A stretch of DNA of 44,488 bases from assembly GCF_014197855.1 (NCBI RefSeq), contig NZ_JACIGJ010000025.1, forward strand, positions 1-44,488. The letters are read 5' to 3'. The DNA comes from Roseospira marina (GTDB lineage: Bacteria > Pseudomonadota > Alphaproteobacteria > Rhodospirillales > Rhodospirillaceae). Position numbers and translations under genes: made by a program. A model generated the notes under the pieces. The model did not search any database. It was not told where the DNA came from and saw nothing but the letters and a program-made list of their open reading frames with translations. This document shows positions 1 through 44,488 of the stretch, piece by piece. Each line of letters starts with the position of its first letter. The first letter of the stretch is position 1.

Positions 1-36
1 AACCATGGCCGCACCTCCGCGACCATCTTGACGACC

Positions 37-79
37 TGTTACCCATGTCTCCGGTCTGTTCTGTTACCTATGTATCCGG
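37..79. repeat. Two 18-base direct repeats, possible IS end remnant
   Basis: Two 18-base copies start at 37 and 62 (TGTTACCCATGTCTCCGG and TGTTACCTATGTATCCGG). They match at 16 of 18 positions with a 25-base period. Short spaced repeats like this are typical of the ends of some insertion sequences that carry several transposase-binding sites. No transposase gene lies in the window, so any element would extend past the left edge or be a remnant. The IS reading is inference. Confidence 0.4.
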
Positions 80-97
80 ATTGGACCCCCCTCCCGG

Positions 98-120
98 CCT
101 CCCCCCGAAACGGGGGGAGG
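98..120. repeat. GC hairpin with 10-base arms
   Basis: A perfect inverted repeat has arms CCTCCCCCCG and CGGGGGGAGG around a three-base AAA loop. It would form a very stable hairpin in RNA of either strand. No T-run follows on either side, so it is not a canonical intrinsic terminator. It could still end transcription coming from the left edge. Confidence 0.5.
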
Positions 121-312
121 AGATAGACGGGACGCCCTCCATCACCACCGCCTCCGCCCTTAAGGGAAGCCGGACCGGCGCGTCGGGATACCTCCATTCT
201 TATATTTTCGGGTCGCGCGTCGCGACGCACAAGCGAGCCGCACGACTCGCAAAGCCGAAAGAAAACACCTCTTGGATGCACACGCACAACATATGCAGCA
301 CTAACACCCTGC

Positions 313-330
313 AAAAAAAGGCCTTTTTTT
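313..330. repeat. A7GGCCT7 perfect palindrome
   Basis: An 18-base perfect palindrome of seven A, GGCC and seven T lies 75 bases before the small gene at 405. The A- and T-tracts would bend the DNA. The GC core is too short for a strong terminator stem. A protein-binding or terminator-like role is possible but unproven. Confidence 0.4.
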
Positions 331-404
331 CTGCTTGATACCCCTCTTTGATCGCAAATACTGCGATTCACCCTCATAGTGCGTCAAGCAGGAGGGGGAC
401 CGCC

Positions 405-569
405 ATGGACGCTTTGACCTCGGAATCTGATTTTCTCCTGAACACTCGGTTCAGGCATATGGCGAGGAATACCATAGATTACTGGATGGGGCCTCAGGAT
501 CAGCCCATATCCGAGGCAGACCTCGCCAATCGCATGGCAGCCGCTCCCCGTCAGGACGCACCGTCCTGA
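405..569 (+). CDS. Small hypothetical protein (54 aa)
   Basis: I do not recognise this small protein. The start is supported by a strong ribosome binding site (AGGAGGGGG) just upstream of ATG 405, in preference to an earlier in-frame ATG at 348 that lacks one. The product is soluble-looking and polar, with no signal peptide or membrane segment. It contains a central aromatic and charged stretch around NTRFRHMARNTIDYWMG. It lies 124 bases before the LysE-like gene on the same strand, so the two could share a transcript. Base composition is less GC-rich than in the flanking housekeeping genes. Confidence 0.5.
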   Translation: MDALTSESDFLLNTRFRHMARNTIDYWMGPQDQPISEADLANRMAAAPRQDAPS

Positions 570-692
570 AAAAGCCGGACGCGCAAGCCGCCGTTGACGA
601 ACACGCGGCCGAGAGATACGAGCTTGGCCGAAAAATACTTCAAAAAAAATCTTTTCATCGGCAGATACTATCACACTGTAACGAGGCATGTC

Positions 693-1355
693 ATGGAGCA
701 GGATCTGCTATTCCTATATTGCCTCACTATTTTCTCCGTCTCAATCGTGCCAGGCCCAAGCATGATCCTGGCCTTTTCGGAAGGCATGATGCGCGGCACC
801 CTCGGGGCCGTGCCGGCCGCTCTGGGCAACATGGTCGCCTCATTGACACAGGCGCTGTTGGCCTATGCGGCGTTCCAATCCCTGATGACCCTTGGCCCGG
901 ATGTCTTGACGCTCCTTCAGATCGTGGGGGCCATGTTCATCGCCTATATTGGGGTCGCGTTCCTAAGGAGCAGCTCGAAAGACGGGTTGGACCACGTCGA
1001 CGCAAAACTACTGGGCCGGTCGCCATGGCTGCGGTTTGCCGATGGTTTCATTATTGCTTTTTTTAACCCAAAGGCGATCATGTTTTTTGTCGCCCTGTAC
1101 CCCAGCTTTGTGGGAGGCTACACATATATTTCCGCTTCTCATATAATGTATATCTTTATTCCTATCGGAACCATTGCATTGACATGTTTTGCTATGTACA
1201 GCATGGCTGGCCAATACTCAGGCGCAGCCCTTAAAGGAAAAAACGCCTTCGGGCGTGTCATTCCGTTTCTTGGAGCGGTGTTGGTGAGTCTGGCCGCGCT
1301 CTATCTGCTCAAGGCCCTCACCACCCTGGACTGGGGCGGCCTGTGGCCCCCCTGA
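693..1355 (+). CDS. LysE/RhtB family amino-acid exporter
   Basis: This is a multi-pass inner-membrane protein of the LysE/RhtB translocator family, which exports amino acids or related small metabolites. The N-terminal motif VPGPSMILAFSEGMMRG is the family hallmark, followed by further hydrophobic helices and a mid-protein FFNPKAIMFF segment also typical of the family. The start at ATG 693 gives 220 residues, close to the usual 200-215, and has a GAGG site six bases upstream. An upstream in-frame start at 594 would add a charged extension not expected for the family. The stretch 1100-1200 is markedly AT-rich, suggesting horizontal acquisition. The substrate cannot be told from sequence. Confidence 0.85.
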   Translation: MEQDLLFLYCLTIFSVSIVPGPSMILAFSEGMMRGTLGAVPAALGNMVASLTQALLAYAAFQSLMTLGPDVLTLLQIVGAMFIAYIGVAFLRSSSKDGLDHVDAKLLGRSPWLRFADGFIIAFFNPKAIMFFVALYPSFVGGYTYISASHIMYIFIPIGTIALTCFAMYSMAGQYSGAALKGKNAFGRVIPFLGAVLVSLAALYLLKALTTLDWGGLWPP

Positions 1356-1401
1356 CCGCACCTCGACGCCAGACCGTCGCCCGAGCGGGAGACAGCAGCG
1401 G

Positions 1402-3321
1402 TCACCCCGCCACGGCCTCCGCCTCGGCGATTTCCAGGGCCTCCTGGGCTTCCATCCAGCGGGTTTCGGCGGCCTCCAGCGTCTTGCCGACCGTCCCCAG
1501 CTCCTTCTGAAGCGCGGTCAGCCGATCCGCCGGACCATCGTACAGCTTGGGATCGGCCAGACGCGCCTCAAGGCGGCTTTTCTCCGCGGTGAGCCGCTCG
1601 ATCTCCTGTTCCGCCGCCTGAATGGCCTTGCGCAGCGGCGCCGTGCGCTGGCGCAGTTCGGCGGCCGCGCGGCGTTCGTCCTTGCGGTCGCGGGCGGAGG
1701 CCCCGCCCGTGCCGCCCTTCGCGGCCTCGCTTTCCGCGCGCGCCTCGCGCCGGTCCTCGCGCGCCCGCTCCAGCAGCAGCCGGCGGTAATCGCCCATATC
1801 GCCGTCGAACGCCGCCACCGTGCCGCAGTCCACCAGCCACAGCCGGTCCGCCGCCAGCTCCACCAGGTGCGGGTCGTGGGTGATGAGCACCACCGCGCCC
1901 TCGAACGCATTCAACGCCGCCACCAGGGCCTCGCGCGTGTCGATGTCCAGGTGGTTGGTCGGCTCGTCCAGGATCATCAGGTGCGGCGCCTCGCGGCTCA
2001 TCAGCGCGATCAGCAGGCGCGCCTTCTCCCCGCCCGACAGGTTGCCGACCGGGGTGTCGACGTGCTGGGCGGTGAAGTCGAACCGGCCCAGGTGGGCGCG
2101 CACCTTGGTGTCGTTGGCCTCCGGCATCAGGCGGCGCAGGTGCCACAGCGGCGTCTGGCCGGGGACCAGTTCCTCAAGCTGATGCTGGGCGAAGTAGCCG
2201 ACCGACAGCTTGGAGGAGGCGCTCATATCCCCCCCCATCAGGTCCAGGCGCCCGGCCAGCACCTTGGCCAGGGTGGACTTGCCGTTGCCGTTGGCGCCCA
2301 GCAGGGCGACCCGGTCGTCCATGTCCAGGCGCAGGTTCAGCCGCCGCAACACCGCCGTATCGCCATAACCCGCGACCCCGTTGGTGATCGACACCAGCGG
2401 CGGCGCCAGCGGACGCGGCGACGGGAAATCGAAGCTGATGGCGTGATCCTCGATCACGGGCGCCACCATCTCCATTTTTTCCAGCAGCTTGATGCGGCTT
2501 TGCGCCTGCCGGGCCTTGGTCGCCTTGGCGCGGAAGCGGTCGACGAACGCCTGGATCTTCTGGCGCTGGGCCTGCTGCTTCTCGTAGGCGCGGGCCTGGA
2601 GGTCCATCTGCTCCCGGCGCGTCTTCTCGAAGGTGTCGTAGTCGCCGCCGTAGCTGGTGAGCTTCAGCCCCTCCAGATGCCAGATGCGGTTGACCGCCCG
2701 GTTCAGCAGGGCGCGGTCATGGCTGATGATGAGCACCGTCCCGGGATAGGACGCCAGATGCCCCTCCAGCCACAGCGTCGCCTCCAGATCCAGGTGGTTG
2801 GTCGGCTCGTCCAGCAGCAGCAGGTCGGGCCGCGCGAACAGCACCGCCGCCAGCGCCACGCGCATGCGCCAACCACCGGAGTAGTCCCGCACCGCCCGGC
2901 CGTGGTGGTCGGCCGGGAAGCCGAGGCCGGAGAGGATGCGGGCCGCCCGCGCCTCCGCCGTGTGGGCCTCGATCGCGGTCAGGCGCTCGTGAATGGCGCC
3001 GATGCGGTGGCCGTCGGTGGTGTGCTCCAGTTCGGCCAGCAGCGCCGCCCGCTCGGTGTCGGCCGCCAGCACGCAGTCGATCAGGGAGTCCGGTCCGTCC
3101 GGGGCTTCCTGCGCCAGCCGCCCGACGCGGGCACGCGGGTGCACGACGATGGCCCCGGAATCGGGAGCGATCTCGCCCAGGATCAGGCGCAGAAGGGTGG
3201 ATTTACCGGTGCCGTTGCGGCCCACCAGTCCCACGCGCGCCCCGGCGGGCAGCGCGACACTGGCGCCGTCGAACAGCAGGCGCCCGCCGATGCGGTATGT
3301 CAGGGCGTTGATCTGAAGCAT
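1402..3321 (-). CDS. ABC-F family ATPase (YheS/Uup type)
   Basis: This soluble protein has two tandem ABC ATPase domains and no membrane segments, as in ABC-F proteins that act on ribosomes. The first domain has Walker A GRNGTGKST near residue 34, signature YSGGWRMR and Walker B LLLLDEPTNHLD. The second has GANGNGKST, LSGGEKAR and LMILDEPTNHLD. A basic linker between them (rich in K, R and Q) corresponds to the tRNA-interacting arm. The last 110 residues are a charged coiled coil typical of the YheS/Uup branch. At 639 residues the length is normal. Whether it is a translation factor or confers resistance cannot be decided from sequence. Confidence 0.92.
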   Translation of the reverse strand: MLQINALTYRIGGRLLFDGASVALPAGARVGLVGRNGTGKSTLLRLILGEIAPDSGAIVVHPRARVGRLAQEAPDGPDSLIDCVLAADTERAALLAELEHTTDGHRIGAIHERLTAIEAHTAEARAARILSGLGFPADHHGRAVRDYSGGWRMRVALAAVLFARPDLLLLDEPTNHLDLEATLWLEGHLASYPGTVLIISHDRALLNRAVNRIWHLEGLKLTSYGGDYDTFEKTRREQMDLQARAYEKQQAQRQKIQAFVDRFRAKATKARQAQSRIKLLEKMEMVAPVIEDHAISFDFPSPRPLAPPLVSITNGVAGYGDTAVLRRLNLRLDMDDRVALLGANGNGKSTLAKVLAGRLDLMGGDMSASSKLSVGYFAQHQLEELVPGQTPLWHLRRLMPEANDTKVRAHLGRFDFTAQHVDTPVGNLSGGEKARLLIALMSREAPHLMILDEPTNHLDIDTREALVAALNAFEGAVVLITHDPHLVELAADRLWLVDCGTVAAFDGDMGDYRRLLLERAREDRREARAESEAAKGGTGGASARDRKDERRAAAELRQRTAPLRKAIQAAEQEIERLTAEKSRLEARLADPKLYDGPADRLTALQKELGTVGKTLEAAETRWMEAQEALEIAEAEAVAG

Positions 3322-3381
3322 GACGGCCGGGTGATACCACGCCCGCGCGGTTCGCGACAGGGGCAGCCCAACGCCACAGGT

Positions 3382-4416
3382 TCACGATGCCCCTTCGGTC
3401 ATCCCGGCGTCGCCGCCGCCCGGATCCGGCGCCGGACCGAGATCGTCCGGCTCGGGCGGCCACACCCGATTGCGGCCGCATTGCTTCGCCCGATACAGGT
3501 TCTGGTCGGCCCGGCGCAGGCAGTCATGCTTTCCCTTGGTGTCGTCGTACTCGACGACCCCGAGGCTGACGGTCACGGCGCGATCCGGCAGAAGGTCCGC
3601 CGCCAGGATCTCGCACCGCACCGCTTCGGCCAGTCCGTGCGCCTGCCGCCCGGCCGTCCCCCGGCACAGGATGACGAACTCCTCGCCCCCCATCCGGAAC
3701 AGCGCGTCCACGGCCCGCAACCGCTCCTGAACGGTCTCGACAAGCCGGACGAGCACCTGGTCGCCCGCATCGTGCCCGAAGCCGTCGTTGATCTGCTTGA
3801 AGTGATCGACGTCCAACGCAATCAAGCTGAAAGCACCGAGCCCGCGCCGATGCTGTTCGATCGCGTCGTCAAGGCGCAGGTCCAGGCATCGTCGATTGAA
3901 CGCCCCGGTGAGCGGGTCGCGAATCGCCAAGTCGTTCAGCCGGTCCTGAAGCCGCTCCAGGCTGCTGACCGCCATATCCGAAAACAGGCAAACCATCAGG
4001 TACGTCGCGGCGAACCGAACGGCGGCTTCCGGGGGCAAGACCAGGGCCACGGTGGGCAGCAACACCCCGATCCCCACCGCCATCAGAATCCGGGCCGGGC
4101 GCCGTTCCGAAACGAACGAGTTCACGATCGCCAGGGGGTAGGCCCAGAGCGTCACCTCCAGCCCAAGCGTCAGGATCCCCCACTCCAGCGCGCCCAACGC
4201 CGTCAGATTGATGACGGTGAACGGCACCAGCGCGCGTGTGGTCCGGTAGAGGTGCAGCGTGTTGGCGGCAATGACGGCCGCGACGACCGCGATCAGCGCG
4301 CTGAACACCACGTTGCCGACGAACAGATCGTATAAACAGAACCCAAACAGAATCGGCACCGAGGAGATGCCGAGCAGCATCAGCGTTCGGGTTCGGAAGT
4401 CCGATACCGCCTGCAT
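3382..4416 (-). CDS. Membrane diguanylate cyclase (GGDEF)
   Basis: This is a predicted c-di-GMP synthase. Residues 10-150 hold about six hydrophobic segments forming a membrane sensor region of unknown ligand. A GGDEF domain follows from about 165, opening with RDPLTGAFNRR. The catalytic signature is GGEEF at 243-247, an active variant. An RxxD product-inhibition site (RAVD, 234-237) lies exactly five residues before it, so the enzyme is likely feedback-inhibited by c-di-GMP. No EAL domain is present. The C-terminal tail is Pro/Gly/Asp-rich. It lies 60 bases downstream of nothing on its strand except the DUF484 gene, which starts at 5187, and could be co-transcribed with it. Confidence 0.9.
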   Translation of the reverse strand: MQAVSDFRTRTLMLLGISSVPILFGFCLYDLFVGNVVFSALIAVVAAVIAANTLHLYRTTRALVPFTVINLTALGALEWGILTLGLEVTLWAYPLAIVNSFVSERRPARILMAVGIGVLLPTVALVLPPEAAVRFAATYLMVCLFSDMAVSSLERLQDRLNDLAIRDPLTGAFNRRCLDLRLDDAIEQHRRGLGAFSLIALDVDHFKQINDGFGHDAGDQVLVRLVETVQERLRAVDALFRMGGEEFVILCRGTAGRQAHGLAEAVRCEILAADLLPDRAVTVSLGVVEYDDTKGKHDCLRRADQNLYRAKQCGRNRVWPPEPDDLGPAPDPGGGDAGMTEGAS

Positions 4417-4488
4417 CCCGTCGCCCCCGACTGACGCCCTCCCCGGCCCAGCGTCGCCACGTCTGCCCCCCGTCCGTGGCGACCTCCA

Positions 4489-5187
4489 TCAACCCAGAGT
4501 ATTCGGTCGATCCCCGAAGGTCCACTGTCGCACACAATGCTCGACAATACGGGCCACGAACGACAGAAGGTCGCTGGCCTGATCCTCGTCAAACGCGCCC
4601 GGGCGCCGCGACCCCAGCGCCAGCAGACCGGGCGGATGCCCATTGCCAGGCTCCAGCCGGGCCAGGGCGTCGCTGACCACCAGCCCGGCGCCGCCCCCGA
4701 AGATCCGCTCGTCCCCGGTGGCCTGCGGGCGCAGGGCGATGGGCCGGCTGCGCGGCGCGACCCGATCCACGGCCCCGGCGGACAGGGTCGCCAGCGGCGC
4801 CGAACGCGGCGGCAAGGTCCCGTCGTTCTCGAACCGGAGCGCCGCGACGTCAACATCCAGCAACAGGGGCAGGTCGTCCGCCACGGTTTCGCCCAGACAG
4901 CCGCGCTCATCGCCTTGCAGCACGGTCAGAACCGCCTGATGGGTGCGCTTCAGCAGCGACATGTTGATGCGCGTGGTTTGAATCAGGCTGTCGGTGCCGT
5001 CGCGCAGGTCGCGCAGTTCCTCCTGCAAGCGTCGAATGGCGAAATCGCGGATATCCACGACGCCGTCGCCGTGCGGCGACTCCGGCATGGCCAGGGTCAG
5101 CATCGCTTCCGGACAGCGATCCAGAAATCCGGGGTTTTCCGTAAGATAGGCTCGGACGGCCTCGTCGGTCAGCGGCGTGTCGGTCAC
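4489..5187 (-). CDS. DUF484 family protein
   Basis: This is a 232-residue soluble protein of the DUF484 family, which has a GAF-like C-terminal fold and no established function. The N-terminal YLTENPGFLDRCPE motif is characteristic of the family. It is followed by a helical segment (about 50-85) and then the GAF-like domain. I place the start at GTG 5187, because GGAG lies six bases upstream. The longer reading would begin at a TTG at 5208. The gene is 72 bases upstream of the diguanylate cyclase gene on the same strand. It is probably separate from the accessory locus that begins at 5333. Confidence 0.8.
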   Translation of the reverse strand: MTDTPLTDEAVRAYLTENPGFLDRCPEAMLTLAMPESPHGDGVVDIRDFAIRRLQEELRDLRDGTDSLIQTTRINMSLLKRTHQAVLTVLQGDERGCLGETVADDLPLLLDVDVAALRFENDGTLPPRSAPLATLSAGAVDRVAPRSRPIALRPQATGDERIFGGGAGLVVSDALARLEPGNGHPPGLLALGSRRPGAFDEDQASDLLSFVARIVEHCVRQWTFGDRPNTLG

Positions 5188-5332
5188 GATGGACTCCGGC
5201 GGGAACAAGGGCAGACGTGAAGGGGTGGGACCGGAGAAGCGCGCCGAGGCGACCGCGGATCCGGGCGGCCAGCTTCCGGCGTTCGCCGGGACCCGTCAAG
5301 CAAGCAACGGCACACCCGGCGTTCCGATCGCG

Positions 5333-5614
5333 CTACGGCGCGCAGGGCGGGACCGCCGCGACCCGGCGTTCCAACACCGTGGCCTCCCGGATCAGGCGCT
5401 GGGTGCGCGCCTGTTCCGCGGCAAGCTCGCCGGCGTCCCCTGACATCGGCGCCCCGGCGCGCACCGTGCAGAATTGGAACAGCGGCCGCCCACCGACGGT
5501 AACGTCGCAGGCCGCCAACAGCACCCACGCCGTCATCCCGACAAGACCGACGAACGCGGCCCAGGCCAACACCCCCGGAAGCCGTGAGGGGCGGAACGGG
5601 CGATCGTCGGTCAT
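5333..5614 (-). CDS. Short membrane protein, headless paralogue of the vWA protein
   Basis: This 93-residue inner-membrane protein is a clear paralogue of the N-terminus of the neighbouring vWA protein. Both have an Arg-containing N-terminus, one membrane helix (about 13-35) and then AACD, GGRP and FC. A helix containing AEQART and LER follows, and the shared region ends at a third cysteine. The three cysteines are at 36, 49 and 91 here and at 35, 48 and 90 in the paralogue, so the spacing is identical (13 and 42). This protein stops three residues after the homologous region begins to diverge and has no vWA domain. It is the last gene of the leftward accessory set, 46 bases after the vWA gene. 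It could be a partner or a regulator competing for the same assembly interface. The family is unknown to me. Confidence 0.7.
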   Translation of the reverse strand: MTDDRPFRPSRLPGVLAWAAFVGLVGMTAWVLLAACDVTVGGRPLFQFCTVRAGAPMSGDAGELAAEQARTQRLIREATVLERRVAAVPPCAP

Positions 5615-5660
5615 CGGCCAACCTCAGGGCCGACCGACACATGCGGCCATTGAATCGGAA

Positions 5661-6905
5661 TCAGCGACATTGCGCGGGCCGCTCCTGACCGGAGGCCTGC
5701 TGAATCGCCACCTCCAGCTCGTTGACGGATCGGGCCTCCAGGAACAGGCCCTTGGTCTGATCGGCAATGCAGCGCAGGGAGCCGATGGTCCGGCTGGCGG
5801 CCACCACGCTGACCACCGCGAACGGCATCTGCTGCTTCAACCGCCGCGCCGCCGCGCAGGGATCCCCGTCGCAACTGTCCTGGCCGTCGGAGATGACCAC
5901 GACGTTGACCGGCGTGGCCCCGGTGCGGCCGTTGGTGGTGGAGCGCGGCAGGGCGTCCAGCGCATGGGCGAGCGGCGTCCCCCCATGGGGCTGGATGCCC
6001 TGGATCCGCAGCTTCAACTCCGGCCGCTGACCGGCGGAGAACGGCCCCCAGCCGCCCAGGTTTTCACACCCCTGGAAGGTTACCAGCCGCAGGTCGACCA
6101 CGGGGGGCAGCGCGTCGATCAGCCGCACCGAGGCTTCCTTCGCCACCGAGATGCGGTCGGGCCCCGGCCCGGACCTCAACTGGCGCTCGACGCGGTCGAA
6201 CTCCTCCTTCAACTGGGCCAGCCGCGCCATGATGGCGATCGCGGCGATGGGATTGTTCGCGCTGGCCTGCATGCGGTTGGCCTGCGCGGCGAGATCGATC
6301 AGCCGCTGCTCCAAGCCCGGTTCGGCGTTGAATTTGTAGAGCATGCTTCCCGACGTATCCATGACCAGCAGCAGCTCCGCCGGGGTCTGGACCGGGCATT
6401 CCGGCGGCGCCTCAAGCTGCGTCACCGCGTTGGGATCGGGCTCCGGCTCGGGCTGCGGGGCCCGTTCGGGCGCCGGCGGACGCGGCGGGGGGGGCGGCAT
6501 CGGTGGAGGCTCCACCGCGGCTTCCGGCTCTTCGGGTTCCGGCTCGACCTCGGGCACCGGCTCCGGCTGCGGTTCCTCCGGGGGAGGCTCCACCACCGGC
6601 TCGGGGGGCGGCGCGGGGGGCGGTTCCGGACGCGCGCAGGGTTCCACTGCCGCCAGTTGCCGCTCCAGCGCAGCGACACCCCGGTTCAGTTGCGCCGTCC
6701 GCGCCTGCTCCGCGTCGAGCCGCGCCGCCGCGTCGGTGGCGGCAACATCCTCGGGCGCCTCGCAGAAGCGGAACACCGGCCGCCCGCCGACCGAGATGTC
6801 GCAGGCGGCCAGCATGACCCAGGCCATGACACCGACGACCACGGCGAACGCGCCCCACGTCATCACACTGGGAACGACGGATGATCGCGGGCGGGACCCA
6901 GTCAT
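5661..6905 (-). CDS. Membrane-anchored periplasmic vWA-domain protein
   Basis: This 414-residue protein has a short basic cytoplasmic N-terminus, one membrane helix (about 15-33) and a Cys-containing module (C35, C48, C90). A long Pro/Glu-rich spacer (about 91-165) follows, then a von Willebrand A domain from about 175 to the end. The metal-ion-dependent adhesion site looks complete: DTSGS at 183-187, GGTPLAHAL for the threonine and VISDGQD for the third loop. vWA domains of this kind bind protein partners through a divalent metal. The start at 6905 has a GGAGG site. It lies between a coiled-coil lipoprotein gene (7473) and its short paralogue (5614), in one leftward run. The partner is unknown. 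Confidence 0.82.
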   Translation of the reverse strand: MTGSRPRSSVVPSVMTWGAFAVVVGVMAWVMLAACDISVGGRPVFRFCEAPEDVAATDAAARLDAEQARTAQLNRGVAALERQLAAVEPCARPEPPPAPPPEPVVEPPPEEPQPEPVPEVEPEPEEPEAAVEPPPMPPPPPRPPAPERAPQPEPEPDPNAVTQLEAPPECPVQTPAELLLVMDTSGSMLYKFNAEPGLEQRLIDLAAQANRMQASANNPIAAIAIMARLAQLKEEFDRVERQLRSGPGPDRISVAKEASVRLIDALPPVVDLRLVTFQGCENLGGWGPFSAGQRPELKLRIQGIQPHGGTPLAHALDALPRSTTNGRTGATPVNVVVISDGQDSCDGDPCAAARRLKQQMPFAVVSVVAASRTIGSLRCIADQTKGLFLEARSVNELEVAIQQASGQERPAQCR

Positions 6906-6936
6906 GGCGCGTCAACCTCCGGAACGGGAGCGAGGA

Positions 6937-7473
6937 TCAGGATGTCAGACCGAGCAAGGCATCCGTCTCCGCCAGGATGGCCTCCGCCTCGGCCTCGCTG
7001 CGTTCGATCTCGCGGGTCGACGGCGACGATGTGGCGGCGGTCGACGCCTGGAGCGTGTCCAGGCGCGTCTGGAGGTCATTCAAGCGGCTCTGGTTGACGC
7101 CCTCCACCTGCTCGGCGCGGGCCAGCAGGCCGCGCAGACGCAGAACCTCGCGGTCCAGATCACTGGCCCGCTGCTCCAGACTGCGGCGTTCCTGCTGGCG
7201 CAGGCGCAGATCGGCGCGCGCCCGACTGAGGTCCTCGCGCAACGCGGCCACTCGTGCCTCCGCCCGCCGGGCCTGCTGCTCGGTCATGTCCTCGCGGTCC
7301 TGGGCGACACCGGTCCCCTCGCAGGCCGCCGCGCTGAAGAAATTGGCCTGGTTCGGGTCGCAGTCGGACGTTGACACACACCCGGCCAGCGCCACAACGG
7401 CGCTCGCGGCGGCGGCCGCGAAAACGGCACGCCCCATCGCGCGCCGCGGATATTTGAACGACTCCACTGTCAT
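6937..7473 (-). CDS. Coiled-coil lipoprotein with CDx11C motif
   Basis: This is a predicted lipoprotein of 178 residues. A signal peptide ends in the lipobox LAGC with the lipidated cysteine at 32. Just after it comes a Cys-Asp-x11-Cys-Glu motif (C38-C51) with the same spacing as in the two membrane proteins encoded downstream. Residues about 60-145 are strongly heptad-like, rich in Arg, Glu, Leu and Ala, and should form a coiled coil. No enzymatic domain is visible. The gene is 31 bases upstream of the vWA gene. It probably provides a structural tether or spacer in the envelope. The function is inferred only from architecture. Confidence 0.72.
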   Translation of the reverse strand: MTVESFKYPRRAMGRAVFAAAAASAVVALAGCVSTSDCDPNQANFFSAAACEGTGVAQDREDMTEQQARRAEARVAALREDLSRARADLRLRQQERRSLEQRASDLDREVLRLRGLLARAEQVEGVNQSRLNDLQTRLDTLQASTAATSSPSTREIERSEAEAEAILAETDALLGLTS

Positions 7474-7514
7474 CGCAGCAGCATCCTTCCCTGTCGATTC
7501 CCTCGCATGGGGAC

Positions 7515-8291
7515 TTAAACGAGCGCGTCGCGTTCGTTGATCAGGTCGCGCAGCGCTGCCTCCTGGCGCTGCAGCAGCTCGCGCATGCGGGTTTCCTTCT
7601 GGCGCATTTCAGCGGTGGACACGCCCGCCTTCCCCATGGCCTGACGGTCCTTGACCATGTTTGCGAGGCGGTCGCGGTTGTTGTTCAGGCTTTCCTCGAT
7701 GATCGAGATACTCTCGTTCGTCTGGGCGATCTGGCGGGTGGTGTCGGCGCTCGACGCCTGCCCACGCGCGATCCGAGAGCGCAGCCGTTTGATCTCGGCC
7801 TTTTCCTTGGTCACGATCTGGTTGGTGAGGCTCAGTTCCTTCTCGTAGGCCGCGACGGACTCATTCGCGACCTCGATCCGGTCGGTGAGCACCTCTTCCT
7901 TCTCGGACCGGGTCAGGTTCTGCTCAGCCAAGCCGTAGCCGGCCAGACACCCGGCGCCCGCGCCGACACCCGCCCCGATGGCCGCCGACTCGGCGTCCCC
8001 GCCGAGGACCAGCCCCATCACAGCGCCCAGGCCCGCACCCACCACACAGCCTTCGGCCAGAATCTGGTTGTAGCGCGCATTGCGTTCCGCAAGCTGGGCC
8101 TGCGGCGAATCCGGCGCCGCCGTCTGTGAACTGGCGGGCGTCGGACCGCCGGACCCGCTTCCGGTGGTCTGACAGGCGGTCAACGATAGGGCCGCGACCA
8201 ACGCGACCGTCACGGCGCGCGCGCGGCGCCCACGGCGCGCCACCAAGGGCATCCGGGCGGACCGGGCGTGGGAAGGGGCAAAAGCGGTCAT
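7515..8291 (-). CDS. Glycine-zipper, coiled-coil lipoprotein
   Basis: This is a predicted lipoprotein of 258 residues. The chosen start at 8291 has a GGAGGA site at good spacing. A longer reading from 8405 would overlap the upstream gene and spoil the signal peptide. The lipobox is LTAC with the cysteine at 40. Residues 81-120 are a glycine-zipper-like segment (repeated GxxxG and GAG patterns, cysteines at 82 and 115), which may insert into or pack against a membrane. Residues 124-255 are a long charged coiled coil. No catalytic domain is seen. It sits between the SUMF1-like gene and the other lipoprotein gene in the leftward set. Confidence 0.7.
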   Translation of the reverse strand: MTAFAPSHARSARMPLVARRGRRARAVTVALVAALSLTACQTTGSGSGGPTPASSQTAAPDSPQAQLAERNARYNQILAEGCVVGAGLGAVMGLVLGGDAESAAIGAGVGAGAGCLAGYGLAEQNLTRSEKEEVLTDRIEVANESVAAYEKELSLTNQIVTKEKAEIKRLRSRIARGQASSADTTRQIAQTNESISIIEESLNNNRDRLANMVKDRQAMGKAGVSTAEMRQKETRMRELLQRQEAALRDLINERDALV

Positions 8292-8358
8292 ACGAAGTCC
8301 TCCATCCTGGAAAATGCAGCGTTCTGGCAGCAAGGGTGCGACACGCGCACGGCTCCGT

Positions 8359-10125
8359 CTACTCTCGCAGCGCGCGCACGTCTTCGGTGATCGCCTGAAG
8401 ATCAAGATCGCCCTGCCTCTGATAAGCTTGGACGTGGGTCATGAACAGGTCGGCGAACGGGCGCAGCCCCGGGGTCGGACCGGCCTCGATCTGGGTCAGG
8501 GTATCGGTGCCGGCCGTGCCCCACCGGTCCACCGGGAATTCGTCGCCCACCACCATCAGGTTGGTCATATAGAGGTTTTGGGCCGCATCAACATCCCGCC
8601 CGACGCCGTCGAGCGCCGCCGGATAGGTGATGTTGCAGCGGCGACACCCAGCCTCGGACCCGCTTTCCCGGCAGAAGTCGCAGGCCGTTTTCAGGGCCGC
8701 CTCGGTATGCGCGTAGCGTTCGTCGACACGCTCCAGCATCTGCCCGGCCACCGCCCCCGACAGGAAGAACGCGCGCAGGGCCTGCCCCTCCAGTTCGACC
8801 TGCGCGCCGCGCTCCTCCAGAAGCTGGCCGACGGCGGTGTTGATCGTCTGCTCGGTGGCGGGCACCTCGGCTCGGTCGGCCAGCGCCTGCAACACCACCA
8901 GCGGATCGGTCTCGCCCGGGGTCAGGGACAGCGCGGCGGTCGCCGCCTCGTAGGACTCGTTCAGTTCATCGATGCGCTGGTAGTCCACCTGCACCGGCGC
9001 GGACAGGACCACGCGGAACCCGAAGGTATCGCGGCGGCGCGCCGGATCGCCAGTCTCTACCGCCAAGGGATCGAAGTAGCCGTACTCGTCGCGCCGGCTG
9101 GTCCGGATGTCGCCCTGCGGCGTGCGGAAGCTCCCGCCCTTGGTCACGAACCCGCCCGCCTGACCGTGCAGGCGGTGCGGCTCCGTCAGGCGGAAGGGCT
9201 CCAGCACGAACTCCTCGGCGTTGCCGAGCACATCGTGCAGCCCGAGCGGGTTCGCGTTCAGCAGGCCGATCACCTGAAGCTCGCCGCGCGAGGATTCGGG
9301 GCCATTGTACCAGGCGTGATCGGACAAGGCCTCGCCGCCGGCGATCGGGTAGACCTTGTCGCGGAACTCATCCGCGGAGACCCGTAGGCCCCCGCGCGCC
9401 GCGAACTCCCATTCCTCTTCCGTCGGCAGACGCACGAACGACTGCGGCGGGGTGTCGGCCGCGCCTTCGGCGGACTGGATGGCGCGCGGCAACGCCGCCG
9501 CCGCGTTGCCGTACAGCCACGCCGTATAGCGCCGCGTGAAGTCGACGGCGTCGTACCATGTGATATCCGTGACCGGATACGAGGACTCGAGATCGTCGGG
9601 ATCGGGGCAGGTGTCGGTCATGACGGCGGCGTACTGGGCACGAGTGACTTCGTACTTGCCGATGTAGTAGTAGCGCGCGTTTTGTTCGATATCGGCGAAG
9701 GCGCCCTGGATGTAGCGCGTTTGAAGCGAGTCCACCGCCTGGACGTCGGCCCCCGCGAATCCCAGCTTGATCTTCTTGTCGGCCAGCCAGTTCGGCGCGT
9801 CTTCCGCATCCCCGCGGAGCGAGCTGGTGTCCACGCGCAGCAACGTGAGGCGTCCGCCGCAGGGCATCGGCAGATGCAGGGGACGCCCGACCGTGGTTGG
9901 CGCCGGATCGTGTGCGATGGCATCCCACTCCGCCCAGGCCGGCCCCGATCCGGCCCCGATCGCCCACAGCCCCGCCGAAAGCCCCGCCGCCAAAGCCGCC
10001 AGGGCGCGTCGACGCGGGCGGGTTCGGCACCGGACTCGGGACCGGTCTTCTGCGGTCCGGGATCCCGGGGTCAGTCCGCGGAACATGGCCCGTGCCCACC
10101 ACGGGCGCAACGCAAACGGCATCAT
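8359..10125 (-). CDS. Exported SUMF1/FGE-like domain protein
   Basis: This 588-residue protein has a basic N-terminus and a hydrophobic signal segment ending near PAWA (about 41-65), so it is probably exported. Residues about 150-376 are a formylglycine-generating-enzyme/SUMF1 fold. Family landmarks are YYIGKYEVTRAQY, ITWYDAVDF, VRLPTEEEWEFAARGG, HDVLGNAEEFV, TKGGSF and DTFGFRVVL. The paired active-site cysteines of true FGE enzymes are absent from the GGSF...TSRR segment (330-345), so formylglycine synthesis is unlikely and a binding role is more plausible. The C-terminal 200 residues are helical and hold a CxxC-x8-CxxC cluster (482-497) that may bind metal or form disulfides. It is the first gene of the leftward set. 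The exact start is uncertain, with no strong ribosome binding site. Confidence 0.8.
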   Translation of the reverse strand: MMPFALRPWWARAMFRGLTPGSRTAEDRSRVRCRTRPRRRALAALAAGLSAGLWAIGAGSGPAWAEWDAIAHDPAPTTVGRPLHLPMPCGGRLTLLRVDTSSLRGDAEDAPNWLADKKIKLGFAGADVQAVDSLQTRYIQGAFADIEQNARYYYIGKYEVTRAQYAAVMTDTCPDPDDLESSYPVTDITWYDAVDFTRRYTAWLYGNAAAALPRAIQSAEGAADTPPQSFVRLPTEEEWEFAARGGLRVSADEFRDKVYPIAGGEALSDHAWYNGPESSRGELQVIGLLNANPLGLHDVLGNAEEFVLEPFRLTEPHRLHGQAGGFVTKGGSFRTPQGDIRTSRRDEYGYFDPLAVETGDPARRRDTFGFRVVLSAPVQVDYQRIDELNESYEAATAALSLTPGETDPLVVLQALADRAEVPATEQTINTAVGQLLEERGAQVELEGQALRAFFLSGAVAGQMLERVDERYAHTEAALKTACDFCRESGSEAGCRRCNITYPAALDGVGRDVDAAQNLYMTNLMVVGDEFPVDRWGTAGTDTLTQIEAGPTPGLRPFADLFMTHVQAYQRQGDLDLQAITEDVRALRE

Positions 10126-10787
10126 CGCTGAGTCCCCGAGCTCGGCCTGAGTGTGTTGATAGGAAACACTTTTCGGCGAGTAGCGTCAAGCACCTGCACT
10201 GCGTTTGCGCCGTTGCGATCAACCATCAAGCCCCCCCTTTTTCCCGGACACGGACCCGACCCGAACCACCGTGAGGACCGCCCGCGACGGCGCCCCACAC
10301 CACACCCCGGACACTCTGACGGGACCCGTGACCCTCCGGAACCCCGCGCCTCGTAACCCGTCGCCCCACCGACCGCATCGCCGCCGCACCGTACCCGAAA
10401 AAATCCTGATCCCGCAGGCTGGACATTCGGCCATCACGACACCTCCAGGCCGCCGAACCCATGGGCTCGTTTGCGACCGCCCCAATACCGCCGCCCTATC
10501 CTGGAGAGATCTCGATCCAGCACTTGGACGCGGCCGAAATGGAATGACACACACCGCCCGCGCGGCCTTGAAGATTTTGTGTCGGCTTCCAAAAGCACAG
10601 GATCGCGCACGAAAAAACGGATTTCAAACAGCGGCGAGTTCGTTAGGATCACTCGGGTATCGTGGGGTGGCAAGACCATCGCCGTCGGGACCGCGTGTTT
10701 TGCGGGCCGGACGGATGGATGTTTCGTCGCAGACGACAGACCGTCCGCGTGCGACCGCAGGATCGGGTTGTCCGGGGGAGGAACGCC
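10126..10787. other. Divergent control region of the accessory locus
   Basis: This 662-base gap separates the leftward SUMF1-like gene from the rightward protease gene. I see no convincing gene in it. The left end holds a possible leftward promoter and operator (10150-10189). The stretch around 10600-10660 is the most AT-rich part and is where a rightward promoter would be expected, but I cannot name hexamers with confidence. The length is unusual compared with the other gaps in the window and suggests regulated transcription of both sets. Confidence 0.5.
10150..10189 (-). promoter_or_regulatory. Candidate leftward promoter with overlapping palindrome
   Basis: Read on the minus strand, TTGACG (10189-10184) is followed 17 bases later by TTTCCT (10166-10161), a plausible -35 and a weak -10. 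An imperfect palindrome AGTGTgTT-gatagg-AAACACT (10150-10170) overlaps the -10 position, where a repressor or activator could act. The SUMF1-like gene starts at 10125, so a short leader would result. This rests on pattern only. Confidence 0.3.
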
Positions 10788-12251
10788 GTGTCTGAAACAC
10801 CGTCGACGGATCAGAATGGAGCCGACGGCCCCCGCCCCGGGGATGCCGCGCCGGGCGGACCTGCGGCGGGCGCGCCCCCCACGGGAGGGTCGGGCGCCGG
10901 TTCCGGCGGGGGCGCGGGCAACGGCGGCGCGGGCCCAACCCCGCCTCCCACACCGGCGCCGGACCGCGGATCCGTGTGGACGCGGCCGTGGTTCCCGGTG
11001 CTGGTCGCCTGCATCCTGGCGATGGTGATCCTGGCCTTCCTGCTGCTGCCGGGCGTGCTGCGCTACCCGGAAACCCCGGTCGTGCAGGGCGGCCCCTCGG
11101 ACGCGCAAGCCCTGGACGCCCAGCGGGCCACCAATCAAGCCCTCGAAGAGCGGGTGGCGGTTCTCCGCCGGGTGCTCGAAACGGCGCAGTGTCGCGCCCC
11201 GGAGGGCTTCGTGCTGCCCGAGGGCGGGCTGCCGCCCATGCCGGGCCTGCCGGACGGCCTGCCCTCCACCGTGCCACCGGAAACCCTCCTCCCGCCGCTG
11301 CCGGAAACCAGCGTGGTGACACCACCGGAGCGGGGCGGCCCGGACGCCTCGGCGGACGCAACCGCACCGACCGAACCGGAAACGGGCGCGCCTCAGACCG
11401 CGCCACAAGCGGCGCACGTCGCGCTGCCGGACCTTCTTGATTCCTCCACCGTCATGGTGATCGCCATCGACGGAGAGTCGGCCAGCACCGGCTCCGGCGT
11501 AGCCATCAATGGCTCGCAAATCCTGACCAATCGGCACGTCATCGAGAACACGCTGGACGTCCCCGAGGCCAAGCTGTTCGTCACCAGCCGCGCGCTGGGC
11601 CATCTGGCGCCGGCGCGTCTGGTGGCGGTGTCGCCGAACACGAACTTCGGCGAGCCGGATCTGGCCGTGCTGGAGGCGCAAGAGGTCGCCAATCTGACCC
11701 CGCTGCCCATCAACACCGCCGTTTCCCGCCTGGACAACGTCGTGTCGGCCGGCTACCCGGGCGCCATCGTCCAATTGGATGAACAGTACCAGCGCCTGAT
11801 TCGGGGCGACGCGAGCGCAACGCCGGAATTGGTGGTGACCCAGGGTATGGTCACGGTCATCCAGAACGCCGACACGAACCCGATCGTCGGCCACACGGCC
11901 GCCATTTCCCAGGGCAACAGCGGCGGGCCGCTGGTGGACTTCTGCGGTCGCGTGGTCGGCATCAACACCTTCATGCCGCAGAACATGCAGACCATGGCAT
12001 ACGCGCTGTCGGCCCGCATGGTGAAGGCCTTCCTTGAGCAGAAGGGCATCCAGGCCACCTGGGCCAACTCCCGCTGCACCCCGGCCCAGACGGCCATGGC
12101 GCCCCCCGTCGCGACGCCACCTGCGGCCCCGCCCGCCGGGACGCCGGCGCCGGACGCCCCGGCCGCGCCCGCCGAGGCCGCGCCGCCGGCGGCAGCCTCC
12201 CCGCCCGCCGCCTCCCCGCCCGCAAGCGCGCGGCAACAACGGACGGAGTAG
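10788..12251 (+). CDS. Membrane-anchored trypsin-like serine protease
   Basis: This 487-residue protein starts at GTG 10788 after a strong GGGGGAGGA site. It has a Gly/Pro-rich cytoplasmic N-terminus and one membrane helix (about 71-91). A heptad-like helix ends at Cys135, then a Pro-rich spacer leads to a chymotrypsin-fold protease domain (about 220-425). The catalytic triad is intact: His250 in TNRHVIEN, Asp291 in EPDLAVLE and Ser378 in QGNSGGPLVD. It resembles the Deg/HtrA-like trypsin domain, but no PDZ domain follows; the tail is Pro/Ala-rich. The active site should face the periplasm. It is the first gene of the rightward set, 102 bases before the SrfA-like gene. Substrates are unknown and may be partners encoded nearby. 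Confidence 0.85.
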   Translation: MSETPSTDQNGADGPRPGDAAPGGPAAGAPPTGGSGAGSGGGAGNGGAGPTPPPTPAPDRGSVWTRPWFPVLVACILAMVILAFLLLPGVLRYPETPVVQGGPSDAQALDAQRATNQALEERVAVLRRVLETAQCRAPEGFVLPEGGLPPMPGLPDGLPSTVPPETLLPPLPETSVVTPPERGGPDASADATAPTEPETGAPQTAPQAAHVALPDLLDSSTVMVIAIDGESASTGSGVAINGSQILTNRHVIENTLDVPEAKLFVTSRALGHLAPARLVAVSPNTNFGEPDLAVLEAQEVANLTPLPINTAVSRLDNVVSAGYPGAIVQLDEQYQRLIRGDASATPELVVTQGMVTVIQNADTNPIVGHTAAISQGNSGGPLVDFCGRVVGINTFMPQNMQTMAYALSARMVKAFLEQKGIQATWANSRCTPAQTAMAPPVATPPAAPPAGTPAPDAPAAPAEAAPPAAASPPAASPPASARQQRTE

Positions 12252-12353
12252 ACGCCGAGACGTCTTGTCCGCAACCCTCGCCCCCGACCCCGCGCGCCGC
12301 GACCAGACGGCCGCGCGACCGGCGGGCGAACCGGCACGGAGCCCGAGTACGGT

Positions 12354-13748
12354 ATGCGTCCCCTCGCCACTCTCTCGCACGAAACGCTCCAGCCGATGGC
12401 GCCAAGCGGGCGGCGCGTCACCGATTCGCGTGAGGAAATCGTCGGTTACCTCCGCGACATGTTGTCCGAGGACCACGCCGCGCTGCTCGCGGACGGGGCG
12501 CTCGACCCGACGACGGGCAACAGCACCTGGTACACCGACCTGCCCGGCGAGGCGATGCGCTACGACGCCGCGCCGCCGGAGCGGCAGGAGGCCGCCTACC
12601 AGCGCCTCCAGACCCTTCTGGCCGACATCCGGGCCGAAACCGACCGCCTGTCGGCCAGCGGCGCCCGGGGCGACCAGTTGCTGGCCCGCATGCTGTCGGC
12701 CGCCATCGAGGTGCCGGACACCGGGGCGATCTACATTGTCGGCGACCGTCCGGTGCTGGTCGGCTGGGGCCACCTGCGCGCCGGGGATGATCCGCCACGC
12801 GGCGTGATCGGCTCGCTGGACCCCCCGCAACGTACCGCGGCCCCCCCGCCGCCACCGCCGCAGCCACCGCCACAGGTCGCGCCGACGGCCCCCGCGCCGC
12901 CGCCCTCGCCCATCACCCCGGTCGGGGGCGGTGTCGCGGCGCTGGAGCCGGAGCGGCGCACGTCGTTCTGGCCCCTGCTGCTGTTGTGGGTGCTGCTGGC
13001 CTTGTTGCTGGCGGCCATCCTCATCTCGCTGCTCAGCGCCTGCGGCGTCGGCCTGCCGCCGCGCGCCCTCGGCCCCATGCTGGTCGGGCGCTGCCCGATC
13101 CCGGTCGCGGCCGACCCCGACCGTTCGGCACTGGTCGCCGAATCCCAGCACGGGCGCAGCCTGGAAGACACCATCCGGCGGCTGGAACTCGCCATACAGG
13201 AGCGCGCCGGTCAGTGCGACGCCGAGGTCGCCGCCCTGCCCGAACCGGTGCCGGAGCCTGTGCCCTCCGTCGCACCGGAATCGGAGCCGGAACCGGAACC
13301 AGCCGAGGTCGTGCCGGACACGCAGCCCCCGGACGAGGACGACGAGGAGTTCGACCGCCGGGTCGAAGAACAGGGCGGCCAGTCGGACGAAACCCAGATC
13401 ACCCTGATGTGGGACAGCACCGACGACCTGGACCTGAAGCTGCGCTGTCCCGACGGCCAGCTCATCAGCTATCAGAATCCGTCGCGCTGCAACGCCGTGC
13501 TGGACGTCGACGTCAACGAAAGCGACCGTAATCTGGTGCGCGATGCGGTGGAAAACATCGTGTTCCAGGGGCCGCCGCCGCCGGGCCAATATCAGGTTGT
13601 GGTCGACGTCTACAAGACGCGCGAGAGCGCCAACCGGCCGATTCCCTTCCGCGTCCGTCTGGTCATCACGGGCGAGCGGCGGGTGATCGAAGGCGTGTCG
13701 CGACCACCGCACCGGCCGCTGACCATCGCGGAGTTCACGCTGCCGTAA
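12354..13748 (+). CDS. srfA: SrfA-like membrane protein with C-terminal beta-sandwich
   Basis: This 464-residue protein matches the SrfA family by pattern and position just before srfB. The N-terminal cytoplasmic domain (about 18-165) has the WYTDLPGE, ERQEAAYQRLQTLL and IYIVGDRPVLVGWG segments. A Pro-rich linker and one membrane helix (about 205-228) follow, then cysteines at 230, 247 and 288 around a helix. An acidic Pro/Glu spacer leads to a C-terminal periplasmic domain (about 340-464) opening with LMWDSTDDLDLKLRCPDG. That domain resembles the DUF2135/YfaP-type beta-sandwich. The cysteine layout recalls the leftward membrane proteins. ATG 12396 is an alternative start; neither has a strong ribosome binding site. 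SrfA function is unknown. Confidence 0.72.
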   Translation: MRPLATLSHETLQPMAPSGRRVTDSREEIVGYLRDMLSEDHAALLADGALDPTTGNSTWYTDLPGEAMRYDAAPPERQEAAYQRLQTLLADIRAETDRLSASGARGDQLLARMLSAAIEVPDTGAIYIVGDRPVLVGWGHLRAGDDPPRGVIGSLDPPQRTAAPPPPPPQPPPQVAPTAPAPPPSPITPVGGGVAALEPERRTSFWPLLLLWVLLALLLAAILISLLSACGVGLPPRALGPMLVGRCPIPVAADPDRSALVAESQHGRSLEDTIRRLELAIQERAGQCDAEVAALPEPVPEPVPSVAPESEPEPEPAEVVPDTQPPDEDDEEFDRRVEEQGGQSDETQITLMWDSTDDLDLKLRCPDGQLISYQNPSRCNAVLDVDVNESDRNLVRDAVENIVFQGPPPPGQYQVVVDVYKTRESANRPIPFRVRLVITGERRVIEGVSRPPHRPLTIAEFTLP

Positions 13749-13818
13749 CGCCGTCGTCGGCGTGCCACGCGGCAGCGGCGCGACCCCGCGCAAGACCAGA
13801 GTCCATCGGAAGCCCGAC

Positions 13819-16800
13819 ATGCTGAAGCCGCTCACTCTTACCGCCGACATCGCCGTGGACGCACAGGTCATCACTCTGGTGCCCTACAGCGGAATCCAGT
13901 TCATTGATTTCGGGTTCAACGCGGAGACGGTGCGGTCGACGGCCAGCTTCTGGGAGCGGGAATCGGCCGAGGCGCCGCCGGAGGGCGCGGTGGCGGCCGG
14001 CGTGGAGACGCCGGACGACGAGTCCGGACCGAAGGCGTGGTACCAGCTCTTCAAGCTGGAACAGGATCCGGAGACGCGCGAGCTGGTGCTGCCGGGCTCC
14101 AAGGACGTTCCACCCGAGGACGAGGTCTACCGGATCGCGCCCAAGAAGATCCTCGAAAACTACGCCCACCAGTGGATTCCGGTCCCTATGCTGCGCCAGC
14201 GCGATCGGGGCCCGGGCGGCCGGCCGATCCTGGACATCGGCCCCACCAACTGGGCGCGGGCCATGATCGTGCCCCTGGACACGCCGGAGACGGACGGCAC
14301 CACCCACCGGGTCGTGCTGGCCGTCGACACCACGCTGGCGGAACGCTCGCAGCGGCGGGGCTATTCGGCGCCGACCCGGGAGGATTCCGACCGCGAGGAC
14401 GATTTCCTGCTCGGCGAGTCCTTCGAAACGGTGTCGTGGTTCTGCGCCCTGCCCTGGATACGGGAATGGCTCGATCGGCTGTACCGCACGACCCAACGCC
14501 GGGGCCGAAGCCCGAAGGACGGCCACCGGCTGGAGGCGTACGCCCTGTACGTCGCCTTCGTCGACCTACTGCACGCCGCTCTTTCGCCGCCGCCGCTGAA
14601 GCTGCTCGACACCATGTCGGAGTCCTCCAGCCGGTCGAGCATTCCGGTCGATCTGGTCTTGGACATCGGCAACAGCCGCACCTGCGGCGTGCTGATCGAG
14701 GACCAGCCGGGCACCGACGAGGTAGACTTATCGCAGTCGTACGCGCTGGAGTTGCGCGACCTGGGCAACCCCTGCCATGTCTATTCCGACCCGTTCGAAA
14801 GCCGGGTGGAGTTCAGCCGCGCCGAGTTCGGGTTTTCCGACCTCAACCGGCACGCCGGCCGGGGCACCGCGTTCAACTGGGCCAGCCTCGTGCGGGTGGG
14901 GCCGGAGGCGGCGCGCCTCGCCGGCTCCTCGGTGGGCAACGACGGCGCCACCGGCCTGTCGAGCCCCAAGCGGTACCTGTGGGACACCCAGGAAGCCCGC
15001 ATGCCCTGGCGCTTCAACGGCCGCGCCAGCGACACCGGCACGCTGGAGCCGGTCGTCGGCGGCAACCTCATGCGCTACCTCACCGACACCGGTGGCGTGC
15101 TGGCGACGCTGAGCCGCAAACAGCGACCGGCCATGACACCGCTGTTCTCGCGCTCGTCCCTGTTCATGATGATGCTGGTGGAAATCCTTCAGCAGGCGCT
15201 GAGCCAGATCAACGCCCCCGCCGTGCGCGCCGAGCGGCGGCGGCGCAACGAGCCACGCCACCTCGCCCGCGTCATCATGAGCCTGCCGTCCGCGACCCCG
15301 CTGCCGGAGCTGAAGATCCTGCGGGAGCGCGCCCGCGAAGCGGTCGCCCTCGTCTGGGCCACGATGAAGGCGGAGGCTTACGACGCCCCCCTGCCCCCAC
15401 GCCCGGAAATCGACCCGAAGTGGGACGAGGCCAGCGCGACCCAGCTCGTCTACCTGTTCACCGAGATCAAGCACAACTTCCAGGGCGACATGCGCGCCTT
15501 CTTCCGCCTGATGGGGCGCGAGCGGCCGCGCATCGGCGAAAGCCTGCGGGTTGCCAGCATCGACATCGGCGGCGGCACCACCGACCTGATCGTCACCACC
15601 TACACCCACGAACAGGGCCGCGCGATCCGCCCGCACCAGGAGTTCCGCGAGAGCTTTCGGCTGGCGGGGGACGACATCCTCCAGGCCGTCGTCGAACAGC
15701 AGGTGATGCATGCCATCGGCGCCGCCCTGCGCGCGGCCGGGGTGCACGACGATACGCCCATCCTGACCGAAGCCTTCGTCGGCGACCGCGCCGGCCTGTC
15801 GGAGCAGCAGCGCCACCGGCGCAAACAGTTCGTGAACAAGTGCCTGATCCCGATCGCCCTGCACCTGATGCATCGCTCGGAGGAGGTCGCGCTCGGCGTC
15901 GATCCCCCGCCCACGACCGTGCGGTGGGAGGAGATCTTTCCGCCCGAAAGCGAGACGGCCCCCAGCGACGCCGTGCTCCGCTACCTCGACGAACCGCTGT
16001 CCGAGATTCTGGGGCGCCCCTGGTCGATCCGCGAGGTGCCGTTCGTGGTCGACATGCAGGCGCTGACCAACACCGTCTGGGGGGTGATCGGCGACGTGCT
16101 GCGGCTGTTCGGTGAGGTCGTGCACGCGATGAACTGCGACATCCTGCTGCTGTCCGGGCGCCCGTCGCGCCTGCCGGCGGTGCAGGAGCTGGTGTTCGCG
16201 CTGGCGGCGGTGCCGGCGGACCGCGTGGTGCCGATGCACCATTACGCCGCCGGAAGCTGGTACCCGTTCCGCGACGCCCTGGGCCGCATCGAGGATCCGA
16301 AAACGACCGCCGTCGTCGGCTCCGCCCTGTGCGAGCTGGCCAGCGGGCAAATCCACCGCTTCCGCATCGAGTCGCACCGGCTGGAGCTGAAATCCACCGC
16401 CCGCTACATCGGGGAAATGGAACAGTCCGGCTACATCAAGAACGATCGCCTGTTCTTCAGCGACCTCGACCTGGACGACCCCAGCCCCAAGCCGCTGTCG
16501 CACACCTTCGAGATGCTCGCCCCCATGGAGATCGGGTTCCGCCAGTTGGGCATCGAACGCTGGCCGGCCACGCTGCTGTATCGGCTCGGCCCCTCGGACC
16601 GGCGCGACTTCCAGCGCTATCCGGCGCCCTGGCGCTGCGTCATCGAACGCTCGGACATCGACCAGGACGATGTGGACAGCGAGGAAAAGAAAGAGATCTT
16701 CAGCATCGAAGAGGCCGTGGACCGGGACGACAACGATGTTCCCCCGAACCGCGTGCACCTGCGGCTCCAGACGCTACAATCCGAACAGGGCTATTGGCTG

Positions 16801-16824
16801 GACACCGGCATCCTGCGCCTGACA
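13819..16824 (+). CDS. srfB: SrfB family actin/Hsp70-fold protein
   Basis: This large cytoplasmic protein of about 1,000 residues belongs to the SrfB family, named from a Salmonella virulence-regulated operon. The N-terminal YSGIQFIDFGF segment is characteristic. It carries the three nucleotide-binding signatures of the actin/Hsp70 fold: phosphate-1 DIGNSRT at 282, phosphate-2 DIGGGTTD at 582 and an adenosine-type LSGRPSRLP around 779. It is therefore probably an ATP-binding, conformationally switching protein. I place the start at ATG 13819, with GGAAG six bases upstream, rather than the GTG at 13762. The coding frame ends with the TAG at 16825-16827. It lies 70 bases after srfA and before srfC. 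No membrane segment is present. Its partner and job are unknown. Confidence 0.9.
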
Positions 16825-16956
16825 TAGGGGACGGGACCAGGACCCGGGGGATATGGGGGCCAGACGGTCCGCAGACGGTGGGGGCCGGCCTATGACGCGC
16901 CAGCCGACCCCACACAGGGCAGGACCGACACAGGATAGAAGGGCGGGACCAAGCGA

Positions 16957-19671
16957 ATGGCTGTAGAGGCGAACAAGCTGCTGGAGACATGCGACGCGAC
17001 CGTGACCGCCGGACGCGATTCCCTGGACTGGTTTCAGGACAATGGGGAGCTGGTGCGCCACGACGCCGTCCAGATCAACCGGGCGTTCCGCCGCCACGTC
17101 ATGGCGGCGCGCAAGATGCGCACGGCCATCGAACGCCCGATGTGCGTCGGCGTGTTCGGCGCCAGCCAGGCCGGCAAGAGCTACCTGATCTCGGCCCTGG
17201 CGCGGAAGGGCACCAATCCGCTGACCACGACGCTCGGCGGCAAGCGCATGGACTACCTCGCCGACATCAACCCGGAGGGCGGCAAGGAGGCCACCGGCCT
17301 CGTCACCCGCTTCACGGTGCGGCCCGTTCCCGCCCTGCCCGACGCGCCGGTCAGTCTGCGCCTGCTGACCGAGACGGACATCATCAAGATTCTCGGCAAC
17401 AGCTACCTCGCCGACGTGGACCACAGCACGGTGGACCCGCCGGACGGCGAGGTCATTTCGGCGCTGATGGACACCCTGCGGGGGCGCATGAAGACCGCGC
17501 CGGTTGACCGCCTGACCGAGGACGACGTTTTCGACCTGCAGGAGTATTTCGACCGCACCTTTGGCGGGGTGGAGCGCGTCAAGGCGTTGCGGGTCTCCTA
17601 CTGGGAGGCCGCGGCCGAACTCGCCCCCTATCTGGAAATCGCCGACCGCGCCACCCTGTTCGCGATCCTGTGGGACGACCTGAGCGCCTTCACCGACGTC
17701 TATGTCCGCCTGCAAAAGGCGCTCGCCCAGTTGGGCTTTCCGTCGGAAGCCTGTTGCGGGCTGGAGGGCCTGCAACCGCGCAACCAGAGCATCATCAACG
17801 TCGATACCCTGCACGACCTGGGCCAGCCGAACGCCGCCGGCACCGTCACCCTGCGGTCCCTGAACGGGCAGTCGGCCACGGTGTCGCGCGCCGACGCCAC
17901 CGCGCTGATCGCCGAGTTGGCCATCCAGATCGACGAACAGCCCTGGGACTTCTTCGAGCACACCGACCTGCTCGACTTCCCCGGCGCGCGGGCCCGCGAG
18001 AGCATCCGCGACATTCACGGCTATCTGGCCGATTCCAGCAAGGTCTGGGTGTTCTTCCTGCGCGGCAAGGTCGCCTATCTGTACGAGCGGTACTGTGCGG
18101 ATCAGGAACTGACCAGCATGCTGCTCTGCGTCGGTCCCTCCAACCAGGAGGTCGTAACCCTGCCGGCCATGGTCAAAAGCTGGATCGAGGCCACCCACGG
18201 CGAACGCCCGGAGGACCGCGCCAAGCAGGACACCGCGCTGTTTCTGGTGCTGACCAAGTTCGACATGGAATTCGCCGACAAGAAGGGCAGCGACAAGACC
18301 GACCTGTCGACGCGCTGGACGACCCGGCTGGAGGCCTCGTTCCTGCACTTCTTCGGCAAGCAGGACACCTGGCCCTACGAGTGGGACGGCAAGAACAGGC
18401 CGTTCCAGAACATTTTCTGGGTCCGCAATCCGAACATCAAGGACGAGGCCCTGCTGGACTACGACGAGAGCGACCACGAGATCGGCATCCGCGCCACCGC
18501 TCAGGACCGCATCGCCAAGCTGAAGGCCGGCTACATCCAGAACGGCGAGGTCCAGACCTACGTCGGCGAGGCGGAGTTGAAGTGGGACGCCGCCATGAAG
18601 CTCAACGACGGCGGGATCGGGTTGCTGGCCGAGCGGCTGCGCCCCGTCTGCCGGCCGGAGCTGAAGCTGCGCCAGATCGAGGGCCGGCTGTCCGATCTTC
18701 GCGAGCGCATGGGCCAGCGCCTGAAGGCCTACTACGTCTCCGGCGACCGCGAGGCCGAGCGCCTCAAGCGCCGCCAGGAGTTGGAGGACACCGTGATCCC
18801 CTGCCTGATCGACTGCATGGAGGCGACGCGCTTCGGCGTGCTGCAACGCCGCCTGATGGTCGAGGCCAAGGATATGGAGCGGGTGTTCAAGCAGATGCGG
18901 TTTCGCTTCAGCCGCCCGCGCGCCCCGGACCAGCCCGCCGCCCCAACCAGCGCCCCGGCCCCCCGCCCGCGCGGCTTCGGCATGAACCTGCGCGACCGGG
19001 TCAAGCCGAGCCCCGGCAACGGCAACGGACATGGCGACGGACACGGCACCGGCGCGCCGGACGGCGAGGACGCCGGCAAGCCCGCCGCGACCAACGGGCA
19101 CGACTCCGCCTCGGCCTTCGTCGACGCGGTGTTGCAGGCCTGGGCCGCCCAGATCCGCGACTTCGCCCAGGACGCGCAGGCCTGCCAGTACTTCCTGTTC
19201 AACCCGACCGCGTTCGACACCCTGGTGAACGAACTGCTGATCGGCTCGGAACGGTTGGCCATCGCCGACAGCGCGGCCGAGACGCTGCGCGACTGGATGC
19301 GTCTGTCCATCGACTCGCACCAGACCGCGCCCGGCGCCGGCATCATCGCCGCCAACGCGGTCAACGGCTACCTGCGCAGCCTGGGCTTCGACGGTCGGGA
19401 GGAAGCCCGCCGCCCGCGCGTCGCAGAGGGCGACGGCGAGCGGCCGATCTTTCCCAAGCGGCCGGACAGCGGCCCCCTGCGGCTGGGAGAGGACCCGCTG
19501 CCCTACGACATGAACTATTGCCTCGACTGGATCGAGGCCATCCGGGTCCTGACCGAGGAGAACGCCAGCGGCGGGACCGACGCCAACACCCCCTCCAACC
19601 GGACGCTCGGCGGGATTCTGGCGGCGCTCGGCGCGGTCCCGGCCCCGGTGAGGGACGCGGCCCATGACTGA
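16957..19671 (+). CDS. srfC: SrfC family dynamin-like P-loop GTPase
   Basis: This 904-residue protein is of the SrfC/putative virulence factor family. The segment VFGASQAGKSYLISAL and the following NPEGGKEATGLVTRF are strongly diagnostic. It has a Walker A G68-x4-GKS, a DFPG motif at 340-343 matching the GTPase G3 box and TKFD at 433-436 matching G4, so a GTPase of dynamin-like size and layout is likely. Residues about 650-700 are a low-complexity Pro/Gly/His linker before a helical C-terminal domain. No membrane helix is obvious. The gene overlaps the next one by eight bases, suggesting translational coupling. Nucleotide specificity is inferred from motifs only. Confidence 0.9.
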   Translation: MAVEANKLLETCDATVTAGRDSLDWFQDNGELVRHDAVQINRAFRRHVMAARKMRTAIERPMCVGVFGASQAGKSYLISALARKGTNPLTTTLGGKRMDYLADINPEGGKEATGLVTRFTVRPVPALPDAPVSLRLLTETDIIKILGNSYLADVDHSTVDPPDGEVISALMDTLRGRMKTAPVDRLTEDDVFDLQEYFDRTFGGVERVKALRVSYWEAAAELAPYLEIADRATLFAILWDDLSAFTDVYVRLQKALAQLGFPSEACCGLEGLQPRNQSIINVDTLHDLGQPNAAGTVTLRSLNGQSATVSRADATALIAELAIQIDEQPWDFFEHTDLLDFPGARARESIRDIHGYLADSSKVWVFFLRGKVAYLYERYCADQELTSMLLCVGPSNQEVVTLPAMVKSWIEATHGERPEDRAKQDTALFLVLTKFDMEFADKKGSDKTDLSTRWTTRLEASFLHFFGKQDTWPYEWDGKNRPFQNIFWVRNPNIKDEALLDYDESDHEIGIRATAQDRIAKLKAGYIQNGEVQTYVGEAELKWDAAMKLNDGGIGLLAERLRPVCRPELKLRQIEGRLSDLRERMGQRLKAYYVSGDREAERLKRRQELEDTVIPCLIDCMEATRFGVLQRRLMVEAKDMERVFKQMRFRFSRPRAPDQPAAPTSAPAPRPRGFGMNLRDRVKPSPGNGNGHGDGHGTGAPDGEDAGKPAATNGHDSASAFVDAVLQAWAAQIRDFAQDAQACQYFLFNPTAFDTLVNELLIGSERLAIADSAAETLRDWMRLSIDSHQTAPGAGIIAANAVNGYLRSLGFDGREEARRPRVAEGDGERPIFPKRPDSGPLRLGEDPLPYDMNYCLDWIEAIRVLTEENASGGTDANTPSNRTLGGILAALGAVPAPVRDAAHD

Positions 19672-20926
19672 TATCGACGTCGCCATCGACGAGGATGTCG
19701 GCAGCCCCGGCTACGCCCGCATCCTGGTGCCCGGGGCGGGCGCAGCGGGCCAGAACGCGCGCTTCCGCATCCAGCGTAAGGACCGGGACGAAAACAACTG
19801 CCTCGCCCCCAACGGCTGGCGCAGCGGCGCCACCGATCTGGTCGCCTGGAAAACGGTGGTCGACGGCCCGGACCTGATCCTGCACGTCGGCCCGGAGATC
19901 GTCGATGTGGTGCCCAACGACATCGCGGTGGAAGTCTCCGTGCCGGCGGTCGGGGTGATCGAGTACGTGTTCTGGCCCGACCTGCCGACGTCGAGCGTGA
20001 CGCCCGGCCAGTTGAACGAGTCCGGACCGGCGGCGCCGAAAGCGCCCCCTCCCCGACCGACACCCCCGCCGCCAGCCCCCCCGCCGCCGGTTCCGGCGCC
20101 CGAACCGCCGCCTCCGGAGCCGGAACCGTCGGACCGAACGGAACTGGAGCCTCCGCCCCAAGAGATGTGGGAGGACGACCCGCATGACATGGATATCCCC
20201 CACCCCGATGAGGCGGACGACGACGCGACGCGGGTGTTTCACCCGGCCCCCCCGCACGAGGACGAGCACCATGGGCGCGGTCTGCTGTTCTGGCTGCTGA
20301 TCGGCCTCGTGCTGGCGATGGTCTCGGCGGTCGCGGTCTGGGCCCTCCTGACCTTCGTGCTGCGGGAACCAACGCCGCCCGCGCCGGAGCCCCCGAATCC
20401 CGTCGTCCTTGGGCCGGGACCGGACGCGTCAGCCGCGGAGGAGCCCGAGCCCCCGCCGGAGCCAGACCCCCAACAGGAGCCCGAACCGGAACCCGAACCG
20501 GAACCCGAACCGGAGCCGGCCGCGACGGTGTCCTGCACCGAGCCCTATGCCTATGTCCGCGAGTACATCGAGAGCGAACCCATGGCCTTCAACACCTGGG
20601 TCACGCACGCCAAGGCGCTGGCGACCGAGCAAGCCGGCTGCAACGACGCCATCGCCCTGCTCCTGCTGGAAGCGGCCGACAACGGCAACGCCGACGCCCT
20701 GCGCTATATGGCGGAACTGGCCGACCCGCTGGTCGAGCACGACGACCGGATCATGTTCACCGAACCGGATCCGCTCAACGCGCTACGCTATTATTCGAAC
20801 GCGGCCGCCGCCGGGGACACGGAAGCGGACGCGGCGCGCACGCGATTGCTCAACCACCTGCGACAGCAGGCCGCGCAGGGCGATACGCAAGCCCGCACGG
20901 TTCTGGAGACCCTCGGAATCGAGTGA
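19664..20926 (+). CDS. Membrane protein with cytoplasmic beta domain and periplasmic Sel1-like repeats
   Basis: I do not recognise a named family for this 420-residue protein. Residues 1-115 look like a compact beta-rich domain (ILVPGAGAAGQNARFRI, DLILHVGPEIVDVV). A Pro-rich linker, an acidic stretch and one membrane helix (about 207-232) follow. A Pro/Glu repeat encoded by 12-base DNA repeats comes next. The C-terminal part (about 290-420) has Sel1/TPR-like helical repeats (LLLEAADNGNADALRYMAEL, NAAAAGDTEADAAR). The N-terminus should be cytoplasmic and the repeats periplasmic. Its start codon lies inside the end of srfC, so it is likely made with SrfC. It may link SrfC to the periplasmic partners. 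Confidence 0.72.
   Translation: MTDIDVAIDEDVGSPGYARILVPGAGAAGQNARFRIQRKDRDENNCLAPNGWRSGATDLVAWKTVVDGPDLILHVGPEIVDVVPNDIAVEVSVPAVGVIEYVFWPDLPTSSVTPGQLNESGPAAPKAPPPRPTPPPPAPPPPVPAPEPPPPEPEPSDRTELEPPPQEMWEDDPHDMDIPHPDEADDDATRVFHPAPPHEDEHHGRGLLFWLLIGLVLAMVSAVAVWALLTFVLREPTPPAPEPPNPVVLGPGPDASAAEEPEPPPEPDPQQEPEPEPEPEPEPEPAATVSCTEPYAYVREYIESEPMAFNTWVTHAKALATEQAGCNDAIALLLLEAADNGNADALRYMAELADPLVEHDDRIMFTEPDPLNALRYYSNAAAAGDTEADAARTRLLNHLRQQAAQGDTQARTVLETLGIE
20480..20517 (+). repeat. 12-base tandem repeat encoding Pro-Glu linker
   Basis: A unit close to CCCGAACCGGAA is repeated about three times in frame. It encodes a Pro-Glu-Pro-Glu run just outside the membrane helix of the Sel1-like protein. Such repeats can change copy number by slippage, altering linker length without breaking the frame. 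Confidence 0.6.
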
Positions 20927-21054
20927 CCGGGCGCGAATAACCGGGACCGCGTGACCGCCATACCCTATTGGGGGGTGTGTGACGGGACTCAGGTGCCCCG
21001 CCGCCGGCCATGCCTGGCGCAGAAACGCAACGTTTTGGGTTTTGGGAGAACACC

Positions 21055-23109
21055 ATGCCGCGGTCAGGATCGGACAGCCCCCAGGATCGAGATCAGCGCG
21101 GGACGGCAGGGCCCCGCGTGGGGTTCTCCGCACCCCGCCGAGGGCGAGGATGGGGGCCGCGGTGGAACCTGGGCCTGCATCTGGCCGTTCTGGCCCTGGC
21201 CCTGGCCGGCGCGTTCGGGCTCGCCGGCCCGGCGGACGCCCGCGACCCCATGCTGATCGAAGGCAAGCGCACCCTGTTCCAGCGCGTGCTGATGCGGCCG
21301 GGCGCCGAGCTGCGTGCCCAGCCCAACCTCGCCGAGGCGGGCACGACGGTGGAGCCGTTCTCCGTCTACTACGTGTTTGACCGGCGCAACATCGGCGGTC
21401 AGGAGTGGGTCGAGGTCGGGGCCGACCGCGAGGGCACGCGCACGGCCTTCGTGCCGACGCCCGCGACCATCGACTGGAAGCACTCCATGATCCTGGCCTT
21501 CACCAATCCGGCGCCGCGCAGCGGACCGGATGGGCCACGCCCGGCCATGATCCTGGACACCAAGGAATCCCTGGTCGACCTGCTCAACGACGAAGCCATG
21601 GTGCCGAAGAGCGAAGCTTGGCGCCGCGAGGCCATCCAAGCCCGCGCCAACGACACGACGGTTCCGGACACCAACCCGATCGTGGCGCTGGAGCCGCCCG
21701 AGTACGTCGATCTGCAAGAGAACTTCTATCTGCTCCCGGTGTTGGACTACGAGGACACGCTGTTCCGCTCGCTGCGGCGCAAGGTCCTGCTGATGCAGGT
21801 GGCCTCGGTCACCAAGAAGGACCCGCCCGCCACCAACGCGCCCATTACGCCGGCGGGCCCCTTCCGCGTCGGCATCGTGTTCGTGATCGACGCCAGCGCG
21901 TCCATGAACCCGTACATCGAGCGCACCCGCCAGACCATCCGGGCGGTGTTTCAGCGCATGCAGTCCGCCGACATCAAGGCCGAGGTCAGCTTCGGCATGG
22001 TCGCCTTCCGCGACAACATCAACGCGGTGCCCGGCCTGGAGTACACCACACGGATCGTCGCCCCGCTGGAGCTGGAAACGAACCCGACGCAATTCCTGCG
22101 GCGAATCCAGACCCTGAACGAAGCCCCGGTCAGCAGCCAGGGCTTCATGGAGGACGCCCTCGGCGGCATCGACGCGGCGCACAACATGCCGGCTTGGCGC
22201 GACTTCAACGCCCGCTATCTGGTGCTCATCACCGATGCCAGCACACGCGCCTTGGGCGACCCGCTGGCGTCCGTCAATATCCTGCCGGAGCACCTGAACC
22301 AGCAGGCCCAGGAAGAGGGCTTTGCGATCCTGACGCTGCACCTGAAAACGGCGGCCGGCGTCAACGATCACGCGGTGGCCGAACAGCAATACCGCGCCCT
22401 GTCGCGGTTCCAGGACCGCGTGCTGTACTATCCGATCGAGAACGGCGACGTCACCACCTTCGGCCGCACGGTGGACACGGTCACGGCCGACCTGCTGGAC
22501 ATGGCGCGGACCGCCATTGATGACTCCCTGCCCCCGGCGGCGACGCCCGAGCAGGAAGCCCTGCGGCAGGTCGGGCGGGCCATGCGGCTGGCTTACCTCG
22601 GCCGCCAGCGCGGCACCCGTGTGCCGGACGTCACGCAGGGGTGGCTCGCCCACCTCGACCCGCAGGACCTGCGCCAGGCGGTGGTCGAGCCGCGCGTTCT
22701 GCTGACCCGCAACCAGCTCAATGACCTGAAGACCACCATCGACCGGCTGACCACCCTCGCCCGCACCAACCGGCTGCGCCCGGCCGAGTTCTTCGGCCGC
22801 CTGCAAAGCGTTGCCGGCAACATGGTGCGCGACCCGGAGCGCATCGCCCAGGGCCAGATCGAAAGCCTCGGCGACGTGGTCGGGGAGTACCTGGACGACC
22901 TGCCCTATGAAAGCGAGATCATGGGCCTGACGGAACGGGATTTCCTGTCCATGGGGCCGGTCGGCCAGCTCAACCTTTTGCGCAACCTGGAAAGCAAGCT
23001 GGAGCTGTACCGCCGCTTCGACGGCAACGCGGACCTCTGGGTCGCCCTGGCCCCGGACGAACCCGAGGGCGAGAAGGTCTATCCCGTGCCCCTAACCGCG
23101 CTGCCCTAG
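21055..23109 (+). CDS. Exported SH3-like and vWA domain protein
   Basis: This 684-residue protein begins at ATG 21055, which has a GGGAGAA site; an ATG at 21010 would add 15 unsupported residues. A long basic N-terminus precedes a hydrophobic signal segment ending near ADA (about 40-62). Next comes an SH3-like region (about 70-135; FQRVLMRPGAELRAQPN, EWVEVGAD). A von Willebrand A domain begins at IVFVIDASASM, with the DxSxS metal motif at D279. VLITDAS supplies the third loop. The threonine of the classical metal site is not obvious, so metal binding may differ from the other vWA protein. The C-terminal 200 residues are mostly helical. It is followed after seven bases by the ABC ATPase gene. 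It is probably a periplasmic partner of that transporter. Confidence 0.8.
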   Translation: MPRSGSDSPQDRDQRGTAGPRVGFSAPRRGRGWGPRWNLGLHLAVLALALAGAFGLAGPADARDPMLIEGKRTLFQRVLMRPGAELRAQPNLAEAGTTVEPFSVYYVFDRRNIGGQEWVEVGADREGTRTAFVPTPATIDWKHSMILAFTNPAPRSGPDGPRPAMILDTKESLVDLLNDEAMVPKSEAWRREAIQARANDTTVPDTNPIVALEPPEYVDLQENFYLLPVLDYEDTLFRSLRRKVLLMQVASVTKKDPPATNAPITPAGPFRVGIVFVIDASASMNPYIERTRQTIRAVFQRMQSADIKAEVSFGMVAFRDNINAVPGLEYTTRIVAPLELETNPTQFLRRIQTLNEAPVSSQGFMEDALGGIDAAHNMPAWRDFNARYLVLITDASTRALGDPLASVNILPEHLNQQAQEEGFAILTLHLKTAAGVNDHAVAEQQYRALSRFQDRVLYYPIENGDVTTFGRTVDTVTADLLDMARTAIDDSLPPAATPEQEALRQVGRAMRLAYLGRQRGTRVPDVTQGWLAHLDPQDLRQAVVEPRVLLTRNQLNDLKTTIDRLTTLARTNRLRPAEFFGRLQSVAGNMVRDPERIAQGQIESLGDVVGEYLDDLPYESEIMGLTERDFLSMGPVGQLNLLRNLESKLELYRRFDGNADLWVALAPDEPEGEKVYPVPLTALP

Positions 23110-23116
23110 GCGCGGC

Positions 23117-23851
23117 ATGACGGCGCCCCTGGTGCACATTCGCGACGCGCGCGTCCCGCGCATCGGCCGGGATCGCCGCTTTGTGCTGGAGGTGCCCGCC
23201 TTCGACATCGCCCCGGACGCGGTGATCGCCCTGGTGGCCCCCAGCGGGCGGGGCAAGAGCACGCTCATCAACCTGCTGGCCCTGGCGACGCCACCCGACC
23301 CAGGCGCGCAATTCACGGTGGCCGGGGTGAACGTGGCCGCCCTGTGGGCGCGCGGGCGGCACGACCACCTCGCCCGGATTCGCGCCAGCCTGTACGGCTA
23401 TGTTGTGCAGACCGGCGCCCTGCTCGCCAGCCTGACCGCGCGCGAGAACATCGCCCTGACCCAGCGGCTTGCGGGACGGCCGGACGAGCGCCTGATCGAC
23501 GCGCTCGCGGAGCGGCTGGGCATCCGCGCGCTGCTGTCCGACCGGCCGGCCTCGCTGTCGGTGGGGGAGCGCCAGCGTGTCGCCATCGCCCGCGCCGTGG
23601 CCCACCGCCCCCATCTGGTGCTGGCGGACGAACCGACCGCCTCGCTCGATCCGGTCAACACGGCGACCGTCATGGATTTGCTGCTCGACCTGCGCGGCGC
23701 ACTGGGGTTCGGCCTGATCATCGCCAGTCACGACTTGGAGACGCTCGACCGCTTCGGCATCGCCCGCGTCGAACCCACCCTGACCGCGCAGGGCGCAGAA
23801 ACGCGGGCGGTGTTCGTGTATCCGGCGCCCTCCGGGGAGCCCCCGGCATGA
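23117..23851 (+). CDS. ABC transporter ATPase, LolD/MacB type
   Basis: This 244-residue ATP-binding subunit resembles the LolD/MacB/FtsE group. The Walker A is APSGRGKST (41-49), where the usual first glycine is alanine. The Q-loop is GYVVQTG. The signature is LSVGERQ instead of LSGGQ. Walker B LVLADEPTASLD and the switch histidine in ASHD are intact. Hydrolysis is probably retained despite these changes. The gene overlaps the permease by four bases (ATGA), so the two form one transporter. LolD-type transporters extract lipoproteins or drive periplasmic machines rather than import solutes, which fits the lipoprotein-rich locus. Substrate is not known. Confidence 0.88.
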   Translation: MTAPLVHIRDARVPRIGRDRRFVLEVPAFDIAPDAVIALVAPSGRGKSTLINLLALATPPDPGAQFTVAGVNVAALWARGRHDHLARIRASLYGYVVQTGALLASLTARENIALTQRLAGRPDERLIDALAERLGIRALLSDRPASLSVGERQRVAIARAVAHRPHLVLADEPTASLDPVNTATVMDLLLDLRGALGFGLIIASHDLETLDRFGIARVEPTLTAQGAETRAVFVYPAPSGEPPA

Positions 23852-25104
23852 GCCGCGCCCCAACACGCAAGCCCCGGCGCTCCCCCGTCGGATCCTTGGC
23901 GTTAGCCGTCTACATCGCCGTGCGGCAGGTCCGGCACACTTGGCTGACCACCGCCTGCTACGCCATCGCGCTGGCCGCGGTGCTGGCGCCCCTGCTGGTC
24001 CTGTTCGGGCTGCGCAACGGCGTCGTGACGGAGATGGAAACCCGCCTGCTGCGCGATCCCGACACCCTGCGTATCACGCCGCTGAAGACCGGCACCCTGG
24101 AGCCCACCCTGCTGGAGCAGCTCGCCGCGCAGCCCGGCACGGCGTTCCTAGTGCCACGTACACGGCCGCTGTCGCTGACCGTGGACCTGGAGGCCGCCGG
24201 CGGCGCCACGCTGTCCGCCGACCTGGAACCCACGGCGCCCGGGGATCCGGTCCTGGCGCCCGGCCCCATCCCCGCCCCCGGATCGGATGCCATCGTGCTG
24301 AGCGACTCGCTGGCCCGGGCCCTGGGACGCCGCACCGGGGACACGGTGCCGATCCTGGTCACCCGCACCCTGGATGGCACCTACGAGCTCGCCGAGGTCG
24401 AGGCGACGGTGCTGGACATTCTGCCCCCGACCGGGCCCGCTCGCGCGGTCGGCTTCGTGTCCCTGCCCCTGGTGATCGACATCGAAAACTTCCGCGACGG
24501 CCACCGCGTGCCCGCGCGCGGCTGGGGCGCCCGTGGCACGGAGCAGAGCGGCCCGCGCCCGTTCGCCGGCTTCCGGCTGTACGCCCGCGACCTGGAGGCC
24601 GTGCCCGCGCTGGTGGCGTGGCTGCGTGAGCACGGCATTCCCACCCATTCGTCGATCGAGGACGTCCAGGGCCTGCGCATGCTCGACCGTAGCCTGGGCA
24701 TCGTGTTCGCCATCATCCTGGGCATCGGCTCGGCCGGCGTGCTGCTGTCGCTGGGCTCCAACCTCTGGGCCAACGTGGAGCGCAGCCGCGCCGATCTGGG
24801 CATCGTGCGGCTGATGGGCGGCACGTCGGGCGTGCTGGTCGCCATTCCGGTCATCGAGGCGCTGCTGATCGCCCTGTCCGGGTTCGTGCTGGGGGCGTTG
24901 GGATACGCGGTCAGTGATGCATTGCTGTCAGTCGCCTTCGCAGCACCCGGGCTGGAGGACGGCAACATCTGCACCCTCAGCCCAACGCACTGGGTCATCG
25001 CGCTGCTCGCCACGACCGGATTCGCGGCCCTGGCCTCGGTTCAGGCCGCCGCCCGCACCTTGAGCATCCCGGCCGCCGAGGGCCTTCAGGGCGGGCCGAC
25101 CTGA
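23848..25104 (+). CDS. FtsX/LolCE/MacB-like ABC permease
   Basis: This 418-residue permease has the four-helix layout of the FtsX/MacB group. One N-terminal membrane helix (about 33-54) is followed by a large periplasmic domain (about 60-275) and three C-terminal helices. The last of these follow an ERSRADLGIVRLMGG coupling-helix-like segment. The start overlaps the ATPase stop by four bases. Members of this group transmit ATP-driven movement to the periplasm (lipoprotein release, efflux or cell wall enzyme control). It ends the rightward set, 12 bases from the convergent histidine kinase gene. Substrate is not known. Confidence 0.85.
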   Translation: MSRAPTRKPRRSPVGSLALAVYIAVRQVRHTWLTTACYAIALAAVLAPLLVLFGLRNGVVTEMETRLLRDPDTLRITPLKTGTLEPTLLEQLAAQPGTAFLVPRTRPLSLTVDLEAAGGATLSADLEPTAPGDPVLAPGPIPAPGSDAIVLSDSLARALGRRTGDTVPILVTRTLDGTYELAEVEATVLDILPPTGPARAVGFVSLPLVIDIENFRDGHRVPARGWGARGTEQSGPRPFAGFRLYARDLEAVPALVAWLREHGIPTHSSIEDVQGLRMLDRSLGIVFAIILGIGSAGVLLSLGSNLWANVERSRADLGIVRLMGGTSGVLVAIPVIEALLIALSGFVLGALGYAVSDALLSVAFAAPGLEDGNICTLSPTHWVIALLATTGFAALASVQAAARTLSIPAAEGLQGGPT

Positions 25105-25116
25105 CCCCGGCGTCCC

Positions 25117-26496
25117 TCAGCCCTTGGGCACCGGTAGCGTGATGCGGGCCGCGAGCCCGCCCCCGGGGGCGTCGTCCAGCGCCAGCGCACCACCCCAGGC
25201 GGCCAGGATATCCTGAGCGATGGCCAGCCCGAGCCCCGAGCCCTCCCCCTGCGCGTCCAGCCGCTCGCCCCTGTCCAGCACCGCCCGCCGCCGGTCGGCG
25301 GGAATGCCGGGACCGTCATCGCGCACGGTCAGCGTGACACCGCCGACGTCCCGCGTGCCGGTCAGCCCCACGGCACGCGCGGCATGACGGGCCGCGTTCT
25401 CGACCAGCGCCCCCAGAACCTCCGTCAGGTCGTCGCCGTCGATCGGCGCCACGAGGTCGGCGGGGATGGCATTCCGCCACTCCAGCGGCTCCCCCTGAGG
25501 GGTGCGCCGCACCACGCCCACCACCCGCGTCGCGACATCGGCGGGGCGGCAGGTGGCGGGGGTCACGCCCGCCGCCAGCCGGGCGCGCGCCAGTTCCCGG
25601 TCCACATGGCGCCGCATGGCGGCGGCGACCTGCGCGATGCCGTCGGCCAGCGGCCCCTGGTCCAGGGCGCGGACCCGGTCGATATCGCCCGCCAGGGCCT
25701 GCAAGGGCGTCTTCAGCCCGTGGGCCAGATCGGCGGCGCGGGCACGGGCGCGCGTCACATCGGCCTCCCGCGCGGCCAACAGGGCGTCGACCTCACCGGC
25801 CAGCGGGCGCACCTCGGCGGGAAAGGCGGTGCCGAGACGGGTCGCCCGGCCCGAGCGCACAGCCTCCACCCGCTCCCGGATGGCCTGCAACGGCCGCAAG
25901 CCCACCGAGACCTGCGCCCAACTCGCCACCATCAGACCGAGGCCGAGCACGGCGAGATATGGCAGCAGGTCGGCGGCGAAGGCGGCGGTGGCGGTGCGCA
26001 CCTGAGCCCGGTCCAACGCCACGGCGGCGCGCACCGGCACCCCGCCGAGCCGCTCCGGCAGGATCACCCGCCGTTCCAGCACCAGAAGGCGCTGCCCGGC
26101 CGGCCCGGTCAGGCTGTGTTCGTGCACCTGCCCATCGGCGAGATCGTCGGGCGACAGCGCCAAGCGGGCGTCCCACAGCGAGCGGGAGCGCAGCACGGCC
26201 TCCGGGGTCTCGACCTGCCAATACAGACCCGACAGGGGGTGGTCGAACCGCGGATCGGCCGGACGGCGGGCCTCGATCAGGGCGTCGGCGGCGGTGCGGT
26301 CCAGGCCCGCGATGACCTGATCAAGATGGGTCGCCAGCTCGGCCACCGCCCGCCGCTCCACATGGCGCTCGAACAGCAGCGCCAGCCCGACCCCGGCCAG
26401 GGCCAGCGCCACCAGGATCGAGACCGCGCCCGCCACCAGCAGCCGCAGCCGCACCGACGACAGGGACAGCCTCGTCCAGCCCTTCCCCCCTAACAT
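25117..26496 (-). CDS. PhoQ-like sensor histidine kinase
   Basis: This 459-residue membrane kinase has two hydrophobic segments (about 17-40 and 185-205) around a periplasmic sensor region, then a HAMP-like stretch. The phosphoacceptor histidine is H259 in DLAHGLKTPLQAL, the sequence style seen in PhoQ-like kinases. ATP-binding boxes are ENAARHA (N), DDGPGIP (G1) and GSGLGLAIAQDI (G2). The start at ATG 26496 overlaps the response regulator stop by seven bases, so the pair is translationally coupled. The neighbouring PepSY and cytochrome genes suggest a metal, redox or envelope cue. The ligand is not known. Confidence 0.9.
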   Translation of the reverse strand: MLGGKGWTRLSLSSVRLRLLVAGAVSILVALALAGVGLALLFERHVERRAVAELATHLDQVIAGLDRTAADALIEARRPADPRFDHPLSGLYWQVETPEAVLRSRSLWDARLALSPDDLADGQVHEHSLTGPAGQRLLVLERRVILPERLGGVPVRAAVALDRAQVRTATAAFAADLLPYLAVLGLGLMVASWAQVSVGLRPLQAIRERVEAVRSGRATRLGTAFPAEVRPLAGEVDALLAAREADVTRARARAADLAHGLKTPLQALAGDIDRVRALDQGPLADGIAQVAAAMRRHVDRELARARLAAGVTPATCRPADVATRVVGVVRRTPQGEPLEWRNAIPADLVAPIDGDDLTEVLGALVENAARHAARAVGLTGTRDVGGVTLTVRDDGPGIPADRRRAVLDRGERLDAQGEGSGLGLAIAQDILAAWGGALALDDAPGGGLAARITLPVPKG

Positions 26497-27158
26497 GCGT
26501 CGGTGCCGGCCAGTGTGTAGCCGAAGCCGCGCCGCGTTTCGACGACGCCCGGGCCGAGCTTTCGGCGCAGACGGGCCACCACAGCCTCCAGCGCGTTCGC
26601 CTCGCGCGCGTCCTCGTCGCCATAGAGGTGATCGAGCAGTTCCGTCGGCGGCACGACCCGGGCACGGTGATGCGCCAGATAGGCGAGCAAGCGGTATTCC
26701 AGGGGCGAGACCGAGACCGGCACGCCATCGACGGCCACCGCCATCGTCCGCGTGTCGACCGTCAGCCGGCCTGCCGTCAAAACGGCCGTGGCCTGTCCGA
26801 CCGAGCGCCGGATAAGCGCGCGCACCCGGGCCACCAGTTCCTCCATGCGGAACGGCTTCGGCAGGTAGTCGTCGGCACCGGCGTCGATGCCCTCGACCCG
26901 CTCCACCCAGGTGCCGCGCGCGGTCAGGACCAGCACGGGCATGGTCCGCCCCCCGGCGCGCCACCGTTTCAGGACCGCGAGTCCATCCATGCCCGGCAAC
27001 CCAAGATCGAGCACGATCAGGTCGAAGTCCTCCGTATCGCCCAGGAACCACGCATCCTCACCGTTGGCGCAAGGAACCGCCCGATAGCCGGCGGCCTCCA
27101 GCGCCCGGCCGGTGTCGGCGGCAATGCGGGCATCGTCCTCGACCAAAAGGATCCGCAT
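26490..27158 (-). CDS. OmpR/PhoP-family response regulator
   Basis: This 222-residue regulator has a receiver domain with the acidic pocket EDD at 7-9, the phosphoacceptor D51 in VLDLGLPGMDG and the usual lysine in LPKPF. An OmpR-type winged-helix DNA-binding domain follows (about 125-220), with the typical SPLEYRLLAYLAHH and VVARLRRKLG segments. It is encoded between the PepSY gene and its kinase, all leftward. It adjoins the PepSY stop directly (27158 is shared). The direct repeats at 27615-27640 are a likely target for autoregulation. Confidence 0.93.
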   Translation of the reverse strand: MRILLVEDDARIAADTGRALEAAGYRAVPCANGEDAWFLGDTEDFDLIVLDLGLPGMDGLAVLKRWRAGGRTMPVLVLTARGTWVERVEGIDAGADDYLPKPFRMEELVARVRALIRRSVGQATAVLTAGRLTVDTRTMAVAVDGVPVSVSPLEYRLLAYLAHHRARVVPPTELLDHLYGDEDAREANALEAVVARLRRKLGPGVVETRRGFGYTLAGTDAC

Positions 27159-27610
27159 CAGTCGTCGTCCTCGATCTCCAACACCCGGGCCGTGGCGGCG
27201 TCGACGGAGACCTCGCGGACCCGGCCGTGTGTGTCCACGACGGTGAATTCATACAGATAGAGGCCATCGTCGCGTTCGAATTCGACCTCGATGACGCGCC
27301 CGGGCAGCGCGCCCCCGACACGGGCGAGGACCTCGGCCAGCGGCAGGACGCGCCCCGCCTCCAGGGCGCGGCGGGCCCGATCATGATCGTCGTCGTGATC
27401 GTGGTCATCGTCATGGTCCGCGTCGCGGGTGCGGTCGTCATCGTGGCGCGACCGGCCCTCATGGTGCCGGTCAGCGTGACTGTCGGCCCGCGCGCCGGGG
27501 GCATCCCACCCGATCCCCATCCCCAACAGCAGGGCGACCAGGGCGACGACCAGGGCAAGACGGCAACGGCGGATGGAGGTCGGGGGGGGCGTGCGTGTCA
27601 TCGCTCTCAT
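27158..27610 (-). CDS. PepSY-domain protein with His/Asp-rich region
   Basis: This 150-residue exported protein has a signal segment (about 17-43). A striking His/Asp/Arg-rich stretch follows (about 43-80), with many HDDD and DHDDDHD clusters that could bind metal ions. A PepSY domain follows (about 85-150; LAEVLARVGGALPG, GLYLYEFTVVD). PepSY domains are small periplasmic modules associated with peptidase control and with metal or redox sensing systems. ATG 27601 is an alternative start. It is the first gene of the leftward two-component operon and is divergent from a second PepSY gene. Confidence 0.82.
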   Translation of the reverse strand: MRAMTRTPPPTSIRRCRLALVVALVALLLGMGIGWDAPGARADSHADRHHEGRSRHDDDRTRDADHDDDHDHDDDHDRARRALEAGRVLPLAEVLARVGGALPGRVIEVEFERDDGLYLYEFTVVDTHGRVREVSVDAATARVLEIEDDD

Positions 27611-27614
27611 GTGC

Positions 27615-27668
27615 CTGACCTGTCCTGACAGCCCGCTGACGGCCCTGCTCAGGTCCCCGTCAGCGGGC
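27615..27668. promoter_or_regulatory. Candidate response-regulator operator between PepSY genes
   Basis: Three CTGAC direct repeats start at 27615, 27625 and 27636, spaced 10 and 11 bases apart (one helical turn). OmpR/PhoB-family regulators typically bind such repeats. The third repeat lies in the left arm of a perfect 12-base inverted repeat (27631-27642 and 27657-27668). A smaller CCTG-CT-CAGG palindrome sits in its loop. The site lies between divergent PepSY genes beside the response regulator operon. I infer it is the binding site of that regulator. Confidence 0.55.
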
Positions 27669-27739
27669 ATGCGGCAGGATGCACCCCAGAGCCGTGACGC
27701 CCGCCGTCGCGGCATCCCACGCATCACAGGAGACTCACC

Positions 27740-28063
27740 ATGCGCACCACCGTTTCCGCCGTCCTCGGCTCCGCCCTGCTCGCCCTGCCCGTCGTGCCCG
27801 CCCTGGCTTCGCCCGCCGGTCACACGATGGACCATCACGCCGGTGCACCGGCCGGTGGACCTGGCACCATGCCGGGGCAGGGCGGGTGGATGAGTGTGGC
27901 CGAAATCGCCGCCCATGTCGAAAGCCAGGGCTTCACCGTCCGGTCGGTCGAAGCCGATGACGGGTTCTATGAGGTGGACGTCTGGTCCCCCAACGGCCTG
28001 CGGCAGGAACTCCTGCTCGATCCCGTGTCGGGCGCGATCGTACGCCAGCGCGCCGACGATTGA
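27740..28063 (+). CDS. Small exported PepSY-domain protein
   Basis: This 107-residue protein has a cleavable signal peptide (about 1-24, ending ALA). A short His/Gly/Pro-rich segment follows, and then a PepSY domain (about 50-105; MSVAEIAAHVESQGF, GFYEVDVW, LLDPVSGAIV). The start has an AGGAG site. It is divergent from the regulator operon and shares the intergenic operator candidate. It is followed by a hairpin and the cytochrome gene. It is probably a periplasmic accessory to the two-component system or cytochrome. Confidence 0.85.
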   Translation: MRTTVSAVLGSALLALPVVPALASPAGHTMDHHAGAPAGGPGTMPGQGGWMSVAEIAAHVESQGFTVRSVEADDGFYEVDVWSPNGLRQELLLDPVSGAIVRQRADD

Positions 28064-28071
28064 GACGGGCC

Positions 28072-28103
28072 ACCCCTGATTCCGCACGGTCGGGATCAGG
28101 GGT
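28072..28103 (+). terminator. Hairpin after the small PepSY gene
   Basis: The inverted repeat ACCCCTGAT ... ATCAGGGGT has nine-base arms with further pairing inside. It starts nine bases after the PepSY stop. No T-run follows, so it may only attenuate or stabilise RNA between the PepSY and cytochrome genes. Confidence 0.45.
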
Positions 28104-28174
28104 CCCCGCTTCGCCGCCCCCCGTTCGGCCACCACCCGGGCCGAACCACACCCTGCCCGCAAAGGACCGCTGCC

Positions 28175-28882
28175 ATGACCGGAACCGCCGCGCCCTCGCC
28201 CGACGATGCCCCCTCCCATCCCGCCGCCTCCTCACGCGCCGACCGCGGCCCCACCATGATAGAGGTCTGGGACCCCGTCGTTCGCCTGGGGCACTGGGTG
28301 CTCGTCGGCGGCTTTCTGACCGCCTACCTGACCGAGGGCGAGCCCGAGTGGCTGCACACCGGGGCCGGCTACGCCGTCGCCGCCACCGTCGGCCTGCGCG
28401 TCGTCTGGGGCTTCATCGGCCCACAGCACGCGCGATTCACTGACTTCGTGCGCGCTCCACGTCACGCCCTCGCCTATCTGTCCGGCTTGGCGTCGGGGTC
28501 GGCGCCCCGCTTCGTCGGCCACAACCCGGCCGGTGGCCTGATGGCGCTGGCGCTGCTGGCCAGCCTGGGCGCCACAGCGTTCACCGGCATGGCGATGATC
28601 GCGCAGGAGGGCGAGGGTCCGCTGGCCCCGTTCATGGGACCCGCCGCCACCGCCTCCGTGGCCATCGTCTCCCCGGCCCTGGCCGACGACCACGAATGGA
28701 GTGAGCATCGCGATGGGCGCAGCGGCAGCGAGACCGGCGAAGGCTGGGAAGAGGCCCACGAGCTGTTCGCCAACCTGACCCTGATCCTGATGGCGCTCCA
28801 TCTGTTCGGCGTCATCGCGAGCAGCTTGGCCCATCGCGAGAACCTGGTCCGCGCCATGATCGACGGCCGCAAGGCGACCTGA
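28175..28882 (+). CDS. b561-type cytochrome
   Basis: This 235-residue membrane protein belongs to the cytochrome b561 family, diheme electron carriers of the inner membrane. Candidate heme-ligating histidines are in RLGHWVL and WLHTGAGYAV in the first half and in EEAHELFANL and MALHLFGV near the end. About four membrane helices are visible. A long loop rich in His, Asp, Glu and Gly lies between helices three and four. It lies downstream of the PepSY gene on the same strand and may pass electrons to a substrate linked to the same stimulus. Confidence 0.85.
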   Translation: MTGTAAPSPDDAPSHPAASSRADRGPTMIEVWDPVVRLGHWVLVGGFLTAYLTEGEPEWLHTGAGYAVAATVGLRVVWGFIGPQHARFTDFVRAPRHALAYLSGLASGSAPRFVGHNPAGGLMALALLASLGATAFTGMAMIAQEGEGPLAPFMGPAATASVAIVSPALADDHEWSEHRDGRSGSETGEGWEEAHELFANLTLILMALHLFGVIASSLAHRENLVRAMIDGRKAT

Positions 28883-28912
28883 CGCGCCACCCGACGGTCC
28901 CCCTCGTCACGC

Positions 28913-28944
28913 AAAAGGGGCCGCCCCCAGCCGGGAGCGGTCCC
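28913..28944 (-). terminator. Intrinsic terminator of the ribosomal cluster
   Basis: On the minus strand, a GC-rich stem (GGGaCCGCtCCC, loop GGCT, GGGgGCGGcCCC) is followed directly by TTTT. It lies 32 bases after the rplQ stop and is the expected end of the spc-alpha transcript. The convergent cytochrome gene ends 31 bases away, so it also separates the two transcripts. Confidence 0.8.
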
Positions 28945-28975
28945 TTCGCATGGCGACCGGCCGACAGAGGACTCT

Positions 28976-29401
28976 TTAATCCTCGTCGTCCTCGGCGCCC
29001 TTGTTCTCCCAGCTTGGGCCGGCGTCCGTGGCCTTCGCCTCCGGATCGCGGTCCACCAGCTCGATCACGGCCATCGGCGCGGCGTCGCCGTAGCGGAAGC
29101 CCGCCTTCAGCACGCGCGTGTAGCCGCCGGACCGGCTCTTGTAGCGCTCGGCCAGGGTCGAGAACAGCTTGGCCACGACCTTGTCGTCGCGCAGCAAGGC
29201 AAACGCCTGACGCCGGGCGTGCAAATCACCGCGCTTGCCCAACGTGATGAGCTTTTCGGCGACCGGGCGCAGCTCCTTCGCCTTCGGCAGCGTCGTCTTG
29301 ATCTGCTCGTGCTTCAGCAGAGAGGCGGCCATGTTGGCGAACAGGGCGCGGCGGTGACCCTTGGTCCGGTTGAACTTGCGATGCGCCATACCGTGTCGCA
29401 T
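28976..29401 (-). CDS. rplQ: 50S ribosomal protein L17
   Basis: L17 is a large-subunit protein near the exit tunnel. The N-terminal [20 protein letters not shown] is the family signature. At 141 residues it has a normal core with an acidic C-terminal tail rich in Asp and Glu, common in alphaproteobacteria. It is the last gene of the ribosomal cluster, 240 bases after rpoA, and is followed by a clear terminator. Confidence 0.97.
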
Positions 29402-29641
29402 GGGGCGGCTCCTTTCACGTCTGGGCTTCGCGCGCGAAGCGGATGGTAGACCCCGCCACCACCCTCCGAACCCGAATGGCTCGGTACGATGTCATGACGG
29501 AGGTGGCCCGGAACGGGCCCGATGAGACCGGGGCGAGCGCCCCGCCGACCGCCGTGACTCCGGCGCAAACACGCCGGCGCCGCGAAGCGGCGGAGACCCG
29601 CGCGGCCTAAAAGGTCACACGGGCCGATCCATAAAAAGCGC

Positions 29642-30664
29642 CTAGTACGGCTCTTCCAGCTTCTTCGCCAGATCCTCGATGTTCTCCGGCGGCCAGTTGG
29701 GAATTTCCATCCCCAGGTGCAGGCCCATCTGGGAGAGCACTTCCTTGATCTCGTTCAGCGACTTCCGGCCGAAGTTCGGGGTCCGCAGCATCTCGGACTC
29801 GGTCTTCTGCACCAGATCGCCGATGTAGATGATGTTGTCGTTCTTCAGGCAGTTGGCCGAGCGGACCGACAGCTCCAGCTCGTCCACCTTGCGCAGCAGG
29901 TTCTTGTTGAACGGCAGATCCTCGTCTTCCCGCTCCGTCGGCGCCATCTGCGGCTCGTCGAAGTTGATGAAGAGCTGCAACTGATCCTGCAGAATGCGCG
30001 CCGCCAACGCCACCGCGTCGTCCGGGCTGATCGACCCGTCCGTCTCCAGCACCATCGCCAGCTTGTCGAAGTCGGTGACCTGCCCCACGCGGGAGTTTTC
30101 CACCTTGTACGACACGCGACGCACCGGGCTGAAGATCGCGTCGATCGGGATCAGGCCGATCGGCGAATCCTCGGGCCGGTTCATCGGACCCGGGACGTAG
30201 CCCTTTCCGGTGTTCACCGTCAATTCCATGGACAGGGTCGCGCCCTCGTCCAGGTGGCAGAGCACCAGATCGGGGTTCATGATCTCAATGTCGCCCGACG
30301 CCTCGATCTGGCCGGCGGTCACCGGCCCCGGGCCGGTGGCCTTCAGGGACATGCGGCGCGGGCCTTCGACGTGCATGCGCACGGCCACGGCCTTGACGTT
30401 CAGGATGACGTCGGTGACGTCCTCGCGGACGCCGGGGATGGACGAAAACTCGTGCAGGACGCCCTCGATCTGGATCGCGGTCACCGCCGCGCCCTGAAGG
30501 GAGGACAACAGCACGCGCCGCAACGCATTGCCCAGCGTGATACCGAAGCCGCGCTCCAGGGGCTCGGCCACCACAGTGGCGAGCCGCCGCGGATCGGCGC
30601 CCGGCTGCACATTGAGCTTGTTGGGCTTGATCAGCTCCTGCCAGTTTTTCTGGATTAGCGACAT
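29642..30664 (-). CDS. rpoA: RNA polymerase alpha subunit
   Basis: The alpha subunit starts RNA polymerase assembly and contacts upstream promoter DNA and activators. The N-terminal domain opens with [14 protein letters not shown], the alphaproteobacterial form. The C-terminal domain has [11 protein letters not shown] and [10 protein letters not shown] for DNA and activator contact. I choose ATG 30664 (340 residues) because AGGA lies just upstream of it. An ATG at 30679 would add five residues containing that ribosome binding site. A 346-base gap before it suggests a possible extra promoter. Confidence 0.96.
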
Positions 30665-31010
30665 GGCGGTTTCCTGCAAGCGAGGTGGGCGGGTCCTGGA
30701 TCGGGTCGGACGCCGGCGGGAGCGGCACGCCGCCGGGTAGGCCTAGACGGCCAGGTGTTGGGGCCTGAGCGCTGTGGGCCGGCCGGTCCACGCTCGGCTC
30801 GAGCGGGTCCAGGCCGGGCCCGACCATCGGCACGGGCCGATCCGGCGGGTTCGGAATGCGCGCCGCGCTTTGGGGCCGAACCCCATGCACGCGCCGCACC
30901 CCGAAAACATCTTTTCCGGTCACACTGCGTTCCGACACGCGACGTCCGCCGCGGACCCGGGCGAAACCCTGGTCAAAGCGACGGACGAGCGTGGGAGGTC
31001 GCGCGTGCGA
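30665..31010. other. Gap between rpsK and rpoA
   Basis: This 346-base stretch separates rpsK from rpoA in the leftward direction, which is longer than most gaps in the cluster. I see no gene in it. It may hold a secondary promoter or leader for rpoA and rplQ, but no hexamers stand out. Confidence 0.5.
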
Positions 31011-31400
31011 CTAGACGCGACGGCGCTTGCGCGGCCGGCACCCGTTGTGCGGGATCGGCGTCACGTCGCGGATCGTGGACACCGTGAAGCCGACGGCCTG
31101 AAGGGCGCGCAGCGCCGATTCACGGCCCGATCCGGGCCCTTTCACCTGGACCTCCAGCGTCTTCATGCCGTGCTCCTGGGCCTTGCGGCCGGCGTCCTCG
31201 GCCGCGACCTGCGCCGCGTACGGGGTCGACTTCCGCGAGCCCTTGAAGCCCTGCGAGCCCGCCGACGACCACGAAATGGCGTTGCCCTGGACGTCGGTGA
31301 TGGTGATCTTGGTGTTGTTGAAGCTGGCGTTCACGTGCGCGATGCCGGAAGTGATGTTCTTCCGTTCGCGACGCTTCGGCCTGGCGGCTGGTTTGGCCAT
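31011..31400 (-). CDS. rpsK: 30S ribosomal protein S11
   Basis: S11 lies on the small-subunit platform. The 129-residue length is normal. Landmarks are [30 protein letters not shown] and the basic C-terminal [10 protein letters not shown]. It is encoded 110 bases after rpsM in the alpha-operon order rpsM-rpsK-rpoA-rplQ. Confidence 0.97.
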
Positions 31401-31510
31401 GAACCTGTCCTGTCTCGGCTGCGTCGAATCGTGTGCGAGGGATCGCGAAACGCGGACAGTGTTCGGCGCGCCCCCTGGGGCGCCGCCGGTGGACCGTCCG
31501 CTCCCGCGAC

Positions 31511-31879
31511 TTATTTCTTCTTACCGGCGATCGGCTTGGCCGGACCCTTACGGGTGCGGGCGTTCGTGTGGGTCCGCTGACCCCGCACCGGCAGGCCCTT
31601 GCGGTGACGCAGGCCGCGATAGCAACCCAGATCCATCACGCGCTTGATGTTCATGGCGACCTCGCGCCGCAGATCGCCTTCGACCTTGAAGTCGCCGTCG
31701 ATCAGCTCGCGAATGCGCTGAACCTCATCCTCGCCGAGTTCGTTGACCCGGCGCCCCCAGTCGATTCCGACCTGCGTGCAAATCTGGCTGGCCTTGGTGC
31801 GGCCGATTCCGTAAATGTAAGTGAGCGCGACGCCCACCGGCTTGCCGCTCGGGACATTCACACCAGCGATTCGTGCCAA
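31511..31879 (-). CDS. rpsM: 30S ribosomal protein S13
   Basis: S13 is in the small-subunit head and contacts the P-site tRNA and L5. The N-terminus [10 protein letters not shown] and the [10 protein letters not shown] segment are diagnostic. The C-terminal [14 protein letters not shown] is the conserved basic tail. At 122 residues it is normal. rpmJ (L36), often found just upstream, is absent here, as in many alphaproteobacteria. Confidence 0.97.
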
Positions 31880-32050
31880 AACCCGCTCTCCTCAAATCAA
31901 TATACCGCTGCCGGCCCACCTCCCGCGAGGGGCCGAAGCACGATGAGACTGTCCTGGGGCGACGGCGTCCGCCAAGGGCGCGCATTATAGGAAGTCGCGC
32001 GCCCCTGTCAACCGCTGAATCACCCGTTTCCCCCGCGGCCGGCCGGCGGA

Positions 32051-32716
32051 CTACAGAAGACCGACCACCCGCTCCATTTCCGCCGTCACCTCATCCATCG
32101 CCATGGTGCCGTCGACGACACGCAGCAGATCGCGCTCGCGGTAGAACGGCTTCAGAGGCTCGGTCTGATCGTGGTAGGCGTCGAGGCGCCCCTGCACGGT
32201 CTCCGGCTGGTCGTCGGACCGGCGCTTGAACTCCGTGCCACCGCAGTGATCGCACACCCCCTCCACCTTCGGCGTATGGAAGCTGTCGTGGTAGTTCGCG
32301 TTGCATGTGACGCACGAGAACCGACCGGTCAAACGCTCCATCAGCAGGCTGTCCGGCACGCGCAGTTCGATGACCGCGTTCAGGGGCGTGCCCTTTCCGG
32401 CGAGGAGGTCCTCCAACGCCGCCGCCTGCCCCAAAGTCCGCGGCACGCCGTCCAACACGAAGCCGTTGGCGCAGTCGGGCTGCTCCATCCGTTCCGCGAT
32501 GACGCCCATGATCTCCTCGTCGGAGACCAGCTTCCCGGCGTCAATGGTGGCCTTGACCCGCTGCCCTAGAGGCGTTTCGTCCTTGATGGCCTGACGTAGA
32601 ATGTCGCCCGTCGAAAGCTGCGGCCAGCCGTGCCTGTGTTCCAACCGCTTCGCCTGGGTCCCCTTGCCGCCCCCCGGCGGCCCAAGCAGAACGATGCGCC
32701 GCGCCGTCTGGCTCAT
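32051..32716 (-). CDS. adk: Adenylate kinase with zinc-type lid
   Basis: Adenylate kinase interconverts ATP plus AMP and two ADP. The P-loop GPPGGGKGTQ is near the N-terminus and the 221-residue size is the long form with a full lid. The lid carries four cysteines in two CxxC pairs (CVTC and CDHC), the structural zinc-binding arrangement known in Gram-positive and some alphaproteobacterial enzymes. It overlaps secY by four bases, placing it between secY and rpsM as is typical for alphaproteobacteria. Confidence 0.96.
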   Translation of the reverse strand: MSQTARRIVLLGPPGGGKGTQAKRLEHRHGWPQLSTGDILRQAIKDETPLGQRVKATIDAGKLVSDEEIMGVIAERMEQPDCANGFVLDGVPRTLGQAAALEDLLAGKGTPLNAVIELRVPDSLLMERLTGRFSCVTCNANYHDSFHTPKVEGVCDHCGGTEFKRRSDDQPETVQGRLDAYHDQTEPLKPFYRERDLLRVVDGTMAMDEVTAEMERVVGLL

Positions 32717-34059
32717 CCCCGTTTCCCCCTCAGTTTCGATTTTTTGATCAGGCCCTCGTATTGATGGGCCAGCAGATGACTCTGAATTTGCGCCACGGTG
32801 TCCATCGTCACCGTGACAACAATCAGAAGGCTCGTGCCCCCGAAGTAAAACGGCACCCCCACCGAAGCGATCAGGTATTCCGGCATCACCGAAATAGCGA
32901 CCAGGTACAGCGCGCCAACCGCCGTGAGGCGCGTCAACACATAGTCCAGATACTCGGCCGTGTTCTTGCCCGGCCGGATGCCCGGAACGAAACCGCCGTA
33001 CTTCTTCAGATTATCGGCCGTGTCCTCCGGATTGAACACAACGGCCGTGTAGAAGAACGCGAAGAAGATGATGAGACCCGCGTACAGGGCCATGTACAGC
33101 GGCTGCCCGTGTCCAAGCAGCGCCGTGAGGTTCGTGAGCCAAGCCGGGCCGCCCGCGCCGCCGGCGAAGTTGGCGAGCGTCAGCGGCAGCAACAGCAGCG
33201 AACTCGCAAAGATCGGCGGAATCACGCCCGGTGTGTTGATCTTCAGCGGCAGGTGCGTGCTCTCGCCGCCAAACATCTTGTTGCCGCGCTGGCGCTTCGG
33301 ATACTGCACCAGAATGCGGCGCTGAGCCCGTTCGATAAACACGATGAAAGCGATCACCGCAACGGACAGCACCAGAATGCCGATGATGACCAGCGGCGAC
33401 AGCGCCCCGGTCCGGCCCAGTTCCAGAGTGCTGGCCAGCGCCAGCGGCAGATTCGCGACGATGCCGGCGAAGATGATGAGCGAAATGCCGTTGCCCACGC
33501 CCCGCGCAGTGATCTGTTCGCCCAGCCACATTAGGAACAGCGTGCCACCCACAAGGGTAACCACGGTGGTGAATCGGAAGAACCAGCCGGGGTCGATGAC
33601 GGCGGTCGCGCCACCGGCGGTCATGCCCTCCAACCCGACGGCGATCCCATACGCCTGCAAGGCGCAGATCAGCACGGTCAGGTAGCGGGTGTACTGGTTG
33701 ATCTTCTTGCGCCCGCTCTCGCCCTCTTTCTTGAGCTGCTCCATGCTCGGGCTGATGGAGGTCATCAGCTGCATGATGATGGAGGCCGAAATGTAGGGCA
33801 TAATGTTGAGAGCGAAGATCGTCATACGCTTCAGCGCGCCCCCTGAGAACATGTCGAACATGCCCAGGATGCCGCCTTGGTGCTGCTGGAAGATCGCCCC
33901 CAGCACGTCCGGATCGATGCCCGGCAGCGGGATGTAGGTGCCCAGCCGATAAACGATCAGCGCACCCAGCGTGAACCAGATGCGCTTTTTCAGTTCGGTG
34001 GCCTTGGCCAGGACGCCGAAGTTCAAATTGGCGGCAAGCTGTTCGGCGGCGGACGCCAT
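32713..34059 (-). CDS. secY: Protein translocase channel SecY
   Basis: SecY is the main channel of the Sec translocon in the inner membrane. The 448-residue protein has about ten membrane helices, the plug-region start LPGIDPDVL and the conserved cytoplasmic loops ending in KRQRGNKMFGG and RPGKNTAEYL. It is downstream of rplO with a 215-base gap and translationally coupled to adk by a four-base overlap. Confidence 0.97.
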   Translation of the reverse strand: MASAAEQLAANLNFGVLAKATELKKRIWFTLGALIVYRLGTYIPLPGIDPDVLGAIFQQHQGGILGMFDMFSGGALKRMTIFALNIMPYISASIIMQLMTSISPSMEQLKKEGESGRKKINQYTRYLTVLICALQAYGIAVGLEGMTAGGATAVIDPGWFFRFTTVVTLVGGTLFLMWLGEQITARGVGNGISLIIFAGIVANLPLALASTLELGRTGALSPLVIIGILVLSVAVIAFIVFIERAQRRILVQYPKRQRGNKMFGGESTHLPLKINTPGVIPPIFASSLLLLPLTLANFAGGAGGPAWLTNLTALLGHGQPLYMALYAGLIIFFAFFYTAVVFNPEDTADNLKKYGGFVPGIRPGKNTAEYLDYVLTRLTAVGALYLVAISVMPEYLIASVGVPFYFGGTSLLIVVTVTMDTVAQIQSHLLAHQYEGLIKKSKLRGKRG

Positions 34060-34274
34060 GCTTCACTCCCAGATGCTCGGACGGTCCAGACGCCCGCGAG
34101 ATTTCCCGCGAGACTTGTCGGCCCATCCGCCCCCTGCGGGGAAACCGGTGCGGGGTGGGGTCGGCCGCCTTGACCGTCCTCCACCCCGCGCGGTGCCCTG
34201 CAAAGGTAGTCCGTCAGGCGCGTTTACGCCACCCCGCTGATCCGCGCTGCGTTCGGCCGGGTGGCGAGCCGCGC

Positions 34275-34763
34275 TTAGGCCTCGGCGGTCGCCGCCGGCC
34301 GCAGGCCGGTCAGCGTCAGGGTGCCGCCCTTGGCTTCGATGGCCTCGCGCGCCTTGGCGGACGCGCCGGTCACGGTGATGGTCACCGCGCTGGTCAGCTC
34401 GCCCTCGCCCAACAGACGCACGCCGTCACGCACCCGGCCGATCAGACCGGCGGCCACCAGGGCCGCCTCGTCGATGGCCTGCGACGCATCCAGACGACCC
34501 GCATCGATCGCCTTCTGCAGGCGACCGACATTGATCTCGGCAAAGTCCTTCGTGAAACGGGCGTTGGTAAACCCCCGCTTCGGCAGGCGCCGGTAGAGCG
34601 GCATCTGACCGCCCTCGAAGCCCTTGATGGCAACGCCGGTGCGCGACTTCTGGCCCTTCTGGCCCTTGCCCGACGTCTTGCCGGTGCCGGAGCCAATGCC
34701 GCGACCGATGCGCTTGCGGACCTTAGTCGCGCCCGCGTTGTCGCGCAGTTCGTTCAGTTTCAT
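34275..34763 (-). CDS. rplO: 50S ribosomal protein L15
   Basis: L15 binds 23S rRNA late in assembly. I start at ATG 34763 ([12 protein letters not shown]), the conserved N-terminus, giving 162 residues. A longer reading from 34817 adds an Arg/Gly-rich stretch with no family match. The glycine-rich [19 protein letters not shown] segment is diagnostic. It follows rpmD in the standard spc order. Confidence 0.96.
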
Positions 34764-34844
34764 GGTCGGATGTTCCTTCAATCGCCGCCGGCGCCAGCCC
34801 CGGCCGCGCCCCCCCAACGGACGGTCGCGCGGCCCGAGCCGATG

Positions 34845-35039
34845 TTACGCCGGTTCCACCGTCACGAGGTGGCTGACCTTGCGGATCATGCCGCGAACGG
34901 CCGGAGTGTCCTCCAACTCGCGCGTGCGATGCAGCTTGTTCAGGCCCAACCCGATCAGCGTGGCCCGCTGATCGTTGCGGCGGCCAATGGGGCTGCCCAC
35001 CTGCGTGACCTTCACACGGCCGGTGTTCTCACTCGCCAT
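34845..35039 (-). CDS. rpmD: 50S ribosomal protein L30
   Basis: L30 is a small large-subunit protein. The 64-residue sequence contains [21 protein letters not shown] and the [19 protein letters not shown] pattern of the family. It lies six bases after rpsE. Confidence 0.95.
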
Positions 35040-35045
35040 GATGGA

Positions 35046-35687
35046 TTACTCCCCGCCGGCGGCGGCCGCCGCATCCTGACCCGCCGAAGCCCCGGCGGAC
35101 CCACCACCCGGCACACCGTCGCGCCGACCAATGATGTCGCCCACCTTCTTGCCGCGGCGCGCCGCGACCTGACGCGGCGAGAACGAGTTCTGCAGCGCGT
35201 CAAAGGTGGCCTTGACCATGTTGTACGGGTTGGTCGTGCCGTTGCACTTCCCGACCACGTCCTGCACGCCCATGGTTTCGAACACGGCGCGCATCGGACC
35301 ACCGGCGATAATGCCGGTACCGGCCGGCGCGGCCCGCAGGGTCACGCGACCGGCCCCGAAGTGGCCGTTGATGTCATGATGCAGCGTGCGGCCCTCGCGG
35401 AGGGGCACGCGAATCATGGTGCGCTTGGCCTGCTCGGTCGCCTTGCGGATGGCTTCGGGCACCTCACGGGCCTTGCCCGTTCCGAACCCGACCCGGCCCT
35501 TGCCGTCGCCGACCACCACGAGAGCGGCGAACGCGAAGCGCCGACCGCCCTTGACCACCTTGGCAACGCGGTTGATGTGAACGAGCTTGTCCTTGAACTC
35601 GTCGTCGCGCTCATCACGGTCGCGACGATCGCCACCGCGGCCCCGGCCGCGGTCGCCACCACCCCGTTCGTTGGGATTTCGTGCCAT
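35046..35687 (-). CDS. rpsE: 30S ribosomal protein S5
   Basis: S5 helps keep decoding accurate. I start at ATG 35687 ([10 protein letters not shown]), giving 213 residues; an earlier start at 35750 is less likely. The core includes [17 protein letters not shown] and the [15 protein letters not shown] loop. It has an Arg/Gly/Asp-rich N-terminal extension and an Ala/Gly-rich tail, both longer than in E. coli but usual for alphaproteobacteria. Confidence 0.96.
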
Positions 35688-35718
35688 ATCTCGTCTACCT
35701 TCCCTCGAACTTCGGTGA

Positions 35719-36084
35719 TCAGAATTCCAGGCCGCCCTCGCGGGCACCATCTGCCAGAGCCTTCACGCGGCCATGGAAGTGGTAGCCCCCGCGGTCGAAC
35801 ACGGCCTTGCCAACGCCGGCAGCCACGGCCCGTTCGGCCAGCAGCTTACCCACGGCCTCGGCGGCAGCCTTGTCCGCGCCGGTTTTCAGCGACCCGCGAA
35901 GCTCCTTATCGAGCGTCGAGGCCGCTACCACGGTGCAGCCCGCCACATCGTCGATGAGCTGGGCGTAGATGTGCTTCGAGGACCGGAACACCGAAAGACG
36001 GGGACGGCCTCGGGACTTGTTGCGAAGCGCGAAGCGGACCCGGCCGCGACGACGCTCGAACAGCTTCTTTGCTGATGTCGACAT
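35719..36084 (-). CDS. rplR: 50S ribosomal protein L18
   Basis: L18 binds 5S rRNA. The 121-residue protein has the [20 protein letters not shown] core and the C-terminal [20 protein letters not shown] motif. It lies between rplF and rpsE in the standard order. Confidence 0.97.
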
Positions 36085-36098
36085 ACCCGTATCCCCGC

Positions 36099-36632
36099 CT
36101 ACTTCTTCTTGCCTTCCTTGCGCAGGATGCGCTCGTCCGCGTATTTCACGCCCTTGCCCTTATAGGGCTCCGGCGACCGGAAACCGCGAACTTCCGAGGC
36201 GACCTGACCGACCCGCTGCTTGGACGCACCGGAGATCTCCACCTGCGTGGGGGCCGGCGTGACGATCTTCAGATCGTCCGGGATCGGGTACGTGATGTCG
36301 TGGCTGTAGCCCAGCGACAGCACCAGGTTCTTGCCCTGCACCACCGCCTTATAGCCGACGCCGACCAGTTCGAGCTTCTTGGTGAAGCCCTCGCCGACGC
36401 CCTTGACCACGTTGTTCAACTGCGCCCGGGTGGTGCCCCAATGCTGGCGCGCCTGCTTGTGCGTGGCGCGCGGCCGGACCCAGATCTTGTCCTCTTCAAG
36501 GGAGGTCTCGACCTCGTCCGGGCAGCGGTAGGTCATCTCACCCAGCTTGCCCTTCGCCGTGATGACGTTGCCCGCGACCGTGACGGTCACGCCCGAGGGC
36601 ACATCGACGGGATATTTTCCAACACGTGACAT
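36099..36632 (-). CDS. rplF: 50S ribosomal protein L6
   Basis: L6 lies near the factor-binding site of the large subunit. The 177-residue protein begins [15 protein letters not shown] and ends with [14 protein letters not shown] and a lysine tail, both family landmarks. It is 17 bases after rpsH. Confidence 0.97.
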
Positions 36633-36649
36633 GGTTTCGTCCCCCTCGC

Positions 36650-37048
36650 CTAAAACACCTTGCAGAGGACTTCGCCACCCACGTTCGCCGCGCGGGCCTC
36701 GGCATCGCTCATGACGCCGCGCGGCGTGGACAGGATGGAAATCCCCAGGCCGTTGTAGACCTTGGGCAGGTCCTTGATCTTCGAGTACACCCGCCGACCG
36801 GGGCGCGAGACGCGCGCAATCGTGCGGATCGCCGGGGTGCCTTCGTGGTACTTCAGCTCCACCACCAGCTCCTCGATACCCTTGCGCACGGGCGCCCGGG
36901 AGAAGCCGCGGATGTAACCTTCACGCTGAAGCACTTCCAGCACGTTTTCCCGCAACTTGGAAGCGGGCGCGTTGACCGTGGCCTTACGCGCCTGCTGACC
37001 GTTGCGGATGCGGGTGAGCATGTCACCCAGGGGATCACTGAGAGCCAT
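36650..37048 (-). CDS. rpsH: 30S ribosomal protein S8
   Basis: S8 binds 16S rRNA and, in E. coli, represses the spc operon. The 132-residue protein starts MALSDPLGDMLTRIRNG and ends with STPRGVMSDAEARAANVGGE, typical landmarks. Whether it regulates this operon is not visible in the sequence. Confidence 0.97.
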   Translation of the reverse strand: MALSDPLGDMLTRIRNGQQARKATVNAPASKLRENVLEVLQREGYIRGFSRAPVRKGIEELVVELKYHEGTPAIRTIARVSRPGRRVYSKIKDLPKVYNGLGISILSTPRGVMSDAEARAANVGGEVLCKVF

Positions 37049-37060
37049 GGGCCACCTTCC

Positions 37061-37366
37061 TCACCAACTCGACTTGACCATGCCGGGAATCTGGCCCTGA
37101 GAGGCCAGATCGCGCAGCACTACGCGGCCCAGGCGGAATTTACGGTACACGGAATGCGGACGGCCCGTCAGGTCACACCGGTTCTTGATGCGCACCTTCG
37201 ACGAGTTCCGCGGCATCTTCGCCAGCGTCAACACCGCCTGGATGCGGTCCTCGGGGGACACATCGCGGTCCTTGATGACAGCCTTCAGTTCAGCACGCTT
37301 GGCGGCCTTGGCCTTTACCATGCGCTCGCGCTTCTTGTTGCGCTCGACGGCACTAACTTTCGCCAT
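37061..37366 (-). CDS. rpsN: 30S ribosomal protein S14
   Basis: S14 is in the head of the small subunit. This is the 101-residue zinc-independent form: it lacks the CxxC pairs of the short form, and has [15 protein letters not shown] and the [20 protein letters not shown] signature. It lies between rplE and rpsH. Confidence 0.97.
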
Positions 37367-37386
37367 GGTTCGTTGTCTCCAACCGC

Positions 37387-37929
37387 CTACTTCTGGAAGG
37401 GCATGTTGAACCCTTCCAGCAGGGTTCGTGCCTCGTCGTTGGTCTCGGCCGTGGTGCAGATGGTGATGTTCATCCCACGCATCTTATCCACCTGATCGTA
37501 GTTGATCTCGGGAAAGATGATCTGCTCTTTCACGCCCATATTGTAGTTCCCGGCGCCATCGAACCCGCTGGTCGGCACGCCGCGGAAGTCGCGGACGCGC
37601 GGAAGAGCGATGTTGATGAAACGATCGAGAAACTCATACATGCGCTCGCGCCGCAAGGTCACCTTGCAGCCCACGACCATACCGTCGCGCAGCTTGAACT
37701 GGGCGATGGACTTCTTGGCACGGGTGATGATCGGCTTCTGACCGGCAATCGCCGTCATGTCCTTGACCGCACCCTCGATGAGCTTGCGGTCCTGGGCGGC
37801 CTCGCCCACACCCATGTTGATGACAATCTTCTCCAGGCGCGGAATCTGGAACGGGTTGGTGTACCCGTGCTTGGTCTTCAGATCCTCGCGGACCACCGTA
37901 TCGTAATGCTCGCGCAGCCGTGCGGTCAT
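37387..37929 (-). CDS. rplE: 50S ribosomal protein L5
   Basis: L5 binds 5S rRNA and contacts S13 across the subunit bridge. I start at ATG 37929 ([10 protein letters not shown]), which has a GGAGG site, giving 180 residues; an earlier start at 37992 runs into rplX. Landmarks are [15 protein letters not shown] and [19 protein letters not shown]. Confidence 0.97.
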
Positions 37930-37939
37930 CGTCGCCTCC

Positions 37940-38257
37940 TTAAGCATCAATGACTTCGCCGGAGCGCTTCGCGAAGCGCACCTTGCGGCCATCTTCGAGA
38001 ACCTTGAACCCCACCCGGGTCGGCTGGTTGTCCTTCGGATCCTCGTGCATCACGTTGGAGACGTGAATCGGCGCCTCCTTCTCGATGATCCCGCCGGGCG
38101 CGGTCTGGGTCTGGCGCTGGTGGCGCTTGACCATGTTCACGCCCTGCACGAGCAGGCGGCTTTCCTTCGGCATCGCCTTGACGACTTCACCGTGGCGGCC
38201 CTTGTCCCGGCCGGTCACGACGACGACCTTGTCGCCCTTCTTGAACTTCGCGGCCAT
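37940..38257 (-). CDS. rplX: 50S ribosomal protein L24
   Basis: L24 starts large-subunit assembly. The 105-residue protein has the KOW-type [20 protein letters not shown] segment. I use ATG 38257, seven bases after GGAGG, instead of the GTG just before it. Its start overlaps the rplN stop by one base. Confidence 0.96.
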
Positions 38258-38625
38258 CACAGCACCTCCGGAGCGAGCGAGATGATCTTCATGAACTTCT
38301 TCGCCCGAAGCTCACGAGTCACCGGGCCGAAGATACGGGTGCCGATGGGTTCGTTCTGCTTGTTGATAAGCACGGCGGCATTGCCGTCGAAGCGGATGAC
38401 CGAACCATCCGGCCGGCGAATTTCCTTCGCCGTCCGCACGATCACCGCCCGATGCACGTCGCCTTTCTTGACGCGGCCACGGGGGATGGCCTCCTTCACG
38501 GAGACCACGATGACGTCGCCCACGCCAGCCGTCATGCGCTTCGAGCCACCCAGGACCTTCACGCACATGACCCGCCGGGCGCCGGAATTATCGGCGACAT
38601 CCAGGTTGGTCTGCATCTGGATCAT
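38257..38625 (-). CDS. rplN: 50S ribosomal protein L14
   Basis: L14 forms an intersubunit bridge. The 122-residue protein begins [20 protein letters not shown] and ends with [19 protein letters not shown], both diagnostic. It is followed by rplX with a one-base overlap. Confidence 0.97.
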
Positions 38626-38680
38626 GACAAGTATTCCCTAAGAGTACCCGCGAATTGGTTACGCACCCTTTTGGCACGTC

Positions 38681-38923
38681 CTAGTCCGCGGGGGAGTCGA
38701 CCACGACTTCCCAGGTCTTGCGCTTCGAAATGGGAGCGCATTCACGGATTCGCACAATGTCACCCACCTTGCACTGGTTGGTTTCGTCGTGCGCGGCGAA
38801 CTTCTTCGAACGCCGGATAAACTTCTTGTACACGGGGTGCTTGAACCGACGCTCGACCTTGACAACGATCGTCTTGTCGTTCGTGTCGCTGACCACGACA
38901 CCTTGCAGAATACGCCTCGGCAT
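38681..38923 (-). CDS. rpsQ: 30S ribosomal protein S17
   Basis: S17 is a primary 16S rRNA binding protein. I start at ATG 38923 ([13 protein letters not shown]), giving the usual 80 residues; a longer reading would overlap rpmC. The segment [19 protein letters not shown] is typical. Confidence 0.96.
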
Positions 38924-38937
38924 TTGTCCTGGTCTCC

Positions 38938-39150
38938 TTACGACGCGACGGCCTTTTTCTTTTCGGACTGGATCGACTTGATGCGCGCGACGGAGCGGCG
39001 CACCTCGCGGACCCGCGCGGTATTGGCAAGCTGACCGGACGCGGCCTGGAAGCGCAGGTTGAACTGCTCCTTCTTCAGCTCGATCAGCTTCTCGGTGAGC
39101 TGGTCCGCGCTCATCTGGCGCAGATCCTCGACACTGGTCTTGTCGGCCAT
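38938..39150 (-). CDS. rpmC: 50S ribosomal protein L29
   Basis: L29 lies at the tunnel exit. The 70-residue helical protein has [20 protein letters not shown], the family signature. It is five bases after rplP and 14 before rpsQ. Confidence 0.96.
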
Positions 39151-39155
39151 CGTCT

Positions 39156-39569
39156 TTACTCCCCGATCCGCGCGACGAACTTCGTCTTGATCGGCAGCTT
39201 GGCGGCGGCCAGTTCAAAGGCCCCGCGCGCCACCTCTTCAGAGACGCCATCCAGTTCGAACATGATGCGGCCCGGCTTCACCTTGGCCACCCAGTATTCC
39301 GGAGACCCCTTACCGGAGCCCATGCGAACCTCGGCCGGCTTCTTCGACACCGCGACATCCGGGAAGATCCGGATCCAGAGCCGACCCTGACGCTTCATGT
39401 AGCGCGTGATGGACCGGCGCGCGGATTCGATCTGCCGCGCGGTGATACGTTCGGGCTCCATCGCCTTCAGGCCAAAGGCCCCGAAGTTCAGCGCGCTGCC
39501 ACCCTTGGCCTCGCCCTTGATGCGCCCCTTATGAAACTTGCGAAACTTCGTTCGTTTCGGACTCAACAT
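39156..39569 (-). CDS. rplP: 50S ribosomal protein L16
   Basis: L16 is near the peptidyl transferase and A-site tRNA. The 137-residue protein begins [19 protein letters not shown] and contains [20 protein letters not shown], both conserved. It lies between rpsC and rpmC. Confidence 0.97.
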
Positions 39570-39613
39570 TGCCTAACGCTCCTTCAACCCAAGACCGGAC
39601 GGGCAAACCGCCC

Positions 39614-40285
39614 TTAGCGGGGCGTATCGCCGCGCCGCTTGTCCTGGGCCATGGGGTCGTGCTCCAGGATTTCGCCCTTGAAAATCCAGACCTTGACGCC
39701 GCAGCTGCCGTAGGTCGTCTTGCCGGTCGCCGTGCCGTAGTCGACGTCCGCACGCAGCGTGTGCAGCGGAACCCGACCCTCGCGGTACCACTCGGTGCGC
39801 GCGATTTCCGCGCCGCCCAGACGGCCGCCACAGTTGATCCGGATGCCCAGGGCACCCAGGCGCATCGCGTTCTGCACCGCGCGCTTCATGGCGCGACGGA
39901 ACGCCACACGGCGCTCAAGCTGCTGGGCAATGTTCTCGGCCACCAACTGCGCGTCCAGTTCCGGCTTGCGGATCTCGACGATGTTCAGGTGCACCTCGTT
40001 GCCGGTCATCTGCTGCATTTTCTGCCGCAGCTTCTCGATGTCCTGGCCCTTCTTGCCGATCACCACGCCCGGCCGCGCCGTATGAATGGTGATGCGGGCC
40101 TTTTTGGCCGGACGCTCGATGATGATGCGCGACACGCCAGCCTGATGCAGCCGCTTCTTAAGGTAGCTGCGGATCACCAGATCTTCGTGGAGCATGTCGG
40201 CGTAGCCGTGATCGGCGTACCACCGCGAATCCCAGGTGCGGTTGATGCCGAGGCGCAGCCCGATCGGATTGACTTTCTGTCCCAT
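39614..40285 (-). CDS. rpsC: 30S ribosomal protein S3
   Basis: S3 lies at the mRNA entry channel. The 223-residue protein starts [14 protein letters not shown] and has the KH domain with [14 protein letters not shown], then [13 protein letters not shown]-type sequence (here [13 protein letters not shown]). Its ATG overlaps the rplV stop by one base. Confidence 0.97.
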
Positions 40286-40665
40286 TAGGCGACCTCCTCG
40301 CGCTCACGCACCACTATGGTCAGGTTGGCCCACGGCTTCAGGATCTTGCCCACGCGGCCCCGGGCCCGGGCCCGCCAGCGCTTCATGACCATCGCCTTGC
40401 CCACGTAGGCTTCCTTGACCACCAGCTGATCCACGTCCAGCTGGTGATTGTTTTCGGCGTTCGCGATGGCCGATTCCAGCACCTTCTTGACCTCGACCGC
40501 GATGCGACGCTTCGAGAAGGCGAGTTCGGACAGCGCGCGGTCAACCGGCATCCCCCGAATGGAGGAGGCCACCAGGTTGAGTTTGCGCGGGCTGGTCCGG
40601 ATCATGCGGGAGACCGCCTGGGCCTCGACGTCGTCCAACGAACGTTCGGCGGATGTCTTGCCCAT
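40285..40665 (-). CDS. rplV: 50S ribosomal protein L22
   Basis: L22 lines the exit tunnel. The 126-residue protein has the [16 protein letters not shown] start and the AEVYVGKA-like segment (here [20 protein letters not shown]). It lies between rpsS and rpsC. Confidence 0.96.
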
Positions 40666-40667
40666 CG

Positions 40668-40946
40668 TTACTTCCTTTTCGCCTTCTTGTCGGCGGCGTG
40701 GCCGTAGTAGGTCCGGGTCGGCGAGAACTCACCGAGCTTGTGCCCCACCATGTTCTCGGTCACCAGCACCGGCACGAACTTCTGGCCGTTGTAGACCCCA
40801 AAGGTCAGGCCCACGAACTGCGGCAAAATCGTCGAACGCCGCGACCAGGTCTTGATCACTTCATTGCGGCCAGAGGCACGCGATGCCTCCGCCTTCTTGA
40901 GCAGGTAGCCGTCGACGAACGGACCTTTCCAAACGGAACGAGCCAC
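40668..40946 (-). CDS. rpsS: 30S ribosomal protein S19
   Basis: S19 is in the small-subunit head with S13. The 92-residue protein has [34 protein letters not shown] and [16 protein letters not shown], all diagnostic. It is two bases upstream of rplV. Confidence 0.97.
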
Positions 40947-40957
40947 GAGCGGCCTCC

Positions 40958-41794
40958 TTACTTTTTCTTCGCCTGATGGCGGCTACGCATGATCAGCCCA
41001 TCGGTCTTCTTGTTCGACCGCGTGCGCTTGCCCTTCGTCGGCTTGCCCCACGGGGTGACCGGGTGACGACCGCCCGAGGTCCGACCCTCACCACCACCAT
41101 GGGGGTGATCGACCGGGTTCATGACCACACCACGGACGTGCGGGCGCTTGCCGAGCCAGCGCTTGCGGCCGGCCTTGCCCAGCTTCTGGTTGGCGTTGTC
41201 CGGGTTGGACACGGCGCCGACCGTGGCGATGCACTCCCCGCGCACCAACCGCAGCTCGCCAGACGACAGGCGGATCTGGGCGTAGCCCTGGTCCTTACCG
41301 ATCAGCTGGGCATAACAGCCGGCGGAGCGCGCGATCTGACCGCCCTTGCCCGCCTTCAGCTCCACGTTGTGCACGATGGTGCCGACCGGCATGGCCTTCA
41401 GCGGCATGGCGTTGCCCGGCTTGATGTCCGCGCGATCATCGGCGATCACAGTGTCACCGACCGCCAGTCGCTGCGGGGCCAGGATGTAGGCCTGCTCGTC
41501 GTCCTCATAGCGGATCAACGCGATGAAGGCGGTCCGGTTCGGATCGTACTCCAGCCGCTCCACCGTGGCCGACACGCCGCGCTTGCGCCGCTTGAAGTCC
41601 ACCAGACGGTAGCGGCGCTTGTGCCCGCCGCCGCGGTTGAAGGCCGTGGTCCGGCCGTGGTTGTTGCGGCCACCGGTCTTGGTCAGACCCTCGGTCAGGC
41701 CCTTGACGGGACCACCCTTGTGCAGCTCGCGACGATCCACCAGCACCAAATTCCGGGTGCCCGGTGTCGTCGGATTGAATTGCTTCAGCGCCAT
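40958..41794 (-). CDS. rplB: 50S ribosomal protein L2
   Basis: L2 is a core 23S rRNA binding protein near the peptidyl transferase centre. I start at ATG 41794 ([15 protein letters not shown]), giving 278 residues; the earlier start at 41830 would overlap rplW. The [20 protein letters not shown] signature near the C-terminus contains the conserved histidine. Confidence 0.97.
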
Positions 41795-41798
41795 CGGA

Positions 41799-42113
41799 TC
41801 AGACCCCCGTGCCGACGTCGATGGTTTCACCCTCGACCAGCGTCACGATCGCCTTCTTGACGTCGACGCGCTTGCCGATGGTACCCCGGAACCGCTTCAC
41901 CTTGCCCTTGAGGATCGAGGTGTTCACGGCCTTGACCTTGACGTTGAACACGCCCTCGATCGCCTGCTTGATCTCCGGCTTGGAGGCGTCCAGCGGCACC
42001 TTGAACGTGACCTGATTGTGCTCCGATCCCATGGTCGCCTTTTCGGTGATCACGGGCGCGCGGATGATATCGTACATCCGCTCCTGGTCGATCTTGCTCG
42101 CCGGCTTTCTCAT
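41799..42113 (-). CDS. rplW: 50S ribosomal protein L23
   Basis: L23 is the docking site for trigger factor and SRP at the exit tunnel. The 104-residue protein starts at ATG 42113, overlapping the rplD stop by four bases. It contains [13 protein letters not shown] and the [19 protein letters not shown] segment. Confidence 0.96.
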
Positions 42114-42730
42114 TTCAGGCGCTCCTGCAAGTGGGCCACGGCGTCCTTGGTCAGCACCAGGGTATCGCGGCGCAGGATGTCGCGGACATTGGCGCCCTGC
42201 TGCGGCAGCACGTCGATGCCGATGATGTTGCGCGCGGCGCGGGCAAAGCCCTCGTTCACCTCGGGACCGTCGATGACAAGCGCGCTGGTCCACCCCAGCG
42301 CGGACAGGCGCGCGGCCAGGTCCTTGGTCTTGGCGGAGTCGGAGGCGGCGGTGTCCAGCACCACCAGCTTGTTCTCGGCCAGCTTGGCGGCGAGCGCGGT
42401 CTTCAGACCCAGCTTGCGGACCTTCTTCGGCAGTTCGTGGGCGTGCGAGCGCACGACCGGACCGAAGACGGTCTGACCGCCGCGGAACTGCGTGGCGCGC
42501 CGCGAACCCTGACGCGCCCGGCCCGTGCCCTTCTGCTTGAAGGGCTTGGCGGTCGTACCGCTGATCTCGCTGATGCCCTTGGTCTTATGGGTGCCCGCCT
42601 GCAAGCGGGCCATCTGCCAGCGCACCACCCGGTGCAGAATGTCGGTGCGGACCTCAACGCCGAAAACGGCGTCGTCCAACTCCACATCGCCGGCCGGCTG
42701 GTTATCCAGCGTGATGACGTCGTGTTTCAT
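42110..42730 (-). CDS. rplD: 50S ribosomal protein L4
   Basis: L4 has a long loop lining the tunnel, and in E. coli it represses the S10 operon. The 206-residue protein has [20 protein letters not shown], the tunnel-loop signature, and [17 protein letters not shown]. It is five bases after rplC. Confidence 0.97.
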
Positions 42731-42735
42731 GACTC

Positions 42736-43455
42736 TCAGCTCTCCTCGCCGATGCTCACACCGGCCGGCGCGCTTTCGGCCTCGGCTTTCACACCGGCCG
42801 GCATCGGCACGCCCTCGGGCAGCGTCTTCTTCAGGGCGTCGGAGACTTCAAGCCAGCCGCCCTTCGATCCCGGCACTGCGCCGCGCACCATCAACAGGCC
42901 ACGCTCGGCGTCCACCTGCACAACCTCAAGGTTCTGCACGGTTACGCGCTCGAAGCCCATGTGGCCCGCCATCTTCTTGCCCTTGAACACCTTACCGGGG
43001 TCCTGGCACTGGCCGGTCGAACCATGGGAGCGGTGGCTGATCGACACGCCGTGCGTGGCGCGCAAGCCGCCGAAGTTGTGACGCTTCATGGCACCGGCGA
43101 AGCCCTTACCGATGCTGGTGCCGACGACGTCGACGTACTGCCCGGCGACGAAGTGGGCGGCCGACAGCTCGGTGCCCGGCGGCACGACGCAGTCGTCGGA
43201 CACGCGGAATTCCACCACCTGTCGCTTGGGCTCGACCCGCGCCTTGGCGAAATGGCCGCGCATGGCCTTGGAGGTGTTCTTCACCTTCGCCCGTCCGGCG
43301 CCGAGCTGGACCGCTACATAGCCGTCCTTCTCACGGGTGCGGTTGGCCACGACGTGGCACTCTTCCACCTGGAGAACCGTCACCGGGATGTGGACGCCCT
43401 CGGCGTCGAACAGCCGGGTCATCCCGACTTTCTGCGCAATGAGTCCGGAACGCAT
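42736..43455 (-). CDS. rplC: 50S ribosomal protein L3
   Basis: L3 starts large-subunit assembly. The 239-residue protein has [35 protein letters not shown] and the [20 protein letters not shown] loop, in which the glutamine methylated in other bacteria is present. A Ser/Glu/Ala-rich C-terminal extension is present. A 227-base gap separates it from rpsJ. Confidence 0.97.
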
Positions 43456-43682
43456 TGGTCTCTAATCCTTAAAACCTGGACCCGCCCCCCTCGCGCGCTC
43501 CTCAAAACGGAACGCGCGCGGGACGCATCGCGTGATCGCACGTCTGAAATCGGCGGCGAACCTGCCCGCGCGAGCGCCGGCCCGGCCCGGGGTGTCCGCC
43601 ACGCGGCAACCGGCGCCCGCCGCGACCGACCGCCCCTGGACCAGGGAAGGCCGTCATCCGGCGGATCCGGCGTCGCTGCCGC

Positions 43683-44000
<318 letters not shown>

Positions 44001-44060
44001 GCTCTGACCCAATCCTGTGCAATCAAGCGATATGTCGGTCCCCGTGAACGGGGTCCACAC

Positions 44061-44082
44061 CGGTTCGAGCGTCGTCGAACCG
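44061..44082 (-). repeat. Perfect 8-base inverted repeat in rpsJ leader
   Basis: Arms CGGTTCGA and TCGAACCG flank a six-base loop. On the minus strand this lies about 60 bases upstream of rpsJ. It is a candidate leader RNA hairpin or protein-binding site. S10 leaders in E. coli are controlled by L4, but I cannot recognise that structure here. Confidence 0.4.
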
Positions 44083-44340
44083 CCGCGGTGTTGCCCGGCG
44101 CCTTCCCGTGACCCCCCGGGGGTTCGCCGAACCACTCCAAAAGAACACAACCGCGTGGTGCCGCCGAGGCGGCGCCAGGTGCGAGCCGATTTGGCCCGCG
44201 AGGCCCCTGACGCGGACAGCGCGGCGGGGGTCCGTCGCGCCGACCCGCGGAGCCGGTAACGTCGGCGGGCCCTGAGGTGCCGCCGCCTGTTCTATGCGAG
44301 GCGCGGCGCCAGGTCCAGCCTTTAGGGTTCTCGGTCGGTC

Positions 44341-44367
44341 GGGGCGGGCCCATACGGAACCCGCCCC
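44341..44367 (-). terminator. GC hairpin downstream of tuf
   Basis: Arms GGGGCGGG and CCCGCCCC with an 11-base loop lie 14 bases after the tuf stop in the leftward direction. No T-run follows, so it is not a canonical terminator, but the stem is strong and it may reduce read-through from tuf to rpsJ. Confidence 0.45.
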
Positions 44368-44380
44368 GAACCCGCCCGTC

Positions 44381-44488
44381 TTACTCGACGATAGAGGCGA
44401 CGACGCCGGCACCGACGGTGCGGCCGCCCTCACGGATGGCGAAGCGCAGGCCTTCGTCCATCGCGATCGGCGCGATCAGGTTCACCAC
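44381..44488 (-). CDS. tuf: Elongation factor Tu, C-terminal fragment
   Basis: The last 35 codons and stop of tuf reach the right edge. The translated end ([20 protein letters not shown] and then [10 protein letters not shown] with a final SIVE) is the conserved domain-3 tail of EF-Tu. The gene continues beyond the window. tuf before rpsJ is the usual arrangement in bacteria. Confidence 0.95.

What the first reader, a model, noticed from the sequence alone, without database searches (positions are those of the whole stretch)
10788..25104. Expanded SrfABC locus with protease, vWA protein and ABC transporter
SrfB (SGIQF-type N-terminus, actin/Hsp70 motifs) and SrfC (GASQAGKS P-loop) are recognisable families, and the gene before them fits SrfA. 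In Salmonella these are known as a small srfABC group. Here they lie in one rightward run with a membrane-anchored trypsin-like protease, a membrane Sel1-like protein translationally coupled to srfC, an exported SH3-vWA protein and a LolD/MacB-like ATPase and permease. Overlaps of eight and four bases support co-expression. I infer an inner-membrane machine driven by two NTPases with periplasmic binding and protease parts.
Basis: partly seen in the sequence, partly recalled or inferred. Interest (0 to 1): 0.82.

Follow-up and report, generated by a model that had tools for sequence, protein, structure and literature searches.

The report
SrfABC operon with kinase-less damage sensor
A poorly understood bacterial gene group (srfABC) sits here with the set of envelope-sensing genes that in Pseudomonas trigger a secretion weapon when the outer membrane is damaged, but without that pathway's kinase, which suggests that srfABC is the output of a separate envelope-damage response and makes its function testable.

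Summary
In detail: protease, SrfA, SrfB, SrfC, TM/Sel1-like protein, exported vWA protein, ABC ATPase and permease run rightward at 10788-25104 with the stated overlaps. The last three genes correspond, in order, to the periplasmic part of PpkA plus TagT and TagS of the T6SS threonine-phosphorylation sensor. In relatives the block vWA-ATPase-permease-TagR comes or goes together: four genes in 35, three in 1, none in 20 of 56 scorable srfB loci. No kinase was found in 59 of 59 SrfC+vWA loci; 17 of 36 such genomes show no T6SS sheath gene (VipB). SrfC's model resembles dynamin-like GTPases, SrfB's Hsp70. The TM/Sel1 protein has a cytoplasmic N-domain detected in 66 of 99 SrfC loci and 0 of 24 SrfC-less ones. 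Best reading: a TagQRST-type envelope-damage sensor wired to SrfABC instead of to a kinase and T6SS. Two papers (2013, 2019) mention the neighbourhood; kinase absence, breadth, exchangeable outputs and folds were not seen in the listings searched. The mechanism is inferred, untested.

The parts
5661..6905 (-). second vWA-domain membrane protein (vWA2)
   Evidence: VWA_2 30.1 bits, above cut-off; vWA2-like ORF in 21 of 100 SrfC loci (8 of these are the profile's own seeds) and in no SrfC-less vWA locus
7515..8405 (-). TagQ-like glycine-zipper lipoprotein (ORF from 8405; likely start near 8291 by lipobox position, my reading)
   Evidence: phmmer E 3e-13 to the Gly-zipper protein of the Klebsiella plasmid locus; Gly-zipper Pfam hits below cut-off
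8359..10125 (-). TagR-like protein, FGE-sulfatase fold; no Cys in the region following GGS
   Evidence: PF03781 104.5 bits; homologue follows the permease in 9 of 12 fetched near relatives; sequence
10788..12251 (+). membrane-anchored trypsin-like protease, periplasmic by topology
   Evidence: PF13365; hydrophobic stretch at residues 69-87
12354..13748 (+). SrfA-like membrane protein with one TM
   Evidence: NF040486 84.6 bits, below its cut-off of 150; TM 208-226
13819..16827 (+). SrfB, Hsp70/actin-like ATPase
   Evidence: PF07520 937 bits; model pLDDT 89.9, top PDB match DnaK
16957..19671 (+). SrfC, dynamin-like GTPase
   Evidence: PF10139 803 bits; model pLDDT 87.1, top PDB matches SynDLP, BDLP, Fzo1 and mitofusins
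19664..20926 (+). TM/Sel1-like protein: cytoplasmic N-domain, TM, periplasmic Sel1-like part; candidate link between sensor and SrfBC
   Evidence: TM 207-225; alignment A6; N-domain detected only at SrfC loci among those examined
21010..23109 (+). exported vWA protein, homologue of the periplasmic part of PpkA, without kinase
   Evidence: PF00092; family profile hits 1017-1189 aa frames near T6SS genes at about 1e-190; no kinase in the locus or protein
23117..23851 (+). TagT-like ABC ATPase
   Evidence: PF00005; same family and position after the kinase-vWA gene in T6SS loci
23848..25104 (+). TagS-like MacB/LolC-type permease
   Evidence: PF12704 and PF02687 just below cut-offs; same family in T6SS loci; two relatives pass FtsX

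Best explanation
The locus is one system in two divergent gene runs: a TagQRST plus PpkA-ectodomain envelope sensor whose cytoplasmic output is SrfABC instead of a Thr kinase and T6SS. Shown here by comparison: homology, gene order, block-wise co-occurrence, no kinase found in the loci, and predicted folds of SrfB and SrfC. Inferred: outer-membrane damage is felt by TagQ and TagR; the vWA protein and the TagTS ABC unit pass the state to the inner membrane; the TM/Sel1 protein, with a cytoplasmic N-domain detected only beside SrfC, relays it to SrfB (Hsp70-like ATPase) and SrfC (dynamin-like GTPase), which with SrfA act on the inner membrane, most likely remodelling or sealing it near the damage.
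For: Order vWA-TagT-TagS-TagR-TagQ in 4 of 4 fetched kinase-type loci, with PP2C, TssM and TssL beside the two tested for them; the same order vWA-TagT-TagS-TagR in the srf loci with the block. All-or-none block in 56 scorable loci of 80. No kinase-like ORF in 59 of 59 SrfC+vWA loci and no Pkinase match at E <= 0.01 in the 59 vWA proteins. No VipB in 4 of 8 and 13 of 28 genomes with SrfC and cassette. N-domain of the TM/Sel1 protein in 66 of 99 SrfC loci and 0 of 24 SrfC-less vWA loci. SrfC model like SynDLP and BDLP (E 4e-8, 9e-6); SrfB model like DnaK (E 2e-15). TagQ and PpkA are needed for the response to outer-membrane damage in P. aeruginosa (PMC11881912, passages). Xenorhabdus SrfA, B and C form a complex when co-expressed in a heterologous host (PMC6950479, section 2.5).
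Against: srfB loci without the sensor are common (20 of 56 scorable), so the sensor is not obligatory; of 15 genomes searched whole because no full cassette was seen by their srf genes, 13 show no vWA match at all. The N-domain was not detected in 12 of 59 SrfC+vWA loci. TM-scores of SrfC to the two top dynamin-like matches are low (0.18-0.25) and only 2 of 36 matches have E <= 0.001. The TagQ and permease assignments in the window are weak on their own, and my hydropathy scan did not flag a signal stretch in the TagR-like protein. No function, expression or interaction was measured; the published SrfABC effects that I read concern insect and mammalian cells and do not point to membrane repair.
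Confidence: 0.5

Rival explanations
1. The sensor regulates the cell's T6SS in trans, as TagQRST does in P. aeruginosa, and srfABC is a T6SS accessory.
For: The window's genome has VipB-type genes and a kinase gene close to them on another contig. 12 of 13 SrfC-only genomes of the phylum sample have VipB, and VipB is more frequent in SrfC-plus-cassette genomes (19 of 36) than in the sample (88 of 398).
Against: VipB is not found in 17 of 36 genomes with SrfC and the cassette. No kinase in 59 srf loci. 12 of the 13 SrfC-only genomes are one family code, so kinship confounds that figure.
Confidence: 0.13
2. SrfABC is an exported cytotoxin and the ABC genes and vWA protein export or trigger it.
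For: SrfABC of Xenorhabdus is toxic to insect and mammalian cells and lies near T6SS control genes (PMC6950479, abstract and two sections). Campbell 2013 suggested PpkA could trigger SrfC export.
Against: My hydropathy scan found no TM or signal-like stretch in SrfB or SrfC. Both keep NTPase motifs. Many of the 80 named loci are from environmental alphaproteobacteria (judged from titles). TagS and TagT have a modulatory signalling role in P. aeruginosa (PMC6657622, passages).
Confidence: 0.12
3. A MacB/Lol-like transport machine moves an envelope substrate, with vWA, TagR-like and protease parts handling it, and SrfBC powers assembly or quality control.
For: ATPase nearest FtsE/LolD models and permease nearest MacB/LolCE models; periplasmic protease often upstream.
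Against: The vWA, ATPase, permease and TagR genes have order-conserved counterparts in the kinase-type sensor loci.
Confidence: 0.12
4. Neighbours by chance or loose functional clustering, without a shared mechanism.
For: srfB loci without the block in many lineages; the cassette, mostly without TagR, also stands without SrfBC in other families.
Against: All-or-none block, conserved order in several lineages and on plasmids, co-occurrence p 7e-8 uncorrected.
Confidence: 0.05

Closest known systems
TagQRST-PpkA threonine phosphorylation pathway of P. aeruginosa H1-T6SS
   Different: no kinase found in the locus; no T6SS genes beside it; TagR and TagQ on the opposite strand here; SrfABC and a TM/Sel1 protein with a cytoplasmic domain added
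srfABC operon of Salmonella/Xenorhabdus
   Same: SrfB and SrfC are clear members; an SrfA-like gene precedes them
   Different: three fetched loci (L186-L188, family code f72, enterobacterial by my inference) have srfABC without matches for the sensor block, TM/Sel1 gene or protease; in Xenorhabdus T6SS-control genes are reported nearby
srf/tag neighbourhood of host-associated Deltaproteobacteria (Campbell 2013, PMC3608642, section 16 read)
   Same: srfABC with tagQ, ppkA, and in most also tagRST
   Different: there read as a kinase that might trigger SrfC export, and found only in host-associated strains among Deltaproteobacteria; here kinase-less and frequent among alphaproteobacterial loci
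Bacterial dynamin-like proteins (SynDLP, BDLP, DynA)
   Same: G1, G3 and mostly G4 motifs; Foldseek probability 1.00 to SynDLP and BDLP
   Different: no Pfam dynamin hit, low TM-scores, sits with an Hsp70-like partner and an envelope sensor

Membership tests
SrfABC operon | SrfB (PF07520) and SrfC (PF10139) adjacent | tested here: met
   937 and 803 bits, cut-offs 27.1 and 28.1
SrfABC operon | SrfA family protein upstream | tested here: inconclusive
   E 1e-23 but 84.6 bits against a cut-off of 150
TagQRST-PpkA (TPP) pathway | PpkA-type periplasmic vWA region | tested here: met
   profile from nine srf-linked proteins, window included, hits six 1017-1189 aa frames at 1e-186 to 1e-194 over positions 58-689 of 689; Pkinase shown by Pfam in one
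TagQRST-PpkA (TPP) pathway | Ser/Thr kinase domain on the vWA protein or in the locus | tested here: not met
   no Pkinase match in 59 of 59 srf-linked vWA proteins; no kinase-like ORF in those 59 loci at phmmer E 1e-8
TagQRST-PpkA (TPP) pathway | TagT/TagS ABC pair after the vWA gene | tested here: met
   same role profiles hit both types of locus in the same order
TagQRST-PpkA (TPP) pathway | TagR (FGE-sulfatase fold) | tested here: met
   104.5 bits; homologous to the TagR-position gene of kinase-type loci
TagQRST-PpkA (TPP) pathway | TagQ (Gly-zipper outer-membrane lipoprotein) | tested here: inconclusive
   phmmer 3e-13 to a Gly-zipper protein of an srf locus, Pfam hits below cut-off, lipobox seen by eye
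TagQRST-PpkA (TPP) pathway | location in a T6SS cluster | tested here: not met
   own VipB genes are on another contig; no VipB in 17 of 36 genomes with SrfC and cassette
TagQRST-PpkA (TPP) pathway | PppA phosphatase and Fha partner | not tested
   the PP2C query was not run on the window
TagQRST-PpkA (TPP) pathway | response to outer-membrane damage | not testable with these tools
   reported for P. aeruginosa (PMC11881912, passages)
Dynamin superfamily (SrfC) | G1, G3, G4 motifs | tested here: met
   GxSQxGKS 44 of 44, DFPG 44 of 44, [TN]KxD-type 34 of 44; all three in the window
Dynamin superfamily (SrfC) | dynamin-like fold | tested here: inconclusive
   Foldseek probability 1.00, but TM 0.18-0.25 for the two top matches, at most 0.50 to a truncated mitofusin
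Dynamin superfamily (SrfC) | membrane binding and GTP-driven assembly | not testable with these tools
   needs biochemistry
Hsp70/actin ATPases (SrfB) | nucleotide-site motifs and Hsp70 nucleotide-domain fold | tested here: met
   DxGN 45 of 46, DIGGGT[TS]D 40 of 46; strict LSGRPS only 20 of 46; top match DnaK, E 2e-15; TM 0.64 to a DnaK nucleotide domain, normalised to that target

The most novel reading that the evidence does not exclude
SrfABC is a bacterial envelope-breach machine: a TagQRST/vWA sensor detects outer-membrane damage and, through the cytoplasmic domain of the TM/Sel1 protein, releases or recruits a dynamin-like GTPase with an Hsp70-like partner to the inner membrane near the breach. 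The T6SS retaliation pathway of Pseudomonas would then be one specialised use of a general damage-sensing cassette whose output is swappable: kinase plus T6SS, SrfABC, or others still unknown where the cassette stands without either.
Probability: 0.3. Interest if true: 0.88.

Novelty: new variant of a known kind. Interest (0 to 1): 0.66.

Why it matters
srfABC genes are filed as virulence factors without a settled molecular role, and TagQRST-PpkA is studied as a T6SS trigger. If the sensor cassette is a general envelope-damage module with exchangeable outputs, it gives srfABC a testable function in non-pathogenic laboratory organisms and changes how the T6SS trigger should be seen: as one branch of a wider family rather than a T6SS invention. 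A dynamin-like GTPase under control of an outer-membrane damage sensor would be a direct bacterial parallel to damage-triggered membrane repair.

Tried and rejected
Considered and set aside: a generic LolD/MacB exporter (TagTS fits better); a T6SS accessory in trans (VipB not found in about half of the carriers examined); chance neighbours (all-or-none block). The neighbouring two-component and PepSY genes (25117-28219, minus strand) were not treated as part of the system. The vWA tree is unrooted, so whether the kinase was gained or lost is not claimed. Solved-structure sequence searches with the SrfB and vWA alignments found nothing at E up to 1 and 0.1, and with SrfC only a chance-level match, E 0.44. 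Formylglycine-generating activity of the TagR-like protein is not supported: no Cys in the region after GGS in the window; the active-site motif is recalled. A CxxC-CxxC pair in the window's TagR-like protein is not conserved (1 of 65). The promoter scan found none, which is uninformative at this G+C.

ORFs in scripts are stop to stop, so gene starts are not exact. The role profiles were seeded from srf loci of the window's near relatives; the N-domain profile from ten SrfC loci that are also counted in the 99. In one search one SrfC-less locus (L179) is cut at a contig end and belongs to a genome with SrfC on another contig; without it the comparison is 0 of 23. In one search, L174 and L175 supplied two of the kinase queries, so only L176 and L177 are independent positives. 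The 28 genomes were picked by me from known carriers, with near-duplicates (several Neoroseomonas/Roseomonas); for 18 of them no completeness is told, and of the 10 with it 2 have VipB. The tree is a quick one, holds the G005 vWA gene twice (L239, L241), places one srf row (L096) outside the other srf rows and one srf-less row (L233) among them.
Full report
Observation. The window is contig C25 of a 4.6 Mb genome. SrfB and SrfC are unambiguous; SrfA is recognisable but below its curated cut-off. Single hydrophobic stretches place the protease, SrfA and the TM/Sel1 protein in a membrane, and the vWA protein has a signal-like stretch.

What was missed. The gene on the opposite strand at 8359-10125 is an FGE-sulfatase-fold protein (104.5 bits). 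In 9 of 12 loci fetched from the window's genus, family and order, its homologue is the next gene after the permease. Beside it at 7515-8405 is a glycine-zipper lipoprotein-like ORF, and at 5661-6905 a second vWA protein. Together with the exported vWA protein, the ATPase and the permease these correspond to components of the T6SS threonine-phosphorylation pathway: PpkA ectodomain, TagT, TagS, TagR and TagQ. That lead came from Campbell et al. 2013 (PMC3608642; passages, section 16), who saw srfABC beside tagQ, ppkA and, in most, tagRST in host-associated Deltaproteobacteria.

Test of that identity. A profile from nine srf-linked vWA proteins, the window's included, was run on 398 genomes drawn evenly from the phylum. 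Fifteen matched strongly (E < 1e-100) and 20 more only weakly over a short vWA stretch. Six of the fifteen have frames of 1017-1189 residues and no SrfC; in all six a VipB gene lies within about 13 kb. Four were fetched: each has the order vWA, ATPase, permease, TagR and then TagQ, and each has a kinase-like N-terminal part (two of the four supplied the queries). In the one scanned with Pfam the protein has Pkinase at residues 35-277, with PP2C, IcmF/TssM and DotU/TssL genes beside it; a second showed PP2C, TssM and TssL homologues. The srf-linked vWA proteins are therefore kinase-less counterparts of this PpkA type. No kinase-like ORF was found in the 59 loci that hold both SrfC and the vWA protein, and none of the 59 vWA proteins has a Pkinase match at E up to 0.01, while 48 match VWA. 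Not every PpkA is of this type: that of Serratia marcescens has a different periplasmic domain (PMC6082577, passages).

Conservation. Of 80 named loci, 56 have at least 9.9 kb after srfB. Of these, 35 have vWA, ATPase, permease and TagR, one has three of them and 20 have none. Among the 12 near-relative loci, 9 have the block; one same-genus genome has srfABC and the protease on one contig and a kinase-less vWA-TagT-TagS-TagR-TagQ set of a divergent type on another, one is cut by its contig end, and one has only a divergent vWA protein. The block also sits on plasmids: 125 plasmid records match the vWA protein, 114 of them Klebsiella, and the one Klebsiella and the one Cereibacter stretch read with annotation show srfBC plus the whole block. 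In the phylum sample SrfC occurs in 21 of 398 genomes and the strong vWA match in 15; 8 have both, the window's genome among them (Fisher p 7e-8, uncorrected for kinship). Of 15 genomes searched whole because no full cassette was seen at their srf genes, 13 show no vWA match, one has it on another contig (G005) and one has the divergent form.

Independence from T6SS. VipB is found in 88 of 398 genomes of the phylum sample. It is present in 4 of the 8 genomes with SrfC and strong vWA match there, and in 15 of 28 further carriers, so 17 of 36 show none. All six kinase-type genomes have it, as do 12 of 13 with SrfC only, 12 of these 13 being of one family code. The window's own genome has VipB genes with a kinase gene nearby on another contig, and no vWA, ATPase, permease or TagR match of the role profiles in the 34 kb read there.

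Modularity. Nineteen stretches from 18 of them were read: one holds SrfABC with the cassette; 17 hold a short TM/Sel1 protein with vWA, ATPase and permease and no SrfB, SrfC, kinase, TssM or TssL match, one of these also with a TagR homologue; and one has vWA, ATPase, permease, TagR and TagQ with no TM/Sel1 match. No other family of neighbours is shared by more than 4 of the 18 SrfC-less stretches. Two further loci (L178, L114) have a kinase-less vWA-TagT-TagS-TagR-TagQ set with an S41-peptidase-like gene and no SrfBC. In the six short TM/Sel1 proteins aligned, the cytoplasmic N-domain is missing. A profile of that domain, built from ten SrfC-linked members, hits 66 of 99 SrfC loci and 0 of 24 SrfC-less vWA loci; within the 59 loci with SrfC and vWA it is found in 47. 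This makes the N-domain the best candidate for the link to SrfBC, in the position the kinase takes in PpkA. In a quick tree of 87 vWA rows the six T6SS members form one side of a branch with support 100, and the srf-linked rows need 5 changes against a shuffled mean of 24; the root is unknown.

Folds. SrfC (mean pLDDT 87.1) matches dynamin-like proteins first (SynDLP E 4e-8, BDLP 9e-6, then Fzo1 and mitofusins above 0.001), with low TM-scores; its G1 and G3 motifs are in 44 of 44 aligned members and G4 in 34 of 44. SrfB (pLDDT 89.9) matches Hsp70 first (DnaK E 2e-15), with its two phosphate motifs in 45 and 40 of 46 and a strict adenosine motif in 20 of 46. A search for papers holding both SrfC and dynamin returned four, whose titles and abstract openings concern other subjects (listing only).

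Mechanism. In P. aeruginosa deletion of tagQ or ppkA abolishes T6SS assembly in response to force or polymyxin B nonapeptide (PMC11881912, passages); tagQ and tagR are essential and tagS and tagT modulate in a contact assay (PMC6657622, passages); TagR probably binds the periplasmic domain of PpkA (PMC6082577, passages). Xenorhabdus SrfA, B and C form a complex when co-expressed in a heterologous host, and their operon lies near 'T6SS post-translational control' genes (PMC6950479, abstract and two sections). The Bacillus dynamin DynA serves in membrane surveillance (PMC8844932, abstract opening in a listing). Joining these, the most likely working is damage sensing in the periplasm, passed by vWA/TagTS and the TM/Sel1 protein to SrfB and SrfC at the inner membrane. 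The sensing and output steps are inference.

Novelty. The neighbourhood is in print in at least two papers. Searches for srfABC (25 of 37 papers listed), srfB with srfC and virulence factor (9 listed), TagR/PpkA/SrfB (20 of 49 listed), SrfB/SrfC with vWA and ABC terms, the COG and Pfam codes and SrfB with PpkA and type VI showed, in the listings and in the papers opened, no account of the kinase absence, the all-or-none block, the exchangeable outputs or the folds. Most listed papers were not opened, and most subscription papers are not in that library. I rate it a new variant of a known kind.

Noticed in passing
window 25117-28219, minus strand: Histidine kinase, PmrA/QseB-like response regulator and PepSY protein genes lie convergently just after the permease.
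   Followed up: no
L241 (G005 contig C638) and L022: A same-genus genome carries protease-srfABC-TM/Sel1 on one contig and a kinase-less vWA-TagT-TagS-TagR-TagQ set of a divergent type on another.
   Followed up: partly
L221-L236, L238: TM/Sel1-vWA-ATPase-permease cassettes without SrfBC, kinase, TssM or TssL matches in ten family codes of the class of G367; output unknown.
   Followed up: partly
L046, L055, L058: In Contendobacter/Competibacter loci srfB and srfC are separated by one or two extra genes, one of them a shared family of 237-394 aa frames.
   Followed up: no
L112 and the plasmid hits: 114 of 125 plasmid records with a vWA match are Klebsiella; the one stretch read carries the complete srf-sensor operon.
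   Followed up: partly
L114 and L178: A third form: kinase-less vWA-TagT-TagS-TagR-TagQ followed by an S41-peptidase-like gene, without SrfBC.
   Followed up: partly
window 29642-34059, minus strand: RpoA and SecY genes: a housekeeping region flanks the locus.
   Followed up: no
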